Source of the DNA: Shimia marina
GTDB taxonomy: Bacteria > Pseudomonadota > Alphaproteobacteria > Rhodobacterales > Rhodobacteraceae
Reading direction: 5' to 3'
Length of the DNA: 64,000 nucleotides
Assembly: GCF_001458175.1 (NCBI RefSeq)
Contig: NZ_CYPW01000032.1
Location: 150,826-214,825, forward strand
The position numbers were made by a program, and so were the translations under genes. The first letter of the stretch is position 1; each line of letters opens with the position of its first letter. The notes under the pieces are model-generated. The model did no database searches. It was not told the origin of the DNA and saw only the letters and a program-made list of their open reading frames with translations. This document shows, piece by piece, positions 1 through 64,000 of this stretch.

Positions 1-2
1 GC

Positions 3-266
3 GTCAAAGCTGCGAAAATTCGTCAGGCAGCAGCCTTGGGGGCTAGGACGATGTCAGACGTGCGCGCCTTTTCTTCGGCTGGCGACGGTTCTTGTGGGGG
101 GGCAATGTGTGCTGCGGTCGTCGCACAAACGCTTGCGGAATTCTCACGTCAATCTGTGGAAGATGTCGGGAGCTTCACGCCGCAAACCGCTCCGGGATTG
201 CAGCCTGTCGTCACGTTGCCGTATGATCTGAATATGGTGCTGCCCGGTGGCGGAAATGATGATTGA
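3..266 (+). CDS. 3' end of an unrecognised gene (5' end outside the window)
   Basis: An open frame enters from the left edge and ends at a TGA. The visible 87 residues run from VKAAKIRQAAALGART to a glycine-rich tail ending in LPGGGNDD. I do not recognise a family. An ATG lies inside the frame at 36, but the frame is open right to the window edge, so the true start is probably upstream. Another frame is also open over the first 230 bases, but its product is implausibly rich in Arg, Cys and Ser. The next gene on the same strand begins about 120 bases downstream, and that gap shows no convincing feature. Low confidence that this is a real gene end. Confidence 0.4.
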   Translation, partial: VKAAKIRQAAALGARTMSDVRAFSSAGDGSCGGAMCAAVVAQTLAEFSRQSVEDVGSFTPQTAPGLQPVVTLPYDLNMVLPGGGNDD

Positions 267-387
267 ACCATGGCACGTCTTGAGAGATTGTGTGGCTTAA
301 GGTGTTGCATGATGGGGGGCTGCCAGCTTCTCAAGAGGCCAAAGTATGGCGTGATGCCTGACTGATCATTCGCGATGGGAATTTTTC

Positions 388-2304
388 GTGGCATCTAAAG
401 TTGTTTTTCATGTGCCCCAGAAATTCGTTGAAACCTATGCCGACTTGCCTCACCTCGTGCTCTTTAAGCGTATTCGGGACTTGCTCCAGGAAAGAGGTGG
501 CAAGATCGAAGTGCGGCGTCGTGATGAAGCGCTGCGAGTGGGCTCGGCTATTGACCATGCAGAGCTGCTGGAACCTGAGAACCTGCACATTGTTGAAAAT
601 GGTGTGGTGAGACAGAACAATGCTCTGAATGCGGCTGTGGCCTATATCCCGCCCTACTATCACTTGGATGCTCATGGTGTGTTGGCAAGAAGTGCTGCGG
701 CGCACGCTGTTTATGATCCAACATCTGTGAACCCGGTCATGGCGGCCGCGCATTTTGAAGGTCTGTACAATCGCTTGGTGCGACCAAGACGCTCCCGCTA
801 CAATCCAAAACAAGCGGTGTCTGAGTTGCCGCAAGAGTGTATTGCGGTTTTCTTGCAAGGAGATAACCCACATCGTCAGCAGACAGCCCATTGCAGCAAT
901 GAGCAGATGTTGCGGGCCGTTGCGGAAGCGGCAGAGGGGCGGCCTATTGTGGTCAAGACCCATCCACAGAGCCGACCTCTCAGAGATGTGCAGTTGATGC
1001 ACGAACTCCTGCAAGAGGGTCTGCCTCTGCTGGCGACAGATGCGAATATTCATGACATTCTCTCCAAATGTGCGGCCACCGTGAGCTTCAACTCGGCTGT
1101 TGCGCTGGAAGGCTTTCTGCATGGGAAACCTGCCGTGTTGTTTGGGCAATCGGATTTCCATCACGTCTGTGAAACGGTGGTGGATCCGGATCAGTTTTCA
1201 GACGCTCTGAAGCAGGCGGTAAACAGTTCGCATGACTACGGTCGCTTTCTCTATTGGTATTTTTCCAATCACTGCGTGATGGTTGATGATCCTGTGTCGG
1301 ATGAAAGAATTTTACAGGCTTTTGATGACGCGGGGTTTTCGTCGGAACGCCTTGGGCTGATGGGCTCTCACACCCTTGCGCAGAAACAGCAGCAAAAGCT
1401 CAGATTTGCCCAGCGAGAGGCCGCGCAATTGCTGCGACATAACCCCCAAACGTCATCCGTTTCGATACGGCGTTGTGTGCGCGCTGAGCCAGAACAGCAG
1501 AGGTTTATTGCAGACCGTGAGGGCGATAAGCTTCTGATCACGCGCTATCTTGATGCGCGCGGGGCGGAAACTGTCTTAGGGCGCCAGAAAGCCATGGAGG
1601 CGCTAAATGCGGTTTTGCTCGGGGGCGACTTGAAAGCCGCCCAATGTGTTATTGCGCGTCCGGACATCGGTTTGCTCGCCACCATGCAAGTGCGAGGGGA
1701 AACGCTTTCACAGAAGATGCTGAACGCCGACGCGCGCCAGCGACGTCGTTTCGTGAAACGCGCGGCTCAGTGGTTGAACGCAGTCAGTTCAGTTGGAACA
1801 GACAACGATGCAGACACGACCGAGGGATGGACGTCTGTGAGCTTGCCGCAAGCCATGCCGCAGGAAGATCGTGACATGGCCGCATCCTTGCAAGGCGCGT
1901 TGACCCAAATGTCCAATAATCAGCCGCAGCTGAGCTGGCGTTGGGTGCTCGGATATGAGGCGTTTTATCCATCAAATTTCAAACTGGGACGTGATGTGCT
2001 TTGCGCTGAGTATATTGGTCCGGAGAAAATCGTGCGGTTGGAAGATGAGATTGCGCGGTTTTTGATAGAGGCAGCGCGCTACGCGGACGTGTCCGTGGGC
2101 ATGAGAACCCACGGAATGATGAAAGCAGACTGGGAGGCGTTTGTGGATGCAGGTTTGCTGCCGGATGCTGGCAGCGAAAAAGCGCTCCGCCTGTCAATCG
2201 GGCAAGAGCTGCTGTCGCAATTCTGTCAGCCAAATATCGATTATGAGATGCAAGAACCGCTGCGGGAAATAATCGCTGCCTATCTGGCGGACGTGACCTT
2301 GTGA
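388..2304 (+). CDS. Capsule-polysaccharide-synthesis-like protein with a kinase-like C-terminal half
   Basis: The 638-residue product starts at a GTG. The N-terminal half resembles the Capsule_synth (KpsC/KpsS-like) glycosyltransferase family. Residues 151-260 carry VVKTHPQS (positions 188-195) and FNSAVALEGFLHGKP (234-248), the donor-site-like segments of that fold. KpsC/KpsS proteins build the lipid-linked Kdo primer of capsules in the cytoplasm. Residues about 360-638 do not belong to that family. Their order of elements resembles an aminoglycoside-phosphotransferase-type kinase, but the catalytic loop reads YEAFYPSN (523-530) where active kinases have HGD....N. A TGA at 352 excludes an earlier start; GTG at 388 has a GGGA seven bases upstream. 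Specific substrate unknown; the C-terminal assignment is inference. Confidence 0.7.
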   Translation: MASKVVFHVPQKFVETYADLPHLVLFKRIRDLLQERGGKIEVRRRDEALRVGSAIDHAELLEPENLHIVENGVVRQNNALNAAVAYIPPYYHLDAHGVLARSAAAHAVYDPTSVNPVMAAAHFEGLYNRLVRPRRSRYNPKQAVSELPQECIAVFLQGDNPHRQQTAHCSNEQMLRAVAEAAEGRPIVVKTHPQSRPLRDVQLMHELLQEGLPLLATDANIHDILSKCAATVSFNSAVALEGFLHGKPAVLFGQSDFHHVCETVVDPDQFSDALKQAVNSSHDYGRFLYWYFSNHCVMVDDPVSDERILQAFDDAGFSSERLGLMGSHTLAQKQQQKLRFAQREAAQLLRHNPQTSSVSIRRCVRAEPEQQRFIADREGDKLLITRYLDARGAETVLGRQKAMEALNAVLLGGDLKAAQCVIARPDIGLLATMQVRGETLSQKMLNADARQRRRFVKRAAQWLNAVSSVGTDNDADTTEGWTSVSLPQAMPQEDRDMAASLQGALTQMSNNQPQLSWRWVLGYEAFYPSNFKLGRDVLCAEYIGPEKIVRLEDEIARFLIEAARYADVSVGMRTHGMMKADWEAFVDAGLLPDAGSEKALRLSIGQELLSQFCQPNIDYEMQEPLREIIAAYLADVTL

Positions 2305-2378
2305 CGGGGATCATTCTGTGCGCTTGCATTTGGCAGAGCAGGCGAGCAGTGTTTGGCAGACTAATGAGGAGGTAAACC

Positions 2379-4367
2379 ATGCAGATTGTTCGTGAATTTC
2401 CATTTGAGGTAGAAGAAAAACCTCATCTATGGATTCCCATGCCGGACGGCACACGCTTATCTGCACGGATGTGGAAGCCGGTTACTGATACGCCAGTCCC
2501 GGCTGTTCTTGAATTCCTCCCTTATCGAAAGCGTGATGGCACCGCAGAGCGGGATGCGCTGACCCATCCCTATATGGCAGGGCATGGGTATGTCTGCGTG
2601 CGAGTAGATATGCGTGGCTGTGGTGACAGTGAGGGGCTGTTTGATGATGAATACTCCCCTCAGGAACTAAGCGATGGCGTGGCTGTCGTAGAGTGGCTGG
2701 CCGCGCAGGAGTGGTGCAATGGCAACGTGGGGATGATGGGGATCAGTTGGGGTGGCTTCAATGGGTTGCAAATTGCAGCTTTGAAGCCCGAGCCCCTTAA
2801 AGCTGTGGTAAGTATCTGCTCAACCGTTGATCGATACGCGGATGATATCCACTACAAAGGGGGGACCATGCTGGGGGAGAACCCGGCTTGGGCGGCGACG
2901 GTTCTTGGGTGGTTTGCCTTGCCGCCTGATCCTGAAGTGGTCGGAGAAAATTGGCGCGCGATGTGGCTGGAACGACTGGAGAATACGCCCTTCTTGGCAG
3001 ATACTTGGGTGACCAATCAGTTGAGGGATGATTATTGGCGCCATGGCAGTGTCTGTGAAGATTATTCTGCGATCAGCGCAGCGGTTTTGAGTGTTGGCGG
3101 ATGGCATGACGGGTATCGCAACACAATTTCTCATCTCGTTGAGAACTTGGAGGCACCGGTCAAGGGCTTGATCGGACCTTGGATCCATAAATATCCGCAT
3201 TTCGCCGTGCCGGGGCCGCGGATCGACTTTTTGGGGGAAATGCTGCGCTGGTGGGACCGTTGGCTGAAAGGCATCGACAATGGTGTGGAACATCTTCCGG
3301 ATATGCGCCGATGGGTGATGGACAGCATGCCACCGCAAACCAGTTACGTAGAGCGCCCGGGGCGGTGGATTGCGGATGACAAGGCGGCGGTGCAATCGCC
3401 CTTGGAAAGCTGGCATCTTGTAGAAAACAGGTTGCAGGACGTGGCGGGGACTTGTGATCGTACCATCCACCCCGCGCTGTTCTGTGGTGAGGGGGCTGGT
3501 GAGTATTTCCCGTTTGGATTTGGTCCCGGAGAGTTGCCGGATGATCAGCGTACGGATGATGCGCTGTCTTGTTGTTTTGATACAGCGAAGCTCCCAGTGG
3601 CCAAAGATATCGTGGGGCGCCCCGTCGTGCGATTGAGCCTGGCGTCAGATAAGCCTGCGGCGCAGGTGGCCGTGCGGTTGAGCGATGTCCGGCCGGATGG
3701 CAAGAGTACATTGATCTCACACGGTGTTTTGAACCTGCGCCACCGCAATGGGCATGAGACACCAGAGGATCTGCCGATTGGTGGGGTGGTGGATGTTGAG
3801 GTGACATTGGATTCTTGCGCCTATCGGGTTCCGGAGGGGCATCAGCTGCGCGTGGCGATGTCATCGAGCTACTGGCCGTACATTTGGCCGGAAGCGGCAC
3901 TGGCGACATTAAGCTTGGAAAGCGGCGTTTTGGAATTGCCAGTTCGGGAGAGCGATGTCTTGGCAGCTCCAGTGTTTGATGAGCCGCGTTCTGCGGAGCC
4001 CAGAAAAACACGGGTGCTCACCGAGCCGAAAGAAAGTAAGCGTGTTGTACGAGACCACAGCGCAAAGTCCGCCACCATGGAGATTTTTGGAGAAACCGGA
4101 AAAGTCGAAGATCTGGCCACTGGTCTGATCATGAGCTCATCGGTGACCGATTGTTTCACGATTGTGGATGGCGATCCTTGTTCGGCGGAAAGCGCCTCTG
4201 CGCGCAGGCGCACGATGCAGCGCGGGGATTGGCAGGTAGAGATTGACGCCAATATTCGCATGCGCACCGACGGCAGGAACTTCATCATGATAGCAGATTT
4301 GCTGGCGGTTGAAAATGGGGAAGAGGTCTTTCGCCGGGAATGGGAGAGCGTGATCCCACGTTTGTAG
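2379..4367 (+). CDS. CocE/NonD family serine hydrolase (X-Pro dipeptidyl-peptidase type)
   Basis: The 662-residue protein has the CocE/NonD architecture. An alpha/beta-hydrolase domain carries the nucleophile motif GISWGG (Ser123) and the preceding DMRGCGDSEG segment (residues 77-86). A C-terminal jelly-roll domain follows from about residue 380, as in Xaa-Pro dipeptidyl peptidases and cocaine esterase. Such enzymes cleave acyl esters or amides; this one's substrate cannot be read from sequence. The start is well supported, with TGAGGAGG nine bases before the ATG. There is no signal peptide, so it is probably cytoplasmic. It lies 74 bases after the capsule-like gene on the same strand and ends at a strong bidirectional terminator. 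Confidence 0.85.
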   Translation: MQIVREFPFEVEEKPHLWIPMPDGTRLSARMWKPVTDTPVPAVLEFLPYRKRDGTAERDALTHPYMAGHGYVCVRVDMRGCGDSEGLFDDEYSPQELSDGVAVVEWLAAQEWCNGNVGMMGISWGGFNGLQIAALKPEPLKAVVSICSTVDRYADDIHYKGGTMLGENPAWAATVLGWFALPPDPEVVGENWRAMWLERLENTPFLADTWVTNQLRDDYWRHGSVCEDYSAISAAVLSVGGWHDGYRNTISHLVENLEAPVKGLIGPWIHKYPHFAVPGPRIDFLGEMLRWWDRWLKGIDNGVEHLPDMRRWVMDSMPPQTSYVERPGRWIADDKAAVQSPLESWHLVENRLQDVAGTCDRTIHPALFCGEGAGEYFPFGFGPGELPDDQRTDDALSCCFDTAKLPVAKDIVGRPVVRLSLASDKPAAQVAVRLSDVRPDGKSTLISHGVLNLRHRNGHETPEDLPIGGVVDVEVTLDSCAYRVPEGHQLRVAMSSSYWPYIWPEAALATLSLESGVLELPVRESDVLAAPVFDEPRSAEPRKTRVLTEPKESKRVVRDHSAKSATMEIFGETGKVEDLATGLIMSSSVTDCFTIVDGDPCSAESASARRRTMQRGDWQVEIDANIRMRTDGRNFIMIADLLAVENGEEVFRREWESVIPRL

Positions 4368-4391
4368 GACGTTTGCCGATCAGAAAGACAA

Positions 4392-4417
4392 AAGGCCCGC
4401 AGGTGTCTGCGGGCCTT
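4392..4417. terminator. Bidirectional Rho-independent terminator
   Basis: A perfect 11-bp stem (AAGGCCCGCAG / CTGCGGGCCTT) with loop GTGT lies between two convergent genes, the hydrolase on plus and the UspA gene on minus. It is flanked by A-rich sequence on the left and T-rich sequence on the right, so it can end transcription from both sides. Confidence 0.9.
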
Positions 4418-4434
4418 ATTGGTTTTATGTGTGT

Positions 4435-4860
4435 TTAGCGGATCACAAAAACAGACTGTTTGGCATGACGCGATATCCGCGCGGCGTTGGGGCCAATCAG
4501 GTAGTCTTTGAGTTGCGATTTATGCGCACCAACAATGATGGCATCCGCTTTCACCGCTTCAGCTTCTTTCAAGACCAGATCATACACTGTGCCCTGATCC
4601 ACATGCAGACGCAGATCAGGCACATCTTTGAGCGTTTGCTGTGCCCAGCTTTCCAAAGCGGCCTTCGCCTCTTTGAGAATGGCTTTGTTGTGATCTTTGC
4701 TGAAATAGGCCCCCACAATGGACATGCCATAGTCAGGAACAACGTTCATCACATGCAGTTCTGCGCCATAGTCTAACGCCATGTGACGTGCCGCCTCTGC
4801 AGGCTTTTCAGAGCCTTTGAGGTCATTCACATCAACTGTCAGTAGGAGTGTTTTAAACAT
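4435..4860 (-). CDS. UspA-family universal stress protein of a TRAP operon
   Basis: A 141-residue single Usp domain, starting MFKTLLLTVDVNDLKGSEK. The C-terminal nucleotide loop reads VGAHKSQLKDYLIGPNA, matching the G-x2-G-x9-G style of ATP-binding Usp proteins in modified form. It is the last gene of the operon, 12 bases after the TRAP permease. A Usp partner is known in Halomonas, where TeaD binds ATP and modulates the ectoine TRAP transporter TeaABC. By analogy this protein may gate or monitor the neighbouring TAXI transporter in the cytoplasm. That role is inference from position. Confidence 0.85.
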   Translation of the reverse strand: MFKTLLLTVDVNDLKGSEKPAEAARHMALDYGAELHVMNVVPDYGMSIVGAYFSKDHNKAILKEAKAALESWAQQTLKDVPDLRLHVDQGTVYDLVLKEAEAVKADAIIVGAHKSQLKDYLIGPNAARISRHAKQSVFVIR

Positions 4861-4872
4861 GTTCCTATCTCC

Positions 4873-7506
4873 TCAGAATGCTGGCTGAGTGGCGCGGCGG
4901 CGCTGAATGAGCATCAACCCGGCCAACAGCAAAAGGGCGGGAATGAAGAACAGCTCTTTCGGCATGCGCTCGTTTTCCACCTCGACTTGGGAGATCACCA
5001 CAGGGGTGTCGCCGTAGTAGTCATACTCGGTTCCCAACTGACCAAAGTAAGGCGTGCCCGGGAAAGGCTCTTCCAGAACCAGCTTGCCGTCTTCCGCAAA
5101 CACGGTGAGACCGTTGTCAGACATCGCCGCCTCCGGATCGCCACCGGGGTAGACCATTGTGACGGTCGTTTTGCGGTTATCCCCGGTGTCAAAGTCAGGT
5201 CCTTCCACGCGGAAGCGGACCAAGGCCCCTTCTGGCTGTTCGCCGACCACCTGCACAGCATCTGCGCCTGTCACGGTCTGATATTTTTCGGATACTTGAT
5301 CGAGGAAGAAATCAGGGCGGAACAGCATGAAGGCGATGAAAAGGAGCGCGGCGCTTTCCCATTTTCGGGATTTCGCGATGAAGTAGCCCTGTGTTGCCGC
5401 GGCAAATATCAACATCGCGATCAGGGCGATGAAGAACACCAATACGGCCTTGCCAAAGCTCACATTAATCAACAGCAAGTCAGTGTTGAAGATGAACATG
5501 AAGGGCAACAGCGCGGTGCGAATGTCATAGGCGAAGCCCTGCACACCGGTTTTGATCGGATCGCCACGCGAGATTGCTGCCGCTGCGTAGGCTGCCAAGC
5601 CAACTGGCGGAGTATCATCGGCAAGAATGCCGAAATAGAAGACAAACATGTGCACGGCGATCAGCGGCACGACCAGTCCGGCTTGCGCACCAACGCCCAC
5701 GATGACAGGGGCCATCAGGGAGCTGACCACGATGTAGTTTGCCGTTGTTGGCAGGCCCATGCCAAGAATCAGGCTGAGCACAGCGACGAGCAACAGCAGG
5801 ATGATCAGATTGCCACCAGAGATCACTTCAATCACTTGACCAATCACCTGATGTGCGCCGGTGAGGCTGATGGTGCCGACAATGATACCTGCCGCACCCG
5901 TGGCGACGCCAATGCCGATCATGTTGCGCGCGCCCATGATCAGACCCTGCACAAAGTCTTCCCACCCGCGGGCAAACGCCGTGTTCAGAGCTGTTTCACC
6001 GCGAAAGAAGGCTTTGATTGGCCGATGCGTAACCGCGACAATGATCATAAAGACAGTTGCCCAGAAGGCTGAGAGTGCAGGAGACAGGCGATCCAGTTCT
6101 TCGGTCTTCACCATCAGGTTCCAGACGAGAATGAAGATTGGCAGAGCATAGTAAGCGCCGCCCAGCAATGTCGGTGTCAGTCGTGGCGCTTCCAGCGGTG
6201 CATTCGGATCGTCCATTGCGATGTCTGGATATTTGGATGCCAGATACAGCAGCCCAACGTACATCATGGCCACCAAGGCCACGGCGATATAGATGCTGTC
6301 TCCGACCATCGGCTCCAGCACGCTGCGAATGGCAATCATCAGAAATGTCAGTGCGCCGAGGCCGATGAAACCCGTGAGGAACAGCACGAGGATCATGATG
6401 GGGCCAATATGGCGCCCAGCTTTTTTTAGACCCTGCATCTGCATCTTCAGGGCTTCCAGATGCACAATGTAAAGCAGCGCTATGTAGGAAATCACAGCAG
6501 GCAAGAAGGCGTGTTTGACCACGTCGATGTAGGGAATGTTGACGTATTCCACCATGAGGAATGCCGCCGCCCCCATCACAGGCGGGGTGAGCTGTCCGTT
6601 GGTGGAAGAGGCCACTTCGACCGCACCCGCTTTTTCAGCAGGGAAGCCGATGCGTTTCATCAGTGGAATGGTGAACGTGCCGGTTGTCACCGTGTTCGCG
6701 ATCGAGCTCCCGGAGATCATGCCGGTCATCATGGAGCTGAGAACGGAAGCTTTCGCCGGCCCACCACGAAGGGCGCCTAGCAGGGCAATCGCCACTTTGA
6801 TGAACCAGTTGCCGCCGCCCGCGCGATCAAGCAGAGCGCCGAAGAGCACGAAAAGAAAGATCATGGAGGTGGATACGCCCAATGCGACGCCAAAGACGCC
6901 TTCGGTCTGCATCCAGTAATGGCCCAATGCTTTGGAGAGGGAGGCCCCACCATAGTTGGTGATTTCGCGTACCCATTCGGAATTGCCGCCGAAGAAGGCA
7001 AAGGCAACAAACGCACTGGCAATAATAACCAGTGGCAGGCCAAGGGCGCGGTATACGCAGATCATCAGGACAACCATGCCAATTGCGGACATGGTGATGT
7101 CTGTTGTGGTCCACAAGCCCGGTCGATCTGCAATCTGATATCGGAAAAAGACCAGATATAGCGACGCGCTGACACCGAGGATCAAAAGCACCCAGTCATA
7201 GATCGGAATGCGATCCCTTGGGGAGGTGCGAAACATCGGAAAGGCTAGGATCGCCAGCGTCATGGCAAATGCCAAGTGGATATAACGTGCCTGACCGACA
7301 ACATTGGCAAAGTCCGAAACACCCGTGAGCTGGGCCATCATGCCCGGCAGTTTTGAGGCGATATAGAGCTGGAAGAGCGACCAGATGATACAAATCGCAA
7401 TGATCAGCTTGCCTTGAAATCCGGTGGCATTGCGCGCGCCGGTGTCGACTTCTGCGACCATGGCATCTGCTGAGGCTGCGCCGTCCGTGAGATGATCTTG
7501 AGTCAT
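4873..7506 (-). CDS. TRAP transporter fused permease (DctQ-DctM type, TAXI system)
   Basis: An 877-residue, highly hydrophobic protein typical of the fused 4TM/12TM permeases that work with TAXI binding proteins. The centre carries the DctM-type segments SSMMTGMISGSSIANT and LTPPVMGAAAFLM, and later LGMGLPTTANYIVVSSL and DDTPPVGLAAYAAA. It would import a solute by Na+ or H+ symport after delivery by the periplasmic subunit encoded just upstream. A soluble C-terminal stretch of about 100 residues precedes a last membrane helix. A 60-90-residue spacer with a perfect hairpin separates it from the binding-protein gene. The substrate is unknown. Confidence 0.95.
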   Translation of the reverse strand: MTQDHLTDGAASADAMVAEVDTGARNATGFQGKLIIAICIIWSLFQLYIASKLPGMMAQLTGVSDFANVVGQARYIHLAFAMTLAILAFPMFRTSPRDRIPIYDWVLLILGVSASLYLVFFRYQIADRPGLWTTTDITMSAIGMVVLMICVYRALGLPLVIIASAFVAFAFFGGNSEWVREITNYGGASLSKALGHYWMQTEGVFGVALGVSTSMIFLFVLFGALLDRAGGGNWFIKVAIALLGALRGGPAKASVLSSMMTGMISGSSIANTVTTGTFTIPLMKRIGFPAEKAGAVEVASSTNGQLTPPVMGAAAFLMVEYVNIPYIDVVKHAFLPAVISYIALLYIVHLEALKMQMQGLKKAGRHIGPIMILVLFLTGFIGLGALTFLMIAIRSVLEPMVGDSIYIAVALVAMMYVGLLYLASKYPDIAMDDPNAPLEAPRLTPTLLGGAYYALPIFILVWNLMVKTEELDRLSPALSAFWATVFMIIVAVTHRPIKAFFRGETALNTAFARGWEDFVQGLIMGARNMIGIGVATGAAGIIVGTISLTGAHQVIGQVIEVISGGNLIILLLLVAVLSLILGMGLPTTANYIVVSSLMAPVIVGVGAQAGLVVPLIAVHMFVFYFGILADDTPPVGLAAYAAAAISRGDPIKTGVQGFAYDIRTALLPFMFIFNTDLLLINVSFGKAVLVFFIALIAMLIFAAATQGYFIAKSRKWESAALLFIAFMLFRPDFFLDQVSEKYQTVTGADAVQVVGEQPEGALVRFRVEGPDFDTGDNRKTTVTMVYPGGDPEAAMSDNGLTVFAEDGKLVLEEPFPGTPYFGQLGTEYDYYGDTPVVISQVEVENERMPKELFFIPALLLLAGLMLIQRRRATQPAF

Positions 7507-7531
7507 TTTTGTCCCCGTGGATCCTATGCAA

Positions 7532-7562
7532 CGAATGCGCCCTCATATCTGGGGCGCATTCG
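7532..7562 (-). other. Inter-cistronic hairpin between binding protein and TRAP permease
   Basis: A perfect 11-bp inverted repeat (CGAATGCGCCC / GGGCGCATTCG, 9-base loop) lies in the 82-base gap between the TAXI binding-protein stop and the permease start. On the minus strand no U-run follows, so it looks like an RNA-stabilising or attenuating stem rather than a full terminator. Confidence 0.6.
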
Positions 7563-7588
7563 CAGTTTTTAGTTTGTCGCTGGAAGGC

Positions 7589-8551
7589 TTATTTCAGGCC
7601 GAGTTCCATGTAGGCTTTCTCAGCACCTGGGTGCAGAGGCGCGCTCAGGCCGTCCTTGATCATTTCTGCTGGGTCAAGGTTTGCAAATGCTGGGTGCAGC
7701 TTGCGGAAGTCTTCGATGTTCTCCATGACGGATTTGGCAACAACGTAGACAACATCGTCAGAGATCGCAGCGGAGGTTACGAAGGTTGCGCCCACACCAA
7801 AGGTGGTGGTGTCTTCGTCGGTGCCTTTGTACATGCCACCCGGAACAGTTGCGACACGGTAAAAGGCGTTTTCTTCAACCAGTTTGTCAATTTCGGGGCC
7901 TGTGATGTTCACCAGCTTTGCATCGCAGGTGGTTGTGGCTTCTTTGATGGCCGCAGCAGGGTGACCGATGGTGTAGATCATCACGTCGATGTTGCCATCG
8001 CAGAGCTGCTTGGCCATCTCGGAACCCTTATATTCGGTTGCCAGAGCGAAATCGTCCATGGTCATGCCATAGGCTTCCATCACAACTTCGGTGGTTGCGC
8101 GCAGGCCGGAACCTGGGTTGCCTACGTTGACGCGCTTGCCTTTCAGGTCGGCGAAGCTGTTCACGTCGACGTCAGAGCGTGCGATGACGGTGAACGGCTC
8201 TGGGTGTACAGAGAAGACAGCGCGTACGTCTGGGAATGGGTTGTCTGCGAATTTAGATGTGCCGTTGTAAGCGTGATACTGCCAGTCAGACTGCGCGACG
8301 CCGAATTCCAGCTCACCCGCTTTGATGGTGTTGATGTTGTATACGGACCCACCAGTGGATTCCACGGCGCAACGGATGCCGTGCTCCTTGCGGCCTTTGT
8401 TGACAAGACGGCAGATCGCGCCACCGGTCGGGTAGTATACGCCGGTCACGCCGCCGGTGCCGATGGAAATGAATTCCTGTGCAGAGGCACCTGCAGTAAA
8501 GCTCATGGAGGCGATAATTGCGGCTCCGGCCAGTTTCAGTTTAGAAATCAT
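7589..8551 (-). CDS. TAXI-family TRAP transporter solute-binding protein
   Basis: A 320-residue periplasmic binding protein. A signal peptide (MISKLKLAGAAIIASMSFTAGASA, to about residue 24) is followed by the TAXI start FISIGTGGVTGVYYPTGGAICR. The segment RVNVGNPGSGLRATTEVVM matches the family's ligand-cleft region. The start was set at the ATG preceded by GGGAG and directly followed by the signal peptide; the longer open frame upstream lacks support. It heads the operon to the fused permease and UspA, and follows an RpiR-type regulator after 46 bases. TAXI ligands known elsewhere include glutamate and related acids; the ligand here is not predictable. Confidence 0.93.
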   Translation of the reverse strand: MISKLKLAGAAIIASMSFTAGASAQEFISIGTGGVTGVYYPTGGAICRLVNKGRKEHGIRCAVESTGGSVYNINTIKAGELEFGVAQSDWQYHAYNGTSKFADNPFPDVRAVFSVHPEPFTVIARSDVDVNSFADLKGKRVNVGNPGSGLRATTEVVMEAYGMTMDDFALATEYKGSEMAKQLCDGNIDVMIYTIGHPAAAIKEATTTCDAKLVNITGPEIDKLVEENAFYRVATVPGGMYKGTDEDTTTFGVGATFVTSAAISDDVVYVVAKSVMENIEDFRKLHPAFANLDPAEMIKDGLSAPLHPGAEKAYMELGLK

Positions 8552-8597
8552 CTTAGGCTCCCTAGTTGATGATAGTTTGAAGTTGTGTCGTTTGTGG

Positions 8598-9494
8598 CTA
8601 TCCCGCCCAGAAGTCTCCGAGGCGTTCATTGCGTGTTTCAACGTCTCTGATGCGTTGGCTGGCGGTCTCTCCGGACTGTGCAACCAACATTGCGATTATG
8701 GTTTCCATCAGAACTAAAGTCGCTGTGTAGGACGAGAAGAACTGTGGACTTTCTGACGGAACTATAAAGGGGAAATTTGCGTATTTCATAGCAGGACAGG
8801 CATGGCTGTCACTGATCAGGATCACAGTTGCTCCACAGTCTTGGGCTGCTTCTGCGGCGAGGACGGCGCGCGCAGCGTATGGGGCTTTGGTGACAATCAG
8901 CAGGACGTCGTCTGCTCCCAAGGTGGTCAGAGAAGCGCCAAGTGACGCGCCCATCCGTCCTGCCAATGTCCAAGTCGGCGAGAAATAGTTGGCCAGGTAG
9001 GCCATATATTCGACAATTCCTGTGGAACCGAATGCTCCAAAGAGAACCACCGTGCGGGCGTGATCCAGAGCGTCTACGGCTGCTTGGAGACGCTGTTTGT
9101 CCACCTCTTCTTCAAGCTTTGAGATGTTGAACATACAGGCGCTGGCTTGGCGCTCCAGCATGGGGCGCTGCGCGTCTGCATCCGAGGTGAGTTGTGCGGC
9201 GCGCTGTGCAAAGGATTGAGTTTGTCCCCCAACGGTCTCTCGGCAGAGCTCGCGCATGTCTTCGTAGCTGTCAAACCCCAGGGCACGGGCCAGACGTGAG
9301 AGTGTGGCTGGAGATACGCCGCTGGCGGAAGATACCGAGCGCAGAGAGCGCGCTGCGACATCTACTTGATTGGCAACGACAAAGTCCGCCGCATCCCTCA
9401 GCTTCGTGCTGAGGTCGGCATAACTTTCTGCAACCCTTTCTTGTAGACGGCTGGCGTTGCTCACGAATCTCTCCACTTGACTCGATTTATTCAT
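8598..9494 (-). CDS. MurR/RpiR-family transcriptional regulator
   Basis: The 298-residue protein has an N-terminal HTH_6 domain; residues about 51-75 hold the helix-turn-helix around VSPATLSRLARALGF. A SIS sugar-phosphate-type sensor domain spans about 130-270, with VVLFGAFGSTGIVEYMA and LLIVTKAPYAARAVLAA. RpiR regulators usually sense a phosphosugar or related acid and control the neighbouring catabolic genes. It is transcribed divergently from the BKACE gene, and the TAXI transporter genes follow it on the same strand. It therefore most likely controls both arms. The last helix is followed by DVETRNERLGDFWAG. The effector is unknown. Confidence 0.9.
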   Translation of the reverse strand: MNKSSQVERFVSNASRLQERVAESYADLSTKLRDAADFVVANQVDVAARSLRSVSSASGVSPATLSRLARALGFDSYEDMRELCRETVGGQTQSFAQRAAQLTSDADAQRPMLERQASACMFNISKLEEEVDKQRLQAAVDALDHARTVVLFGAFGSTGIVEYMAYLANYFSPTWTLAGRMGASLGASLTTLGADDVLLIVTKAPYAARAVLAAEAAQDCGATVILISDSHACPAMKYANFPFIVPSESPQFFSSYTATLVLMETIIAMLVAQSGETASQRIRDVETRNERLGDFWAG

Positions 9495-9536
9495 TTGTTT
9501 TAGCAGGTGTCAATGTCTGGAACATTTGTTTCAAAT
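9492..9536. promoter_or_regulatory. Candidate RpiR operator region in a divergent promoter
   Basis: The short gap between the regulator start and the BKACE start holds CATTTGTTT twice, at 9492-9500 and 9523-9531, 31 bases apart (about three helical turns). The second copy is part of the inverted repeat ATTTG-TTT-CAAAT (9524-9536). Such spaced elements are typical operator architecture, but binding is not demonstrated. Confidence 0.4.
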
Positions 9537-9569
9537 TGTGTATTCACCCTTCAAGGCTTGTGGAGATCC

Positions 9570-10403
9570 ATGACAGGTCACTTGCTTACTCATCACAACG
9601 TTGCGGATCGCGGCTTTACGCCACTCAAAATTACAGTTGCGCCCAACGGTGCACGACGTGGGCGCAAAGACCACCAAAAGCTGCCGATTGCAATCGATGA
9701 AATTGCCGTCACGGCGAAACAATGCGCGGATGCTGGGGCGGACGAAATTCACCTGCATGTGCGTGATGCCCAAGGGATGCATTCACTGGATTCTGGCCTG
9801 TATCGCGAAGCCATCGCTGCGATTGCGCAAACCAGTCCAGACATGACTGTGCAGATCACCACCGAGGCCGCCGGAGTTTTTTCGGTGACGCAACAGCTAG
9901 AGGTACTGGAGTGTCTGCGACCGCGGGCTGCCAGTGTTTCTGTGCGTGAGATTGCGCGGGATATCGATTTGGCACCGCGTCTGTATGGGGTCGCACGTGA
10001 GGCGGATATTGCGGTTCAGCACATTCTTTACGACCCTTCCGATGCCGCCTTGCTTGCGGAGTGGCAGGCAGAGGGCTTTATTGCACAAGAGGGCTGCGAG
10101 GTGCTTTTGGTCCTCGGGCGCTATGCACCACCTGAAGTTGCCCGTGTTGAGGATCTCTTCGCATTCGTTTCTGCGGTGGCACCTCTGTGTGAGAGTTGGA
10201 CGGTTTGTGCGTTCGGAAAAACCGAACACGCCGTGGCTTGCGCTGCGATGCAAATGGGTGGGCACGTGCGCATTGGTTTCGAAAACAACCTTTGCCGCCC
10301 CGACGGCACACTGGCTGAAGACAACGCAGAGAACATCCGGCGGACCGTGAGCGCGGCATCGGCTATGGGCCGTTCCCTTTTGAAGAAAGCGTCGACAACA
10401 TGA
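9570..10403 (+). CDS. BKACE family protein (3-keto-5-aminohexanoate cleavage-like, DUF849)
   Basis: The start chosen gives 277 residues beginning MTGHLLTHHNVADRGFTPLK; it has GGAG just upstream, while the longer frame (ATG at 9507) begins almost on the divergent promoter. BKACE enzymes are Zn-dependent TIM barrels that split a beta-keto acid with acetyl-CoA into acetoacetate and a new CoA thioester. The metal motif EIHLHVRD (His61, His63) and the early strand KITVAPNGARRG are present. It overlaps the aminotransferase start by ATGA, so the two are translationally coupled. A beta-keto amino acid made by, or feeding, the aminotransferase is a reasonable guess. The actual substrate is unknown. 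Confidence 0.88.
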   Translation: MTGHLLTHHNVADRGFTPLKITVAPNGARRGRKDHQKLPIAIDEIAVTAKQCADAGADEIHLHVRDAQGMHSLDSGLYREAIAAIAQTSPDMTVQITTEAAGVFSVTQQLEVLECLRPRAASVSVREIARDIDLAPRLYGVAREADIAVQHILYDPSDAALLAEWQAEGFIAQEGCEVLLVLGRYAPPEVARVEDLFAFVSAVAPLCESWTVCAFGKTEHAVACAAMQMGGHVRIGFENNLCRPDGTLAEDNAENIRRTVSAASAMGRSLLKKASTT

Positions 10404-11725
10404 GCAAGATATTCCCACGTCATTGTTTAAAATCACTACCGGTTGCCACGCATGGAGAGGGGCCTTTTCTGTATGATCAGACGGGAAAATCCTATTTCGA
10501 TGGCTCAGGCGGTGCGGCTGTCTCCTGCTTGGGGCATTCGGATCAGAAAGTGAAAGACGCGATCAAGGCGCAAGTGGATGCGGTTGCATTTGCGCACACG
10601 GGCTTTTTGACATCTGAACCCGCCGAACAACTGGCGGAGATGCTTGTCCAATATGCGCCCGAAGGGTTGGATCGGGTGTATCTCGTTTCCGGTGGCTCGG
10701 AAGCGGTGGAAAGTGCGTTGAAACTCGCGCGTCAATACGCGTTGGAAAGGGATGAGCCACAGCGCCGGCATGTGATTGCGCGCCGCCAGAGCTATCACGG
10801 CAACACGCTGGGGGCATTGGCCACAGGCGGCAACATGTGGCGACGTGAACCCTTTGCTCCGATGCTTATGCAGACCCATCATATTGCGCCCTGCTATGCC
10901 TATCGTGGTCAGTATGAAGGTGAGAGCGCTTTTGACTACGGTCAACGGGTGGCGCAAGAACTAGAAGACAAAATTCAGGATCTTGGTGCGGGGAATGTCT
11001 TGGCTTTTGTTGCGGAGCCAGTTGTCGGTGCCACCTCTGGTGCGGTGCCTCCGGTTGAAGGCTATTTCAAACGTGTCCGGCAGATTTGTGACCAATATGG
11101 CGTGTTGCTCATACTGGATGAGGTCATGTGCGGCATGGGGCGCACAGGCACGCTGTTTGCCTGTGAGCAGGATGATGTCGTACCAGATATTTGCGCTATC
11201 GCCAAAGGGCTGGGCGCCGGCTACCAGCCGATTGGTGCCATGCTGTGCAGCTCTGAAATCTACGAGACCATTCGTGATGGGTCTGGTTTTTTTCAGCATG
11301 GGCATACTTACAACGGCCACCCAACGGCCGCAGCGGCGGCATTGGCTGTGCTGACCCGCTTGACTGAAGATGGCGTTGCGGCACGGGTGGCCCCCATGGG
11401 CGCGCAGCTGAAGTCGGCTTTAAGCGATCGCTTTGGGGCGCATCCGCATGTCGGAGACATCCGGGGACGAGGGCTTTTCCTGGGGCTTGAACTGGTCGCT
11501 GATCGTAACACCAAGACCCCCTTTGATTCTGCTCTTGGGCTGGCGGCCAAGATCAAGGCAGCCGCCTTTGACACAGGTTTAATCTGCTATCCAATGGGAG
11601 GCACCATTGATGGCAAAACGGGGGCGCATGTGTTGCTTGCGCCACCGTTTATTATGGAGGAACCCCATATTGAGCTGATCTGTGATCGGTTGCAGACAGC
11701 GCTTGAGGCCAGTTTACCACGCTGA
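10400..11725 (+). CDS. Class III PLP-dependent aminotransferase
   Basis: A 441-residue omega-aminotransferase-like protein. The PLP-binding segments are YLVSGGSEAVESALKLARQ (residues 94-112), SYHGNTLGA (131-139), LILDEVMCGMGRTG (Asp240) and the Schiff-base lysine in AIAKGLGAGYQP (Lys269). This family transfers the distal amino group of amines, beta-alanine, GABA or similar compounds to a keto acid. It is coupled by a 4-base overlap to the BKACE gene and ends four bases before the convergent phosphodiesterase gene. With the divergent TAXI transporter this suggests breakdown of an imported amino or keto acid. The specific donor is not predictable. Confidence 0.92.
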   Translation: MSKIFPRHCLKSLPVATHGEGPFLYDQTGKSYFDGSGGAAVSCLGHSDQKVKDAIKAQVDAVAFAHTGFLTSEPAEQLAEMLVQYAPEGLDRVYLVSGGSEAVESALKLARQYALERDEPQRRHVIARRQSYHGNTLGALATGGNMWRREPFAPMLMQTHHIAPCYAYRGQYEGESAFDYGQRVAQELEDKIQDLGAGNVLAFVAEPVVGATSGAVPPVEGYFKRVRQICDQYGVLLILDEVMCGMGRTGTLFACEQDDVVPDICAIAKGLGAGYQPIGAMLCSSEIYETIRDGSGFFQHGHTYNGHPTAAAAALAVLTRLTEDGVAARVAPMGAQLKSALSDRFGAHPHVGDIRGRGLFLGLELVADRNTKTPFDSALGLAAKIKAAAFDTGLICYPMGGTIDGKTGAHVLLAPPFIMEEPHIELICDRLQTALEASLPR

Positions 11726-11729
11726 CTCC

Positions 11730-12572
11730 TCAGTCTCTCGGCAAGAAAGGCGCAGCTTTCATTGTTTGCGGGATGTCGGCGCCCAGTCGGTTCAAAATCG
11801 TGGGCGCAAGCTGTAGCTGATCCAGCTCTGTTTCTGGCGCCGGACCTTGTGCATCGCCAAAATAGTAGAGTGCGAACTCCTGTTGCAGCGGGTCACGGCC
11901 ACCGTGGTGCCCACGTGCATCCTGTCCGTGATCTGCTGTCACAATCACCTCATAGCCGAAGGCGCGCCATTTCGGAATAAAAGGCGCCAGCATTTCATCC
12001 ATCACGAAACAGGCATGATCCATTTCGTGACTGTCGTGTTGGAAGCGATGGCCCATGCTGTCGAGCGTACAGGTGTGGAGCATCCCATAGTTCAAGTCAC
12101 GTTTGAGGCAGAGATTTGAAAGGGTTGCAAAGAGATCCACATCACAAGGTGTCATCTGATTGGCCGCACCATATCCTGTCATCGTATGAAAGCGACCGTG
12201 GTTGATCGTAGGGCTGTCTTCTTCGTCATATTCGACGTCGCGGACATAGTCGAAGGGGTGACGATTGAAAAACTCTGACCAGAATGAATGCGCGACGGCT
12301 CCGGTGATGCCGCCGGATTTGCGTACCTGTGCGAATATATCGGGCTGTTTGATGCGGAACACATTTCCATTGCCGGTGCAGCCGTGCTCCTGTGGTGTGA
12401 CACCCGTGTGGATGGAGGCATAGCAGCTTGCAGATGTCGATGGCAGAACAGAGCGCATTTTCCACTTCTGCGCTGTGCCATCGGCAACCCAACCCTCCAG
12501 ATTGCCAAACAGGCGGTTCCAATTGCGCCATGGCACTCCGTCTAAAATGATCAAAAGCAGTTTACGGTCCAT
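11730..12572 (-). CDS. Alkaline-phosphatase-superfamily phosphodiesterase/nucleotide pyrophosphatase-like protein
   Basis: A 280-residue protein of the type I phosphodiesterase/nucleotide pyrophosphatase group. It begins MDRKLLLIILDGVPWRN, giving the metal-binding Asp of the superfamily. It has the nucleophile region RSVLPSTSASCYASIHTG, then SMGHRFQHDSHEMD and the metal site VTADHGQDARGHHGG. No signal peptide is seen. It lies 132 bases downstream of the ABC transporter ATPase on the same strand, beyond a strong hairpin, so it is either a weakly read distal gene or has its own promoter. A role in processing a phosphorylated imported compound is possible but not shown. Confidence 0.75.
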   Translation of the reverse strand: MDRKLLLIILDGVPWRNWNRLFGNLEGWVADGTAQKWKMRSVLPSTSASCYASIHTGVTPQEHGCTGNGNVFRIKQPDIFAQVRKSGGITGAVAHSFWSEFFNRHPFDYVRDVEYDEEDSPTINHGRFHTMTGYGAANQMTPCDVDLFATLSNLCLKRDLNYGMLHTCTLDSMGHRFQHDSHEMDHACFVMDEMLAPFIPKWRAFGYEVIVTADHGQDARGHHGGRDPLQQEFALYYFGDAQGPAPETELDQLQLAPTILNRLGADIPQTMKAAPFLPRD

Positions 12573-12650
12573 GTCGTGTTCCCGTCTTTGTTTTATTGAG
12601 AGAGGCGCTTTTTCAGCAGACTTCAGTTTGTGTTTAGGGGGCTTTAGACA

Positions 12651-12683
12651 GCAAAGGCGACGTCTGTGTGACGTCGCCTTTGC
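12651..12683 (-). terminator. Strong hairpin after the ABC transporter operon
   Basis: A perfect 14-bp stem (GCAAAGGCGACGTC / GACGTCGCCTTTGC) with loop TGTGT (plus strand) lies 22 bases beyond the ATPase stop. On the minus strand the stem ends in TTTGC and is followed by TGTCT, a weak U-tract. It probably terminates or attenuates transcription into the phosphodiesterase-like gene. Confidence 0.75.
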
Positions 12684-12704
12684 ACGTGTTCCAGGATGAA
12701 AAGC

Positions 12705-14342
12705 TCAGTTGCCCGCGCTTTCCATTTTGCGATTGGCGATGACCTCTTCCAACCAGCCCAGCTTCATTTCTGGTACGGAGCTGAGCAGGAGATCTGTGTA
12801 ATCGTCAAATGGCGGGCTCAAGACATCTGTCTTGCCGCCGTAGCGCACGACTTCGCCCTGATACATCACAGAAATGGAGTCCGCGATGGCTTTCACTGTC
12901 GCCAGATCATGCGTGATAAAGAGGTAAGCGACGTCCTCAACTTTCTGCAAATCCAGCAGCAGTTTGAGAATGCCATCGGCGACAAGCGGGTCCAGCGCGC
13001 TGGTCACTTCGTCACAAATGATCATCTTGGGTTTGGCGGCCAATGCGCGGGCAATACACACACGTTGTTTTTGCCCACCTGAAAGCTCTGCCGGATAGCG
13101 ATCAATGAAGCTTTCGCCCATCTCGATTTCATCCAGAAGCTCCACAACCCGCTTGCGTTTTTCCGCGCCTTTCAGGCCGAAGTAAAATTCCAGCGGCCTG
13201 CCAATGATCGTGCCCACGGTTTGGCGGGGGTTCATGGCCACATCGGCCATCTGATAGATCATTTGCAGTTCGCGAAGATCCTCGCGACTGCGCCCGTCCA
13301 GGCTGGGAGACAAGTCGCGGCCAGCGAAATGGATGTTGCCCCGGCTTTGGGGCAGCAATCCGGTGATCACCCGTGCGAGTGTGGATTTGCCGGACCCGCT
13401 TTCGCCCACCACGGCCAATGTCTGACCGGGATGCAGCTCCACATTGATGTTTTTGAGGACATCGAAGTTCGTACCCTTATAGCGGGCGGTGATGTTCTCC
13501 ACCTTCAAGACAGGTTCAGGCGTCGGAGCTTTCTCCGCATGGTCAATAGACCGCACAGAGACCAGAGCCTTGGTATAGTCTTCCTGTGGATTGTTGATGA
13601 TCTGATCAACGGATCCGTATTCGACCATATCCCCCATTTTGAGCACAAGGATATCGTCGCTGACCTGCGCCACCACGGCGAGGTCATGGGTGATGTAAAG
13701 AGCGGCCACACCTGTGTCGCGAATGGCTTCTTTGATCGCCATCAAAACATCAATTTGTGTGGTCACATCCAGTGCGGTGGTCGGTTCGTCAAACACAACC
13801 AGATCGGGCTCGGGACAAAGCGCAAGAGCGGTCATGCAACGTTGCAGCTGCCCCCCTGACACTTGGTGCGGATAGCGATTTCCGATGTTTTCCGGATCAG
13901 GCAGGCCCAGTTTGCCAAACAGCTCTACCGCGCGGGCCTCTGCGTCGCGTTTGGAAAATTTGCCCTGTCCGACCGCTGCCTCGATCACCTGATCCATGAT
14001 CTTCTTGGCAGGGTTGAATGACGCTGCTGCGGACTGGCTGACATAGGTCACCTCGCCGCCCCGCAGATTGCGCACGTCCCCTTGAGAGGTTTTCAGGATG
14101 TCACGTCCGTTCACCCAGACCTCACCACCAGTGATCTGCACGCCCCCTCGGCCATAAGCCATGGAGGCAAGACCAATGGTGGATTTCCCTGCACCGGATT
14201 CACCAATCAGACCAAGCACCTGACCTTTCGCCAATTCAAAGCTCACGCCATGGACAATTTCGATGTCATGAGGCTTTTCACCGGGAGGATATACGGTTGC
14301 ACCGATTTTGAGATCGCGCACTTTCAGAAGCTTTTCGCTCAT
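12705..14342 (-). CDS. Peptide/opine-type ABC transporter, fused double ATPase
   Basis: A 545-residue protein with two complete oligopeptide-type ATPase domains (DppD-DppF fusion). Domain 1 has Walker A GESGAGKST, signature VSGGQLQR, Walker B VVFDEP and switch ITHDLA. Domain 2 has GESGSGKST, LSGGQKQR, IICDEV and ITHDLA. Both sites look competent. It would energise import through the two membrane proteins encoded immediately upstream and overlaps the second of them by ATGA. The whole cassette runs binding protein, permease, permease, ATPase in one transcript. The ligand is unresolved: this family moves di- and oligopeptides, opines, glutathione and nickel. Confidence 0.95.
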   Translation of the reverse strand: MSEKLLKVRDLKIGATVYPPGEKPHDIEIVHGVSFELAKGQVLGLIGESGAGKSTIGLASMAYGRGGVQITGGEVWVNGRDILKTSQGDVRNLRGGEVTYVSQSAAASFNPAKKIMDQVIEAAVGQGKFSKRDAEARAVELFGKLGLPDPENIGNRYPHQVSGGQLQRCMTALALCPEPDLVVFDEPTTALDVTTQIDVLMAIKEAIRDTGVAALYITHDLAVVAQVSDDILVLKMGDMVEYGSVDQIINNPQEDYTKALVSVRSIDHAEKAPTPEPVLKVENITARYKGTNFDVLKNINVELHPGQTLAVVGESGSGKSTLARVITGLLPQSRGNIHFAGRDLSPSLDGRSREDLRELQMIYQMADVAMNPRQTVGTIIGRPLEFYFGLKGAEKRKRVVELLDEIEMGESFIDRYPAELSGGQKQRVCIARALAAKPKMIICDEVTSALDPLVADGILKLLLDLQKVEDVAYLFITHDLATVKAIADSISVMYQGEVVRYGGKTDVLSPPFDDYTDLLLSSVPEMKLGWLEEVIANRKMESAGN

Positions 14343-15154
14343 CCGCGGCCCCCTTTCAGTGATGTGGTGCGGTTCAGAACCCAGTCCGCCACGAGGTTTA
14401 CGGAAATTGCGAGGGTCGCAATGGCCACGGCTGGATAGAGGGCCGCGCCGATACCGTAGACGATGCCGTCAGCGTTCTCTTTCACGATGCCGCCCCAATC
14501 TGCCTGTGGCGGTTGAACGCCCAAACCCAGGAATGAGAGTGTGGACACAAACAGCACCATGAAGATGAAACGCAGGCCCATTTCTGCCACCAAAGGAGAC
14601 AGAGCATTGGGCAGGATTTCCCGGAAGATGATCCAGCTGCGGCCTTCGCCGCGAAGCTTCGCGGCCTCGACATAGTCCATGACGTTGATGTCCACAGCGA
14701 CCGCGCGTGCCAGTCGGTATACGCGTGTGGAATCCAACAGTCCCATGACCACGATCAGCACAGGTACAGTGACAGGCATAACCGACAACACAACCAGCGC
14801 AAAAATGAGCGATGGGATCGACATGATCAGATCGACAAATCGGCTCATGGCCTGGTCGGCCCAACCACCCAGCACTGCGGCGAGAAAGCCGAGAATGGAG
14901 CCGGTTGTGAAGCTGAGTATGGTTGCTGCGGTTGCGATGAAGATGGTGGTGCGCCCACCGTAAATCATGCGGCTTAACAGATCACGTCCGAGGTTGTCCG
15001 TACCCAGCAGGAATTCGCTGGACGGCGGCAGCCAGACGTCGCGGCTCACAATTTCGGCCACGCCATATGGTGCGATCCATGGGGCGAAAATTGCCACAAG
15101 GAAATACAGTGAAGTGAAACACAGCCCGATCAGGGCGGCGATGGGTATTCTCAT
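14339..15154 (-). CDS. Peptide-type ABC transporter permease (DppC-like)
   Basis: A 271-residue inner-membrane protein beginning MRIPIAALIGLCFTSLYFL. It has the DppC family landmarks LLGTDNLGRDLLSRMIYGGR in the N-terminal half and an EAA-type loop EAAKLRGEGRSWIIFREILP. The start is fixed by GGGAGG seven bases before the ATG; the longer frame overlaps the upstream permease and is not needed. A 13-base gap separates it from the DppB-like partner, and it overlaps the ATPase by 4 bases. Confidence 0.93.
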   Translation of the reverse strand: MRIPIAALIGLCFTSLYFLVAIFAPWIAPYGVAEIVSRDVWLPPSSEFLLGTDNLGRDLLSRMIYGGRTTIFIATAATILSFTTGSILGFLAAVLGGWADQAMSRFVDLIMSIPSLIFALVVLSVMPVTVPVLIVVMGLLDSTRVYRLARAVAVDINVMDYVEAAKLRGEGRSWIIFREILPNALSPLVAEMGLRFIFMVLFVSTLSFLGLGVQPPQADWGGIVKENADGIVYGIGAALYPAVAIATLAISVNLVADWVLNRTTSLKGGRG

Positions 15155-15167
15155 CAGAAAATCCTCC

Positions 15168-16124
15168 CTATTTCGGATGCCGCAAACGCGGGTTTGAGAT
15201 GATCGAGACGATGTCCGCGACAAGATTGAGGCCGATGTAGACACCAGCAAAGATCAGGCCGCAGGCTTGCACAACGGGTAGGTCGCGTTTGGAAACGTGA
15301 TCCACCAGATACTGGCCCATGCCGGGATAGGTGAAGACCACTTCGATGACGACAACGCCAACCACTAGGTACGCCATGTTCAGCATGACCACATTCACAA
15401 CGGGTGCCACCGCATTTGGCAGCGCGTGTTTCCAGATGATCGTGAACATGCGCAGACCTTTAAGCTCAGCAGTTTCCACATAAGCGGATTGCATCACGTT
15501 CAGGATGGCCGCGCGCGTCATGCGCATCATGTGTGCGAGCACGACAAGGGTGAGAACCGTGATGGGTAGCGAGATTGTGTGCAGTTTTTCGCCCAGACTC
15601 ATGCTGTCGTTGATGGTGGTGACCGAAGGGGCCCACCTCAAGCGCACGGAGACAAAGAAGATCGCAACATAGGCAATCAGAAACTCAGGAACTGAAATGG
15701 AGGCCAGTGTGACAGCCGAAATCAGCTTGTCCGGCCAGCGTTCACGATAGCGCACGGCAATCAGGCCGAGCAGGATCGCGAGAGGCACGGAGATAAGAGC
15801 GGCCCAGAAAGCGAGGAAAAAAGTGTTTCCAAGGCGTTTGCCTATGGCGGAAGCAATGTCCTGTCCGCTTGTAAGGGACGTGCCAAGATCGCCCTGAAGC
15901 AAACCACCCAACCAGTCAAAATAGCGCCCAACTGCGGGTTCGTTGAGGCCCAACTCTTCGCGCAGGTTGGCGAGAGCTTCTGGGGTGGCGGATTGGCCAA
16001 GTATGGATTGAGCCACGTCTCCTGGCAGGATCAGAGTACCGCCAAAGATCAGAATGGAGACGAGGAAGAGCAGGAGCAGACCCAGCGCAATGCGCTGGGC
16101 CAACATTTTTAAAAGGAGCGACAT
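15168..16124 (-). CDS. Peptide-type ABC transporter permease (DppB-like)
   Basis: A 318-residue membrane protein starting MSLLLKMLAQRIALGLLLLF, with the DppB-type first helix, a periplasmic loop and the EAA loop ETAELKGLRMFTIIWKHALP. It pairs with the DppC-like protein encoded next. One base separates it from the binding-protein stop. A perfect 9-bp inverted repeat (16081-16099) sits 25 bases inside the coding sequence and could slow translation initiation relative to the binding protein. Confidence 0.93.
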   Translation of the reverse strand: MSLLLKMLAQRIALGLLLLFLVSILIFGGTLILPGDVAQSILGQSATPEALANLREELGLNEPAVGRYFDWLGGLLQGDLGTSLTSGQDIASAIGKRLGNTFFLAFWAALISVPLAILLGLIAVRYRERWPDKLISAVTLASISVPEFLIAYVAIFFVSVRLRWAPSVTTINDSMSLGEKLHTISLPITVLTLVVLAHMMRMTRAAILNVMQSAYVETAELKGLRMFTIIWKHALPNAVAPVVNVVMLNMAYLVVGVVVIEVVFTYPGMGQYLVDHVSKRDLPVVQACGLIFAGVYIGLNLVADIVSIISNPRLRHPK

Positions 16125-16125
16125 A

Positions 16126-17709
16126 TCAGCCTGTCACCCACATCCGCTGCGCTGCGTAACCATGCATCAGGGAGAAACCGGCCACACCTTCGACCCAGCC
16201 ACCAACGCGATCATTGTAGGCATCGACGAAGTCGTTGAACATTGGACAGATCAGGCCGCTTTGGTTGCGCAGGATCTCGCCCATGTCGGCATACATCTGT
16301 TTGCGCTTTCCGGTGTCGAGTTCGGCACGGGCTGCGAGCAGCATCTGGTCGAATTTTTCGTTGCTGAAACGTGTGTCATTCCAGTCAGCCGTCGACAGAT
16401 AAGCTGTGGTGAACATCTGATCCTGTGTCGGCCGTCCGCCCCAATAGCTGGTGCAGAAGGGCTTGTTGTTCCAGACTTCAGACCAGTAACCGTCATTTGG
16501 CTCACGCTTGATTTCAAGCTCGATGCCAGCAGCTTTCAGAGATTGCTGGAAAAGGGCTGCCGCATCAGGAGCGCCCGGGAAAGAGTTATCCGAGGTACGC
16601 AGCAGGATTGGGCCGGAGTGACCAGATTTTTTGAAGTAGGCAGCGGCCTTTTCTGGATCATACTCGCGCTGTTCCATTTCCGAATACATCGGATAAGAGG
16701 CGTTGATCGGGCTGTCGTTGCCAACGGTGCCGTAGCCGAACAGGATTTTGTCGACCATTTCCTGACGGTTGATGCCGTATTTCAGGGCCATCATCAGGTC
16801 TTGGTTATCAAACGGTGCGGTGTTGGTGTGCGCGATGAACACATAGTGACCCGGGCCTGCAGTGGAGGCCACTGTGATGCCGGGTGCACGCGCCACAAGA
16901 CCGGCGGTGCGCGGCGGCACACGGTCGATGATGTCGACCTGGCCAGATTGCAGTGCAGCGACACGTGCGGTGTTGTCGTTGATCACCAGCAGTTCGATGG
17001 TCTCAGCATGGCCGAGGTCACCCCAATAGTTCGGGTTTTTCTCAGCCACGAAGCGCACACCCATATCAATTTCTTTCATGATATAGGGGCCTGTACCGAT
17101 GGCCGCATCCGGTGCATCTTTGCCGCCGTTTGGCTGAATGATGAGGTGATAGTCGCTCATCAGATATGGCAGGTCAGCGTTACCTGTGTTCAGCGAGATG
17201 ATCACATTGCGGCCATCAACACGCACATCTTTGATGTCACGCAGCAGCCCCAGCGCACCGGATTTTGTGTCTTCGCCAGAGTGACGTTCAATGGTTGCCG
17301 CCACATCAGCAGCTGTCACCTCTTGCCCGTTGGAGAATGTGATGCCCTTGCGAACTGTGAAAGTCCAAGCGGTCGCGTCAGCAGAAGCTTCAAAGCTCTC
17401 GGCGACTTTGCCCTGAATGCCGCCATCGTCTGTCAGTTCAACCAGAGGCTCCCCCCACATGCGGATCAGGTTGACCGCAGTGGTGTTGGCTGCGAGCGCA
17501 GGATCCATGCTGTCGGTGGTGGAGCCGCCTTGAAGGCCGATGCGCAGGGTGCCGCCTTTTTGCGGACCTGCGGCATGTACAGCAGAAGACAGCATTGTGT
17601 TTGCCGCTGCGGCGGAGACACCAAGGGCACCTGCACGACCGAGGAATTTGCGGCGGGACAGGGCCCCCACAGCCGTTTGGCGACTCAGGTACTTCAGTTC
17701 ATCGTTCAT
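16126..17709 (-). CDS. Peptide/opine ABC transporter binding protein with Tat signal
   Basis: A 527-residue family 5 extracellular solute-binding protein. The N-terminus carries the twin-arginine motif SRRKFLGRAG (from about residue 18) and a hydrophobic stretch ending SSAVHAAG, so export of a folded protein by Tat is likely. Later segments such as GGTLRIGLQGGSTTDSMDP and ETIELLVINDNTARVAALQS match the family. The start was placed at the ATG preceded by GGGAG and one residue block before the Tat motif. It is the first gene of the ABC cassette, with a 355-base gap upstream. Ligand unknown. Confidence 0.92.
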   Translation of the reverse strand: MNDELKYLSRQTAVGALSRRKFLGRAGALGVSAAAANTMLSSAVHAAGPQKGGTLRIGLQGGSTTDSMDPALAANTTAVNLIRMWGEPLVELTDDGGIQGKVAESFEASADATAWTFTVRKGITFSNGQEVTAADVAATIERHSGEDTKSGALGLLRDIKDVRVDGRNVIISLNTGNADLPYLMSDYHLIIQPNGGKDAPDAAIGTGPYIMKEIDMGVRFVAEKNPNYWGDLGHAETIELLVINDNTARVAALQSGQVDIIDRVPPRTAGLVARAPGITVASTAGPGHYVFIAHTNTAPFDNQDLMMALKYGINRQEMVDKILFGYGTVGNDSPINASYPMYSEMEQREYDPEKAAAYFKKSGHSGPILLRTSDNSFPGAPDAAALFQQSLKAAGIELEIKREPNDGYWSEVWNNKPFCTSYWGGRPTQDQMFTTAYLSTADWNDTRFSNEKFDQMLLAARAELDTGKRKQMYADMGEILRNQSGLICPMFNDFVDAYNDRVGGWVEGVAGFSLMHGYAAQRMWVTG

Positions 17710-18064
17710 AAGGATACTCCCATGTTGTCTATTTAGTTTTTCCACATGCTGCGGCTCTGGTACGCGTCAAAGCAAGTAAAATTTTGAATACGCATACAAA
17801 GTTTTTGGTTTTCAGGTGCGCGGAACGTGCGGCGATTTGAATGGAAGGTGTAAACCGTCACTTCGTGATTGAAAACCGACAAAAATGTCGTTTCCGGATT
17901 GCTGGGAGGAATCACAACAGAGGGGGGCATTGGCGCGTTGCCAGCCACTTTGTCGCTGATGCACACGAAAAGATGGTGCCACGTCCCACGATCTTAGGGC
18001 CTTGGCACCATCCACCAATGCGGTTTGCAGGCTATAAATTTCAGTTTTTGAAAAGACGCCGGTT
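17710..18064. other. Intergenic region: ABC cassette promoter side and nasA terminator
   Basis: 355 bases without a gene. The left part, about 17710-17960, is AT-richer and must hold the promoter of the ABC cassette (minus strand); I see no operator I would name. The right part holds the nasA terminator listed separately. No RNA gene was recognised. Confidence 0.6.
17966..18012 (-). terminator. Rho-independent terminator of the nitrate operon
   Basis: A perfect 10-bp inverted repeat (GATGGTGCCA / TGGCACCATC) with a 21-base loop, starting 53 bases beyond the nasA stop. On the minus strand it is followed directly by TTTTCG. The long loop lowers confidence slightly. Confidence 0.7.
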
Positions 18065-20689
18065 TTATTCGGCGGCTGTGCGTGCTAGTTTGGTGTTTAA
18101 CAACGCGGCCAGCTCAGGCTTACAGGAGCCGCAGTTTGTGCCCGCGGCAAGCGCTGTACCAATTTCTTCAACAGTTACGAGGCTTTGGGCGTCAATCGCG
18201 TTGAGAATGGTATTCACGCCGACATTGAAACACGCGCAAACCGTTGCTCCGGGATCTGGCTGATTTGCGCCGGCTCGTCCCGCCAAGATGCCTTCCCCCC
18301 GCGAGTTCAGAAGCGAGGCCGCAAAGCTGCGGGACAAGGACACAGGGCGTGTGTCGGTGTAAAGCGCGCCAAGCAGTTTGTCGCCTTGATGGAGTGCAAT
18401 CCGGGCTTTGCTCTGATTGGTGTCGATAACACTTGAAGCAAGGGCGTCCGGCGCTTCAAAAACGCCACGTGCAAAACTTTCCCAGCAGTCCGGCATCTCG
18501 TCGTGGGCTATTTCATACTGCCATCCATGTGAGGTGCGGGATTTGGCCCAATAGGCTGTTTTGGGTGCGATTTCTTGTGCGCTGACCACAAAGCCGTACC
18601 ATTTTGGCAGGAAAGGCCGAATGGCCACATAAGAGGATTTGCTGTCAGGTTGTCCTGATACCGGGTCAAACACGGGATGTACCACGTCTGACACGCAGCC
18701 CTCAGACGCCGTTTGCATGGTCCAGTGGATGGGAGCAAAGGGCGCGCCGCGCGCGACGCGATCTGTGACCAGTACGCGCATAACAGCCCGGCCGTAGTGG
18801 TTTTCCAAAACCGCAAGCTCTGCAGGACGTAGGCCAAGTTGCAGCGCGTCCTCGGGGTGTATTTCGACAAATGGCTCGCCATAGTGTTGATTAAGTCTGG
18901 CCGCCCGACCGGTCCGCGTCGTGGTATGCCACTGGTCACGGATACGTCCGGTGTTGAGCCGGAAGGTGGTATTCGCTTCTGGCGTTTTATGGTCTGGTTG
19001 GCGAACTGCGATCATATTGGCGCGGCGACTGGGGGTGAAAAAGCCACCCTCAGCAAAGAACCGCGCATTGGCGGTGTTTTCTGCCGGATAAGGCCAGCGG
19101 GTTGGAGATAGTGCGTCATAGTCATCTGGGGAAATCTGAGCAAAGCCGGAGATGTCAAAATCGACGCCCAGCTGCGCGGCTTTGCCTGAGAGCTCCGCGT
19201 ACTCCTTGAAGATGTCTGCAGGACTGTCAAAAGCAAATCCATCCTCGAAGCCAAGACGTTTGGCCACATCGCAGATAATCTGCCAGTCATGGCGGGATTG
19301 CCCGGCGGGTGGCAGAAAGCCGCGCTGGCGACTGATGGTGCGGTCCGAATTGGTCACTGTGCCGGTTTTTTCCCCCCATCCCGTCGCAGGTAACACGACG
19401 TCGGCCAGTTGCGCCGTCTCTGTGGTGTCAAACATATCGGACACAACGACAAAATCGCAGCTGGCAATCGCCGCGCGCACCTCTGATGCGTTTGGCATGC
19501 TGACGGCCGGGTTGGTACACATCACCCAAAGTGCTTTGATTTTACCGCCCTTTACGGCCTTGAAAAGATCGCCAGCTTTGAGGCCCTGAGAGGTCACTAT
19601 GGTGGGGGAGGCCCAGAAATCCTGAACCAGCGCGCGGTGGCTGGGCTCAGCAATCTCCAAATGGTTGGCGAGCATGTTGGCAAGCCCGCCGACTTCTCGT
19701 CCGCCCATGGCATTGGGCTGTCCTGTCACAGAGAGCGGCCCCATGCCCTCTTTACCAATGCGACCGCTGGCAAGGTGACAGTTGATGATTGCGTTGACCT
19801 TGTCTGTGCCATGATCTGACTGGTTCACCCCCTGACTGAACACGGTGACGGTTTTTTCGGTTGTGGCCCACCACGACACAAAGGTCGAAAGGTCTTTGTG
19901 TGATAGACCGGTGACCTGAACATCCGTGCCGCTTGCCGCATCTAACGCGGCATCAAAGCCCGCGACATGCGCGCTGACGTATGTGCTGTCGATGACACCT
20001 AATTCATGCAGTTGACACAGGAGGTGGTTGAACAATGCGATATCCGTGCCGGGGCGCAGCGCAAGGTGCAGGTCTGCAATGTCACAGGTAGCGGTGCGGC
20101 GCGGATCTACAACAACCACTTTCATCGAAGGACGCGCGGCTTTTGCCGCTGCGAGCCTTTGATAGAGCACCGGATGGCACCACGCCAAGTTAGAGCCTGT
20201 CAGCACCACCAGATCTGCGGCTTCCAGATCCTCATAGGTGCCGGGCACGGTGTCTGTGCCAAAGGCCCGCTTGTGGCCCGCGACTGTAGAGGCCATGCAC
20301 AGGCGCGAATTTGTGTCGATATTCGCGGTGCCGATGTAGCCTTTGATCAGCTTATTGGCGACATAGTAGTCTTCTGTCAGCAATTGGCCGGAAACGTAAA
20401 AGGCCACCGAGTCCGGGCCATAAGTATCAATGGCATGTTGAAAGCCTTCTGCCACGACATCAAGAGCCTCATCCCATGCGGCAGGTCGTTGTCCTATCTT
20501 GGGAGCCAACAAGCGTCCTTCGGTGGAGACGGTTTCGCCAAGAGCAGAGCCTTTTGAGCACAAACGCCCAAAGTTTGCCGGATGATCCGGGTCACCGCTG
20601 ATCTCTACACTGCCATCGGTTTGAAGCGCGGCGCGCACGCCACATCCGGTGCCACAATATGGGCAAGTGGTGCAGGTGACGGTGCTCAT
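18065..20689 (-). CDS. nasA: Assimilatory nitrate reductase catalytic subunit
   Basis: An 874-residue molybdopterin oxidoreductase that reduces nitrate to nitrite in the cytoplasm. The [4Fe-4S] site uses Cys9, Cys12, Cys16 and Cys44 (CPYCGTGC ... RLCSKG). The bis-MGD core follows, with the segment GRIGKEGMGPLSVTGQPNAMGGREVG typical of NasA seen in part around GQPNAMGGREVG. A molydopterin-binding domain lies near residues 580-700. The C-terminus has a BFD-like [2Fe-2S] domain with CACFNVG and NCGSCKPEL, as in the Klebsiella and Rhodobacter enzymes. No Tat signal is present, as expected for the assimilatory type. It is the last gene of the operon and overlaps nirD by 4 bases. Confidence 0.96.
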   Translation of the reverse strand: MSTVTCTTCPYCGTGCGVRAALQTDGSVEISGDPDHPANFGRLCSKGSALGETVSTEGRLLAPKIGQRPAAWDEALDVVAEGFQHAIDTYGPDSVAFYVSGQLLTEDYYVANKLIKGYIGTANIDTNSRLCMASTVAGHKRAFGTDTVPGTYEDLEAADLVVLTGSNLAWCHPVLYQRLAAAKAARPSMKVVVVDPRRTATCDIADLHLALRPGTDIALFNHLLCQLHELGVIDSTYVSAHVAGFDAALDAASGTDVQVTGLSHKDLSTFVSWWATTEKTVTVFSQGVNQSDHGTDKVNAIINCHLASGRIGKEGMGPLSVTGQPNAMGGREVGGLANMLANHLEIAEPSHRALVQDFWASPTIVTSQGLKAGDLFKAVKGGKIKALWVMCTNPAVSMPNASEVRAAIASCDFVVVSDMFDTTETAQLADVVLPATGWGEKTGTVTNSDRTISRQRGFLPPAGQSRHDWQIICDVAKRLGFEDGFAFDSPADIFKEYAELSGKAAQLGVDFDISGFAQISPDDYDALSPTRWPYPAENTANARFFAEGGFFTPSRRANMIAVRQPDHKTPEANTTFRLNTGRIRDQWHTTTRTGRAARLNQHYGEPFVEIHPEDALQLGLRPAELAVLENHYGRAVMRVLVTDRVARGAPFAPIHWTMQTASEGCVSDVVHPVFDPVSGQPDSKSSYVAIRPFLPKWYGFVVSAQEIAPKTAYWAKSRTSHGWQYEIAHDEMPDCWESFARGVFEAPDALASSVIDTNQSKARIALHQGDKLLGALYTDTRPVSLSRSFAASLLNSRGEGILAGRAGANQPDPGATVCACFNVGVNTILNAIDAQSLVTVEEIGTALAAGTNCGSCKPELAALLNTKLARTAAE

Positions 20690-21021
20690 TCTGCTGCCAA
20701 AGCTGTCATGATGTTTGTGGCGTCGAGGAGCACGCGCCCGTCCACGACCTGTGTCGCAAAGGTTGCGATTTGGCCTTCATCGGCGCCCTGTGCTGCTCCG
20801 GTCTCCAGATCAAACACCCAATTGTGCAATGGACATGTGACGCTTTTGCCGTGAACGATGCCCTCGCTGAGCGGGCCTCCCTTGTGCGGGCAGCGGTCTG
20901 AGGTGGCGAAGACTTCGTCTTCCGTGGTGCGAAACACTGCGACGCAGCCCATGGAAGATTTTACAATCCGCGCGCCGCGCAGGGGAATGTCGGTGATGTC
21001 ACAAATGTCGATCCAGTTCAT
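20686..21021 (-). CDS. nirD: Nitrite reductase (NADH) small subunit, Rieske type
   Basis: A 111-residue Rieske-fold protein, the small subunit of the cytoplasmic assimilatory nitrite reductase. The cluster-ligand segments CPHKGGPLSEG and CPLHNWVFDLETG hold both Cys-x-His pairs, so it should bind a [2Fe-2S] centre (E. coli NirD has lost these ligands). It overlaps nirB upstream and nasA downstream by four bases each, which indicates tight translational coupling. Confidence 0.94.
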   Translation of the reverse strand: MNWIDICDITDIPLRGARIVKSSMGCVAVFRTTEDEVFATSDRCPHKGGPLSEGIVHGKSVTCPLHNWVFDLETGAAQGADEGQIATFATQVVDGRVLLDATNIMTALAAE

Positions 21022-23462
21022 TCTGCTGCCTCCAGCGTCAGGTTGGCCACCGGTTGATAGGTTTCCGCTTTCTGCGTGGCATGCTCTGCCCAGGGATCCG
21101 TGCGGTAGATGGATTGAGAAATTTCGAAACGCTCTGCCAAGGCTTTGCGATTTGGGAGATCATCGACAATCTGTTCTTTGACCCAGTCCAATCCAACCTT
21201 GGCGACCCATTTGAAAATGCGATCCAGATATTTTGCGTTTTCACGATAGATCTGCGTCATCGCTGAGATGACCTCCATGGCCTCCTCTTCGGTGGCCACT
21301 TTGCACAGCAGTTCGGTCTCTTTCACTTCCATGCCGGCCGCGCCGGCGATGGAGATTTCATAGCCTGAATCCACGCAGATCACGCCGATATCTTTGCAGG
21401 TCGCCTCCGCACAATTGCGTGGGCAACCAGACACGCCGAGCTTGAGCTTGTGTGGCGTCCAAGAGCCCCAGAGGTGTTTTTCAAGCTTGATGCCCAGACC
21501 GGTGCTGTCTTGTGTGCCAAAGCGGCAATGATCTGTGCCCACACAGGTTTTGACCGTGCGCAACCCCTTAGAATAGGCGTGTCCAGAGACGAGCCCAGCC
21601 TGATTCAAGTCAAACCAGATTGCAGGCAAATCTTCTTTCTTAACGCCAAGCAGGTCGATACGCTGCCCGCCTGTGACCTTCACAGTGGGCACATCGTATT
21701 TGTCGGCGGCATTGGCAATCGCCCGCAGTTCATCCGGTGTTGTGATGCCGCCCCACATGCGTGGCACAACGGAATATGTCCCGTCTTTCTGAATATTGGC
21801 GTGGTTGCGTTCATTAACAAAACGGCTTTGCGGATCATCTGCGTATTCCAGCGGCCAATCTGCCAGAAGATAGTAGTTGATGGCCGGGCGACAGACATGG
21901 CAGCCGTTAGGCGTGCTCCAACCCAGTTCCTGCCAAACAGCGGGCTGAGATTTCAGCTCGCGTGATTTGATCAGGCGTCGCACATCCTCATGAGTGAGGT
22001 CGGTGCATCCGCATACGGATTTGGCGGCGGGCATGACAAAATCATCGCCCAGAGTGACGGCCAGAACCTGTTCCACCAATCCGGTGCAGGTGCCACAAGA
22101 CCCGGAGGCCTTTGTGGTGGCTTTCACGTCTTCCAATGTGGTCGCGCCATTGCCAATGGCCTCCACGATCTGACCTTTGCAAACGCCGTTACAGCCGCAG
22201 ATTTCTGCGTCAGCCGGTAAGGCTGCAACGGCCGCCATAGGGTCCACGGGGTCTCCCCCCTGGTAGGCAGGTCCAAAGATCAAAGTGTCACGCATTTCAG
22301 AGATGTCTTCCCGCTCTTTGATCAAGCCAAAGAACCAGTTGCCATCTGCGGTGTCGCCATACATCACGGCACCGATAATGCGGTCGTTCTCGAGCACCAA
22401 ACGCTTGTAGACGCCGCGCGCCGGATCGCGATAGACGATGTCTTCGCGGCCTTCGCCTTCGGCAAAATCGCCTGCTGAAAAGAGATCACACCCGGTCACC
22501 TTCAGTTTGGTGGCCACGTCTTTATTCACAAAGGCCGCCTCTTCCCCAAGCAGGGTTTTGGCAAGCACTTTGGCCTGATCAAAGATTGGCGCCACCAGAC
22601 CAAAGATATCGCCGTTGTGCTCAACACATTCCCCAAGCGAGAGAATATCCTCGTCAGAGGTGATCATCTGATCATCCACATGGATGCCACGCCCTGTTGC
22701 GAGACCTGCGTCAGAGGCCAGTGCAACAGAGGGGCGGATGCCCACAGCCATCACCAAGAGATCACAGGGCAATTCGGTGCCATCGTCCAAAAGCAGCGCT
22801 TTGACTTTGCCGTTCTCTCCAAGAATTTCCTTGGAGTTGGCGGAGCATTTGACGGTAATGCCTTTGTCCACCAACGCCTTGCGCAGCAAGTAGCCTGCGG
22901 CCTCATCAAGTTGACGCTCCATCAGGTGGCCCATGATATGCACCACGGTCACATCTACACCCCGCAGGGCAAGACCCGCGGCGGCTTCAAGGCCCAGCAG
23001 ACCGCCACCAATCACCACAGCCTTGGCATCAGGCTTATCGCCCAAAGCAATCATGGTGTTGGTGTCTTCCAAATCGCGGTAAGCAATCACGCCCTCCAAA
23101 TCATGTCCGGGGAGTGGGATGATAAATGGGTTTGAACCTGTGGCGATGACCAGCTTGTCATACGACAGCATATCGCCGGTGTCGGAGGTGACAGTCTTGG
23201 CTGTACGGTCAATGTTCACGACCTTTTCACCAAAGCGGCAGGTCACGCTGTTGTCTTCATACCATTCGGCAGTATGGGTGACGATGTCTTCAAAGCTCTT
23301 GTCCCCTGATAGGACAGGAGAAAGCATAATGCGGTTATACGTTCCGCGCGGTTCTGCGTTGAACAAGGTGACGTCATAGGCGTCTGGCGCTTGTTCAAAC
23401 AGGTGCTCAAGAGCGCGGCCAGCGGCCATGCCTGCACCAATTATGATAAGTTTCTGGGTCAT
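21018..23462 (-). CDS. nirB: Nitrite reductase (NADH) large subunit
   Basis: An 814-residue siroheme enzyme that reduces nitrite to ammonium with NADH. An N-terminal pyridine-nucleotide/FAD domain (LIIIGAGMAAGRALE; second dinucleotide site AVVIGGGLLGLEAAAGLA) is followed by BFD-like [2Fe-2S] modules (CGCNGVCKGQI ... SCGTCTGLV, then CGCTDLTHEDV ... GCHVCRPA). The ferredoxin-like and siroheme domains follow, with cluster ligands TCVGTDHCRFG and GCPRNCAEATCKD. A GTG six bases upstream of the chosen ATG could also serve as start; it overlaps the stop of the ATPase gene. Confidence 0.96.
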   Translation of the reverse strand: MTQKLIIIGAGMAAGRALEHLFEQAPDAYDVTLFNAEPRGTYNRIMLSPVLSGDKSFEDIVTHTAEWYEDNSVTCRFGEKVVNIDRTAKTVTSDTGDMLSYDKLVIATGSNPFIIPLPGHDLEGVIAYRDLEDTNTMIALGDKPDAKAVVIGGGLLGLEAAAGLALRGVDVTVVHIMGHLMERQLDEAAGYLLRKALVDKGITVKCSANSKEILGENGKVKALLLDDGTELPCDLLVMAVGIRPSVALASDAGLATGRGIHVDDQMITSDEDILSLGECVEHNGDIFGLVAPIFDQAKVLAKTLLGEEAAFVNKDVATKLKVTGCDLFSAGDFAEGEGREDIVYRDPARGVYKRLVLENDRIIGAVMYGDTADGNWFFGLIKEREDISEMRDTLIFGPAYQGGDPVDPMAAVAALPADAEICGCNGVCKGQIVEAIGNGATTLEDVKATTKASGSCGTCTGLVEQVLAVTLGDDFVMPAAKSVCGCTDLTHEDVRRLIKSRELKSQPAVWQELGWSTPNGCHVCRPAINYYLLADWPLEYADDPQSRFVNERNHANIQKDGTYSVVPRMWGGITTPDELRAIANAADKYDVPTVKVTGGQRIDLLGVKKEDLPAIWFDLNQAGLVSGHAYSKGLRTVKTCVGTDHCRFGTQDSTGLGIKLEKHLWGSWTPHKLKLGVSGCPRNCAEATCKDIGVICVDSGYEISIAGAAGMEVKETELLCKVATEEEAMEVISAMTQIYRENAKYLDRIFKWVAKVGLDWVKEQIVDDLPNRKALAERFEISQSIYRTDPWAEHATQKAETYQPVANLTLEAAE

Positions 23463-23464
23463 GT

Positions 23465-25144
23465 TCACTCCGCAGCGATGGCTTTGGCGGCTTTGGGTTT
23501 TGGCTTGGCGCCGTGTTCATATTCCTCAAGGAAATCAAGCACGTCCTGGCGATACCGGTAATAATCTGGATGCTCGAGCAAGGCCTGACGGGTGCGTGGG
23601 CGGGGCAGATCCACATCGACGATCTTACCGATGGTGGCCTGTGGGCCGTTGGTCATCATCACCACACGATCCGCCAGCAGGATGGCTTCGTCCACATCAT
23701 GGGTCACGCAGATGGCGGTCACCTTGGTGCGGTCCCAGACTTCCATCAAAACCTCTTGCAGCTCCCAGCGGGTGAGGCTGTCAAGCATCCCGAAAGGCTC
23801 ATCCAAAAGCAGCAGTTTGGGGGAGAGAGCAAAGGCACGGGCGATGCCGACACGTTGCTTCATGCCATTGGACATGGAATGCGCCGGGCGGTCCATGGCA
23901 TCCGCGAGGCCAACACGCTCCAGATAGTATTCCACCACGTCCTGACGTTCGCCCTGGCTGGCTTTGGGATAGACTTTATCCACACCAATCGCGACGTTCT
24001 CTTTGGCGGAGAGCCAAGGGAAGAGGTTGGGGGATTGGAACACCACAGCGCGTTCTGGATCTGCGCCTTCGACATGGCGACCGTCCAGACGGATGCCGCC
24101 TTTGGAAATGGCGTTCAGACCCGCAGCCATGGTCAGAACGGTGGACTTGCCACAGCCTGAGTGGCCAATCAGCGAAATAAACTCACCGCGTTGAATTTTA
24201 AGGTCAAAATCTTCCACCACGGTTAGGGGGCCTTTGGGGGTCGGATAGATTTTATGCAGCTTGGAGAAGTCGAGGAAGTTGTGATCGATCATACCCTTCT
24301 GCGCATCTTTGACCGCCGCAGGCACTCCGTGGATCGGGGTCACGTCTGGCAAGACTTTGGTGCCTTCCGCTTTTGCCGCGATGCCCACGTCCATCAGATA
24401 TTTGGTGACCTTGGCCCGCAGTTTTTTGAAGCCGTCGTGATGGTTCATTTCCATCCGGTCGCGGCGGCGTGGAATGTCCACTTTGAACTCTTCCCCCAAA
24501 GTGCCGTCGGGGTTGAGGGCAATGATGCGGTCGGCGAGGATGATAGCCTCGTCTACATCGTTGGTGATCAGCACACAGGTCTTTCTTTCTGCGGACCAGA
24601 TGGCTTCAATCTCATCGGCCAGATTGGCACGTGTGAGGGCGTCCAACGCGCTAAGCGGTTCATCCAGAAGTAAAACTTCAGGATTCATGGCCAGCGCACG
24701 CGCAACATTCACACGTTGTCGCATACCTCCAGAGAGTTCGGCCGGGCGGCGGCCGGTGGCGTGAGAGAGACCAACCATTTTGATATAGTGGTCCACCTTC
24801 TCTTCTTTTTCGGCCTTGGGCATGTTGGGAAACACACTGTCGAGGGCAAGGCGCACGTTGCCGTTCACTGTCAGCCAGGGCATCAAAGAGTAGCTTTGAA
24901 AGATCACGCCACGCTCTGGGCCGGGGCCTGAGATCGGTTGGCCCTTGAAAGTCACGCTGCCAGCGGAGGGTGTTTCAAGGCCCGCCATCAGGTTGATCAG
25001 TGTGGTTTTCCCGGTGCCGGAGAAGCCAAGCAGCACGAGGAACTCGCCCTCCTCAACTTCGAGATTGATGTTTTTCAGAACGTCGGTTTTGGCGGTGCCT
25101 TCGCCGAAGCTCTTGGAGACATTGTCAAATTTCAGAACACTCAT
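23465..25144 (-). CDS. Nitrate ABC transporter, fused double ATPase (NrtC/NrtD-like)
   Basis: About 559 residues with two nitrate/taurine-type ATPase domains joined by a linker of some 60 residues. Domain 1 has Walker A GFSGTGKTT and a canonical signature LSGGMRQR, but its switch region reads ITNDVDEA, with Asn in place of His. Domain 2 has GHSGCGKST and switch VTHDVDEA, but the signature is MSNGMKQR. One composite site is therefore canonical and the other degenerate. In cyanobacteria NrtC and NrtD are separate and NrtC carries a binding-protein-like tail; here there is none, and the tail is a short Lys/Ala stretch. ATG at 25144 was preferred; a GTG at 25153 overlapping the nrtB stop is possible. 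Confidence 0.9.
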   Translation of the reverse strand: MSVLKFDNVSKSFGEGTAKTDVLKNINLEVEEGEFLVLLGFSGTGKTTLINLMAGLETPSAGSVTFKGQPISGPGPERGVIFQSYSLMPWLTVNGNVRLALDSVFPNMPKAEKEEKVDHYIKMVGLSHATGRRPAELSGGMRQRVNVARALAMNPEVLLLDEPLSALDALTRANLADEIEAIWSAERKTCVLITNDVDEAIILADRIIALNPDGTLGEEFKVDIPRRRDRMEMNHHDGFKKLRAKVTKYLMDVGIAAKAEGTKVLPDVTPIHGVPAAVKDAQKGMIDHNFLDFSKLHKIYPTPKGPLTVVEDFDLKIQRGEFISLIGHSGCGKSTVLTMAAGLNAISKGGIRLDGRHVEGADPERAVVFQSPNLFPWLSAKENVAIGVDKVYPKASQGERQDVVEYYLERVGLADAMDRPAHSMSNGMKQRVGIARAFALSPKLLLLDEPFGMLDSLTRWELQEVLMEVWDRTKVTAICVTHDVDEAILLADRVVMMTNGPQATIGKIVDVDLPRPRTRQALLEHPDYYRYRQDVLDFLEEYEHGAKPKPKAAKAIAAE

Positions 25145-25149
25145 GGGGA

Positions 25150-26232
25150 TCACCGGTTTGCGCTAAAGGTGAAGAGCGATTGGATCGCATACATCAGGCG
25201 GTCGAGCAGGAAGCCGATGATGCCGATGGTGAAGACCGCGACCATGATCTTGGCGAGTGAGCTGGAGGAGCCGTTTTGGAACTCATCCCAGACAAATTTG
25301 CCGAGACCCGGGTTCTGGGCGAGCATCTCTGCGGCGATCAGGACCATCCAGCCAACACCGAGCGACAGGCGCAGACCAGTGAAGATCAGCGGCAGAGCGG
25401 ACGGCAGCACCAGCTTGGTGATCTTGGTCCATGTGTTCATCTTCAGAACTTTGGAAACATTCACCAGATCCCTGTCGATTGAGGCCACGCCGAGTGAGGT
25501 GTTGATCAGAGTTGGCCATAGAGAACAAAGGGTTACGGTGATCGCGGAGGTCAGGAAGCTCTTGGAGAACAGACCATCTTCAACGGTGTAGGTGGCGGAG
25601 ACCACCATGGTGACGATGGGGAGCCATGCCAGCGGCGAGACCGGTTTAAAGATCTGGATCAGCGGGTTGATCGCGGCATTGGCATAGGGAGAGAGGCCGG
25701 CCATGATGCCCAGAGGGATCGCGACGATGGCGCCGATCAGGAAGCCAAAGAAGACCGTTTTGATCGAAGTCCAGATCTGATTGTAGTAGCTGGGGCTGCC
25801 TGTGTATTTGATATTTTTGACTTTTTCGGGCTGGCCTTTTTCGATGAACTTCTGGTTGCGGGCTTCTACCCGCTCGTAGAATTTCGCTTCTTTGGCCGCC
25901 TTTGCCTGCGCGTCCTCATGCAGAAGTACAGCTTCGGACCAGACGTCTTTCGGGCCGGGAATGGCGCCGAGTGAGGTTTGTACTTTGGGCGCGAGGTTGG
26001 CCCAGAGCATCAGGAAAACACAGATGGCGAGGAGGGGAACTCCTAAAAGTCGCCATATTTCAGTGGCTTGTGATTTGGGGTTGTCGCCTGCGGCGGCTTT
26101 GAGAATAGGCGTGATGAAGCTGAGGCCGAGAACCTGAAACCAGGCGTCGGCCTTGTTGATGCGGGTGAAGAGGCGCGCGCGACGGGCTTCGCGCTCTTCA
26201 TCTGCCAAGTTTTGGGGGTCGATTGTGGTCAT
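25150..26232 (-). CDS. nrtB: Nitrate ABC transporter permease
   Basis: A 360-residue BPD-type inner-membrane permease of the nitrate/sulfonate/taurine group. The EAA loop region reads NVSKVLKMNTWTKITKLVLP and the preceding helices match NrtB. Compared with the usual length of about 280, it has an N-terminal extension of some 80 residues with an extra helix (LLGVPLLAICVFLMLWANL) and a charged cytoplasmic or periplasmic loop rich in Lys and Glu. The extension is common in proteobacterial homologues. It lies 258 bases after nrtA and almost touches the ATPase gene. Confidence 0.92.
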   Translation of the reverse strand: MTTIDPQNLADEEREARRARLFTRINKADAWFQVLGLSFITPILKAAAGDNPKSQATEIWRLLGVPLLAICVFLMLWANLAPKVQTSLGAIPGPKDVWSEAVLLHEDAQAKAAKEAKFYERVEARNQKFIEKGQPEKVKNIKYTGSPSYYNQIWTSIKTVFFGFLIGAIVAIPLGIMAGLSPYANAAINPLIQIFKPVSPLAWLPIVTMVVSATYTVEDGLFSKSFLTSAITVTLCSLWPTLINTSLGVASIDRDLVNVSKVLKMNTWTKITKLVLPSALPLIFTGLRLSLGVGWMVLIAAEMLAQNPGLGKFVWDEFQNGSSSSLAKIMVAVFTIGIIGFLLDRLMYAIQSLFTFSANR

Positions 26233-26405
26233 GGATCTGTCCGTGGCTTGGGGGCTCTGGGAGCGCTGTTGCGCGTTTGGGAGAAAGGCTAACGGTGAAA
26301 TGGCGCGTCGGTATTGCGTCGGTTTTCCGTCCGTAGGGCGGCGGTGTTTTTTGACGGCCGTGGGTTTCTTAAGGCGGCGGGCGTTGCTGCGATTTTGAAG
26401 ATGGT

Positions 26406-26464
26406 GTGGGAGGGCAGGGACGCTTCTTGCCAGATTGGCAAGCTCGCCCCACCCGCCCTCCCAC
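26406..26464 (-). other. Inter-cistronic stem between nrtA and nrtB
   Basis: A perfect 10-bp stem (GTGGGAGGGC / GCCCTCCCAC, 26406-26415 with 26455-26464) encloses a second small stem (CTTGCC / GGCAAG, 26426-26442). It starts 27 bases beyond the nrtA stop. No clear U-tract follows on the minus strand. The rest of the 258-base nrtA-nrtB gap (26233-26405) shows no further feature. It probably protects or partially ends the nrtA message. Confidence 0.6.
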
Positions 26465-26490
26465 GGGGAGTGTTCAAAATCGGCTGCCGC

Positions 26491-27855
26491 TTAACCCTGT
26501 ACCTCGGTGCCTACGACGCGCTGATCGCCTTTCAGGCCGATGGGCAGGCTTTCCAGATAGGCGTTGGGCGTGCGCCCGTCGTAGGGAATGCCATCAATGA
26601 TGTCTTCCGCCGGTGTGGGCGCTTTGTAGCCATCGCTGTCCCATGGGAAGTCCGCTTCGTTTGCCAGACCTTCGTCCACCAGCAGACGGGCGGCTTCGAG
26701 GTAGATCGCAGGCTTGTAGACCGATTTGGCCACCTCGTCATACCAGCTGTCTGGCTTGGCCTCCGCAATCTGGCCCCAGCGGCGCATCTGAGTCAGATAC
26801 CAGACCGCGTCGGAATAGAAAGGGTAGGTTGCGTTGTAGCGGAAGAACACGTTGAAGTCCGGAACCTCGCGTTTGTCACCCTTTTCATATTCAAATGTGC
26901 CGGTCATGGAGTTGGCGATCACGTCGTAATCCGCGCCGACATATTCTGGCTGGCTTAGAATGCGCACGGCTTCTTCGCGGTTGGCGTTGTCGTTTTCATC
27001 CAGCCACATGGCGGCGCGGATCAGGGCTTTGGTCACGGCCAATGTGGTGTTTGGATATTTCTCGGCAAACTCGGCGTTCAGACCGAAGACTTTCTCCGGG
27101 TTGTTCTTCCAGAGTTCATAGTCGGTGATCACCGGCACGCCGATGCCTTTGAACACGGCCTGTTGGTTCCAAGGCTCGCCTACGCAGTAGCCGTAGATGG
27201 TGCCAGCTTCCATGGTGGCGGGCATCTGTGGCGGAGGCGTCACGGAGAGCAGGACGTCTGCGCCGATCTGACCAGAGATGTTTTCAGGAGAATAGAAGCC
27301 TGGCTCCAGACCACCGGCGGCCAGCCAGTAGCGCAGTTCGTAGTTGTGGGTGGAGACGGGGAAGACCATGCCCATGTTAAACGGCTTGCCTTCCGAGGTG
27401 TATTTCTCAACCACCGGTTTGAGCGACGCGGCGGAGATTGGATGTTGTGGGCGTCCATCCTCCATCAGCGGCACATGCGGTTTCATTTCTTCCCAGATCT
27501 GGTTGGAAACGGTGATGCCATTGCCGTTCAGATCCATGGAGAAAGGCGTGATGATATGGGCCTCGGTGCCGTAGCCGATGGTGGCGGCCAGCGGCTGACC
27601 GGCGAGCATGTGCGCGCCGTCCAGTTGGCCATCAATCACACCGTCCAGCAGGACTTTCCAGTTCGCCTGTGCTTCGAGGGTTACGAAGAGACCTTCGTCA
27701 TCAAAATATCCCTGCTCATAGGCCACGGCCAGTGGCGCCATGTCTGTCAGTTTGATGAAGCCGAAGGTCAGCTCGTCTTTTTCCAGTTCCAATTCTGCCA
27801 TGGCAGGGGTCACGAAGACGGTCGTGGCTGCCAGGATCGAAGCAATGCGTTTCAT
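26491..27855 (-). CDS. nrtA: Nitrate ABC transporter substrate-binding protein
   Basis: A 454-residue NrtA/CmpA-family protein. A signal peptide ([20 protein letters not shown]) is followed by [24 protein letters not shown], the typical start of the mature family. Segments [15 protein letters not shown] and [12 protein letters not shown] are shared with NasS encoded upstream and line the nitrate site. The start was set at the ATG with AGGGA upstream, not at the longer frame that would run through the leader. It is the first structural gene after the ANTAR-type leader, so its expression should depend on NasT antitermination. Confidence 0.94.
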
Positions 27856-27897
27856 ATTGCAGTCCCTGTGTTGTGCCCGGTGGATGGAGGAAGGGCG

Positions 27898-27959
27898 TAA
27901 AAATAAAAAAGCCGCGCGACACGCACCGGAAGGGAGATCCAGCGGGGTCGAGCGGCTTT
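27898..27959 (-). terminator. Leader terminator ahead of nrtA
   Basis: On the minus strand the leader forms AAAGCCGC ... GCGGCTTT (8-bp perfect outer stem, 27952-27959 with 27908-27915; the inner part is less regular), followed by a U-rich run to 27898. It sits 43 bases before the nrtA start, so transcripts would stop before the operon unless antiterminated. Confidence 0.85.
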
Positions 27960-27971
27960 GCTCAGAAGTTT

Positions 27972-28015
27972 CCCCGGTCATTCGGGGTGGGAGGCGTGAA
28001 GCGTCCTTGCTTCAC
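27972..28015 (-). promoter_or_regulatory. ANTAR (NasT) antitermination element: two hexaloop hairpins
   Basis: Read on the minus strand, hairpin 1 is GTGAAGC-AAGGAC-GCTTCAC (28015-27996) and hairpin 2 is CCCCG-AATGAC-CGGGG (27987-27972), eight bases apart. Both loops are six bases with A at position 1 and G at position 4, the known signature recognised by ANTAR-domain proteins. The leader terminator follows 12 bases later. NasT is encoded just upstream in the same direction, so it is the obvious ligand. Confidence 0.88.
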
Positions 28016-28115
28016 CTTGAGGTCATCTTGGAAAATCCGGCGGGAGTCGCTCAAGTAAGATTTGGTGAATCACGCTGCGCCGCCGCGTCATTTTCTGCGA
28101 TTGCATGTTTTTTCA

Positions 28116-29291
28116 TCACTCTGGCTGGGCCGGGTCGAAAATACGCCCATCAAAGAATCGATCTGGGCCCAGAACCAACGTGCCATTGGTGGCTTTATGC
28201 ACTGTGGGCGCATCCAGTGCCCCTTCGCATTTTTCCGAAGCCAGGGGCATCACGGCTCCCAGATTCGCCAGATGGCGGCGGTAGAGATCGCTGCGAAAGA
28301 CCTTGGAGGCGGTTTGAGCAGATTGCACCCGGTCCAGTCCAAAGCGGGCGGCCATGCGGGTGCCTATCCAGGCAGCTTGACTGCGCCAGGGGAAGGTGGC
28401 CGCGCTGTCGAAGAATTCCAGCATCCGGGGCACGGTGGTCAATGTGCCGCGCGCCTGTGTCAGCATTTGTCCGCTGAGCGCGCGTTCCAGAATGTCCGGG
28501 GAGACATCCAGATATTCCGGCCAGCCGAGAATGTCAGAGGCGGTGGAACGTTTGGACGGATCAGACAGCCAGCGCCCGGCTTTCCAGACCGCACGGATCA
28601 GGCGGCCGGTGAGATCATCTTCAGCCTGTGCCCAGTCGCGGCGCACGGCCAGTACTTTTTCCGGGGTGAAGTTCCAGATGGCGGCGCTGGCGACCAGAAG
28701 CTGACCACCGCCCTGTTCCACGGTGATGCTGCCCCATGGCTCGCCAACACAGAAGGCGTCGATTTCATCTGCGGCGATGGCCTCTGCCATGAGGGGGGGC
28801 GGGATAATGCGCATGTCCAGCGTTTCGGGCGTGTTCAGGCCGGAACTGGCCAGCCAATAGTGCAGCAGCTCGGCATGCATGGAGAAGGGAAAGGGCACGC
28901 CCACACGCAGGGTGCGGCCAAGATTGGCCAACGCCTGTCCCGTGGCGGTGGCATCCAGAAAGCCGGGCAGCGGGGCTTTGGCCGCGATTTCATCCGCTAG
29001 GGCGTTGGAAATGCCGATGGCGTTGCCATTCACCGAGAGCACACAAAGCGCATCCAGTTGCGTGGGCACACCGCCCAGTCCCAGCGCCATGGCCACGGGC
29101 ACGGGGGCGAGCATATGGGCGGCTTCGATCTGGCCCAGCACCAGCCGGTCACGCAGGGTGGACCAGCTTGGCGCACTTTGCAGATGCAGGGCGAGGCCCT
29201 CTTCTTCGGCAAAGCCCAACTCATGGGCGATGATCAGCGGGGCGGCATCCACAAGCGGCATAAAGCCAACGGCAAGGGGCAGGGTTCTCAT
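28116..29291 (-). CDS. nasS: NasS nitrate sensor
   Basis: A 391-residue NrtA/CmpA-like protein without a signal peptide (begins MRTLPLAVGFMPLVDAAPLI), so it stays in the cytoplasm. It shares HMLAPVPVAMALGLGG and FCVGEPWGSITVEQGG with the nitrate-binding protein. Cytoplasmic homologues of this type, encoded next to nasT, are NasS. NasS is known to hold NasT inactive until nitrate or nitrite binds. It overlaps nasT by the ATGA arrangement, which suits a stoichiometric complex. The shorter length than NrtA reflects the missing signal and loops. Confidence 0.92.
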   Translation of the reverse strand: MRTLPLAVGFMPLVDAAPLIIAHELGFAEEEGLALHLQSAPSWSTLRDRLVLGQIEAAHMLAPVPVAMALGLGGVPTQLDALCVLSVNGNAIGISNALADEIAAKAPLPGFLDATATGQALANLGRTLRVGVPFPFSMHAELLHYWLASSGLNTPETLDMRIIPPPLMAEAIAADEIDAFCVGEPWGSITVEQGGGQLLVASAAIWNFTPEKVLAVRRDWAQAEDDLTGRLIRAVWKAGRWLSDPSKRSTASDILGWPEYLDVSPDILERALSGQMLTQARGTLTTVPRMLEFFDSAATFPWRSQAAWIGTRMAARFGLDRVQSAQTASKVFRSDLYRRHLANLGAVMPLASEKCEGALDAPTVHKATNGTLVLGPDRFFDGRIFDPAQPE

Positions 29292-29881
29292 GACAGCAGT
29301 TCCGAGGCAGTGACCAGCGCCTGCGCGACATCGGCGATCTTTTTGCCCTGTCCCATGGCGGTTTTGCGGATGAGCGCATAGGCCTCATCCTCTGAGAGGT
29401 TACGGGCGCGCATCAGGATGCCTTTGGCGCGGTCGATGATCTTGCGCTCTTCGAGGGCGCGTTTGGTGGCGGCCAGTTCATTGCGCATGCGGGCGAACAT
29501 GTGAAAGCGGGCGATGGCGGCATCGAGCACGGGTTTGACCCGATCCGGATGCATGCCATCCACCACATAGGCGGAGACACCCGCTTCAATCGCGGCCTTG
29601 GTCAGCCCGTCATCTGAGCGGTCCACAAACATCGCCACCGGGCGCTCCAGTGGGGAGGAGGCCAGTGCCAACGCATCAATGGCGTCACGGCTGGGGTTGG
29701 CGACATCGACCAGCACAAGATCGGGGTTGAGTTCGGCCACAGAGCGGGCGAGGCCTGTGGATTCAGCGAGCACGCGGATATGGTGATCTCCGGTGGCCAC
29801 GAGGCTGTCGATGATGGCATCCGCGCGGGTTTTGTCGGGTTCGACAATGAGGATGGTAAGCTTGGCGGTCACGGCTGACAC
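29288..29881 (-). CDS. nasT: NasT antitermination regulator (receiver-ANTAR)
   Basis: A 197-residue two-domain protein. Residues 8-120 form a response-regulator receiver fold with Asp59 in LVLVDVANPSRD. Residues about 130-192 form the ANTAR RNA-binding domain (RALEERKIIDRAKGILM, then EDEAYALIRKTAMGQGKKI). NasT is controlled by NasS rather than by a kinase. It would bind the paired hexaloop hairpins ahead of nrtA and prevent termination when nitrate is present. The start is a GTG with GGAG upstream. The 145 bases between it and the SDR gene should hold its promoter; no clear element was seen. Confidence 0.95.
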   Translation of the reverse strand: MSAVTAKLTILIVEPDKTRADAIIDSLVATGDHHIRVLAESTGLARSVAELNPDLVLVDVANPSRDAIDALALASSPLERPVAMFVDRSDDGLTKAAIEAGVSAYVVDGMHPDRVKPVLDAAIARFHMFARMRNELAATKRALEERKIIDRAKGILMRARNLSEDEAYALIRKTAMGQGKKIADVAQALVTASELLS

Positions 29882-30026
29882 TGGCTCCGCTGGCGGTGGA
29901 TCGCCTGTTGGTAGCGCTGCAGTGCGGCGCGAGGCCAGAGCGGTAGGGGGGCTGTGTGGGCCTGAGAGGAGGGTATTTGCCTGTATTTTGGGCTGTTAAG
30001 GGTGTTGCGCCTCAAAGATGGGCGGT

Positions 30027-30770
30027 TTAGATGCAGCGTCCGCCATCGACCTCCATCAATGTACCGGTGATCATGGAGGCCTCATCAGAGCAGAGGAAAG
30101 CGGCGGCGTTGCCCATGTCTTCGGGCTGGGAGAAACGGCCGAGCGGGATGGTGGAGAGGAATTTGGCTCGGATTTCTGGCGTGTCTTCACCCATGAAGGA
30201 TTTCAGTAGCGGGGTTTCGCCCGCCACCGGGTTGAGTGCGTTGACGCGGATGCCGTGGGGCGCAAGTTCGACAGCCATGGCTTTGGTGGCGGTGTTCACC
30301 CAGCCTTTGGAGGCGTTGTACCAGTTGAGGTTGGGGCGTGGGGACAGCCCGGCGGTGGAGGAGATGTTGAGGATCGCGCCGGCCGCGCGGGATTTCATAT
30401 GGGGGATGAGCGTCTGGGCGATCAGGTAGATGGATTTGCAGTTCACGGCAAACACCCGGTCAAAATCGCTCTCGGTCACAGTCTCCATCGGGGCAGGCAG
30501 ATGGGTGACGCCGGCGTTGTTTACCAGAATGTCGATCTGCTCCCAAGCGCCAAGTGCTGTGTCGATCATGCTCTGCACGCTGGTGGCATCAGAGACATCC
30601 ACGGTGCAGGGGGTGGCGTTTTCATGCGCGGCGGCTTTGGTGGCGGCGGCCTCGCCGTTGATGTCCGCGACCAGCACTTTTGCGCCCTCAGTGAGGAATT
30701 TGTCAACGATGCCCGCGCCAAAGCCCTGAGCGCCGCCGGTGATGATGGCTGTTTTGTTTGCAAGACGCAT
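30027..30770 (-). CDS. Short-chain dehydrogenase/reductase
   Basis: A 247-residue classical SDR. The cofactor site is GGAQGFGAG, followed by NNAG (NILVNNAGVTH) and the catalytic Ser (ILNISSTAG) and YNASKGW, giving the Ser-Tyr-Lys set. Asp at the end of beta strand 2 (LVADING) suggests NAD(H) preference. It is the last gene of the M20/ABC/ALDH operon, 17 bases after the aldehyde dehydrogenase. An alcohol intermediate oxidised here to an aldehyde, then to an acid by the neighbour, would fit. Substrate unknown. Confidence 0.93.
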   Translation of the reverse strand: MRLANKTAIITGGAQGFGAGIVDKFLTEGAKVLVADINGEAAATKAAAHENATPCTVDVSDATSVQSMIDTALGAWEQIDILVNNAGVTHLPAPMETVTESDFDRVFAVNCKSIYLIAQTLIPHMKSRAAGAILNISSTAGLSPRPNLNWYNASKGWVNTATKAMAVELAPHGIRVNALNPVAGETPLLKSFMGEDTPEIRAKFLSTIPLGRFSQPEDMGNAAAFLCSDEASMITGTLMEVDGGRCI

Positions 30771-30787
30771 GTGTCTGCTCCTTTGGC

Positions 30788-32222
30788 TTAACCGTGCAGC
30801 GCGGCGACGGTTTTGAGTTGGGAGAAGTGGAAGAGGGCTTCAAAGCCCTTTTCGCGGCCGTGGCCGGAGTGGCCGGTGCCGCCGAAGGGCAGCTCGACCC
30901 CGCCGCCTGCGCCGTAGTTGTTGAGGAAGACCTGACCGGCGTTGAGTTGTTTGGCCAGACGCATCTGGCGCGCGCCGTTTTGGGACCAGACCGAGGCGAC
31001 AAGGCCGTATCTGGTGCTGTTGGCGATCTGCAGTGCCTCTTCTTCGCTGTCAAAGGGGATGAGCACCTGCACCGGACCGAAGATTTCCTCCTGCGCGAGG
31101 GGGTGATCGGGGGGGACATCGGCAAAGAGCGTGGGGGGCACGTAGTGGCCGGGGGCGTGGGTGGCGATTTCGCCTTGGGCAGCGATGGTCAGGTCTGCGC
31201 CTTTGGTGAGGAAGTCTGACACGATGTCTTTTTGTCGTGCGGAGATCAGCGGGCCGAGGGTGGCGTCTTCCATGGCAGGGGCGGCGCGCATCGCTTTGTA
31301 GGCGGCGCTCATGCGGGATTTGACCTCTTCATAGACACTGCGCTCCACCAGTATGCGGGAGGAGGCAGAGCAGGTCTGGCCCGCGTTCTGGATGCCAGCG
31401 TTCACAAGGAAGGGCAGGGCGGTGTCCAGATCGGCATCCGCAAAGACCAGTTGCGGGGATTTGCCGCCCAGTTCCAGCGTGACCGGCACGACGTTTTCTG
31501 CGGCGGCGGTTTGCACAAGGCGGCCGGTGTTCACCGAGCCGGTGAAGGATATGTGGTTCACATCCGGGTGGGCGGCGAGCGCGGCCCCGGCCTCGGGCCC
31601 CAGACCGGGCACCACATTGAGCGCGCCATCCGGCAGGCCTGCCTGTTGGGCGAGGTGGGCAAAGGCCAGCGCGGTGAGGCAGGCCTCTTCGGCGGGTTTG
31701 AGCACACAGGCGTTGCCCATGGCCAGCGCGGCCCCGACCGAGCGGCCAATGATCTGCATCGGGTAGTTCCATGGCACGATATGGCCGGTCACGCCGAAAG
31801 GTTCGCGCAGGGTGTAGACGGTGTAGCCCTCCAGATAGGGGATGGTTTCGCCATGCACTTTATCGGCTGCGCCGCCGTAAAACTCCATATAGCGCGCCAG
31901 AGCGGTGACATCATTGCGGGCCTGTGTGAGCGGTTTGCCCACGTCCTGCGCCTCAAGCCGTGCCAGTGTCTCGGCGTGCTCCATCACGAGCTGGCCGATG
32001 CGGGTGAGAATGCGGCCGCGTTCCACTGCGGTGGCGCGGCCCCAGTCGCTGTTGCGCGCTGCCTGCGCGGCGGCCACAGCGGCGTCGATGTCTGCTTTGG
32101 TGCCGCGTGCGATGGTGGCGAGGGGGCTGCCGTCTGAAGGGTTGGTCAGCGCCAGTGTGTCGCCAGACAGGGCTGGCTGCCATGTGCCGCCGATGAGGCA
32201 TTTGGAGGGGTCAAAAAACAGA

Positions 32223-32236
<14 letters not shown>
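30788..32236 (-). CDS. NAD-dependent aldehyde dehydrogenase
   Basis: A 482-residue aldehyde dehydrogenase. The family motifs are in order: VPWNYPMQ, FTGSVNTGRLVQ, the general base in LELGGKSPQL, the nucleophile Cys in NAGQTCSASSR and EIFGPVQVLIPF. It oxidises an aldehyde to the acid in the cytoplasm. It overlaps the end of the ABC ATPase gene by 14 bases, which ties it to the uptake operon. It resembles betaine-aldehyde and gamma-aminobutyraldehyde-type enzymes, but the substrate cannot be fixed from sequence. Confidence 0.94.
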
Positions 32237-33841
<1,605 letters not shown>

Positions 33842-33845
<4 letters not shown>

Positions 33846-34663
33846 GTGCGCACCACGCGGATTTTGGGATCCAGCCAGTCGCGCAACCCGTCGCCTAAGA
33901 GGTTGAGGCCAAGGACAGCGCTGATGATGGCGAGGCCGGGGATCAGTGCGAGGTGAGGCGCGAAGGAGACCATGGTTTGCGCATCTGCGAGCATGCGGCC
34001 CCATGAGGGCGTGGGCGGCTGTGCGCCAAGGCCCACATAGGAGAGGCCAGCCTCTGCCAGAATGCCGAGGGAGAACTGGATGGTGCCCTGCACGATCAGC
34101 AGGTTGGCGACATTGGGCAGGATGTGCTCAACGCTGATCAGGGCGCGGGATTTGCCTGCGACGCGGGCGGCGAGGATGAAATCGCGTTGCCAGAGCGGCA
34201 GCGCGCCGGCGCGGGTGAGGCGGGCAAAGACCGGCACGTTGAAGATGCCGATGGCGAGGATGGCGTTGAGCGCACCGGGGCCGAGGATGGCGGTGATCAG
34301 GATGGCGATCACGAGGCTGGGGAAGGCAAAGATCAGGTCGTTGCCGCGCATGATCAACTCGTCCGCCCAACCGCCTTGGCGCGCGGCGGCCCAGAGGCCA
34401 AGCGGCACGCCAAGGCCCATGCCGATGCCCACCGCCACCAGCGCCACCGCGAGCGAGGTGCGTGCGCCCACCATGATCATCGAAAAGATGTCACGCCCGA
34501 AATGATCGGTGCCAAACCAATGCGTGGCGCTGGGCGTTTGCAGCTTGTTGGGGATGTCCATCGTGGTGATGTCATAAGGCGTCCAGACAAAGCTCAGGAG
34601 CGCGGTGCTGACCACGATCAGGCAGAGCAGACCGCCAATCAGGATATTGCGCGACAGGCTCAT
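33842..34663 (-). CDS. Peptide-type ABC transporter permease (DppC-like, second system)
   Basis: A 273-residue permease with the DppC N-terminal hallmark HWFGTDHFGRDIFSMIMVGAR (positions about 48-68, shown in part here as GTDHFGRDIFSM). The coupling loop reads AARVAGKSRALISVEHILP. Overlaps both neighbours by four bases, so it is translationally coupled to the DppB-like gene before it and the ATPase after it. Confidence 0.93.
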
Positions 34664-35607
34664 GTGCGGGCCCTCAGGCGGGGATCAATCGCGGCGTAGG
34701 CGAGATCAACAAGGAAGGTGACGAGAATCACGAGGAACACCAAGAGCATGACCACGCTTTCCACCACAATGAGGTCACGGGCTGAGATCGACTGAAAGAT
34801 CAGGCGGCCGAGACCGGGCAGGAAGAAGACCTGTTCGATGATGATGGCGCCTGCGAGCAGGAAGGAGAACTGCATGCCGATGATGGTGAGCACCGGGATC
34901 ATGGCGTTGCGCAACCCGTGGCGCAGCAGCGCCTGACGGCGGGAGAGGCCTTTGGCGCGGGCGGTGCGCATGAAATCTTCGCCGAGCACATCCAGAAGGG
35001 CGGAACGCATGACGCGGGCGAGGATGGCGGATTGCGGCAGGGCAAGCGCAATGGCGGGCAGGGTGAGGGAGTGCATGGCGGCCCCAAAGCCTTTGTCCCA
35101 ACCGACAAAGCCCCCCGCAGAGAACCAGCGCAGGTTGATGGCGAAGATCAGGACCAGCATCATGGCAAACCAGAAGTTAGGCACGGCGATGCCAAACTGG
35201 GTGGCGCCCATGACGGCCATGTCGCCCGCTTTGCCGCGGCGGGCGGCGGCGTAGATGCCAGCGGGGAAGGCGATCAGGGTGGAGAGCGTGAGCGCATAGA
35301 GCGCCAGTGGCAGGGAGACCCAGATGCGGTCGCCAATCATCTCTGTCACCGGGGTGCGGTAGGTATAAGAGAGACCAAAATCGCCCTGCAACATGCCACC
35401 CACCCATGTGAGGTAGCGCTCAAACTTGGGCACATCCAGACCCAGCTCTGCGCGTAGGGCCGCGATGGTGTCGGGCTGGGCATTGAGACCCAGCATAAAG
35501 CTCGCCGGATCGCCGGGCACCACCTCGATCACAAAGAAGATCACGAGGGAGGCCACGATCAGGCTGAGCCCTAAAGAGAGCGCGCGTTTGAGGGTGTAGC
35601 GGAGCAT
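34660..35607 (-). CDS. Peptide-type ABC transporter permease (DppB-like, second system)
   Basis: A 315-residue permease starting MLRYTLKRALSLGLSLIVAS, with the DppB landmarks VPGDPASFMLG and the EAA-type loop RTARAKGLSRRQALLRHGLR. It forms the channel with the DppC-like partner. A 77-base gap containing a perfect inverted repeat separates it from the binding-protein gene. Confidence 0.93.
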   Translation of the reverse strand: MLRYTLKRALSLGLSLIVASLVIFFVIEVVPGDPASFMLGLNAQPDTIAALRAELGLDVPKFERYLTWVGGMLQGDFGLSYTYRTPVTEMIGDRIWVSLPLALYALTLSTLIAFPAGIYAAARRGKAGDMAVMGATQFGIAVPNFWFAMMLVLIFAINLRWFSAGGFVGWDKGFGAAMHSLTLPAIALALPQSAILARVMRSALLDVLGEDFMRTARAKGLSRRQALLRHGLRNAMIPVLTIIGMQFSFLLAGAIIIEQVFFLPGLGRLIFQSISARDLIVVESVVMLLVFLVILVTFLVDLAYAAIDPRLRART

Positions 35608-35635
35608 AGGGTGGACAGAAACTTTGTGTGAGTGG

Positions 35636-35676
35636 GCAGAGGCCCCGCCTTGAGCGGAGTCAGAGTGGGCCTCTGC
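35636..35676 (-). other. Inter-cistronic hairpin between peptide-binding protein and permease
   Basis: A perfect 10-bp inverted repeat (GCAGAGGCCC / GGGCCTCTGC) with a 21-base loop starts 8 bases after the binding-protein stop. On the minus strand no U-run follows. This matches the arrangement seen after the TAXI and nitrate binding-protein genes. Confidence 0.6.
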
Positions 35677-35684
35677 GTTTTGGA

Positions 35685-37172
35685 TCAGTCAGACCAGCGC
35701 ACGGCGGTCAGGTCGGTGGCCTGCGTGGGGGCATTCTCCCACAGGCCCTCGACGCCTGCTTTGGCGACGGTGTGAAAGGCGAGTTGGAACAGATAGCCGT
35801 TCACATAGTCCTCGGCGATGATGGTCTGTGCGACTTTCAGCAGCGCTTTACGCTCGGCGGGCAGAGTGGCGCGATTGAGAGTGTCCATGATCTGTTGGAA
35901 CTGGGGATTGTTATATTGGAAGTAGTAGTCAGGCCGGGCATAGATGCCGATGTCAAACGGCTCTGTATGGCTGACGATGGTCAGGCCGTAGTCTTTGCCG
36001 CGAAAGACCTGCTCCAGCCATTGGGCCCATTCGAGATTGGAAATCTCGGTCTCAATGCCCACGGCGCGCAGCTGTGCGGCGATGATTTCACCGCCACGGC
36101 GGGCATAAGAGGGCGGGGGCAGTTTCAGCGTGGTGGTGAAGCCATCAGCAAAACCGGCTTCGGCCAGAAGTTTCTTGGACAGCTCCGGATCATACTGCGA
36201 CAGGCCGGTCAGATCGACGTAATCCGGATTGTGTGGCGCAAAATGGGTGCCAATCGGGGTGCCAAGGCCAAACATGGCTCCGTCGATGATGGCGGAGCGG
36301 TCAATCGCATGGGCGATGGCCTTGCGCACACGTCGGTCATCCAGAGGTGGCATCATATTGTTGGTGGAGAGAATGGTTTCCCCTTCTGAGCTGCCGATGA
36401 TCACCTGAAAACGCGGGTCTGCCTCAAATTGTGGCAGGGCCTCGGGTGTTGGAAAGCCAACAAAGGCGTCAATATCTTCGGCCATCATCGCAGCAAAGGC
36501 GGCGGTGGGATCAGAGATGAATTTGAAGGTCACATCCGTCAGTGCGGCGGGGGTTCCCCAGTAGGCTTCATTGCGCGACAGCGTGATCTGATCGCCCTGT
36601 ACCCAGTTTTCGAATTTGAAGGCGCCTGTGCCGATGGGGGCGGTCTTGATGTTGGCAACGCTTTCAGGCGCCACGATCACCGCATCGCCCCAAGCCATGT
36701 TGAAGAGGAAACTGCCGTTGGGCGCCTCCAGCGTGACCTGAACGGTGAGCGGATCGAGTACGGTGACATCGGTGATCCCGGCAAAGAGGGCTTTCTGCGC
36801 ATTGGCGCTGTCTTCGCCACGCGCGCGGTCGAGGGAGAATTTCACATCCTCCGCGTCCATGGTGCTGCCGTCATGGAAGGTCACGCCCTCGTTCAGCATG
36901 AAGGTGTAGGTGAGCCCATCCTCGGAAATGTCCCAGCTTTTGGATAGACCGGGGATCACCGCGCCATCGCTGGCAAAGCGGGTGAGCCCCTCAAAGACGT
37001 TGGCATAAAGCACGCTGTCAATCGCGCCGGCGGCGGCAGAGGTGGGATCAAGGTGGGGTGGCTCAAGTTGCAGGGCCACGGTGATATCGCTTTGTTCGGC
37101 TTGCGCCTGCAGGGGCAAGGCCAGCAGAGCTGTGCTGGCGAGGAGGGCCAGTCTTGAGGTGTTTTGCATCAT
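35685..37172 (-). CDS. Peptide-type ABC transporter binding protein (second system)
   Basis: A 495-residue family 5 solute-binding protein with a Sec signal peptide (ALLASTALLALPLQAQA, cleavage near residue 25), unlike the Tat-exported paralogue in this window. Mature start EQSDITVALQLEPPHLDPTS and the segment YTFMLNEGVTFHDGSTMDAED are typical of the family. GGGAG precedes the start. It follows the M20 amidohydrolase gene by 42 bases. The ligand is probably an amide- or peptide-like compound that the amidohydrolase then cleaves; this is inference. Confidence 0.92.
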   Translation of the reverse strand: MMQNTSRLALLASTALLALPLQAQAEQSDITVALQLEPPHLDPTSAAAGAIDSVLYANVFEGLTRFASDGAVIPGLSKSWDISEDGLTYTFMLNEGVTFHDGSTMDAEDVKFSLDRARGEDSANAQKALFAGITDVTVLDPLTVQVTLEAPNGSFLFNMAWGDAVIVAPESVANIKTAPIGTGAFKFENWVQGDQITLSRNEAYWGTPAALTDVTFKFISDPTAAFAAMMAEDIDAFVGFPTPEALPQFEADPRFQVIIGSSEGETILSTNNMMPPLDDRRVRKAIAHAIDRSAIIDGAMFGLGTPIGTHFAPHNPDYVDLTGLSQYDPELSKKLLAEAGFADGFTTTLKLPPPSYARRGGEIIAAQLRAVGIETEISNLEWAQWLEQVFRGKDYGLTIVSHTEPFDIGIYARPDYYFQYNNPQFQQIMDTLNRATLPAERKALLKVAQTIIAEDYVNGYLFQLAFHTVAKAGVEGLWENAPTQATDLTAVRWSD

Positions 37173-37214
37173 GTGTTCACTCCCGTAACTATATGGCTTT
37201 ATTCGTTGTTATTC

Positions 37215-38525
37215 TTATTGGCCGTTTTCTGGGCCATTTGCCTGAGGCAACAAAAGCTGCGTGAGGCTATGCGCCATGACCTTGGCGCTGTCGACCATAT
37301 CGTCGATGCCGATGTATTCGTCAGGTTTGTGGGCCATTTCTAAAATGCCGGGCCCATAGGCGATACAGTTTCTGAGCTTGCCGATGCGATCAATATGTTT
37401 TTGGTCATATGTGCCGGGGCTGGCCACGTAGTCGGGGGATTTTCCAAGAATATCCTGAATGGCGCGATCAACCGTGGTGACAACCGGGGCGGCGCGGTCT
37501 GTCATGGAGGGGGCAACGTGGTTGAGTTCGCGCATTTCATAGCGGAAGTTTTCGCGCTGGGCGGAGAGATCATTGAGCAGGCCTTCAACTTCGCCTGAGA
37601 CTTCGGCGTGGGACTCTTCGGCCAGATAGCGGCGGTCGATCACGATGCGGCAGCTGTCGGGCACGCAATGGGCGGGCAGGCCGGTGTAGTCCTTGGGTTG
37701 CTCAGGCTGGCCGCCATGGATCGAATTGATATTCATGGTGGATTGGCGCGCGCCTTCGGGCACTACGGGCATATCGGTGCGGCGTGAGGCCATGGCGGGG
37801 TAGAGGTCACTTTCAAACTTGTCGAGCACCGCGCCCATGTGGCGGACAGCACAGTCGCCTAAGAAAGGCATGGAACCATGGGCGATTTCGCCGAAGGTCT
37901 CTATTTCGGCCCACCAGCCGCCGCGATGGCCAAGGCAGATGCGGTCTTTGTGCAGGGGTTCGGGGATGATCACATGCTGCACCCGCTCTGGCGCAAAGAA
38001 GCCGCGCTCCGCCAGAAAGGCAACGCCGCCATAGCCGCCGCTTTCCTCATCTGCCGTGCCAGAAATTTCGATTGCCCCGTGGAAATCGGGGTATTCGGCG
38101 ATGAAGGCTTCGGCGGCGATGATGGAGGCGGCGAGACCGCCTTTCATATCACAAGCGCCGCGACCGTAGATCTTGCCGTCTGAAATCTCCCCACCGAAGG
38201 GATCAAAGGTCCAGCCGTGGCCGAGCTCCACCACATCGGTGTGGCTGTTGAAATGCACACACTCGCCGGGGTGGTGGCCCTCTTTGCGGGCCAGAACGTT
38301 CCAGCGGGGGTATCTGTCGCTGTCTCCTGGCGCACCGTGGGCGCGGATCAGCTGGGTGTCAAAGCCGTGGCGGGTGAGGCGGGTGTCCAGATAGTCACAG
38401 ATCTCGCGATAGCATTCGCCAGGCGGATTGAGTGTCGGGATGCGGATCAAATCCTGCGTGAGTGCGATCAGGTCGTCGCGCATGCTGTCAATGCGAGCGA
38501 TCAGGCTGTCTGTGTCTAAGGGCAT
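37215..38525 (-). CDS. M20 family amidohydrolase (ArgE/DapE type)
   Basis: A 436-residue dinuclear zinc hydrolase. Metal and catalytic residues are HTDVV (His95, Asp97), GACDMKGG (Asp126 bridging) and TADEESGG (Glu160, Glu161). ArgE/DapE-type enzymes remove an acyl group from an N-acyl amino acid or split a dipeptide in the cytoplasm. The start was set at the ATG after GAGGTGA; the longer frame runs into the intergenic repeat. It is the first gene of the operon, divergent from a PAS-LuxR regulator, with a palindrome between them. It probably carries out the first step on the imported compound. Confidence 0.9.
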   Translation of the reverse strand: MPLDTDSLIARIDSMRDDLIALTQDLIRIPTLNPPGECYREICDYLDTRLTRHGFDTQLIRAHGAPGDSDRYPRWNVLARKEGHHPGECVHFNSHTDVVELGHGWTFDPFGGEISDGKIYGRGACDMKGGLAASIIAAEAFIAEYPDFHGAIEISGTADEESGGYGGVAFLAERGFFAPERVQHVIIPEPLHKDRICLGHRGGWWAEIETFGEIAHGSMPFLGDCAVRHMGAVLDKFESDLYPAMASRRTDMPVVPEGARQSTMNINSIHGGQPEQPKDYTGLPAHCVPDSCRIVIDRRYLAEESHAEVSGEVEGLLNDLSAQRENFRYEMRELNHVAPSMTDRAAPVVTTVDRAIQDILGKSPDYVASPGTYDQKHIDRIGKLRNCIAYGPGILEMAHKPDEYIGIDDMVDSAKVMAHSLTQLLLPQANGPENGQ

Positions 38526-38562
38526 GAAATCACCTCGGGTGTGGCGCAGGTAGAGAGGGCGG

Positions 38563-38597
38563 GTGCCTCCGGCGGGGATATTTAAGGTCAAATGAAG
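38563..38597 (+). repeat. Dispersed intergenic repeat, copy 1
   Basis: A 35-base element built on GCCTCCGGCGGGGATATTT followed by GGTCAAA-TGAAG. A second copy in the same orientation lies at 45964-45998. Its GC-rich core followed by ATATTT resembles a small terminator-like or REP-like element. It sits just upstream of the M20 gene. Confidence 0.7.
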
Positions 38598-38629
38598 TTT
38601 GGATGGGGACAGAGTGGCTTGCGGCAGTA

Positions 38630-38647
38630 TACGGTATCAATACCGTA
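38630..38647. promoter_or_regulatory. Palindromic operator candidate for the PAS-LuxR regulator
   Basis: TACGGTAT-CA-ATACCGTA is a perfect 8-bp inverted repeat with a 2-base centre. A further half site TTACGGT lies at 38651-38657. It is 27 bases before the regulator ATG and about 105 bases before the divergent M20 start, a position suited to regulating both. The length and symmetry fit a dimeric LuxR-type activator. Confidence 0.65.
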
Positions 38648-38673
38648 GGATTACGGTTTGTAGAGGAGCAGCC

Positions 38674-39207
38674 ATGGATTGGGATCTGTTGGCCTATGAC
38701 GCCGCGCCGGTGGGCATTGTTGTGACAGCACATCGCGTGATCCGGGGGTGCAACGCCAGTTTTGCACAGATGCTTGGCTATGAGCGGGAGGCGCTGATAG
38801 GGCAGTCTTTTCGCCTGCTATATAACACAACAGAAGAGTTTGAGCGGGTGCGTGACATCGGGTTGGCACCGCTCAGGGCAGAGCATGCCTATAGTGATGA
38901 GCGCATGGTGCGGCGTCGGGATGGGGCGCAGATCTGGTGCCGGTTTCGAGCGCAGACCCGCACGCCCGAAGAGCCGCTGGCGCAGCTGGTGATGAGTTTT
39001 GCAGTGATTCAGGACGGTCCTTCGGTTGCGCTTACACTGCGGCAGCGGCAGGTGGTGAGTGGTTTGGGGCGGGGGCTGACCAGTAAGGAAATCGCGCGGG
39101 AGCTGGGCCTGTCTCCGCGTACGGTGGAAGATGTGCGGGCACGGCTTTTGAAGCGATTTGAGGTGAAAAACGCCGCAGAATTGCTGGCGCATCTGACCAT
39201 TGGCTGA
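38674..39207 (+). CDS. PAS-LuxR transcriptional regulator
   Basis: A 177-residue protein. Residues about 5-110 form a PAS domain (APVGIVVTAHRVIRGCNASF, then LGYEREALIGQSFRLLY). Residues about 115-175 form a LuxR/GerE helix-turn-helix (LTLRQRQVVSGLGRGLTSKE, then ELGLSPRTVEDVRARLLKRF). No kinase is encoded nearby, so the PAS domain probably senses a ligand directly. The start follows AGAGGAG by 5 bases. It is divergent from the M20/ABC/ALDH/SDR operon and is its likely regulator. Confidence 0.9.
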   Translation: MDWDLLAYDAAPVGIVVTAHRVIRGCNASFAQMLGYEREALIGQSFRLLYNTTEEFERVRDIGLAPLRAEHAYSDERMVRRRDGAQIWCRFRAQTRTPEEPLAQLVMSFAVIQDGPSVALTLRQRQVVSGLGRGLTSKEIARELGLSPRTVEDVRARLLKRFEVKNAAELLAHLTIG

Positions 39208-39405
39208 CGGGCATCGCCCCGCGCTTGTCGGTCACGTGGCGTCTCTGGTGAGTTTGGTGATGTTTTCGCAATTTCAGGAGGGTGTTTTCGGTAACAAAAT
39301 TTCCGGTTTCGCTTGCATTTTGCCCCCTTGAATGGCACGCGTGCGGTTCAGACATGCAAAGGGCGCTACATAGGGCGCACAAGCCAATCTGCAGGAGTGC
39401 AACAG

Positions 39406-41259
39406 ATGCCAGATCTTCGGTCCAAGACTTCCACATTCGGTCGCCGGATGGCGGCAGCGCGCGCGCTATGGCGGGCGACGGGTATGAAAACCGAGGATTT
39501 TGGCAAGCCGATTGTGGCTGTGGTGAACTCCTTTACCGAATTTGTGCCGGGTCACGTGCATCTCAAGGACATGGGCCAGCTGGTGGCGCGTGAGATTGAG
39601 AAAGCCGGTGGTGTCGCTAAAGAGATGAACACCATTGCGGTGGATGATGGCATTGCCATGGGGCATGATGGGATGCTCTATTCCCTGCCCTCGCGCGAAG
39701 TGATTGCGGATTCTGTGGAATATATGGCCAACGCCCATTGCGCGGATGCGCTGGTCTGTATTTCCAACTGTGACAAGATCACGCCGGGGATGTTGATGGC
39801 GGCAATGCGCCTGAACATTCCGGCGATCTTTGTGTCCGGTGGCCCGATGGAAGCGGGTAAGGTGATCCTGAAAGATGGCGAGCATAAGGCCGACCTCGTG
39901 ACCGCGATTGTGGGCGCGACAGATGAAGACCGCAGCCAGGAAGAAGTGGACAAGCTGGAACGCTCTGCCTGCCCGACCTGTGGCTCCTGCTCCGGTATGT
40001 TCACTGCGAACTCGATGAACTGTCTGGCTGAAGCGCTGGGTCTTGCACTGCCGGGCAATGGCTCGCTGCTGGCGACCCACTCCAAGCGCCGTGGGCTGTT
40101 TGAAGAAGCCGGTCACAAGATCATCGAGCTCTGTGATCGTTGGTACAAAGAGGGCGATGAGACCGCGCTGCCCCGTGGCATTGCAAACTTCAAAGCCTTT
40201 GAAAACGCCATGGCGCTCGATATTGCCATGGGTGGCTCCACCAACACGGTTCTGCACCTTCTGGCGATTGCTCATGAGGGTGGCGTGGATTTCACCATGG
40301 CGGATATGGATCGTCTGAGCCGTGAGATCCCGCACCTGAGCAAAGTGGCCCCCTCAACGCCGAAGTATCACATGGAAGATGTGCACCGGGCAGGTGGCAT
40401 TGCGCGAATTCTAGGCGAGCTGGAGCGTGAAGGCAAAATCCACCGGGATTGTGCCACCGTGCATGAGCGCACCGTGGGCGAGTTCATCGACAAATGGGAT
40501 GTACGCCGCGAAACCGCAGGCAACGAAGCGCGCGATCTGTTCATCGCGGCCCCCGGCGGCGTGCGCACGACAGAGGCCTTCAGCCAGTCGCGGATGTACA
40601 CCGAGCTTGATCTGGACGTGGAAGACGGCTGCGTGCGCGACTTTGCCAATGCCTATTCCGAGGAAGGTGGGCTGTGTGTGCTGTTTGGCAACATTGCGCA
40701 GCAGGGTTGTATCCTTAAGACTGCCGGTGTGATCAAACAGATGTATGAGTTTGAAGGCACTGCCAAAGTCTTTGAATCCATGGAAGATGCGATGCACGGC
40801 ATTCTGCAGAATGAGGTTCAGCCTTATTCCGTGGTGGTGATCCGCTATGAAGGTCCGAAAGGCGGGCCGGGCATGCAGGAAATGCTCTATCCAACGGCGT
40901 ATCTGAAATCCAAGAAACTGGATCACACCTGTGCGTTGCTGACCGATGGACGTTTCTCTGGCGGCACCGCGGGTCTGTCGATTGGCCACGCCTCGCCGGA
41001 AGCGGCAGAGAAGGGCGTGATTGGTCTGGTGGAAGATGGCGATAAGATCCGTATTTCCGTGCGCAACCGGACCATTCATCTGGATGTGAGCGACGAAGAG
41101 CTGCAACGTCGCCGCGAAAACCACCCGCAGGCCGATAAAAAGTTCTGGAAAGCGGAAGGGCGCCCACGCGCGGTGTCCAAAGCTCTGAAGGTCTATGCGC
41201 AGCACGTGTCCAACGCCTCGCTGGGTGCGGTGCGGATGCTGGATGATGAAGACGAGTAA
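39406..41259 (+). CDS. ilvD: Dihydroxy-acid dehydratase
   Basis: A 617-residue enzyme, the standard length for IlvD. It converts 2,3-dihydroxy acids to 2-keto acids in valine, isoleucine and pantothenate precursor synthesis. Cluster ligands are in [10 protein letters not shown] and [35 protein letters not shown] is the conserved C-terminal segment. The start has CAGGAG nine bases upstream and gives the family N-terminus [21 protein letters not shown] monocistronic unit: LuxR gene ends 198 bases before and a terminator follows. The upstream gap shows no attenuator that I could identify. Confidence 0.97.
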
Positions 41260-41282
41260 GCGCGTCTGATATGAGATGAGAG

Positions 41283-41308
41283 ACGGGGTCGCAGCGCGGC
41301 CCCGTTTT
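41283..41308 (+). terminator. Terminator of ilvD
   Basis: A 10-bp stem with one G-U pair (ACGGGGTCGC / GCGGCCCCGT type, 3-base loop) followed by TTT, GG and TTTTT. It lies 23 bases after the ilvD stop and also faces the 3' end of the convergent thiolase-like gene. Confidence 0.85.
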
Positions 41309-41316
41309 GGTTTTTC

Positions 41317-42516
41317 TTACAGGCGCGTGGACTGGAAGGCGGCGGTGAGACCTTGGCCGCCGCCGATCCCGATCATGGCCATGGCTCGTGCGTCTGCTGG
41401 GGCGTTTTGGCGGATGAGTTGGGTGAACAGGCGCACCACAAGGATGGCACCGGAGGCTCCGAAAGGGTGGCCAAGGGCGATGGCGCCGCCGTCTTGGTTG
41501 GGCAGGGTCTCGTCGATCCCAAGTGCATCAAGGCTGGCCAGCACCTGCGCGGCGAAGGCTTCGTTGAATTCCAGATGCGTCAGATCAGCGAGATGCAGGT
41601 CAGTGTGGTGTTTGAGCAGCTTTTGGGTGGAGGCGACGGGGCCAATACCCAGAATGTTGGGATCTACGCCCGCCGCTGCGCCACCGATATAGGCGAGAGC
41701 GTTTGTGTGACCCAAGCTGCGGGCCTTGGCGGCTGTAGTGATCAACAGGGCCGCTGCGCCGTCATTGAGCGGGCAGGCGTTGCCCACGGTGACGGTGCCG
41801 TCTTTGCTAAAGGCGGGGCGGAGGCGGGCAAGACGGGCTACGGTCATGGTCTCGCGGATGCATTCGTCGGTGGTTTGGCCTGCGACAGGGGTGATTTCGG
41901 CGGTGAAACGCCCAGCGGCCCGGGCTTCCGTTGCACGGTGCTGGGAGCGCAGGGCGAAGGCATCCTGACGGGTGCGGGAGATGTTGAACTGTTTGGCGAC
42001 GGTGTCGGCGGCAGCGCCCATTTCTGGGTCGCCGATGGTGTCAGGGGAAAAGCGCGCGCGTGTGTAGCTGTGTGCGGGCAATGTGCCGCTGGCGGGCAGG
42101 CTGCGCAGAGGCGCGCGGCTCTGGCTTTCCACGCCGCCTGCAAGGTAGGTGGTGCCTGCACCCGCCATGATGAGGTGGCAGGCCATCATCACGGCCTCAA
42201 GACCTGAGCCGCATTGGCGATCCACTGTGACGCCGGGAATGGAGGGAGGAAAGCCCGCATGCAGGCTTGAAAGGCGGGCGACATTGCCACCGGGGCCAGC
42301 GGCATTGCCGAGGATCACATCGTCCAGTTGGTTCGGGCTGATCTGCGCCTCTGCCAGCACAGCCTGCATCACCGGCGCGGCGAGGTATTCCACATCCAGA
42401 GAGGCAAATATGCCGCCCGCGCGGCCGATGGCGCTGCGCTGTGCGGCGATGATCACCGGCTGGTGATCTGGGGGCAGATCACCCGGTAGCGGAGACAAGG
42501 CGGGGATCTTTCTCAT
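41317..42516 (-). CDS. Thiolase-like protein lacking the second catalytic cysteine
   Basis: A 399-residue member of the acetyl-CoA acetyltransferase family. The acylated cysteine is present (VDRQCGSGLEAV, Cys102), as are FNEAFAAQ and GHPFGASGA (His350). The C-terminal loop, usually CIGGG, reads GIGGGQG here, with Gly383 where the acid/base Cys should be. The enzyme may therefore not carry out normal thiolysis or condensation. It overlaps the upstream acyl-CoA ligase by 38 bases and is the last gene after bioM-bioN-bioY. The same trio (BioY, ligase, thiolase) is known from the Bacillus subtilis yhfU-yhfT-yhfS genes, suggesting a job near biotin or pimelate metabolism. Confidence 0.88.
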   Translation of the reverse strand: MRKIPALSPLPGDLPPDHQPVIIAAQRSAIGRAGGIFASLDVEYLAAPVMQAVLAEAQISPNQLDDVILGNAAGPGGNVARLSSLHAGFPPSIPGVTVDRQCGSGLEAVMMACHLIMAGAGTTYLAGGVESQSRAPLRSLPASGTLPAHSYTRARFSPDTIGDPEMGAAADTVAKQFNISRTRQDAFALRSQHRATEARAAGRFTAEITPVAGQTTDECIRETMTVARLARLRPAFSKDGTVTVGNACPLNDGAAALLITTAAKARSLGHTNALAYIGGAAAGVDPNILGIGPVASTQKLLKHHTDLHLADLTHLEFNEAFAAQVLASLDALGIDETLPNQDGGAIALGHPFGASGAILVVRLFTQLIRQNAPADARAMAMIGIGGGQGLTAAFQSTRL

Positions 42517-43984
42517 GCAGCCAGGACATCAGGCGGCCACGATCTGGTTTGCCGGAGCTGGTCAGGGGCCATTCGGAGAGGCGGTAGATGTGGCGTGGCA
42601 GCTTGTAGCGGGGCAGGCGAATGGCGAGTTGTGATTTGAGTTCGTCCAGTGCGGCGTCGCCCTGAATGATCGCGATGAGCTCCTGCCCTCTGGAGGGATG
42701 TGCGAGGCCAAAGACCACGGCGGCGTCAATGCCAGCGATGTCTGCAAGGGCGGTTTCGATTTCCTGAGGGTAGACATTATGGCCTGCGGTGATGACCATG
42801 CCCCCTTCGCGCCCCAAGAGGCTGAGGCTGCCGTCGGAGTTGAGCTTGCCGACATCCCCAACCGTGGCCCAGGGGCCTTCGCGCCGAAAGCCGGAGGTGC
42901 GCCCGCCCCAGAGATAGCCATCAATCGCCAGATCACCGCGCACGAAGATGGTGCCGGCTGTGCCCTGAGCGACTTCTGCACCGTTTTGGCGCAGGGAGAG
43001 TTCCACATGGGGGAAGGGACGCCCTACGGAATAGGAAGGGGCGGAGGAGCTTTGTGGGCCGTGGGTGTTGAGGCTGACAAAGCCAAGCTCGGAGGCACCA
43101 TAGTATTCATGCACACGGGCGCGGGGGAAATGCTGACGGGCCTTTGTCAGCAGCGCCGGGTCGAGCTTGGCCCCGGCGGTGGTGATTTCGACGATCTGTT
43201 CCTGTGGCGTATCGCGGCAGAGCGCGCCCAGCAGGCTGGGCACGGCGACGATACGGCGGGTCTCGGCCATGGCTTTGTGGGTGGCACTGAGATCAAATTT
43301 TGGCAGGGCGTGGAAGCTGGCCCCTAGGTCGAGCGTCTCGGCAAGCGCATAGAGCGTGATGCCGTGGGAGAGCGGGCCGGGCGCGAAGGTGTGGCTTTGA
43401 TCGGTGAGCGCAAAGGCGAGGCGGCTGGCGTCCAGCGAGGCGCGCCAGCTGTGGCGCGCGCGGGCGAAGGCTTTGGGTTCAGAGGTGGTGCCGGAGGTGA
43501 AGCCCACCATGAAGATGTCGCGTGGGTGGGTGAAAGGGATGTCCTGTGGCGCTTGCAGAAAGGCCGCAAAGGCTGTGGTGTCAATCGCGATGGCAGGGAT
43601 GCCCAGACGCGCAGCCGTGTCGATCAGACCGGTCTGGCTTGACAGGCAGAACAACACGTCAGGGGGCAGTTTGGCCAGAACGCGCTGATGCAACCGGTCG
43701 GGCCATTGCGGATCTAGCAGGGTGACCACATGTGGGGTGGCCAGAGCGGTGGCCAGAAGCGTGGGGGCTTCGGGGTGGTTGCCGATGGAGAGCGCAAAAT
43801 TGCGTGCGCCGTCTGGCAGAGGGAGATCTGGGCGGGCCTGTTGTGGCAGGGCGCAGAGGGCCGCGTGCAGGCGCTTGATGCGATTATAGAGGGCGCCGTA
43901 GCTGAGACGGGTGTCAGACAGGGCAACCGCCAGCGCATCGGGGCGCTGGCGGGCGTGATGATCTAATGCATGGCGTAGGGGCAA
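42479..43984 (-). CDS. Acyl-CoA ligase (class I adenylate-forming enzyme) linked to bioY
   Basis: A 501-residue AMP-forming ligase. The phosphate loop reads VGFTSGTTSEPKAF and the A5/A8 core segments are HEYYGASELGF and GREGGMVITAGHNVYPQEIE; the C-terminal lysine region reads LTSSGKPDRGRL. It would activate a carboxylic acid as an acyl-AMP, then a CoA thioester. It is 8 bases downstream of bioY and overlaps the thiolase-like gene. The conserved coupling to a biotin transporter suggests an acid related to biotin synthesis or salvage, but no substrate has been shown by this sequence. Confidence 0.9.
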   Translation of the reverse strand: MPLRHALDHHARQRPDALAVALSDTRLSYGALYNRIKRLHAALCALPQQARPDLPLPDGARNFALSIGNHPEAPTLLATALATPHVVTLLDPQWPDRLHQRVLAKLPPDVLFCLSSQTGLIDTAARLGIPAIAIDTTAFAAFLQAPQDIPFTHPRDIFMVGFTSGTTSEPKAFARARHSWRASLDASRLAFALTDQSHTFAPGPLSHGITLYALAETLDLGASFHALPKFDLSATHKAMAETRRIVAVPSLLGALCRDTPQEQIVEITTAGAKLDPALLTKARQHFPRARVHEYYGASELGFVSLNTHGPQSSSAPSYSVGRPFPHVELSLRQNGAEVAQGTAGTIFVRGDLAIDGYLWGGRTSGFRREGPWATVGDVGKLNSDGSLSLLGREGGMVITAGHNVYPQEIETALADIAGIDAAVVFGLAHPSRGQELIAIIQGDAALDELKSQLAIRLPRYKLPRHIYRLSEWPLTSSGKPDRGRLMSWLHEKDPRLVSATG

Positions 43985-43992
43985 ACGCGTCC

Positions 43993-44529
43993 TCAGAGGT
44001 TGGGGTAGGCGCGGCGCAGGCCGCGGGCGATGAGTGTCGCCAGAACCACCTTTACCAGATCGCCGGGGACATAGGCCACCATGATGGAGAGAGATTTACC
44101 AAGGCCGAGTTTGCCGATGAAGGCCATCCACGGAATGCCAGCGGCATACATGAGAGCGATGCCCCCAAGTGCCACGTAGACACCGGTTTTCACAGGGCCT
44201 GCGGCAGAATCGTTTTCAATCAGGTAGCCGATGAGCGCGGCACAGAAGGGCCATGCCAGCAGGAAGCCGCCGGAGGTGCCCAGCAGGACACCAAAGCCAC
44301 CGCGACCACCGGACAGCAGCGGCAGGCCGACCGCAACAAGGGCGATGAAGAGGAGCAGCGCAAAGCCGCCACGTTTGGCCCCCAGCACGGCACCAGCCAG
44401 CATAACACCAAGCGATTGGGCGGTGATGGGCGGCAGGGCCGCGCCTGCAAAATGGATCGGAGGCATCAGGCCCAGAGCGGCGGTGAGGGCGGCAAAAAGC
44501 GCGATGTAGACGATGTCTTTGGTGGTCAT
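43993..44529 (-). CDS. bioY: Biotin transporter S-component
   Basis: A 178-residue membrane protein of the BioY family with six predicted helices, starting MTTKDIVYIALFAALTAALG. Segments PPIHFAGAALPPITAQSLGV and GGRGGFGVLLGTSGGFLLAW match the biotin-binding core. The start was taken at the ATG that gives the family N-terminus. It captures biotin at the membrane and works with the BioM-BioN module encoded just upstream. Confidence 0.95.
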   Translation of the reverse strand: MTTKDIVYIALFAALTAALGLMPPIHFAGAALPPITAQSLGVMLAGAVLGAKRGGFALLLFIALVAVGLPLLSGGRGGFGVLLGTSGGFLLAWPFCAALIGYLIENDSAAGPVKTGVYVALGGIALMYAAGIPWMAFIGKLGLGKSLSIMVAYVPGDLVKVVLATLIARGLRRAYPNL

Positions 44530-44627
44530 TTTGTGTTCCGTGAGCGAGGGTCTTGGATCTGAAATTTGAGGCTGGCTAGAAACCCTTCCGGCGCGGAGCA
44601 AGGCGACCGGGCGCTTTTGGGGGGAAC

Positions 44628-45224
44628 TTAGGAACGATATCCTCTGGAATCGATGGCATCGGAAATATCGTCCGCTATCTTGATTGCGCGAATGGCCATG
44701 GGCATGGCCACGGCAATCACGGAGCGCTCCAACCCGCGCACTTTCTGGGCTTCGCGCACCTCAGTTGTGATTTGTGCCAGAACAGGAATGAAGCGCAGTG
44801 CGAGCGAGATGGCGAGGCTGACTTTTTCGGGGTGCACGCCAAGGGGTTTCAGGTGGCGCAAGCCGCGTGTCATCGTGTCGATCATATCGCTGGATCGGGT
44901 GGTGAGGGTGACGAGGCTGGCCAGCAGGATCAAAGCGGCCAGACGCAGCACCACATAGGCGGCCAGCGTGAGGCTTTCAAAATACCACTGTACTGCAAAG
45001 AACAGCGCGAAGATCACCAGAAGCGGGCGCAGCTGGGCCGCTGCTTTCGTCAGGGGGAGTCGCGCTACGGGGTAGAGGGCGAGAATGCCGAGGGTTGCTG
45101 CGGCTGTGATCAGCAGGCTCTGGTTGAGAAACAACAGCGTGGCGCCCAGAGCCATGCTCAGCATTTTGACGCCTGGAGACAGGCGGTGCAGAACAGATGT
45201 GCCGGGAGAATAGAGGTCGAGCAT
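44628..45224 (-). CDS. bioN: ECF transporter T-component of the biotin system
   Basis: A 198-residue EcfT-type membrane protein starting [20 protein letters not shown]. The coupling helix contains the characteristic Ala-Arg-Gly-like signature EAQKVRGLERS, which docks on the ATPase. Its start overlaps the bioM stop in a TGATG arrangement. A 98-base gap precedes bioY. Confidence 0.93.
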   Translation of the reverse strand: MLDLYSPGTSVLHRLSPGVKMLSMALGATLLFLNQSLLITAAATLGILALYPVARLPLTKAAAQLRPLLVIFALFFAVQWYFESLTLAAYVVLRLAALILLASLVTLTTRSSDMIDTMTRGLRHLKPLGVHPEKVSLAISLALRFIPVLAQITTEVREAQKVRGLERSVIAVAMPMAIRAIKIADDISDAIDSRGYRS

Positions 45225-45898
45225 CAGGCCATGAGCTCCTGATAGGCCGCGATCACCTCGGCGGGGGGACCATCGGCAAAAACGCCCCCGTCATCGATGA
45301 CAATGACGCGGTCGTAATCGGTGATGAGGTCGAGATCATGGGTGACGGTGATGACCATCTGCGGCAGGGCGGCCACGGCGCGGGCGACGCGGCGTTTGTT
45401 GCGCAGATCCAGCAATGTGGTGGGCTCATCCATGACAACAATCGCGGGATCCATTACCAGCACGCCGGAGATGGCGATGAGCTGTTTCTGACCGCCCGAC
45501 AGGAGATGCGCGGGATGTTCGCGCAGATCGCTCATGTTGTAGCGGGCCAGAATTTCGTCGGTTTTGGCGGCGATGTCGTCTTTGGAGAACCCGAGGTTTT
45601 TCATGCCGAAGGCGAGGTCTTCTTCCACCACGGGCATGACGATCTGATTGTCGGGATTTTGGAAGACAAAGCCCACCTTGCGGCGTAGCTCTCGGCCTTT
45701 CTTGGCGCTGTTGAGCCCATCTACAATGACCTCGCCAGAGGTGGGGAGGGCCAACCCGTTGAGCAGGCGGGCAAAGGTGGATTTGCCCGAGCCATTGGCG
45801 CCGATCACGGCAATGCGGCGCTCTGTCAGCGTCAGGGAGAGGCTGTTGAGAACGACACGCTCCCCGAAGGAGACAGAGACATTGTTGAGCGTGATCAT
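45224..45898 (-). CDS. bioM: ECF transporter ATPase of the biotin system
   Basis: About 224 residues from [20 protein letters not shown]. Walker A is [13 protein letters not shown], the Q-loop FQNPDNQIV is the ECF-type signature, followed by [22 protein letters not shown] and VTHDLD. It hydrolyses ATP to drive BioY/BioN. Two other in-frame starts (at 45925 and 45991) are possible; the chosen one gives the family N-terminus, although its ribosome site is weak. No recognisable BioR box (TTATMKATAA) was found in the upstream 170 bases. Confidence 0.9.
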
Positions 45899-45963
45899 AG
45901 AAAAGTCCGCCGGTTGCTTGTGCATCGCTCTTAGCGCCAATGGGGCGCGGGTTGAAGTGACGG

Positions 45964-45998
45964 GAGCCTCCGGCGGGGATATTTTGGTCAAGAGGAAG
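45964..45998 (+). repeat. Dispersed intergenic repeat, copy 2
   Basis: Matches the element at 38563-38597: GCCTCCGGCGGGGATATTT followed by TGGTCAAGAGGAAG. It lies in the 171-base gap between the divergent-looking ends of bioM (5' end) and ureG (3' end). Its GC core and ATATTTT tail could act as a small terminator for plus-strand reads. Confidence 0.7.
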
Positions 45999-46069
45999 CG
46001 GGATTGCGGATTTTGCGGGAAAATTTCCTGATCAGACGCAGGCAGGCGCGGTGTGGCTGCGTTTCGGTT

Positions 46070-46714
46070 TCAGGTTTCCATCAAAGCCGGCACGCCGCCG
46101 ATTTCGCCAATCAGGGGCAGCAGCGCCTCCAGCCCTTTGCCGTGGCGCAAGGACGTGAAGAGGAACGGGCGGGGGCCGCGCATTTTCTTTGCGTCGCGTT
46201 CCATGACCTCAAGGGAGGCACCCACGTAAGGCGCGAGGTCGGTTTTGTTGATGATGAGAATATCGGAACGGGTGATGGCGGGGCCGCCTTTGCGGGGGAT
46301 CTCTTCGCCTGCGGCCGTGTCAATCACATAGAGGGTGAGATCTGCGAGCTCGGGGCTGAAGGTGGCGGAGAGATTGTCGCCGCCGGATTCAATCAGCACG
46401 ATGTCGAGATCGGGGATCTCTTTGGTCAGCGCGTCAATGGCGGCGAGGTTGATGGAGGCATCTTCGCGGATGGCGGTGTGGGGACAGCCGCCGGTTTCCA
46501 CGCCTTTGATACGCTCCAGCGGCAGCACCTGTTGGCGCATGAGCTCTTCGGCGTCTTCGCGGGTGTAGATGTCATTGGTGACCACGGCGATGGAAAGCTT
46601 GTCGCGCAGCGCGCGGCAGAGATTGGCGGTGAGCGTGGTTTTGCCAGCGCCGACCGGGCCGCCAATGCCGATGCGCAGCGGGCCGTTGGGCGAGGGAGCG
46701 GAAGAAGAGGTCAT
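46070..46714 (-). CDS. ureG: Urease accessory GTPase UreG
   Basis: A 214-residue SIMIBI GTPase. The P-loop is [15 protein letters not shown]; later come the conserved [14 protein letters not shown]-type segment (here [20 protein letters not shown]) and the specificity motif [10 protein letters not shown]. It hydrolyses GTP while nickel and carbonate are inserted into urease with UreD and UreF. It is the last gene of the operon and overlaps ureF by four bases. Confidence 0.97.
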
Positions 46715-47355
46715 GAGCGAAACAGCCTTGAGTATTGGGTTTCATGACGCATGGAGGCGATGTCGCCGACAAAGCTTGATGCTGCGATGGCCTCCAGCGG
46801 TTGGGAAAGCGCCTGATCCGCGATCTGCTGGCAGAGGGGGGTCAGGGCGGTGAGGGCCGCCTGTGCCTCGGTCTGACCCAGCGGCACAAGGCGGGTGGCG
46901 GCAGAGGTGAGATTGGCGGCAAAGGCATGCAGAAACAGCCGCGCGGTGTCTGGCAGAGGCAAATTCTGCAGACGTGCGGCGCGGCCCACGGCGATGGGGT
47001 AGGTCATCGTGGTGAGGTCCAGATCATGAATGGCGGCAACGGTGCGCACAAAGGCCGCGCCCTGTTGCTCACTTTCCAGCAGGCGTTCGGCAGAGGGGGC
47101 CAGAGCGCGGGCCAGATCATCCAGCTCGGCCAGCGTGCTGAGGTCTTCGGCGCGGTGGGCATGGGCCAGCAGGATGGCATCATTCTGTCCTGCGCCAAAA
47201 GACAGGGTGTCTTGCAGCCAGGCGCGGAAGCTTGTTGCGTCGCAGACAATTCCGGCGTCTACCAGTGCCTCCAGCCCGTGGCTGTAGGTGAAGGCCCCGA
47301 CCGGATAGGCCGGAGAGAGCCATTGGGCCAAGGTCAGAATGGGATCAGTGGTCAT
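46711..47355 (-). CDS. ureF: Urease accessory protein UreF
   Basis: About 214 residues from [20 protein letters not shown], the usual UreF start; [20 protein letters not shown] is the conserved first segment. All-helical chaperone that links UreD to UreG on apo-urease. The chosen ATG lies 10 bases inside the end of ureE. A longer open frame runs into the His codons of ureE in another frame and was not used. Confidence 0.95.
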
Positions 47356-47872
47356 GAGCGTGGCTGTGTGCCCCATCATGATTGTGGCTGTGATCCTGTG
47401 CGTGGTCATGGGCGTGCGGGTGGCTGTGGTCATGGCCATGGGTACGCCCGTGCCCATATGCCCCGCCTTCGGGGGTGAAGGGTTCGCTCACCTCGGTCAC
47501 TGTGGCACCAAGCAGCGTGAGCATTTGTTTGATCACGTGATCGGGCTGGATCAGCAGGCGGGTGTCTTCGATCTGGCAGGGGGTGTGGCGGTTGCCAATA
47601 TGCCAGGCGATGCGGGGCAGATGCTCTGCCGTGACCTGCAACAACGGCTCGGCGGCTGCGATGACAGTGATTTCGCGCCCATCTTCCAGCAGCAGGACGC
47701 CGCCATGATCCAGTGACGTGGTTTTGGGCAGGTCGACCAGAATACGCGTACCCTCCTCCGTCAGGAGGGTTTTGCGGCGCAGGAAACGGTCTTCGTATGT
47801 CAGGGCCACGCGGCCAGAGGCGGCGGCGTGGCCATGGCTGTGATAGCGGTGTGCGGTGGGCAGCGTGGTCAT
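47345..47872 (-). CDS. ureE: Urease nickel metallochaperone UreE with His-rich tail
   Basis: A 175-residue UreE. Residues about 18-140 form the peptide-binding and Ni-binding core (VALTYEDRFLRRKTLLTEEG). The last 35 residues are extremely rich in His and Asp (HDHSHPHAHDHAQDHSHNHD), a nickel-storage tail known from Klebsiella UreE. It delivers Ni2+ to the UreDFG-urease complex in the cytoplasm. It follows a DUF1127 gene by 22 bases. Confidence 0.95.
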   Translation of the reverse strand: MTTLPTAHRYHSHGHAAASGRVALTYEDRFLRRKTLLTEEGTRILVDLPKTTSLDHGGVLLLEDGREITVIAAAEPLLQVTAEHLPRIAWHIGNRHTPCQIEDTRLLIQPDHVIKQMLTLLGATVTEVSEPFTPEGGAYGHGRTHGHDHSHPHAHDHAQDHSHNHDGAHSHAHDH

Positions 47873-47894
47873 GGCCGCGCCCCCAGCGTTTTGC

Positions 47895-48119
47895 TCAGAC
47901 GTGCATCATGTCGCGGAAAACATGCGCTACGATGTCGTCGCGCTTCAGGCCACGTTCGGCCAGCTCGGCATCGCTCAGCGCGTTCAGGGCTTGAACATGC
48001 TGCACGCGGCTGTTGTTTTCCATCATGGCGACGAGAAAGTTGCCAATCGCCACAAAGGGAGCGGCGAGGATTTTGCCCAGCGAGAGCGGGGCGGATGAAT
48101 GTGTGTCGGTCAGTGCCAT
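47895..48119 (-). CDS. DUF1127 small protein inside the urease operon
   Basis: A 74-residue protein. The C-terminal half, VQALNALSDAELAERGLKRDDIVAHVF, is the DUF1127 (YjiS-like) motif with its Leu-Ser-Asp-x-x-Leu-x-x-x-Gly-hyphen-Leu pattern. Homologues are Arg-rich small proteins, some of which affect phosphate, stress or RNA-related responses; the function here is unknown. It lies between ureC and ureE. A GAGG site lies 7 bases before the ATG, and a sigma70-like promoter lies in the 153-base gap upstream. Confidence 0.85.
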   Translation of the reverse strand: MALTDTHSSAPLSLGKILAAPFVAIGNFLVAMMENNSRVQHVQALNALSDAELAERGLKRDDIVAHVFRDMMHV

Positions 48120-48165
48120 TTTGAACCTCAGTTTGTTGTAAACCTTTGGTCCTCCCTTGGCGCTG

Positions 48166-48194
48166 AATATAGGTCAGTTGAGCTGACATTTGCA
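48166..48194 (-). promoter_or_regulatory. Candidate sigma70 promoter for the DUF1127 gene and ureEFG
   Basis: On the minus strand, TGCAAA (-35, 48194-48189) and TATATT (-10, 48171-48166) are 17 bases apart. The spacer holds a small inverted repeat GTCAG-CTCAA-CTGAC. The DUF1127 ATG is 47 bases downstream of the -10 box. Confidence 0.45.
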
Positions 48195-48272
48195 GGGGGT
48201 CTTTCGTCATATCGGTCTTGCGTATGCTGCAATGCAGCGCGTGTATAGGGGGCGTCATGGGCATGTGGGGGA

Positions 48273-50012
<1,740 letters not shown>

Positions 50013-50054
50013 CTGTTGAGGTCTCTTTGGTTGCGCTGAGGGCAGGAGGCGCGC

Positions 50055-50855
50055 TCAGGGGGTCTTTTTTGGTTTCGCGGCAGCGGGCATGGCCGGGGGC
50101 TTGGACGGCTGTCGCGTGGTTTTCTTGGCGGGGGCGTCTGTCTGAGCAGAGGCCGTGGGTGTTGCGGCTTTGGTCGTCTTGGTGGGCGCAGCTTTGGGCG
50201 GTGCGGCTTTTTTGGGAGCGGTGGTTTTGGCTTTGGCAGGCGCGGCCTTCTTGGGTGCACTTTCTGGAGCCGCAGGTGCGGCGGGGGCGGCGGGTTTTGT
50301 GACGGTTGCGTCTGCGGTCGCTGTTTTTGCCGTCGTGGGTGTCGCCGGTGTGTCCACTTTTACCGCCTTTGTTTGTGTTGCCTTGGGCTTGGAGGGCGAT
50401 TTGGGCGCTGTTTTGGTTTTGGCGACAGTGGTTTTGGTCGCAGTGGTTTTGAACACCGGTTCGCTTACGGCAGGTTTGGCGGTGACGTTTGAAGCTGGTG
50501 CAGGCGGTTTTGGAGCGGATTTTCTGGTGGTCTTTGTCGTGGTTGTGCGGGCTGTCTTGGGGGCTTTGTTGCGGGACTTGCTCGGCGCTTTTGCAGGTGT
50601 TGTCGCAGATGGTTTGGCTGTGTTTGATTTGGCTGCGGGGGATTTAACTGGCGTGACGGGTTTGGCATCGACCGCTGTAGCGGCAGAAGACTGTGAGGAC
50701 GCGAATTGCGGTGGCTGCGTGGCGGGCAGCATCATGGAGCGCATGAAAGCGCGCGTCATGGCATGGGATGTGCGCATCTGGCGCTCAACCATGCGAGACA
50801 TAAAGAGGAACCCACTCAGCGAGGCTGTGATGGAGCTTGTTGCAATCGGCGTCAT
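50055..50855 (-). CDS. Lysine/alanine/proline-rich histone-H1-like protein in the urease operon
   Basis: A 266-residue low-complexity protein. The first 45 residues are ordinary (ASLSGFLFMSRMVERQMRTS, followed by an amphipathic stretch). From about residue 60 it consists of Lys, Ala, Pro and Thr repeats such as PAAKSNTAKPSATTPAKAPS and KKAAPAKAKTTAPKKAAPPK. The tail resembles bacterial H1-like or AlgP-type proteins that bind nucleic acid by charge. The gene is real in appearance: AAGGAG lies 7 bases before the ATG. It sits 21 bases after ureB and 42 before ureC. I know of no role in urease maturation; nucleic-acid binding is inference. Confidence 0.75.
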   Translation of the reverse strand: MTPIATSSITASLSGFLFMSRMVERQMRTSHAMTRAFMRSMMLPATQPPQFASSQSSAATAVDAKPVTPVKSPAAKSNTAKPSATTPAKAPSKSRNKAPKTARTTTTKTTRKSAPKPPAPASNVTAKPAVSEPVFKTTATKTTVAKTKTAPKSPSKPKATQTKAVKVDTPATPTTAKTATADATVTKPAAPAAPAAPESAPKKAAPAKAKTTAPKKAAPPKAAPTKTTKAATPTASAQTDAPAKKTTRQPSKPPAMPAAAKPKKTP

Positions 50856-50876
50856 CGAAATCTCCTTGAGGTTATG

Positions 50877-51185
50877 TCATGAGAGCGGCCCCATGACTTT
50901 CTGATTAAATCCATAGATACGGCGCGCGCCTGATACCGGGATCAGATGCACTTCGCGTTTTTGGCCGGGCTCAAAACGCACGGCCGTACCGGCGGCGATG
51001 TCCAGACGCAGGCCATGAGCGGCGGCACGGTCAAATTCCAATGCGGGGTTAGTCTCGGCAAAATGATAGTGGCTGCCCACCTGAATGGGCCGGTCGCCGG
51101 TGTTGGCGACCATCAATGTAGTGACTTCGGCGTTTTCATTGAGCGTCAATGTGCCGTCTGCGGGGATGAGTTCACCTGGGATCAT
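50877..51185 (-). CDS. ureB: Urease beta subunit
   Basis: 102 residues from [20 protein letters not shown], the canonical UreB start. The segment [18 protein letters not shown] is diagnostic. A structural subunit of the urease trimer. The chosen ATG overlaps the stop of the small upstream gene (ATGA); a TTG 12 bases upstream is unlikely to be used. Confidence 0.96.
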
Positions 51186-51310
51186 TGCAAGTTCCAAATC
51201 AGAAAAGTGAGGCCAGCCGACACAGCGAGGCCGGAAGACAGAGGCGCCCAGAGACCGGGCGGATCATGTGGCGTGAGGGCGGCGTCCATGGTTGCGGCGA
51301 AACGGTGCAT
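51182..51310 (-). CDS. Unannotated small membrane peptide between ureA and ureB
   Basis: A 42-residue open frame, [19 protein letters not shown]... ending [15 protein letters not shown] lies 6-7 bases before the ATG (AAGGAGACCCC). Its TGA overlaps the ureB ATG, and it starts 10 bases after ureA, so it fills the ureA-ureB gap exactly. Residues about 20-41 ([20 protein letters not shown]) could form one membrane helix. I recognise no family. The filled gap and the strong ribosome site favour a real, coupled gene rather than chance. Confidence 0.65.
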
Positions 51311-51320
51311 GGGGTCTCCT

Positions 51321-51623
51321 TCAGCGGATCGGGTTGTGGACGGTCACAAGCTTGGTGCCATCGGGAAATGTGGCCTCAACCTGCACTTCGTGGATCATCT
51401 CGGCGATTCCCTCCATGCATTGCGCACGCGTGATCACCTGTGCGCCCGATTGCATCAGATCGGCGACGGAGCGCCCATCGCGCGCGCCTTCGACCACCGC
51501 GTCGGTGATCAGGGCGATGGCTTCGGGGTGGTTGAGTTTTACGCCACGGTCCAAACGCTTGCGGGCCACTTCGGCGGCCATGGCAATCAGCAGTTTGTCC
51601 TTTTCACGAGGGGTCAGTTGCAT
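51321..51623 (-). CDS. ureA: Urease gamma subunit
   Basis: 100 residues, exactly the family length, from [40 protein letters not shown] and [19 protein letters not shown] are the conserved segments. A longer open frame upstream overlaps ureD and was not used. Starts four bases after the ureD stop. Confidence 0.97.
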
Positions 51624-51627
51624 GTGG

Positions 51628-52554
51628 TCAAAGCATCCATGTTCTAGGAAGGTCAGCGCCGTGCAGAAGCGTGAGCGCGGGAATGAGGGACTGGCGCAGC
51701 GCGTAGCTGTCTGCGGCCAGAATGCGGGCGAAGAGCAGGCCATCGCGGATCACGCTGGCCCCGCCTGTCTCAGGTAAGAGCGCGCGTAGGGCGTCGAGAT
51801 GACGGTCGGCATCTGGGGCCGCCAGCAGTACAGTGGCCATGGCACGTGCCCCTCCTGCGATGGTGGGGCGATCGAGATGGGCCTGAACGGTTTTGGACAG
51901 TTTGACACGATCTGCAAAGAGCAGACGATTGTGACGGTGCAGTGTCACGCGATCAAAAATATGCGCTGATTGCAGGGTTTCGCCCATGGCGGTGCGGCCA
52001 AATATGACCGGTTCGACCATCAGGAAGCGGGCGTTTGGGGCCATGTTGATCGTCAGGCTGCGGTGCAGGGACGCGCCTTCAAACAGGATGGTTTCCTGTG
52101 GCAGCCAATCGAGCCGTGCATTCTCTTCAAGGGTCAGCGTCGTGCCCAAAGTGCCGGGTTTTGGGCCAATGCTGCGGTAGGCGCGCTCGGCGGCCTGTGT
52201 GGTGAGGGTGAGATGGCTGTTGGTGCCCGCTGCGGCAGCAACGTCAAAACGATCGCCGCCGGTGATGCCGCCTGCGGTATTGAGCAACACGGCCTGAAGA
52301 TTTGCACTGCGACCGCGCGCGTAGTTTGCATGAGGAAAGAGCACACGGCTTGACCCGGACAGGCGCAGATCGTCCAGAACTGTTTTGCCATCACGCTGTT
52401 TGCTGCGGATCTGTGCCGTGCCAATGGCGCGGGGTTGTGCCGGAGTTGAAGGCGTGTTGGCGACCTCTGGGGCAACCTCCGGACAAGATATATGCGTGAG
52501 CGCGGTGATGGCACTTTCTCCGAAAACGGCAGTGGGTTTCTTAATGGCTTGCAT
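51628..52554 (-). CDS. ureD: Urease accessory protein UreD
   Basis: A 308-residue UreD/UreH, about 25 longer than usual because of an N-terminal Pro/Ala-rich extension ([20 protein letters not shown]). The core carries [20 protein letters not shown] and [12 protein letters not shown]. It forms the platform for UreF and UreG on apo-urease. First gene of the operon. It is divergent from rpe across a 269-base region that must hold both promoters; no operator was recognised there. Confidence 0.95.
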
Positions 52555-52823
52555 TGGTTGCGCGGATCAGAAAGGTCGCGTGCCTTATTTTTGGGCGAGA
52601 TGAGATTTTGGCGTCGATTTTTTGGGCGTGTTTTTGATTTTTGATGAAAAAATGGGCGATTTTGCAATGTTGGTCGGGGGAGGGATGCCGGATTGTGTTT
52701 TGGCCCCTGCAAAGGCATTTTGCCGCCAGTTTCGAATCGCACTGCAACTGGGCGATTTGGCAGGCAGGCCGTGCGTGGCCTGCATCATTTCAGTTCCCGG
52801 CACAGCCGGAGAGGGAGCCAGAC

Positions 52824-53513
52824 ATGAGCTTTGATCGCAGCATCAAAATTGCCCCATCCATTCTCTCGGCAGATTTTGCCAACTTCGGGCAGGAAATCCG
52901 GGCCATTGAAGAGCAGGGCGCTGATTGGGTGCATGTGGATGTGATGGACGGGCATTTTGTGCCGAACCTGACCTTTGGTCCCCCCGCCGTGAAAGCCTTC
53001 CGTCCGCATGTGAAGACCTTCATGGATGTGCATCTGATGATCGCGCCGGTGGACCCTTACATCGAGGCCTATGCCGAGGCCGGTGCCGATATGATCACCG
53101 CCCATGTGGAGGCCGGCCCGCATATTCACCGCACCATTCAGGCGATCAAGGCGCAGGGTGTGAAGGCCGGTGTGGCCGTGAACCCCGGCACACCGCTGGA
53201 AAGCATCGAACATGTGCTGGATCTGGTGGATATGGTGCTGATCATGACGGTGAACCCCGGCTTTGGTGGGCAGAAGTTCATCCATTCCGGCGTGGAGAAA
53301 ACCCGCCGCTGCCGTGAGATGATCGGCGATCGTGAGATCCACATTCAGATCGACGGTGGCGTGACCACCGAGACCGCGCCTTTGGTGGCCGCAGCGGGCG
53401 CAGATGTCCTAGTGGCGGGCTCTGCTGTGTTCAAAGGTGGCTCTGTCGATCAGGCGCAGGTCTACGGCGACAACATCCGCGCCATCCGCGCAGCGGCAGA
53501 GGCGGCGCAGTAA
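52824..53513 (+). CDS. rpe: Ribulose-phosphate 3-epimerase
   Basis: A 229-residue TIM barrel. Catalytic and metal residues are in [37 protein letters not shown] and the C-terminal [10 protein letters not shown]. It interconverts ribulose-5-phosphate and xylulose-5-phosphate in the pentose phosphate pathway. GAGGGAG lies 8 bases before the chosen ATG. An upstream in-frame extension runs through the divergent promoter region and is not credible. Confidence 0.97.
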
Positions 53514-53657
53514 GCGGCGCGTAATGAATGTCTGTTGAGCGTCATGGAAGTATGGCGCTCGACGGGAGGTTTTTTGAAGCCGTCAGCGGGGCGGTGTTTG
53601 GCTGGTGGTCTCGAAGGCAGATGAGCGGGCGAAACTGTCATTCGCTGCGGGCGCACC

Positions 53658-53667
53658 AATGTCTGCT
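53658..53667. repeat. Fragment of a short dispersed motif beside an orphan gene
   Basis: AATGTCTGCT here also occurs at 60708-60717, and AATGTCTG at 53526-53533. Both full copies sit next to AT-richer orphan genes. The 172-base gap between rpe and the orphan (53514-53685) otherwise shows nothing I can name. Confidence 0.35.
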
Positions 53668-53685
53668 TTCAAATATCAAGAAGGC

Positions 53686-54834
53686 CTACTGATCCGCTGT
53701 TGGTGGATGGATCACTTTAAGCGAAACGATCTCCTTGTCTGTTAGAGACATCATATTTCCATCAAGGCCAGCCGCCTTTGCGGCGTCAAAAAAGATGCCC
53801 GTGCACTCACGATAGTGGTAGCAAATCAGGTCCAGCAGATCGCGTTCTGGCTGCCCTTCGATTTCTATCGGGCGGAAGTAACGGTACAATCCAAGGTCGG
53901 CTCTTACCGGCTTTGCCCAACCGAAACGCTCTGCGTAGACTGACCCATACGGTCTGCGGTGAACGATTTCATTTCGAAGGTCTGTGACTTCCTTCAACCA
54001 GCCTGATGTCGCCCATCTGTCGGGTTCATCGGGTTTCGCCATCAGCCATTTCTTTTGGAGAAAGAGATCGAGTATTGGCTCACTGCCAGCGTGATGCGAG
54101 CGAAGCTTGCTCTTTAGAGCGTTCATGGTGTCGACCTTGCCATGGCTTGCATTCATGCCCAAGCGATTGGCGATGAAGGCGGCAAGGTAGTCCCGAGCAG
54201 ACCCTAGTTGAAGGAAAAAAGCGTGGACGTGCGCGAACAGGTTTTGATCCATTGTATTGGAACTCCTTTGCCCGTCTACTTTGCCTGCATACATCTTATT
54301 GACGAGTTGTTCGTTGTAGTGTTCCGCAATTTGCTCAACGGCGAGGTCCATAGAACGTAAGCTGAAGCTAATTGCTCGCGCGAGCCTTTCCTCCACGCTG
54401 CTATCATCAAGAATTGTCGCGACCTTGGAATGGTCGGGCTCCTTTAGTTCTGTGAGCTGCTGAGCGCGTGTCGCACTAAAGAGGTTTGTCGAAATGCTAC
54501 CCCAAATGGCAGATGGGCTTCGTGCATGGTTCTTTTCAGTAGGAATAATCGGACGCCAAGATGAGTGCCATTCTCCATTCAGCCAGCCGCTTGCCTGAAA
54601 GCCTAGCACTTTAAAACCACCAATCCGAACTATCTGGCGCAATTGTTTATCGGTCAGGAAGCCCTTGGCGCGCGCTTCCCCATTTTCAAAAATCGGTTCA
54701 ATTTGCCAATGATCGTCACTGATCTTTGTCCCCCGAAATCCTCCCGTGCAATGGATGTAAAATATGTCAGCGTCCGGCTGTCTGGGAACGGCTTGCCACT
54801 TGTCATTGCAGATTCCTGTGGAGAAATCGCTCAA
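53686..54834 (-). CDS. Orphan protein with a HEPN-like R-x4-H motif
   Basis: A 382-residue protein of no family I recognise. The start is a TTG with a good TAGGAG site 7 bases before it. The second half is predicted mostly helical. Its segment TDLRNEIVHRRPYGSVY contains Arg287-Asn288 and His292, the R-N-x3-H pattern of HEPN ribonuclease and nucleotide-binding domains. The first 100 residues hold Trp-rich beta-like segments (GWLNGEWHSSWRP). Base use is visibly AT-richer than in neighbouring genes, and the gene stands alone between rpe and the SH3 protein gene, so acquisition by transfer is likely. It may be a stand-alone defence or toxin-type RNase; that is inference only. Confidence 0.7.
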   Translation of the reverse strand: MSDFSTGICNDKWQAVPRQPDADIFYIHCTGGFRGTKISDDHWQIEPIFENGEARAKGFLTDKQLRQIVRIGGFKVLGFQASGWLNGEWHSSWRPIIPTEKNHARSPSAIWGSISTNLFSATRAQQLTELKEPDHSKVATILDDSSVEERLARAISFSLRSMDLAVEQIAEHYNEQLVNKMYAGKVDGQRSSNTMDQNLFAHVHAFFLQLGSARDYLAAFIANRLGMNASHGKVDTMNALKSKLRSHHAGSEPILDLFLQKKWLMAKPDEPDRWATSGWLKEVTDLRNEIVHRRPYGSVYAERFGWAKPVRADLGLYRYFRPIEIEGQPERDLLDLICYHYRECTGIFFDAAKAAGLDGNMMSLTDKEIVSLKVIHPPTADQ

Positions 54835-54922
54835 TTATAAGCTCCTAAAATTACATACTTGATCAAGAAAAATAACATCATAGCCGCCAGTCGGAAAGCA
54901 AGGTGTTCGATATCCGACTTCG

Positions 54923-54952
54923 TATGTGAAGAAACTATGTACTCTTCACATA
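54923..54952. promoter_or_regulatory. Perfect inverted repeat upstream of the orphan HEPN-like gene
   Basis: TATGTGAAGA and TCTTCACATA form a perfect 10-bp inverted repeat with a 10-base spacer, 89 bases upstream of the TTG start. It could be an operator for self-regulation or the end of a decayed element. The rest of 54835-55133 (about 300 bases) is AT-richer on the left side and shows no gene I would support. Confidence 0.45.
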
Positions 54953-55133
54953 GCGGTCATTCGAGCGCTGCGCAGCATGAGGTACACGGGCTCATTGCCG
55001 ACATTCTCTGCAGCGCGTCATTGTGGGGATTTGGCGCGGCACTGTCTGGCCTCGATTATCGATCGGGAACCTGTCCAACTCGGGTGGTCGCGTTAGGTGC
55101 CTGTGGCAATCAGTACATCTACAGCAGGCTGTT

Positions 55134-55682
55134 TCAGTCGCGGATTTCTTCGGCTGACACGCCCCAGAGGCTGGTTTTCTGAACCCAGCCTTTGTAGCCG
55201 CCTGCATTGAGGCGGCACCAGTCCAGCGTGCATTCTTCGAGTTTGGCGATCACGCCCAGCTCAAGGTGGGCGGTCGTGGATGTGGCTTCGGTGGGGCGCA
55301 CGGCGAGTGGCAGCATGTCGGTCTGGATGATCACCGTGCGGACGCCTGACAGCAGGGAGTAATGCACCCAGCCGCCCGCGCCGTCGATGTCGCGCACGCG
55401 GCGCCAGTGGCCGTATTCTGCGGTGATTTGCAGGGGCATGGATTTGCGGGTGAAAACCCAGTCGATGCGATGCGTGCGGGAGGGACCGCGTCGCACATTG
55501 GCCTTGGAGGCTTTGAGCGACACATAACGCGGCAGGGGCAGATTGGTGACCGGGCCCCGTTTGATTTTGGCAGCGGCCACGTCTGATGGTGCCGTCTCGG
55601 TCTGTGCCGTGACGGAAGTTGTAAGGGCCAGAAGCAATGCCACGACCAAGCCCACAAGAGAATTTTGACCCAAGGAGAACAT
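55134..55682 (-). CDS. Exported protein with two bacterial SH3 repeats
   Basis: 182 residues from MFSLGQNSLVGLVVALLLAL, a clear signal peptide ending SVTAQ. Two SH3_4-type repeats follow: SLKASKANVRRGPSRTHRID to VHYSLLSGVRT, and the second around AVRPTEATSTTAHLELGVIA to YKGWVQKTSLWGV. Such proteins act in the periplasm, often binding cell-wall material or partners. The 5' end is divergent from a hydroxyacid dehydrogenase gene. A longer frame upstream would read into that gene's promoter and was not used. Confidence 0.88.
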   Translation of the reverse strand: MFSLGQNSLVGLVVALLLALTTSVTAQTETAPSDVAAAKIKRGPVTNLPLPRYVSLKASKANVRRGPSRTHRIDWVFTRKSMPLQITAEYGHWRRVRDIDGAGGWVHYSLLSGVRTVIIQTDMLPLAVRPTEATSTTAHLELGVIAKLEECTLDWCRLNAGGYKGWVQKTSLWGVSAEEIRD

Positions 55683-55792
55683 ATTGCCTGATTTTTTCTG
55701 CTCTGAAGGTGCGGAGGGGTTCTTGTGCCCCGTTGACCTGTAAGGCAGTGTGGCACCAACGCGCTGGATTGAAAAGCACTGGGAGGCCCCGC

Positions 55793-56779
55793 ATGCCAAA
55801 GCAACGTCTGAGTGTTGTCGTTACGCGACGCTTACCTGAAGCGGTTGAGACAAGACTGTCAGAACTGTTTGATGTGCGGCTGCGTGATGACGACAGCCCG
55901 ATGACCCGCGAGCAATTGTCCGCGGCGATGAAAGACGCGGATGTGCTGGTGTCTACGCTGAGTGACAAGATTGACGCCAATATGATTGCACAGGCCGGTG
56001 AGCGTTTGAAGCTGATCGCCAACTATGGGGCGGGTGTGGATCACATCGATGTGGCCTCTGCGCGCCAGCGTGGGGTGCTGGTTTCCAACACGCCGGGCGT
56101 GAGTGCGGATGACACTGCCGATATGGCGTTGGCCCTGATTTTGGGCGTGACCCGCCGCGTCAGCGAAGGGGTGCAGCGCATGCAATCGGGAGAATGGGAT
56201 GGTTGGGCCCCCACCACGCTTTTGGGTGGCCGGGTCAGCGGCAAGCGGCTTGGCATTCTGGGCATGGGGCGCATTGGCACCGCAGTGGCACGGCGTGCGC
56301 ATGCTTGTGGCATGCAGATCCATTATCATAACCGCCGTCGCCTGCGCCCGGAGATTGAGGAGCAGTATGAGGCGACCTATTGGGAAAGCCTTGATCAGAT
56401 GCTGGCGCGGATGGATGTGGTCTCGGTCAACTGTCCGCACACGCCTTCGACGTTCCACCTGCTCAATGCGCGGCGTCTGAAGCTGATGAAGCCTTCGGCC
56501 GTCATCATCAACACCTCACGGGGGGAAGTGATTGATGAAAACGCCATGGTGCGCGCGCTGAAAACCGGCGCGTTGGCTGGAGCGGGACTGGACGTTTATG
56601 AACATGGCCATGAAGTGCACCCTGATCTGCGCGGGGTGCCCAATGTGGTACTGATGCCGCATATGGGCTCTGCCACCGTGGAAGGGCGCATTGAGATGGG
56701 CGAGAAGGTCCTGATCAACATCAAAACCTTTGATGATGGGCACCGTCCACCAGATCTGGTTGTGCCTGCGATGCTCTGA
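55793..56779 (+). CDS. D-2-hydroxyacid dehydrogenase (glyoxylate/hydroxypyruvate reductase-like)
   Basis: A 328-residue NAD(P)-dependent enzyme. The nucleotide site is LGMGRIGTAVARR. The catalytic triad is visible: Arg in INTSRGEVIDE, Glu in LDVYEHGHEVHPDL and His in MPHMGSAT. It most likely reduces glyoxylate or hydroxypyruvate. GGGAGG lies 7 bases before the ATG. It begins 111 bases from the divergent SH3 gene and is followed by thpR after 5 bases, so the two are probably cotranscribed. Confidence 0.92.
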   Translation: MPKQRLSVVVTRRLPEAVETRLSELFDVRLRDDDSPMTREQLSAAMKDADVLVSTLSDKIDANMIAQAGERLKLIANYGAGVDHIDVASARQRGVLVSNTPGVSADDTADMALALILGVTRRVSEGVQRMQSGEWDGWAPTTLLGGRVSGKRLGILGMGRIGTAVARRAHACGMQIHYHNRRRLRPEIEEQYEATYWESLDQMLARMDVVSVNCPHTPSTFHLLNARRLKLMKPSAVIINTSRGEVIDENAMVRALKTGALAGAGLDVYEHGHEVHPDLRGVPNVVLMPHMGSATVEGRIEMGEKVLINIKTFDDGHRPPDLVVPAML

Positions 56780-56784
56780 GCGCG

Positions 56785-57336
56785 ATGCGCGCCTTTGTTG
56801 GCATCCCTATTGAGGGCCGCGCGGCGGATGCGGTGGCGGATGTGCAGGAGCGACTGTCGGTCGGACGCCCGGTGCCGCTTGCCAATCTGCACGTGACGCT
56901 TGCCTTTCTGGATGATCAGCCCATGGAGCAGCTGGAAGCGCTGCATGAGGAGCTGGAGCTTATCCGTGTGCCGTCCTTTGAGATGACCCTGAAAGGCATC
57001 GATTTGTTTGGCGCGCCGCGCAGCCGGTTGTTGGCACTATTGGTCGCGCCGGATCCCCATTTGATGGCTTTGCAGGCCGATGTGGCCAAGGCGGCTCGGC
57101 GCGTGGGCATGAAGCTTGAGAAACGCAGGTTTCGCCCGCATGTGACCCTGTGCCGGTTTCGCGATGGGCAGCATGCACCCGAAAAAATCCAAGGGGCGAT
57201 TTCGCGCGGGGCGCATTACGATATGTGGCCAATTGATGTGTCGGAATTCGCGCTTTACCGATCTTCTCTGACGCAGGACGGGGCGGTCTACGACGTATTG
57301 AGTAGCTATCCTTTGTTGGCGATGCCTTACGACTGA
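56785..57336 (+). CDS. thpR: RNA 2',3'-cyclic phosphodiesterase (2H family)
   Basis: A 183-residue protein with both H-x-T motifs of the 2H phosphoesterases: LHVTL (His36, Thr38) and PHVTL (His119, Thr121). It hydrolyses 2',3'-cyclic phosphate termini of RNA in vitro (formerly called 2'-5' RNA ligase, LigT). It is coupled to the dehydrogenase gene. Length and motif spacing are standard. Confidence 0.93.
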   Translation: MRAFVGIPIEGRAADAVADVQERLSVGRPVPLANLHVTLAFLDDQPMEQLEALHEELELIRVPSFEMTLKGIDLFGAPRSRLLALLVAPDPHLMALQADVAKAARRVGMKLEKRRFRPHVTLCRFRDGQHAPEKIQGAISRGAHYDMWPIDVSEFALYRSSLTQDGAVYDVLSSYPLLAMPYD

Positions 57337-57396
57337 CCTAAGCTGAAGGTTGGGTGGGCGCGGGCCCTCCGGCATTTTTGCGAGGGGAGTTTTGAG

Positions 57397-59178
57397 ATGA
57401 ATCGTTTCTTTTCATGTGTTTCGCTGGCCTGTCTGTTGGCCACCGGCGCTTTGGCGCAGGACGCGGCGGATTCGGTCGCACCAGAGGTCGGCTCTGAGTT
57501 GGGCGGATTTGTGCCAGACAGGCTGAAGGCGGCGCAGGCCTCCAAAGACGCTGGAACACCCACGCAGGCGGAGCGTTGGATGGTGGCGGCGGCGCATCCT
57601 TTGGCCGTTGACGCCGGTGCGGATGTGTTGCGGGCCGGGGGCACGGCGGCGGATGCCATGGTTGCGGTGCAGACGGTGCTGGGGCTGGTGGAGCCGCAGA
57701 GCTCGGGCCTTGGTGGCGGGGCTTTTCTGGTCTGGTATGATGCCGAGAGCGGCGCGGTGACCACATTGGATGGGCGTGAAAAAGCCCCTTTGGCGGCGAC
57801 GCCCAAACTGTTTCTGGATGACAATGGCGCGCGCATGAAATTCTTTGATGCGGTCGTCGGAGGGCGGTCTGTGGGTGTGCCGGGTACGCCTATGCTGCTT
57901 GAGGAGGCGCATCGGCGCTGGGGGCGCAGCGCCTGGCCCGGTTTGCTTGACGCGGCGATTGGCCATGCGGAGACCGGTTTTGCGGTTTCCCCCCGGCTTG
58001 CGGGCGCTGTGGCCAAGGATGCAGAGCGGCTTTCAAGCCATCCCGCAACAGCGGCCTATTTCCTGCCCGGTGGTGCGCCATTGGCGGAAGGCAGTGTGTT
58101 GCAGAACCCGGAGTATGCAGAAAGCCTGCGCCTGATGGCAGAGTATGGCGCGGATCCGTTTTATACCGGTGAGATTGCCACCGATATTGTGGCCACGGTG
58201 CGCAATGCGGACAATCCCGGTGTGCTGACCAATGTGGATATGGCGTTCTATCAGGTGCAGGAGCGCGATGCGGTTTGTGTGGAATATCGCGACCATGATG
58301 TGTGCGGCATGGGGCCGCCTTCTTCGGGCGGGCTGACCGTTGGTCAGATCCTTGGCTTGGTTGCGCCCTATGATCTGGCAGGCATGGGGCCGGAAAGTGC
58401 CGAGGTCTGGCGTCTGATTGGGGATGCCTCACGTTTGGCCTTTGCGGATCGGGGGCGCTACATGGCGGACAGTGATTTTGTGCCGGTGCCGACCGAGGGT
58501 TTGATTGCGCCAGAGTATCTGGCGCAGCGGGCCAAGCTGCTGTCTGGTGAGAAGGCGTTGGAAAGCGTGGCTCCGGGCACGCCGGAGTTTGATCATGCAC
58601 TGCTTTGGGGCGACGGGCAGAGCTTTGCACAGCCGTCCACCTCTCATATCTCGATTGTGGACAGCTATGGCAATGCTTTGTCGATGACGACCACGATTGA
58701 GAATGGCTTTGGCAGCCGCGTGATGGCGCGGGGATTTCTGCTCAACAATGAGCTGACAGATTTCTCGTTCCGCTCACACAATGATGGCGTGCCGGTGGCC
58801 AATCGGGTGGAGCCGGGCAAGCGGCCGCGTTCTTCGATGGCACCGACGATTGTGCTCAAGGATGGGGTGCCAAGCTTGGTGATTGGCAGCCCGGGCGGCA
58901 GCCGGATCATTGGCTATGTGGCCAAGACCATCATTGCCCATCTGGATTGGGGTCTGGACGTGCAGGCGGCGATTGATCTGCCGCATCTGGTGAACCGCTT
59001 TGGCACCTATGATGTGGAGAGCGGCACAGGGGCGGTGGCGCTGGCGGGGCCATTGTCGGAGATGGGGTTTGAGATGAATGAGCGCGACCTCAACTCCGGC
59101 CTGCACGCGATTTCTCTGGGCACCGCGTTGCAGGGGGGCGCGGATAAGCGCCGCGAAGGTCTCGCTTATGGGGAATAG
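57397..59178 (+). CDS. ggt: Gamma-glutamyltransferase
   Basis: A 593-residue GGT precursor. A signal peptide (MNRFFSCVSLACLLATGALA) is followed by the large subunit. The autoprocessing site and catalytic threonine is Thr415 in STSHISIVDSYGN. MGPPSSGGL and the C-terminal GSPGGSRIIGY bind substrate. In the periplasm it splits glutathione and other gamma-glutamyl compounds, releasing glutamate. GGGGAG lies 6 bases before the start. A gap of 60 bases precedes it; the gene is probably separate from thpR. Confidence 0.95.
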   Translation: MNRFFSCVSLACLLATGALAQDAADSVAPEVGSELGGFVPDRLKAAQASKDAGTPTQAERWMVAAAHPLAVDAGADVLRAGGTAADAMVAVQTVLGLVEPQSSGLGGGAFLVWYDAESGAVTTLDGREKAPLAATPKLFLDDNGARMKFFDAVVGGRSVGVPGTPMLLEEAHRRWGRSAWPGLLDAAIGHAETGFAVSPRLAGAVAKDAERLSSHPATAAYFLPGGAPLAEGSVLQNPEYAESLRLMAEYGADPFYTGEIATDIVATVRNADNPGVLTNVDMAFYQVQERDAVCVEYRDHDVCGMGPPSSGGLTVGQILGLVAPYDLAGMGPESAEVWRLIGDASRLAFADRGRYMADSDFVPVPTEGLIAPEYLAQRAKLLSGEKALESVAPGTPEFDHALLWGDGQSFAQPSTSHISIVDSYGNALSMTTTIENGFGSRVMARGFLLNNELTDFSFRSHNDGVPVANRVEPGKRPRSSMAPTIVLKDGVPSLVIGSPGGSRIIGYVAKTIIAHLDWGLDVQAAIDLPHLVNRFGTYDVESGTGAVALAGPLSEMGFEMNERDLNSGLHAISLGTALQGGADKRREGLAYGE

Positions 59179-59231
59179 CGACGCTTGACCTCTCAACCCA
59201 AGGGTTTTACCCGACTGGGAGGAGCATAGGG

Positions 59232-60644
59232 ATGAGAGGGAAGACCATGGGGGATGCATTGGATATGGTGCGCAATGAGGATGGGATTGCCGCAGTGCTG
59301 GGCGTGTTGGAGCAACAGTTTGGCGAGGCCTGTCACACCGGGCAGGCTGTGCGCGCTCAGCACGGGCACACCACCACATGGATCCCCACGCAGGCCCCCG
59401 ATGCGGTGATTTTTGCCAAATCGACAGAAGAGGTGGCGGCCATCGTCAAGATCTGCGCCACCCATAAGGTACCTGTGATTGCCTATGGCACCGGCACGTC
59501 GCTGGAAGGCCATGTGAATGCCCCCGTCGGGGGCGTTTGCATCGACATGAGCGAGATGAACAAGATCCTTGCGGTGCATGATCAGGATCTGGATTGTGTG
59601 GTGCAGCCGGGGGTGACCCGCGAGCAGCTGAACCTGCATCTGCGGGATCAGGGGCTGTTCTTTCCGATTGATCCGGGGGCCAATGCCTCACTTGGCGGCA
59701 TGGCCTCGACGCGGGCGAGTGGCACCAATGCGGTGCGCTATGGCACGATGAAAGACAATGTTCTGGCTCTGGAGGTGGTGCTGCCGTCTGGCGAAGTGAT
59801 CCGCACCGCCAGCCGGGCCAAGAAATCCAGCGCGGGCTATGATCTGACCCGGTTGATGATCGGTGCGGAAGGCACATTGGGCATCATCACAGAGATCACG
59901 TTGAAATTGCAGGGTATTCCCGAGGCGATGTCTTCGGCGCGCTGCTCGTTTGCGAGTGTGGATGCGGCCTGTCAGGCGGTGATGGCGACCATTCAATACG
60001 GTATTCCCGTGGCGCGGATTGAGCTTCTGGACGCGATGAGTGTGAAGGCGGCCAATGCCTATTCCAAACTTGATCTGCCGGAGACACCGCTCCTTCTGCT
60101 GGAGTTTCACGGCTCAGAAAGTGGTGTGGCGGAGCAGGCAGAGGTGTTTGGTGCCATTGCCGAAGACGCCGGCGGCACGGGCTTTGTCTGGACCACCAAG
60201 CCCGAGGACCGCACCAAGCTCTGGCAGGCGCGCCATGATATGTATTGGGCGTCATTGCAGCTGCGCCCCGGTGCAAAAGGCGTGTCCACGGATGTCTGTG
60301 TGCCGATTTCACGGCTGGCAGAATGTGTGGCGGCGGCCTCTGAAAAGGCGGCGGAACTGGGTCTGCTGGCCCCAGTTGTGGGCCATGTGGGAGATGGCAA
60401 TTTCCACACGCTGCCGCTGATTGATATGGAGAATGCAGAGGAGGTCGCCAAGGCGGAAGGCTTTGTCAGCTGGCTTAATGATCTGGCAATTTCCATGGGC
60501 GGCACCTGCACCGGTGAGCATGGCATCGGGCAGGGCAAGAAGCCTTATCTGCGCAAAGAGCTTGGCGGGGCTGTCGATGTGATGGCGGCGGTGAAGGCGG
60601 CGATTGACCCGGATGGGATCATGAATCCGGGGAAGATTTTGTGA
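59232..60644 (+). CDS. FAD-linked D-lactate/glycolate-type dehydrogenase
   Basis: A 470-residue enzyme with an N-terminal FAD_binding_4 domain (AYGTGTSLEGHVNAPVGGVC, then PGANASLGGMASTRASG) and a C-terminal FAD-oxidase domain ending EHGIGQGKKPYL. Homologues oxidise D-lactate, D-2-hydroxyglutarate or glycolate and hand electrons to cytochrome or quinone. GGAGGAG lies upstream of the chosen ATG; the ATG five codons on is also possible. It stands on its own 53 bases after ggt. Confidence 0.9.
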   Translation: MRGKTMGDALDMVRNEDGIAAVLGVLEQQFGEACHTGQAVRAQHGHTTTWIPTQAPDAVIFAKSTEEVAAIVKICATHKVPVIAYGTGTSLEGHVNAPVGGVCIDMSEMNKILAVHDQDLDCVVQPGVTREQLNLHLRDQGLFFPIDPGANASLGGMASTRASGTNAVRYGTMKDNVLALEVVLPSGEVIRTASRAKKSSAGYDLTRLMIGAEGTLGIITEITLKLQGIPEAMSSARCSFASVDAACQAVMATIQYGIPVARIELLDAMSVKAANAYSKLDLPETPLLLLEFHGSESGVAEQAEVFGAIAEDAGGTGFVWTTKPEDRTKLWQARHDMYWASLQLRPGAKGVSTDVCVPISRLAECVAAASEKAAELGLLAPVVGHVGDGNFHTLPLIDMENAEEVAKAEGFVSWLNDLAISMGGTCTGEHGIGQGKKPYLRKELGGAVDVMAAVKAAIDPDGIMNPGKIL

Positions 60645-60660
60645 GGGGATTGGGCAGGGT

Positions 60661-60768
60661 TGTTTGGTGGTTTTGCGCCCAAACTTCTACGATACCGCAA
60701 CGCGGCGAATGTCTGCTAGACGGCGTCTAGCCAAATTTCTGCAAAACCGAAGGTGGCCTAACCAAACA
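60661..60768. repeat. Nested inverted repeats beside an orphan gene
   Basis: The outer arms are TGTTTGGT-GGTTTTGC (60661-60676) and GCAAAACC (60741-60748) plus ACCAAACA (60761-60768), with a 12-base bulge. Inside lies a perfect 17-base palindrome GCTAGACG-G-CGTCTAGC (60715-60731). It lies between two convergent genes and has no clear U-run. The nested layout suggests a mobile-element remnant or unusual terminator. Confidence 0.5.
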
Positions 60769-60784
60769 AAGCAGCCAAGGATTT

Positions 60785-61546
60785 TTATGGGCTTTGGTTT
60801 GCCGCCCGCTTGCCCCATGGCCGAGTGATCACAAACGCCAGCATGCCACCTAATGTGAAAACAAACACGAAGAACAAGATTGAGTAGGGAACATAGAGTA
60901 GAGAAAAAACTGCGAGGCATGTCATTCCCAGAAAAGTAGTAACACTCAATAAAACTTTAAGTACTCCAGAGAACTGCACTGGCTTGATTTTCCAATCATT
61001 GGCCCGCCAACACCAGAACAAACGCGCCATCGGAGCCAAAGCCAAACACCACCAAAAAATAGCAAAAAGAGTTGAGCCAGGAGCGTGCGCGATACCCGCA
61101 ACCTCAAATGAAAGCTTATCTGCGAATGTGGCGCGGCGCTCAATAAAGCCATAAGATATGTTGATGTATTCGGGATAGGCATCGCCAGAAGGCCTGCCAT
61201 TTTCCACAATGGTTCGCCTACGACCCCAGTGATCAAAATCGGGTTTATACACCAAACCTCGTACTACGTCATAGACACTGCATGATTGAGCATTGTGTGA
61301 ACTGTTACACCTTATGATGAGTGCGTCCGATAGAGGGGTGGCTGCCAATAAGTGCCCCTCGCTATCAAAGACGATGACTTGCGAGGGATCAGCAAAGATT
61401 ATGCCATCACCGAACAAAATGGCAAATTCGACCTCTCCGAATTCTGGCAGCTCGACCTTTTCGCGTTGACCAAAGTAAGGAGAGTGAGCAGAGGCGATAG
61501 TGGCCGAAACGAATACGGCAAAAATCAAAAACGATATGAGTTTCAT
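60785..61546 (-). CDS. Orphan exported/membrane protein of unknown function
   Basis: 253 residues from MKLISFLIFAVFVSATIASA, a probable signal peptide. Residues 21-150 form an extracytoplasmic domain with two nearby cysteines (CNSSHNAQSC). About three membrane helices follow near the C-terminus (FAIFWWCLALAPMARLFW; VLLSVTTFLGMTCLAVFSLL; LFFVFVFTLGGMLAFVI). No family recognised. It is AT-richer than its neighbours and stands between nested inverted repeats on one side and ATATG-GT-CATAT (61581-61592) upstream, so transfer is likely. The start ATG lacks a clear ribosome site. Confidence 0.6.
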   Translation of the reverse strand: MKLISFLIFAVFVSATIASAHSPYFGQREKVELPEFGEVEFAILFGDGIIFADPSQVIVFDSEGHLLAATPLSDALIIRCNSSHNAQSCSVYDVVRGLVYKPDFDHWGRRRTIVENGRPSGDAYPEYINISYGFIERRATFADKLSFEVAGIAHAPGSTLFAIFWWCLALAPMARLFWCWRANDWKIKPVQFSGVLKVLLSVTTFLGMTCLAVFSLLYVPYSILFFVFVFTLGGMLAFVITRPWGKRAANQSP

Positions 61547-61711
61547 AGCACGTGACTGATCCACAGAACCTTTGGATTCGATATGGTCATATTCACTGAT
61601 CGCCGCAAGCGAAGCGGCCATTGGCGCAGTTGCAGTGAAATGTTGTTATGTCCGCAAATCCGCCTTTGAACAGCGTGGTTTATAGATGGTTCAATTGCGC
61701 CCTGTCAGATC

Positions 61712-62521
61712 TCACCGATATACCTCATCCTCCCCCGGGAAGCTGCGGTCTTTGACTTCTTCGGCATATTGGCCAACGGCGCGTTCGATGGCGGGGCCGA
61801 GGTCGCCGTAGACTTTCACGAATTTTGGCGTCCATTCGTTCAGACCCAGCATGTCTTCGAGCACGAGGATCTGGCCGTCACAATCGGCAGAGGCCCCAAT
61901 GCCGATGGTGGGGATGGGGATCTGTTTGGTGATCTTGGCGGCCAGAGGCTCCACCATACCCTCAAGTACGAGGGAGAAGGCCCCTGCCTCGGCCACGGCG
62001 CGGGCGTCTTCTTCGTGGATCGCCCATGTGTCTTCATCGCGGCCCTGGGTTTTGAAGCCGCCCATCACATGGCTGGATTGTGGGGTGAGGCCGATATGGG
62101 CCATCACCGGGATGCCGCGCTCGGTCAGGAAGCGGATGGTTTCGGCCATGCGTTTGCCGCCCTCCAGCTTTACCGCGCCGCAGCCGGTTTCTTTCATGAT
62201 CTTGGCGGCGTTGCGGAAGGCGATTGAGGGGCTTTCTTCATAGGTGCCAAAGGGCATGTCCACCACGATCAGTGCCTTTTGCGTGCCGCGCACCACGGCT
62301 TTGCCATGCATGATCATCAGATCCAGCGGCACACCCACGGTGCTTTCCATGCCGTGCATCACCATGCCGAGGCTGTCGCCGACCAGAATAAAGTCTGCGT
62401 ATTTGTCCACTATGGCGGCGGTGTGCGCGTGATAAGAGGTCAGCGAGACAATTGGCTCACCGCCCTTGCGGGCGGCAATCTGCGGAACGGTGGTTCGGCG
62501 GATGGGAGTTTGCGTGCTCAT
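61712..62521 (-). CDS. panB: 3-methyl-2-oxobutanoate hydroxymethyltransferase
   Basis: A 269-residue TIM barrel. Metal and substrate residues are in [15 protein letters not shown] and MPFGTYEE, and [20 protein letters not shown] is the family signature. It makes ketopantoate from 2-ketoisovalerate and methylene-tetrahydrofolate, the first step of pantothenate synthesis. It overlaps panC by four bases. Confidence 0.97.
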
Positions 62522-63363
62522 GGTGTCACCACTCTTTGGTCAATCAGAAGAATGTCGCCAAAGGCGACGGAGATCATGATGGCAGTTGGGCCGGTGAGCG
62601 GCCCGTCAATCACAGTGAGACTTTCGGCGGCGACGATGTCCAGCCCTTTCAGGCTGGCGCGCGGTTCGGCTGCGATGGTGTCTGTGATGATTTTGGACAG
62701 GGTTGCCACGGTTGTGCCCGTTGCGGTGCTGGCTTGCGCGGCATCAAGCGCGCGCGATAGCACGAGGGCAGCGGCGCGGTCTTCGGCTGAGAGGCGCACG
62801 TTGCGCGACGACATGGCCAGCCCGTCAGTCTCGCGCACGGTCGGGGCGCCGATGATGGTGACTGGCATGTGCAGATCGGCGACCATACGTTTGATCACCT
62901 GAAGCTGTTGGTAGTCTTTTTCGCCAAAGACCGCGGTGTCTGGCTGCACGATATTAAAGAGCCGCGCCACCACGGTTGTCACTCCGCGGAAGTGGCCGGG
63001 GCGTACAGCGCCATGCAACACATTTGCAAGATGGGTGGTTTCCACAATGGTTTCGTCGCCGGGGGGATACATCGTGTCCACCTCCGGCAGGAAGACCACA
63101 CCCACGCCCGCCTCCCGGAGCATGGCGAGATCGCCACTTTCATTGCGGGGGTAGGCATCCAGATCGGCAGACTCGCCAAATTGTGTCGGGTTGACGAAAA
63201 TCGATACAACCACAGCCTCTGCTTGGGATTGCGCGGTTTCTATCAGGCTCATGTGGCCCGCATGTAGAAAACCCATGGTGGGCACCATGCCGATGGTTTT
63301 CCCCTGTTTTCGCAGGGCGGCGACCGCATCGCGGCACTCTGAAACTGAGCGGCAGATCAGCAT
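62518..63363 (-). CDS. panC: Pantothenate synthetase
   Basis: 281 residues from [20 protein letters not shown]. The ATP motif is [10 protein letters not shown] (HIGH-like), followed by [37 protein letters not shown] and the KMSKS-like region SSRNVRLS. It joins pantoate with beta-alanine. The start is the ATG preceded by AGGAGA; the longer frame was rejected. The 181-base region to the divergent FAD gene holds the promoters. Confidence 0.97.
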
Positions 63364-63544
63364 TCTGCTCTGTCTCCTTAAAAGGTGGGGAGCGGTGTAA
63401 CGAGGCCGCTGCGATGCAGCAAGGGTTTTTGCGGCAACGTGGCGTCGCATTCGCGCATTTAAGCGTCGGCTGGGCCGTGCGTTTGTTGTGTAATAAGGTA
63501 CAGTCTGGCGAAAAATTCATGCTTCTGTGGGAGTCGTCTGTCGT

Positions 63545-64000
63545 ATGAAAACGAATGTCAAAGCTCTGGTTGTAGGCGGCGGTGCCGTCGGGACCTCTAT
63601 TGCCTATCACCTCGCCAAGGCCGGTTGGGATGATGTGATGCTGATCGAACGCGATGAGCTGACATCGGGGTCAACTTGGCACGCCGCAGGTTTGTTGCCG
63701 CTGTTCAACATGTCCTATGCGACCACCCACATCCACAAATACTCTGTGGACTTCTACAAGCAGCTCGAAGAAGAAACCGGCCTGAATGCGGGCTTTGCCG
63801 TTGTGGGCAACCTGCGTATGGCGCAGACGCAAGAGCGTATGGACGAATATATGCTCTATGCCTCCACTGCAGAGACCTGTGATGTGGCCTATGAGTGGCT
63901 GACGCCTGAGCAGATCAAAGAGCGCTGGCCGCTGATTGAAACCGGTGATCTGAAAGGCGCGATCTACCACACTGAGGACGGCTATATTAACCCGGCGGAC
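63545..64000 (+). CDS. FAD-dependent oxidoreductase, dimethylglycine/sarcosine dehydrogenase type (partial)
   Basis: The first 152 residues are visible and the frame runs off the window. The N-terminus is an FAD dinucleotide site, ALVVGGGAVGTSIAYHLAKA, then SGSTWHAAGLLPLFN, with the His used for covalent FAD in this group near WHAAG. The segment resembles DMGDH/GcvT-type demethylases that act on dimethylglycine, sarcosine or related methylated amines. GGGAG lies upstream of the ATG. Full-length relatives are about 800 residues, so most of the gene lies to the right. Confidence 0.85.
   Translation, partial: MKTNVKALVVGGGAVGTSIAYHLAKAGWDDVMLIERDELTSGSTWHAAGLLPLFNMSYATTHIHKYSVDFYKQLEEETGLNAGFAVVGNLRMAQTQERMDEYMLYASTAETCDVAYEWLTPEQIKERWPLIETGDLKGAIYHTEDGYINPAD

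Follow-up and report, generated by a model that had tools for sequence, protein, structure and literature searches.

A nitrate-responsive leader at which NasT works transcription antitermination, in a three-hairpin form, probably lies between nasS and nrtA in the 64,000-nucleotide stretch of Shimia marina DNA analysed here (the window). The leader carries three hairpins with A1-G4 hexaloops, HP1, HP2 and HP3, and a strong intrinsic terminator (Table 1). NasT-controlled antitermination is the best reading on account of the nasT-nasS synteny, the ANTAR domain of NasT, the conserved hexaloops and the conserved overlapping terminator. HP3 would act as the antiterminator, HP1 as the recruitment hairpin and HP2 as a relay or a spacer. 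An ANTAR antitermination leader had already been proposed in the initial annotation of this DNA; the kind of element agrees with the synteny, the ANTAR domain and the conservation, but the pair named there, HP1 and HP2, has to be revised because only HP3 overlaps the terminator.

Table 1. Elements of the leader and genes of the locus, with positions in the window.
Feature	Position	Strand	Remarks
HP1, GTGAAGC-AAGGAC-GCTTCAC	27996..28015	(-)	7 bp, C:G-closed A1-G4 hexaloop; putative recruitment hairpin
HP2, CCCCG-AATGAC-CGGGG	27972..27987	(-)	5 bp, A1-G4 hexaloop, G:C closing pair; putative relay or spacer
HP3, GAGC-AAAGCC-GCTC	27950..27963	(-)	C:G-closed A1-G4 hexaloop; predicted antiterminator
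Intrinsic terminator stem, AAAGCCGC...GCGGCTTT	27908..27959	(-)	excludes HP3 and vice versa
U-tract, TTTTTTATTTTT	27899..27910	(-)	from sequence and a terminator-like scan
nasT	29288..29881	(-)	receiver-like domain and ANTAR; GTG start
nasS	28116..29291	(-)	NrtA-like, probable nitrate sensor; NMT1_2 222.6 bits
nrtA, nitrate-binding protein	26491..27855	(-)	NMT1_2 321.6 bits; first gene 3' of the leader
Probable remaining operon	18065..26232	(-)	same-strand ORFs; names by ORF reading
Permease nrtB	25150-26232	(-)	named by ORF reading
Fused ATPase nrtCD	23465-25153	(-)	named by ORF reading
nirB	21018-23468	(-)	named by ORF reading
nasA	18065-20689	(-)	named by ORF reading

On the minus strand the locus runs nasT, nasS, a 260-base gap holding the leader, nrtA, the permease, the fused ATPase, nirB and nasA, so that nasS adjoins the leader, and not nasT as had been annotated. 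An NrtA-like NasS, in which no signal peptide was seen by eye, thus adjoins a receiver-ANTAR NasT, the arrangement of a NasS/NasT system; the two genes overlap by 4 bases, and nasS stands behind nasT in 102 of 104 loci of the same order. The G+C content is 0.54-0.57 over positions 1-26000 of the window, 0.58 over 26001-28000 and 0.62-0.64 over 28001-36000, with the step near the leader. Elsewhere in the window, positions 49542-49829 of the plus strand match the 5' ureB small RNA (RF02514; 131.2 bits, E 2.3e-34).

The cognate ANTAR protein is encoded at the locus: NasT matches Pfam ANTAR with 76.1 bits and is the sole ANTAR match in its own genome at E 0.01, above the cut-off, and its Response_reg score of 25.6 bits lies below the cut-off of 30.2. 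Its closest counterparts from named genomes belong to Shimia, at 94% identity. NasT was aligned to EutV (6wsh) with the residue list of PMC8934654 and a chain-paper offset of 2 that is our own fit; here and below, statements from the literature refer to the available text of the papers cited. The EutV residues R142, K143, K149, E160, Y164, R168 and M172 are kept in NasT as R146, K147, K153, E164, Y168, R172 and M176, and six of these (R142, K149, E160, Y164, R168 and M172) hold G4 or the loop in EutV. EutV K147 corresponds to R151 of NasT and EutV R177 to a lysine. EutV N173 and R175, which belong to a triple mutant with binding lost (PMC8934654), are glycines in NasT; these four exchanges speak against the proposed reading.

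Both stems of the initial annotation, with loops AAGGAC and AATGAC bearing A1 and G4, were seen on the minus strand of the nasS-nrtA gap, and the terminator with its U-run was present behind them at 27899-27959. The leader had been called complete with these two hairpins, but a third A1-G4 hexaloop hairpin, HP3, follows HP2. HP3 is easily missed because its loop and 3' arm form part of the terminator 5' arm. The gaps between HP1 and HP2 and between HP2 and HP3 are 8 nt each, and HP1 and HP3 are 32 nt apart from stem to stem and about 50 nt from loop start to loop start. In the minimum free energy (MFE) fold, HP1, HP2 and the terminator coexist, neither hairpin overlapping the terminator. The 135-nt leader folds at -52.3 kcal/mol against -37.9 +/- 3.6 kcal/mol for shuffled sequences (z -4.0), below all 200 of 200 shuffles, and the 71-nt stretch containing the terminator at -31.4 against -18.0 +/- 2.6 kcal/mol for its shuffles. 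The MFE fold is the terminator state. The HP3 state lies 9.3 kcal/mol above it in the window leader and, over 90 leaders of the same order, 8.7 +/- 3.7 kcal/mol above; in 85 of these 90 the MFE fold pairs the G4 of HP3 with a base further downstream. Taken singly, hexaloops with A1, G4 and at least 4 pairs are not rare in the 64-kb window (46 on one strand and 50 on the other); it is clustering, position and conservation that carry weight. No Rfam family matched 27840-28140 up to E 1. A CUCA/UGAG helix that encloses HP1 and HP2 in the MFE fold of the window was considered as a candidate anti-antiterminator and rejected as not conserved: a closing helix of this type was present in 18 of the 88 leaders, and in 9-20 of them across 20 sets with shuffled flanks.

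Conservation was followed in the same order, in which 108 of 196 genomes gave a NasT match; with G025, G103, G177 and G159 left out, 104 loci (103 and the window) were considered, and removal of two without a nasS match (L044, L056) gave 102 nasS-linked leaders. HP3 was sought as an A1-G4 hexaloop hairpin 38-60 nt before a run of at least four T, the closing pair not being a criterion, and was found in 90 of the 102 leaders, among which L034 and L119 at least look doubtful. Two of the 90 (L034, L078) lacked an HP1 candidate, and in all 88 that remained HP3 is C:G-closed. For HP1, the hexaloop with the strongest stem within 34-70 nt upstream of HP3 (between loop starts) was taken in every leader, with the loop letters ignored. 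Its loop nevertheless has both A1 and G4 in 77 of 88 leaders and is C:G-closed in 82, against letter shuffles (200 sets) that gave a mean of 58 hairpins, with A1 and G4 in a mean of 3.7 (maximum 9) and a C:G closing pair in a mean of 18.6 (maximum 28) of about 58. Within the search range of 34-70 nt, the spacing between the HP1 and HP3 loops is 42-67 nt, mostly 45-57.

Twelve of the 102 leaders failed the HP3 rule. Five of them were among the 97 sources on which a covariance model was run, with 73 matches in all, and four of the five matched (L032, L109, L114 and L133), L051 being missed. The twelve also include L035, L036, L047, L057, L116, L127 and L129, at least one of which is from Paracoccus; some of these seven carry A1-G4 hexaloop hairpins elsewhere, in a different layout. 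Under a stricter rule demanding terminator overlap, HP3 was found in 47 of 80 named loci, HP1 at 38-68 nt in 45 of these 47 and a middle hairpin at or below -3 kcal/mol in 41 of the 45, with no match in 33 of the 80 (19 of them Paracoccus); the 80 loci partly overlap the other locus set, so these counts are not independent of it.

HP2 is a conserved middle hairpin. It was studied in 77 leaders, 11 of the 88 being dropped for a best HP1 without A1 or G4, and the segment between HP1 and HP3 folds in them at a mean MFE of -8.48 against -5.72 +/- 0.20 kcal/mol for shuffled segments. When the best middle hexaloop was chosen by stem energy alone, it reached -2 kcal/mol in 37 of the 77 leaders. Of these 37 loops, 17 combine A1 with G4 and 24 carry G4, where shuffled segments gave on average 1.2 and 3.9 among about 20 (maxima 4 and 8; 60 sets). 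In 36 hand-picked leaders the HP2 loop has G4 in 34, A2 in 30, A1 in 20 and G1 in 12, a G4 count that is maybe too favourable given how the alignment was chosen, compared with 24 of 37 above. Many relatives have an HP2 in which a TCCC/GGGA stem carries a loop of 7 nt, and unlike stems that retain an A1-G4 loop occur in L080, L083 and L086. Where there is just one middle hairpin, in 74 leaders, the linkers flanking HP2 have medians of 9 and 6 nt.

The 36 leaders, taken from 72 candidates for similar spacing and HP2 type, were aligned with MAFFT without fitting to a structure; because of the hand-picking, the letters of HP1 and HP3 are conserved in this alignment partly by choice. The three-helix structure of 16 pairs leaves 91.3% of its cells paired, against 30-48% when slid by 1-3 columns; the covariation score is 0.432 against a maximum of 0.138 in controls, and 88 cells are changed on both sides against 11-30 in slid versions. 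The number of pairs with both-side changes (6) is in no excess over shuffles (6.2). The 73 model matches, in an alignment biased towards the structure by fitting, are 88.8% paired with a covariation score of 0.422 and show both-side changes in all three helices; the pairs with such changes number 10, against up to 11 in slid versions. The covariation comes mostly from HP1, and HP3, which is nearly invariant, is neutral in this respect. For HP2, one of four pairs shows both-side changes in the unfitted alignment; the fitted alignment has three such pairs, of which two owe this to one cell each. A model built from the unfitted alignment, the window included, scores the window at 61 bits by construction and, with stricter filters applied, finds matches at E 0.05 in 51 of 121 genomes of this order.

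A1-G4 hexaloops are known binding sites of ANTAR proteins, and in the leaders controlled by EutV, NasR and AmiR it is the second of the hexaloop hairpins that overlaps the 5' arm of the terminator (PMC3369931, PMC3369936). The eut linkers are 5-12 nt long, and linkers of 3 or 14 nt cut induction drastically in vivo (PMC3369931, PMC3369936); a linker lengthened by 20 nt abolished antitermination in vitro (PMC8934654). G4 is the base-specific contact, a dimer holds a single hexaloop, and a successive hand-off was proposed (PMC8934654). NasR preferred C:G closing pairs and A1-G4 loops in SELEX (PMC7496416). Compared with this dual-hexaloop class, the present leader has two A1-G4 hairpins in HP1 and HP3, or three with HP2; the closing pair is C:G in HP1 and HP3 and G:C in HP2, and the terminator 5' arm is overlapped by HP3 only, not by HP2. 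The linker is short only if HP2 is counted. Because the gap between HP1 and HP3 exceeds the linker range, the leader is regarded as a variant and not as a plain member of the class, and by the EutV limits this spacing would lie beyond tolerance unless bridged by HP2.

The following course of regulation is proposed on this basis. In the absence of nitrate, NasS would hold NasT, the leader would fold as the terminator, and transcription would end before nrtA. Nitrate or nitrite would lead NasS to free NasT, as suggested by Paracoccus denitrificans, in which nitrate frees NasT from NasS and NasT binds the nasA leader (PMC3795266). The freed NasT may meet HP1 first, move via HP2 and stabilise HP3. 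Once formed, HP3 would deprive the terminator of its 8-bp base and leave the remaining stem separated from the U-tract, and RNA polymerase could then read into nrtA and the genes downstream.

Two readings are considered for the part played by HP2. Perhaps it acts as a relay in the hand-off of NasT from HP1 to HP3. That NasT makes a genuine third contact at HP2, using it as a stepping stone across a gap too long for a two-hairpin leader, is a tentative proposal that we hold at less than even confidence. The retention of G4 with A1 relaxed may favour a relay; counting against three contacts, HP2 of the window is G:C-closed, and the HP2 loop of relatives often has 7 nt or begins with G. These deviations from a C:G-closed hexaloop in the window and many relatives, together with the varying loop size, would suit a hairpin that is a structural spacer only, shortening the HP1-HP3 gap so that NasT uses an ordinary pair and leaves the HP2 loop untouched. 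HP1 and HP3 are indeed the two canonical hairpins, and the range of distances between their loops is also in keeping with a spacer. A spacer needs no loop letters, yet G4 and A2 prevail in the hand-picked leaders, and among the 77 leaders A1-G4 loops are clearly more frequent than in shuffles and occur on unrelated stems too. We consider a pure spacer rather unlikely.

The arrangement of the initial annotation, with HP1 and HP2 as the pair bound by the ANTAR protein and a terminator that stands by itself 3' of them, draws on the two A1-G4 hexaloops of the window and on a linker of 8 nt, within the 5-12 nt of eut (PMC3369931). It is very improbable, since this pair does not overlap the terminator and all three structures coexist in the MFE fold, whereby binding would not prevent termination by the known mechanism, and since HP3 is conserved in relatives. 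More improbable still is that a plain terminator ends the nasTS transcript, that nrtA has a promoter of its own and that the hairpins are non-regulatory. A strong intrinsic terminator is present, and in P. denitrificans nasTS and nasABGHC are separate transcripts (PMC5424462); against this, the hexaloop letters and stems are conserved, and a sigma-70 scan, a weak test, showed no promoter-like site in 27800-28200. The three-hairpin antitermination leader remains the preferred reading.

Outside the order, the same strict rule, a C:G-closed A1-G4 hairpin overlapping a terminator, was applied to 60 loci, taken from other Alphaproteobacteria as well as from other Proteobacteria; 27 matched, some of them doubtfully (L142, L176), and 33 did not. 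Partner hairpins of at least 4 pairs, sought 14-90 nt upstream, lay at 18-27 nt in 14 leaders and at 41-83 nt in 12, with none at 28-40 nt. Three C:G-closed A1-G4 hairpins occur in L140, L151, L154 and L187, the outermost of L140 and L187 having only 3 pairs. The middle segments of ten long-spacing leaders fold at -8.15 against -5.84 +/- 0.62 when shuffled (0 of 200 as low), a mean in which L151 and L154, with their third canonical hairpin, weigh heavily; no convincing middle hairpin was seen in L173, L153 and L184. The short-spacing leaders near nasT in other Proteobacteria, L141, L186, L188, L189, L191 and L192, likewise have a terminator-overlapping C:G-closed A1-G4 hairpin, but its single partner is 18-27 nt off from loop to loop, and for the main leader of each, by rule, no third C:G-closed A1-G4 hairpin was found within 90 nt. 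In 9 of 26 listed outgroup leaders (L139, L140, L141, L143, L161, L186, L191, L192 and L193), raw matches to a sigma-54-like motif (TGGYAY, 4-6 bases, TTGC) precede the antiterminator loop by 59-119 nt.

Among known systems, the eut leaders of Enterococcus faecalis (Ramesh et al. 2012; Walshe et al. 2022) share the A1-G4 hexaloops and a last hairpin that overlaps the terminator, and EutV, like NasT, is an ANTAR protein with G4-holding residues. In contrast, they have two hairpins with a linker of 5-12 nt, where three are present here and HP1 and HP3 are 32 nt apart, and EutV is phosphorylated by EutW, whereas NasT is assumed to be sequestered by NasS. The NasR-nasF leader of Klebsiella oxytoca is also a nitrate-responsive ANTAR antitermination leader, but it has two hairpins and NasR itself senses nitrate. 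The nasA leader of P. denitrificans (PMC3795266, PMC5424462) resembles the present one in being nitrate-responsive, with nasTS directly upstream and hairpins HI and HII; it was published with two hairpins and controls nasA, not nrtA (PMC5424462). Mutation of HII had little effect with nitrate (PMC5424462); the published distances do not settle how HI and HII correspond to HP1 and HP3. In the nasS-nasA gap of P. denitrificans HAMBI_2443 (L234:5360-5440), loops AACGGC (by rule), AATGAT and GACGAT (both by eye) lie 25 and 23 nt apart. Unlike in the window, the middle hairpin is absent from the MFE fold, and the third loop, GACGAT, has G1 and in our reading no terminator overlap; this missing overlap and the small effect of the HII mutation speak against the three-hairpin reading. 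Three hairpins are also predicted in the PPE1-5' RNA of Mycobacterium tuberculosis (PMC8131098), to which the ANTAR protein PdtaR binds; in the available text it is a titrating RNA close to a start codon and no terminator-overlapping leader.

Additional hexaloops have been described elsewhere: the EutX RNA has an extra single hexaloop with G4 (PMC8934654), and Desulfotomaculum acetoxidans has at least 13 ANTAR RNA hits in six transcription units (PMC3369931), which may imply arrays. In a survey of actinobacteria the distance between two stem loops was allowed to be 2-25 nt (PMC8164766), and for the NasT targets of Bradyrhizobium the available text gives a description by hairpin only (PMC6759348). 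A literature search that covered open main texts brought up no description that we recognised of a three-hexaloop ANTAR antiterminator. The kind of leader is already known, and the three-hairpin variant is, within that search, without a recognised published description.

Related leaders were also found before other genes. In two genomes of one other genus, the three-hairpin layout, with HP2 CCCG-AATGAC-CGGG and an overlapping terminator, precedes a siroheme-synthase-like gene, named by ORF reading (L226:2334-2399 and L227:2496-2561). Related leaders stand before siroheme-synthase-like genes in L228, L229 and L230 as well; in all five the overlap of the terminator with the last hairpin was read by eye. 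In the genome of the window itself, a hairpin pair lies just before a nitrilase-like gene (L196:1501-1578, minus strand; G000:C2:55047-55124; E 0.03). By eye, its loops AATGGC (8-bp stem) and AACGGC (7-bp stem) are C:G-closed, with A1 and G4, and 52 nt apart from loop to loop. No terminator was seen in this leader, where NasT might have a second target and act at the level of translation; relatives lend the pair no support, as the nitrilase (E 1e-60) occurs in 2 of 120 family genomes including this one, and the other lacks the pair.

The covariance model indicates a second likely NasT target in relatives, the siroheme-synthase-like gene, which is likely to be a member of the NasT regulon, judging from its leader, and would supply the cofactor of nitrite reductase. 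For NasT leaders of this form, the three-hairpin reading corrects which hairpin should be the target of mutation. In the EutV-RNA structure a single dimer was unable to hold both hexaloops at once, which is where the hand-off proposal comes in (PMC8934654), and a widespread three-hairpin leader whose middle loop is relaxed at A1 but not at G4 offers a natural test between hand-off and simultaneous binding. If HP2 is a true third contact, ANTAR leaders would be modular arrays, in which a G4 kept while A1 is relaxed would mark a transient contact.
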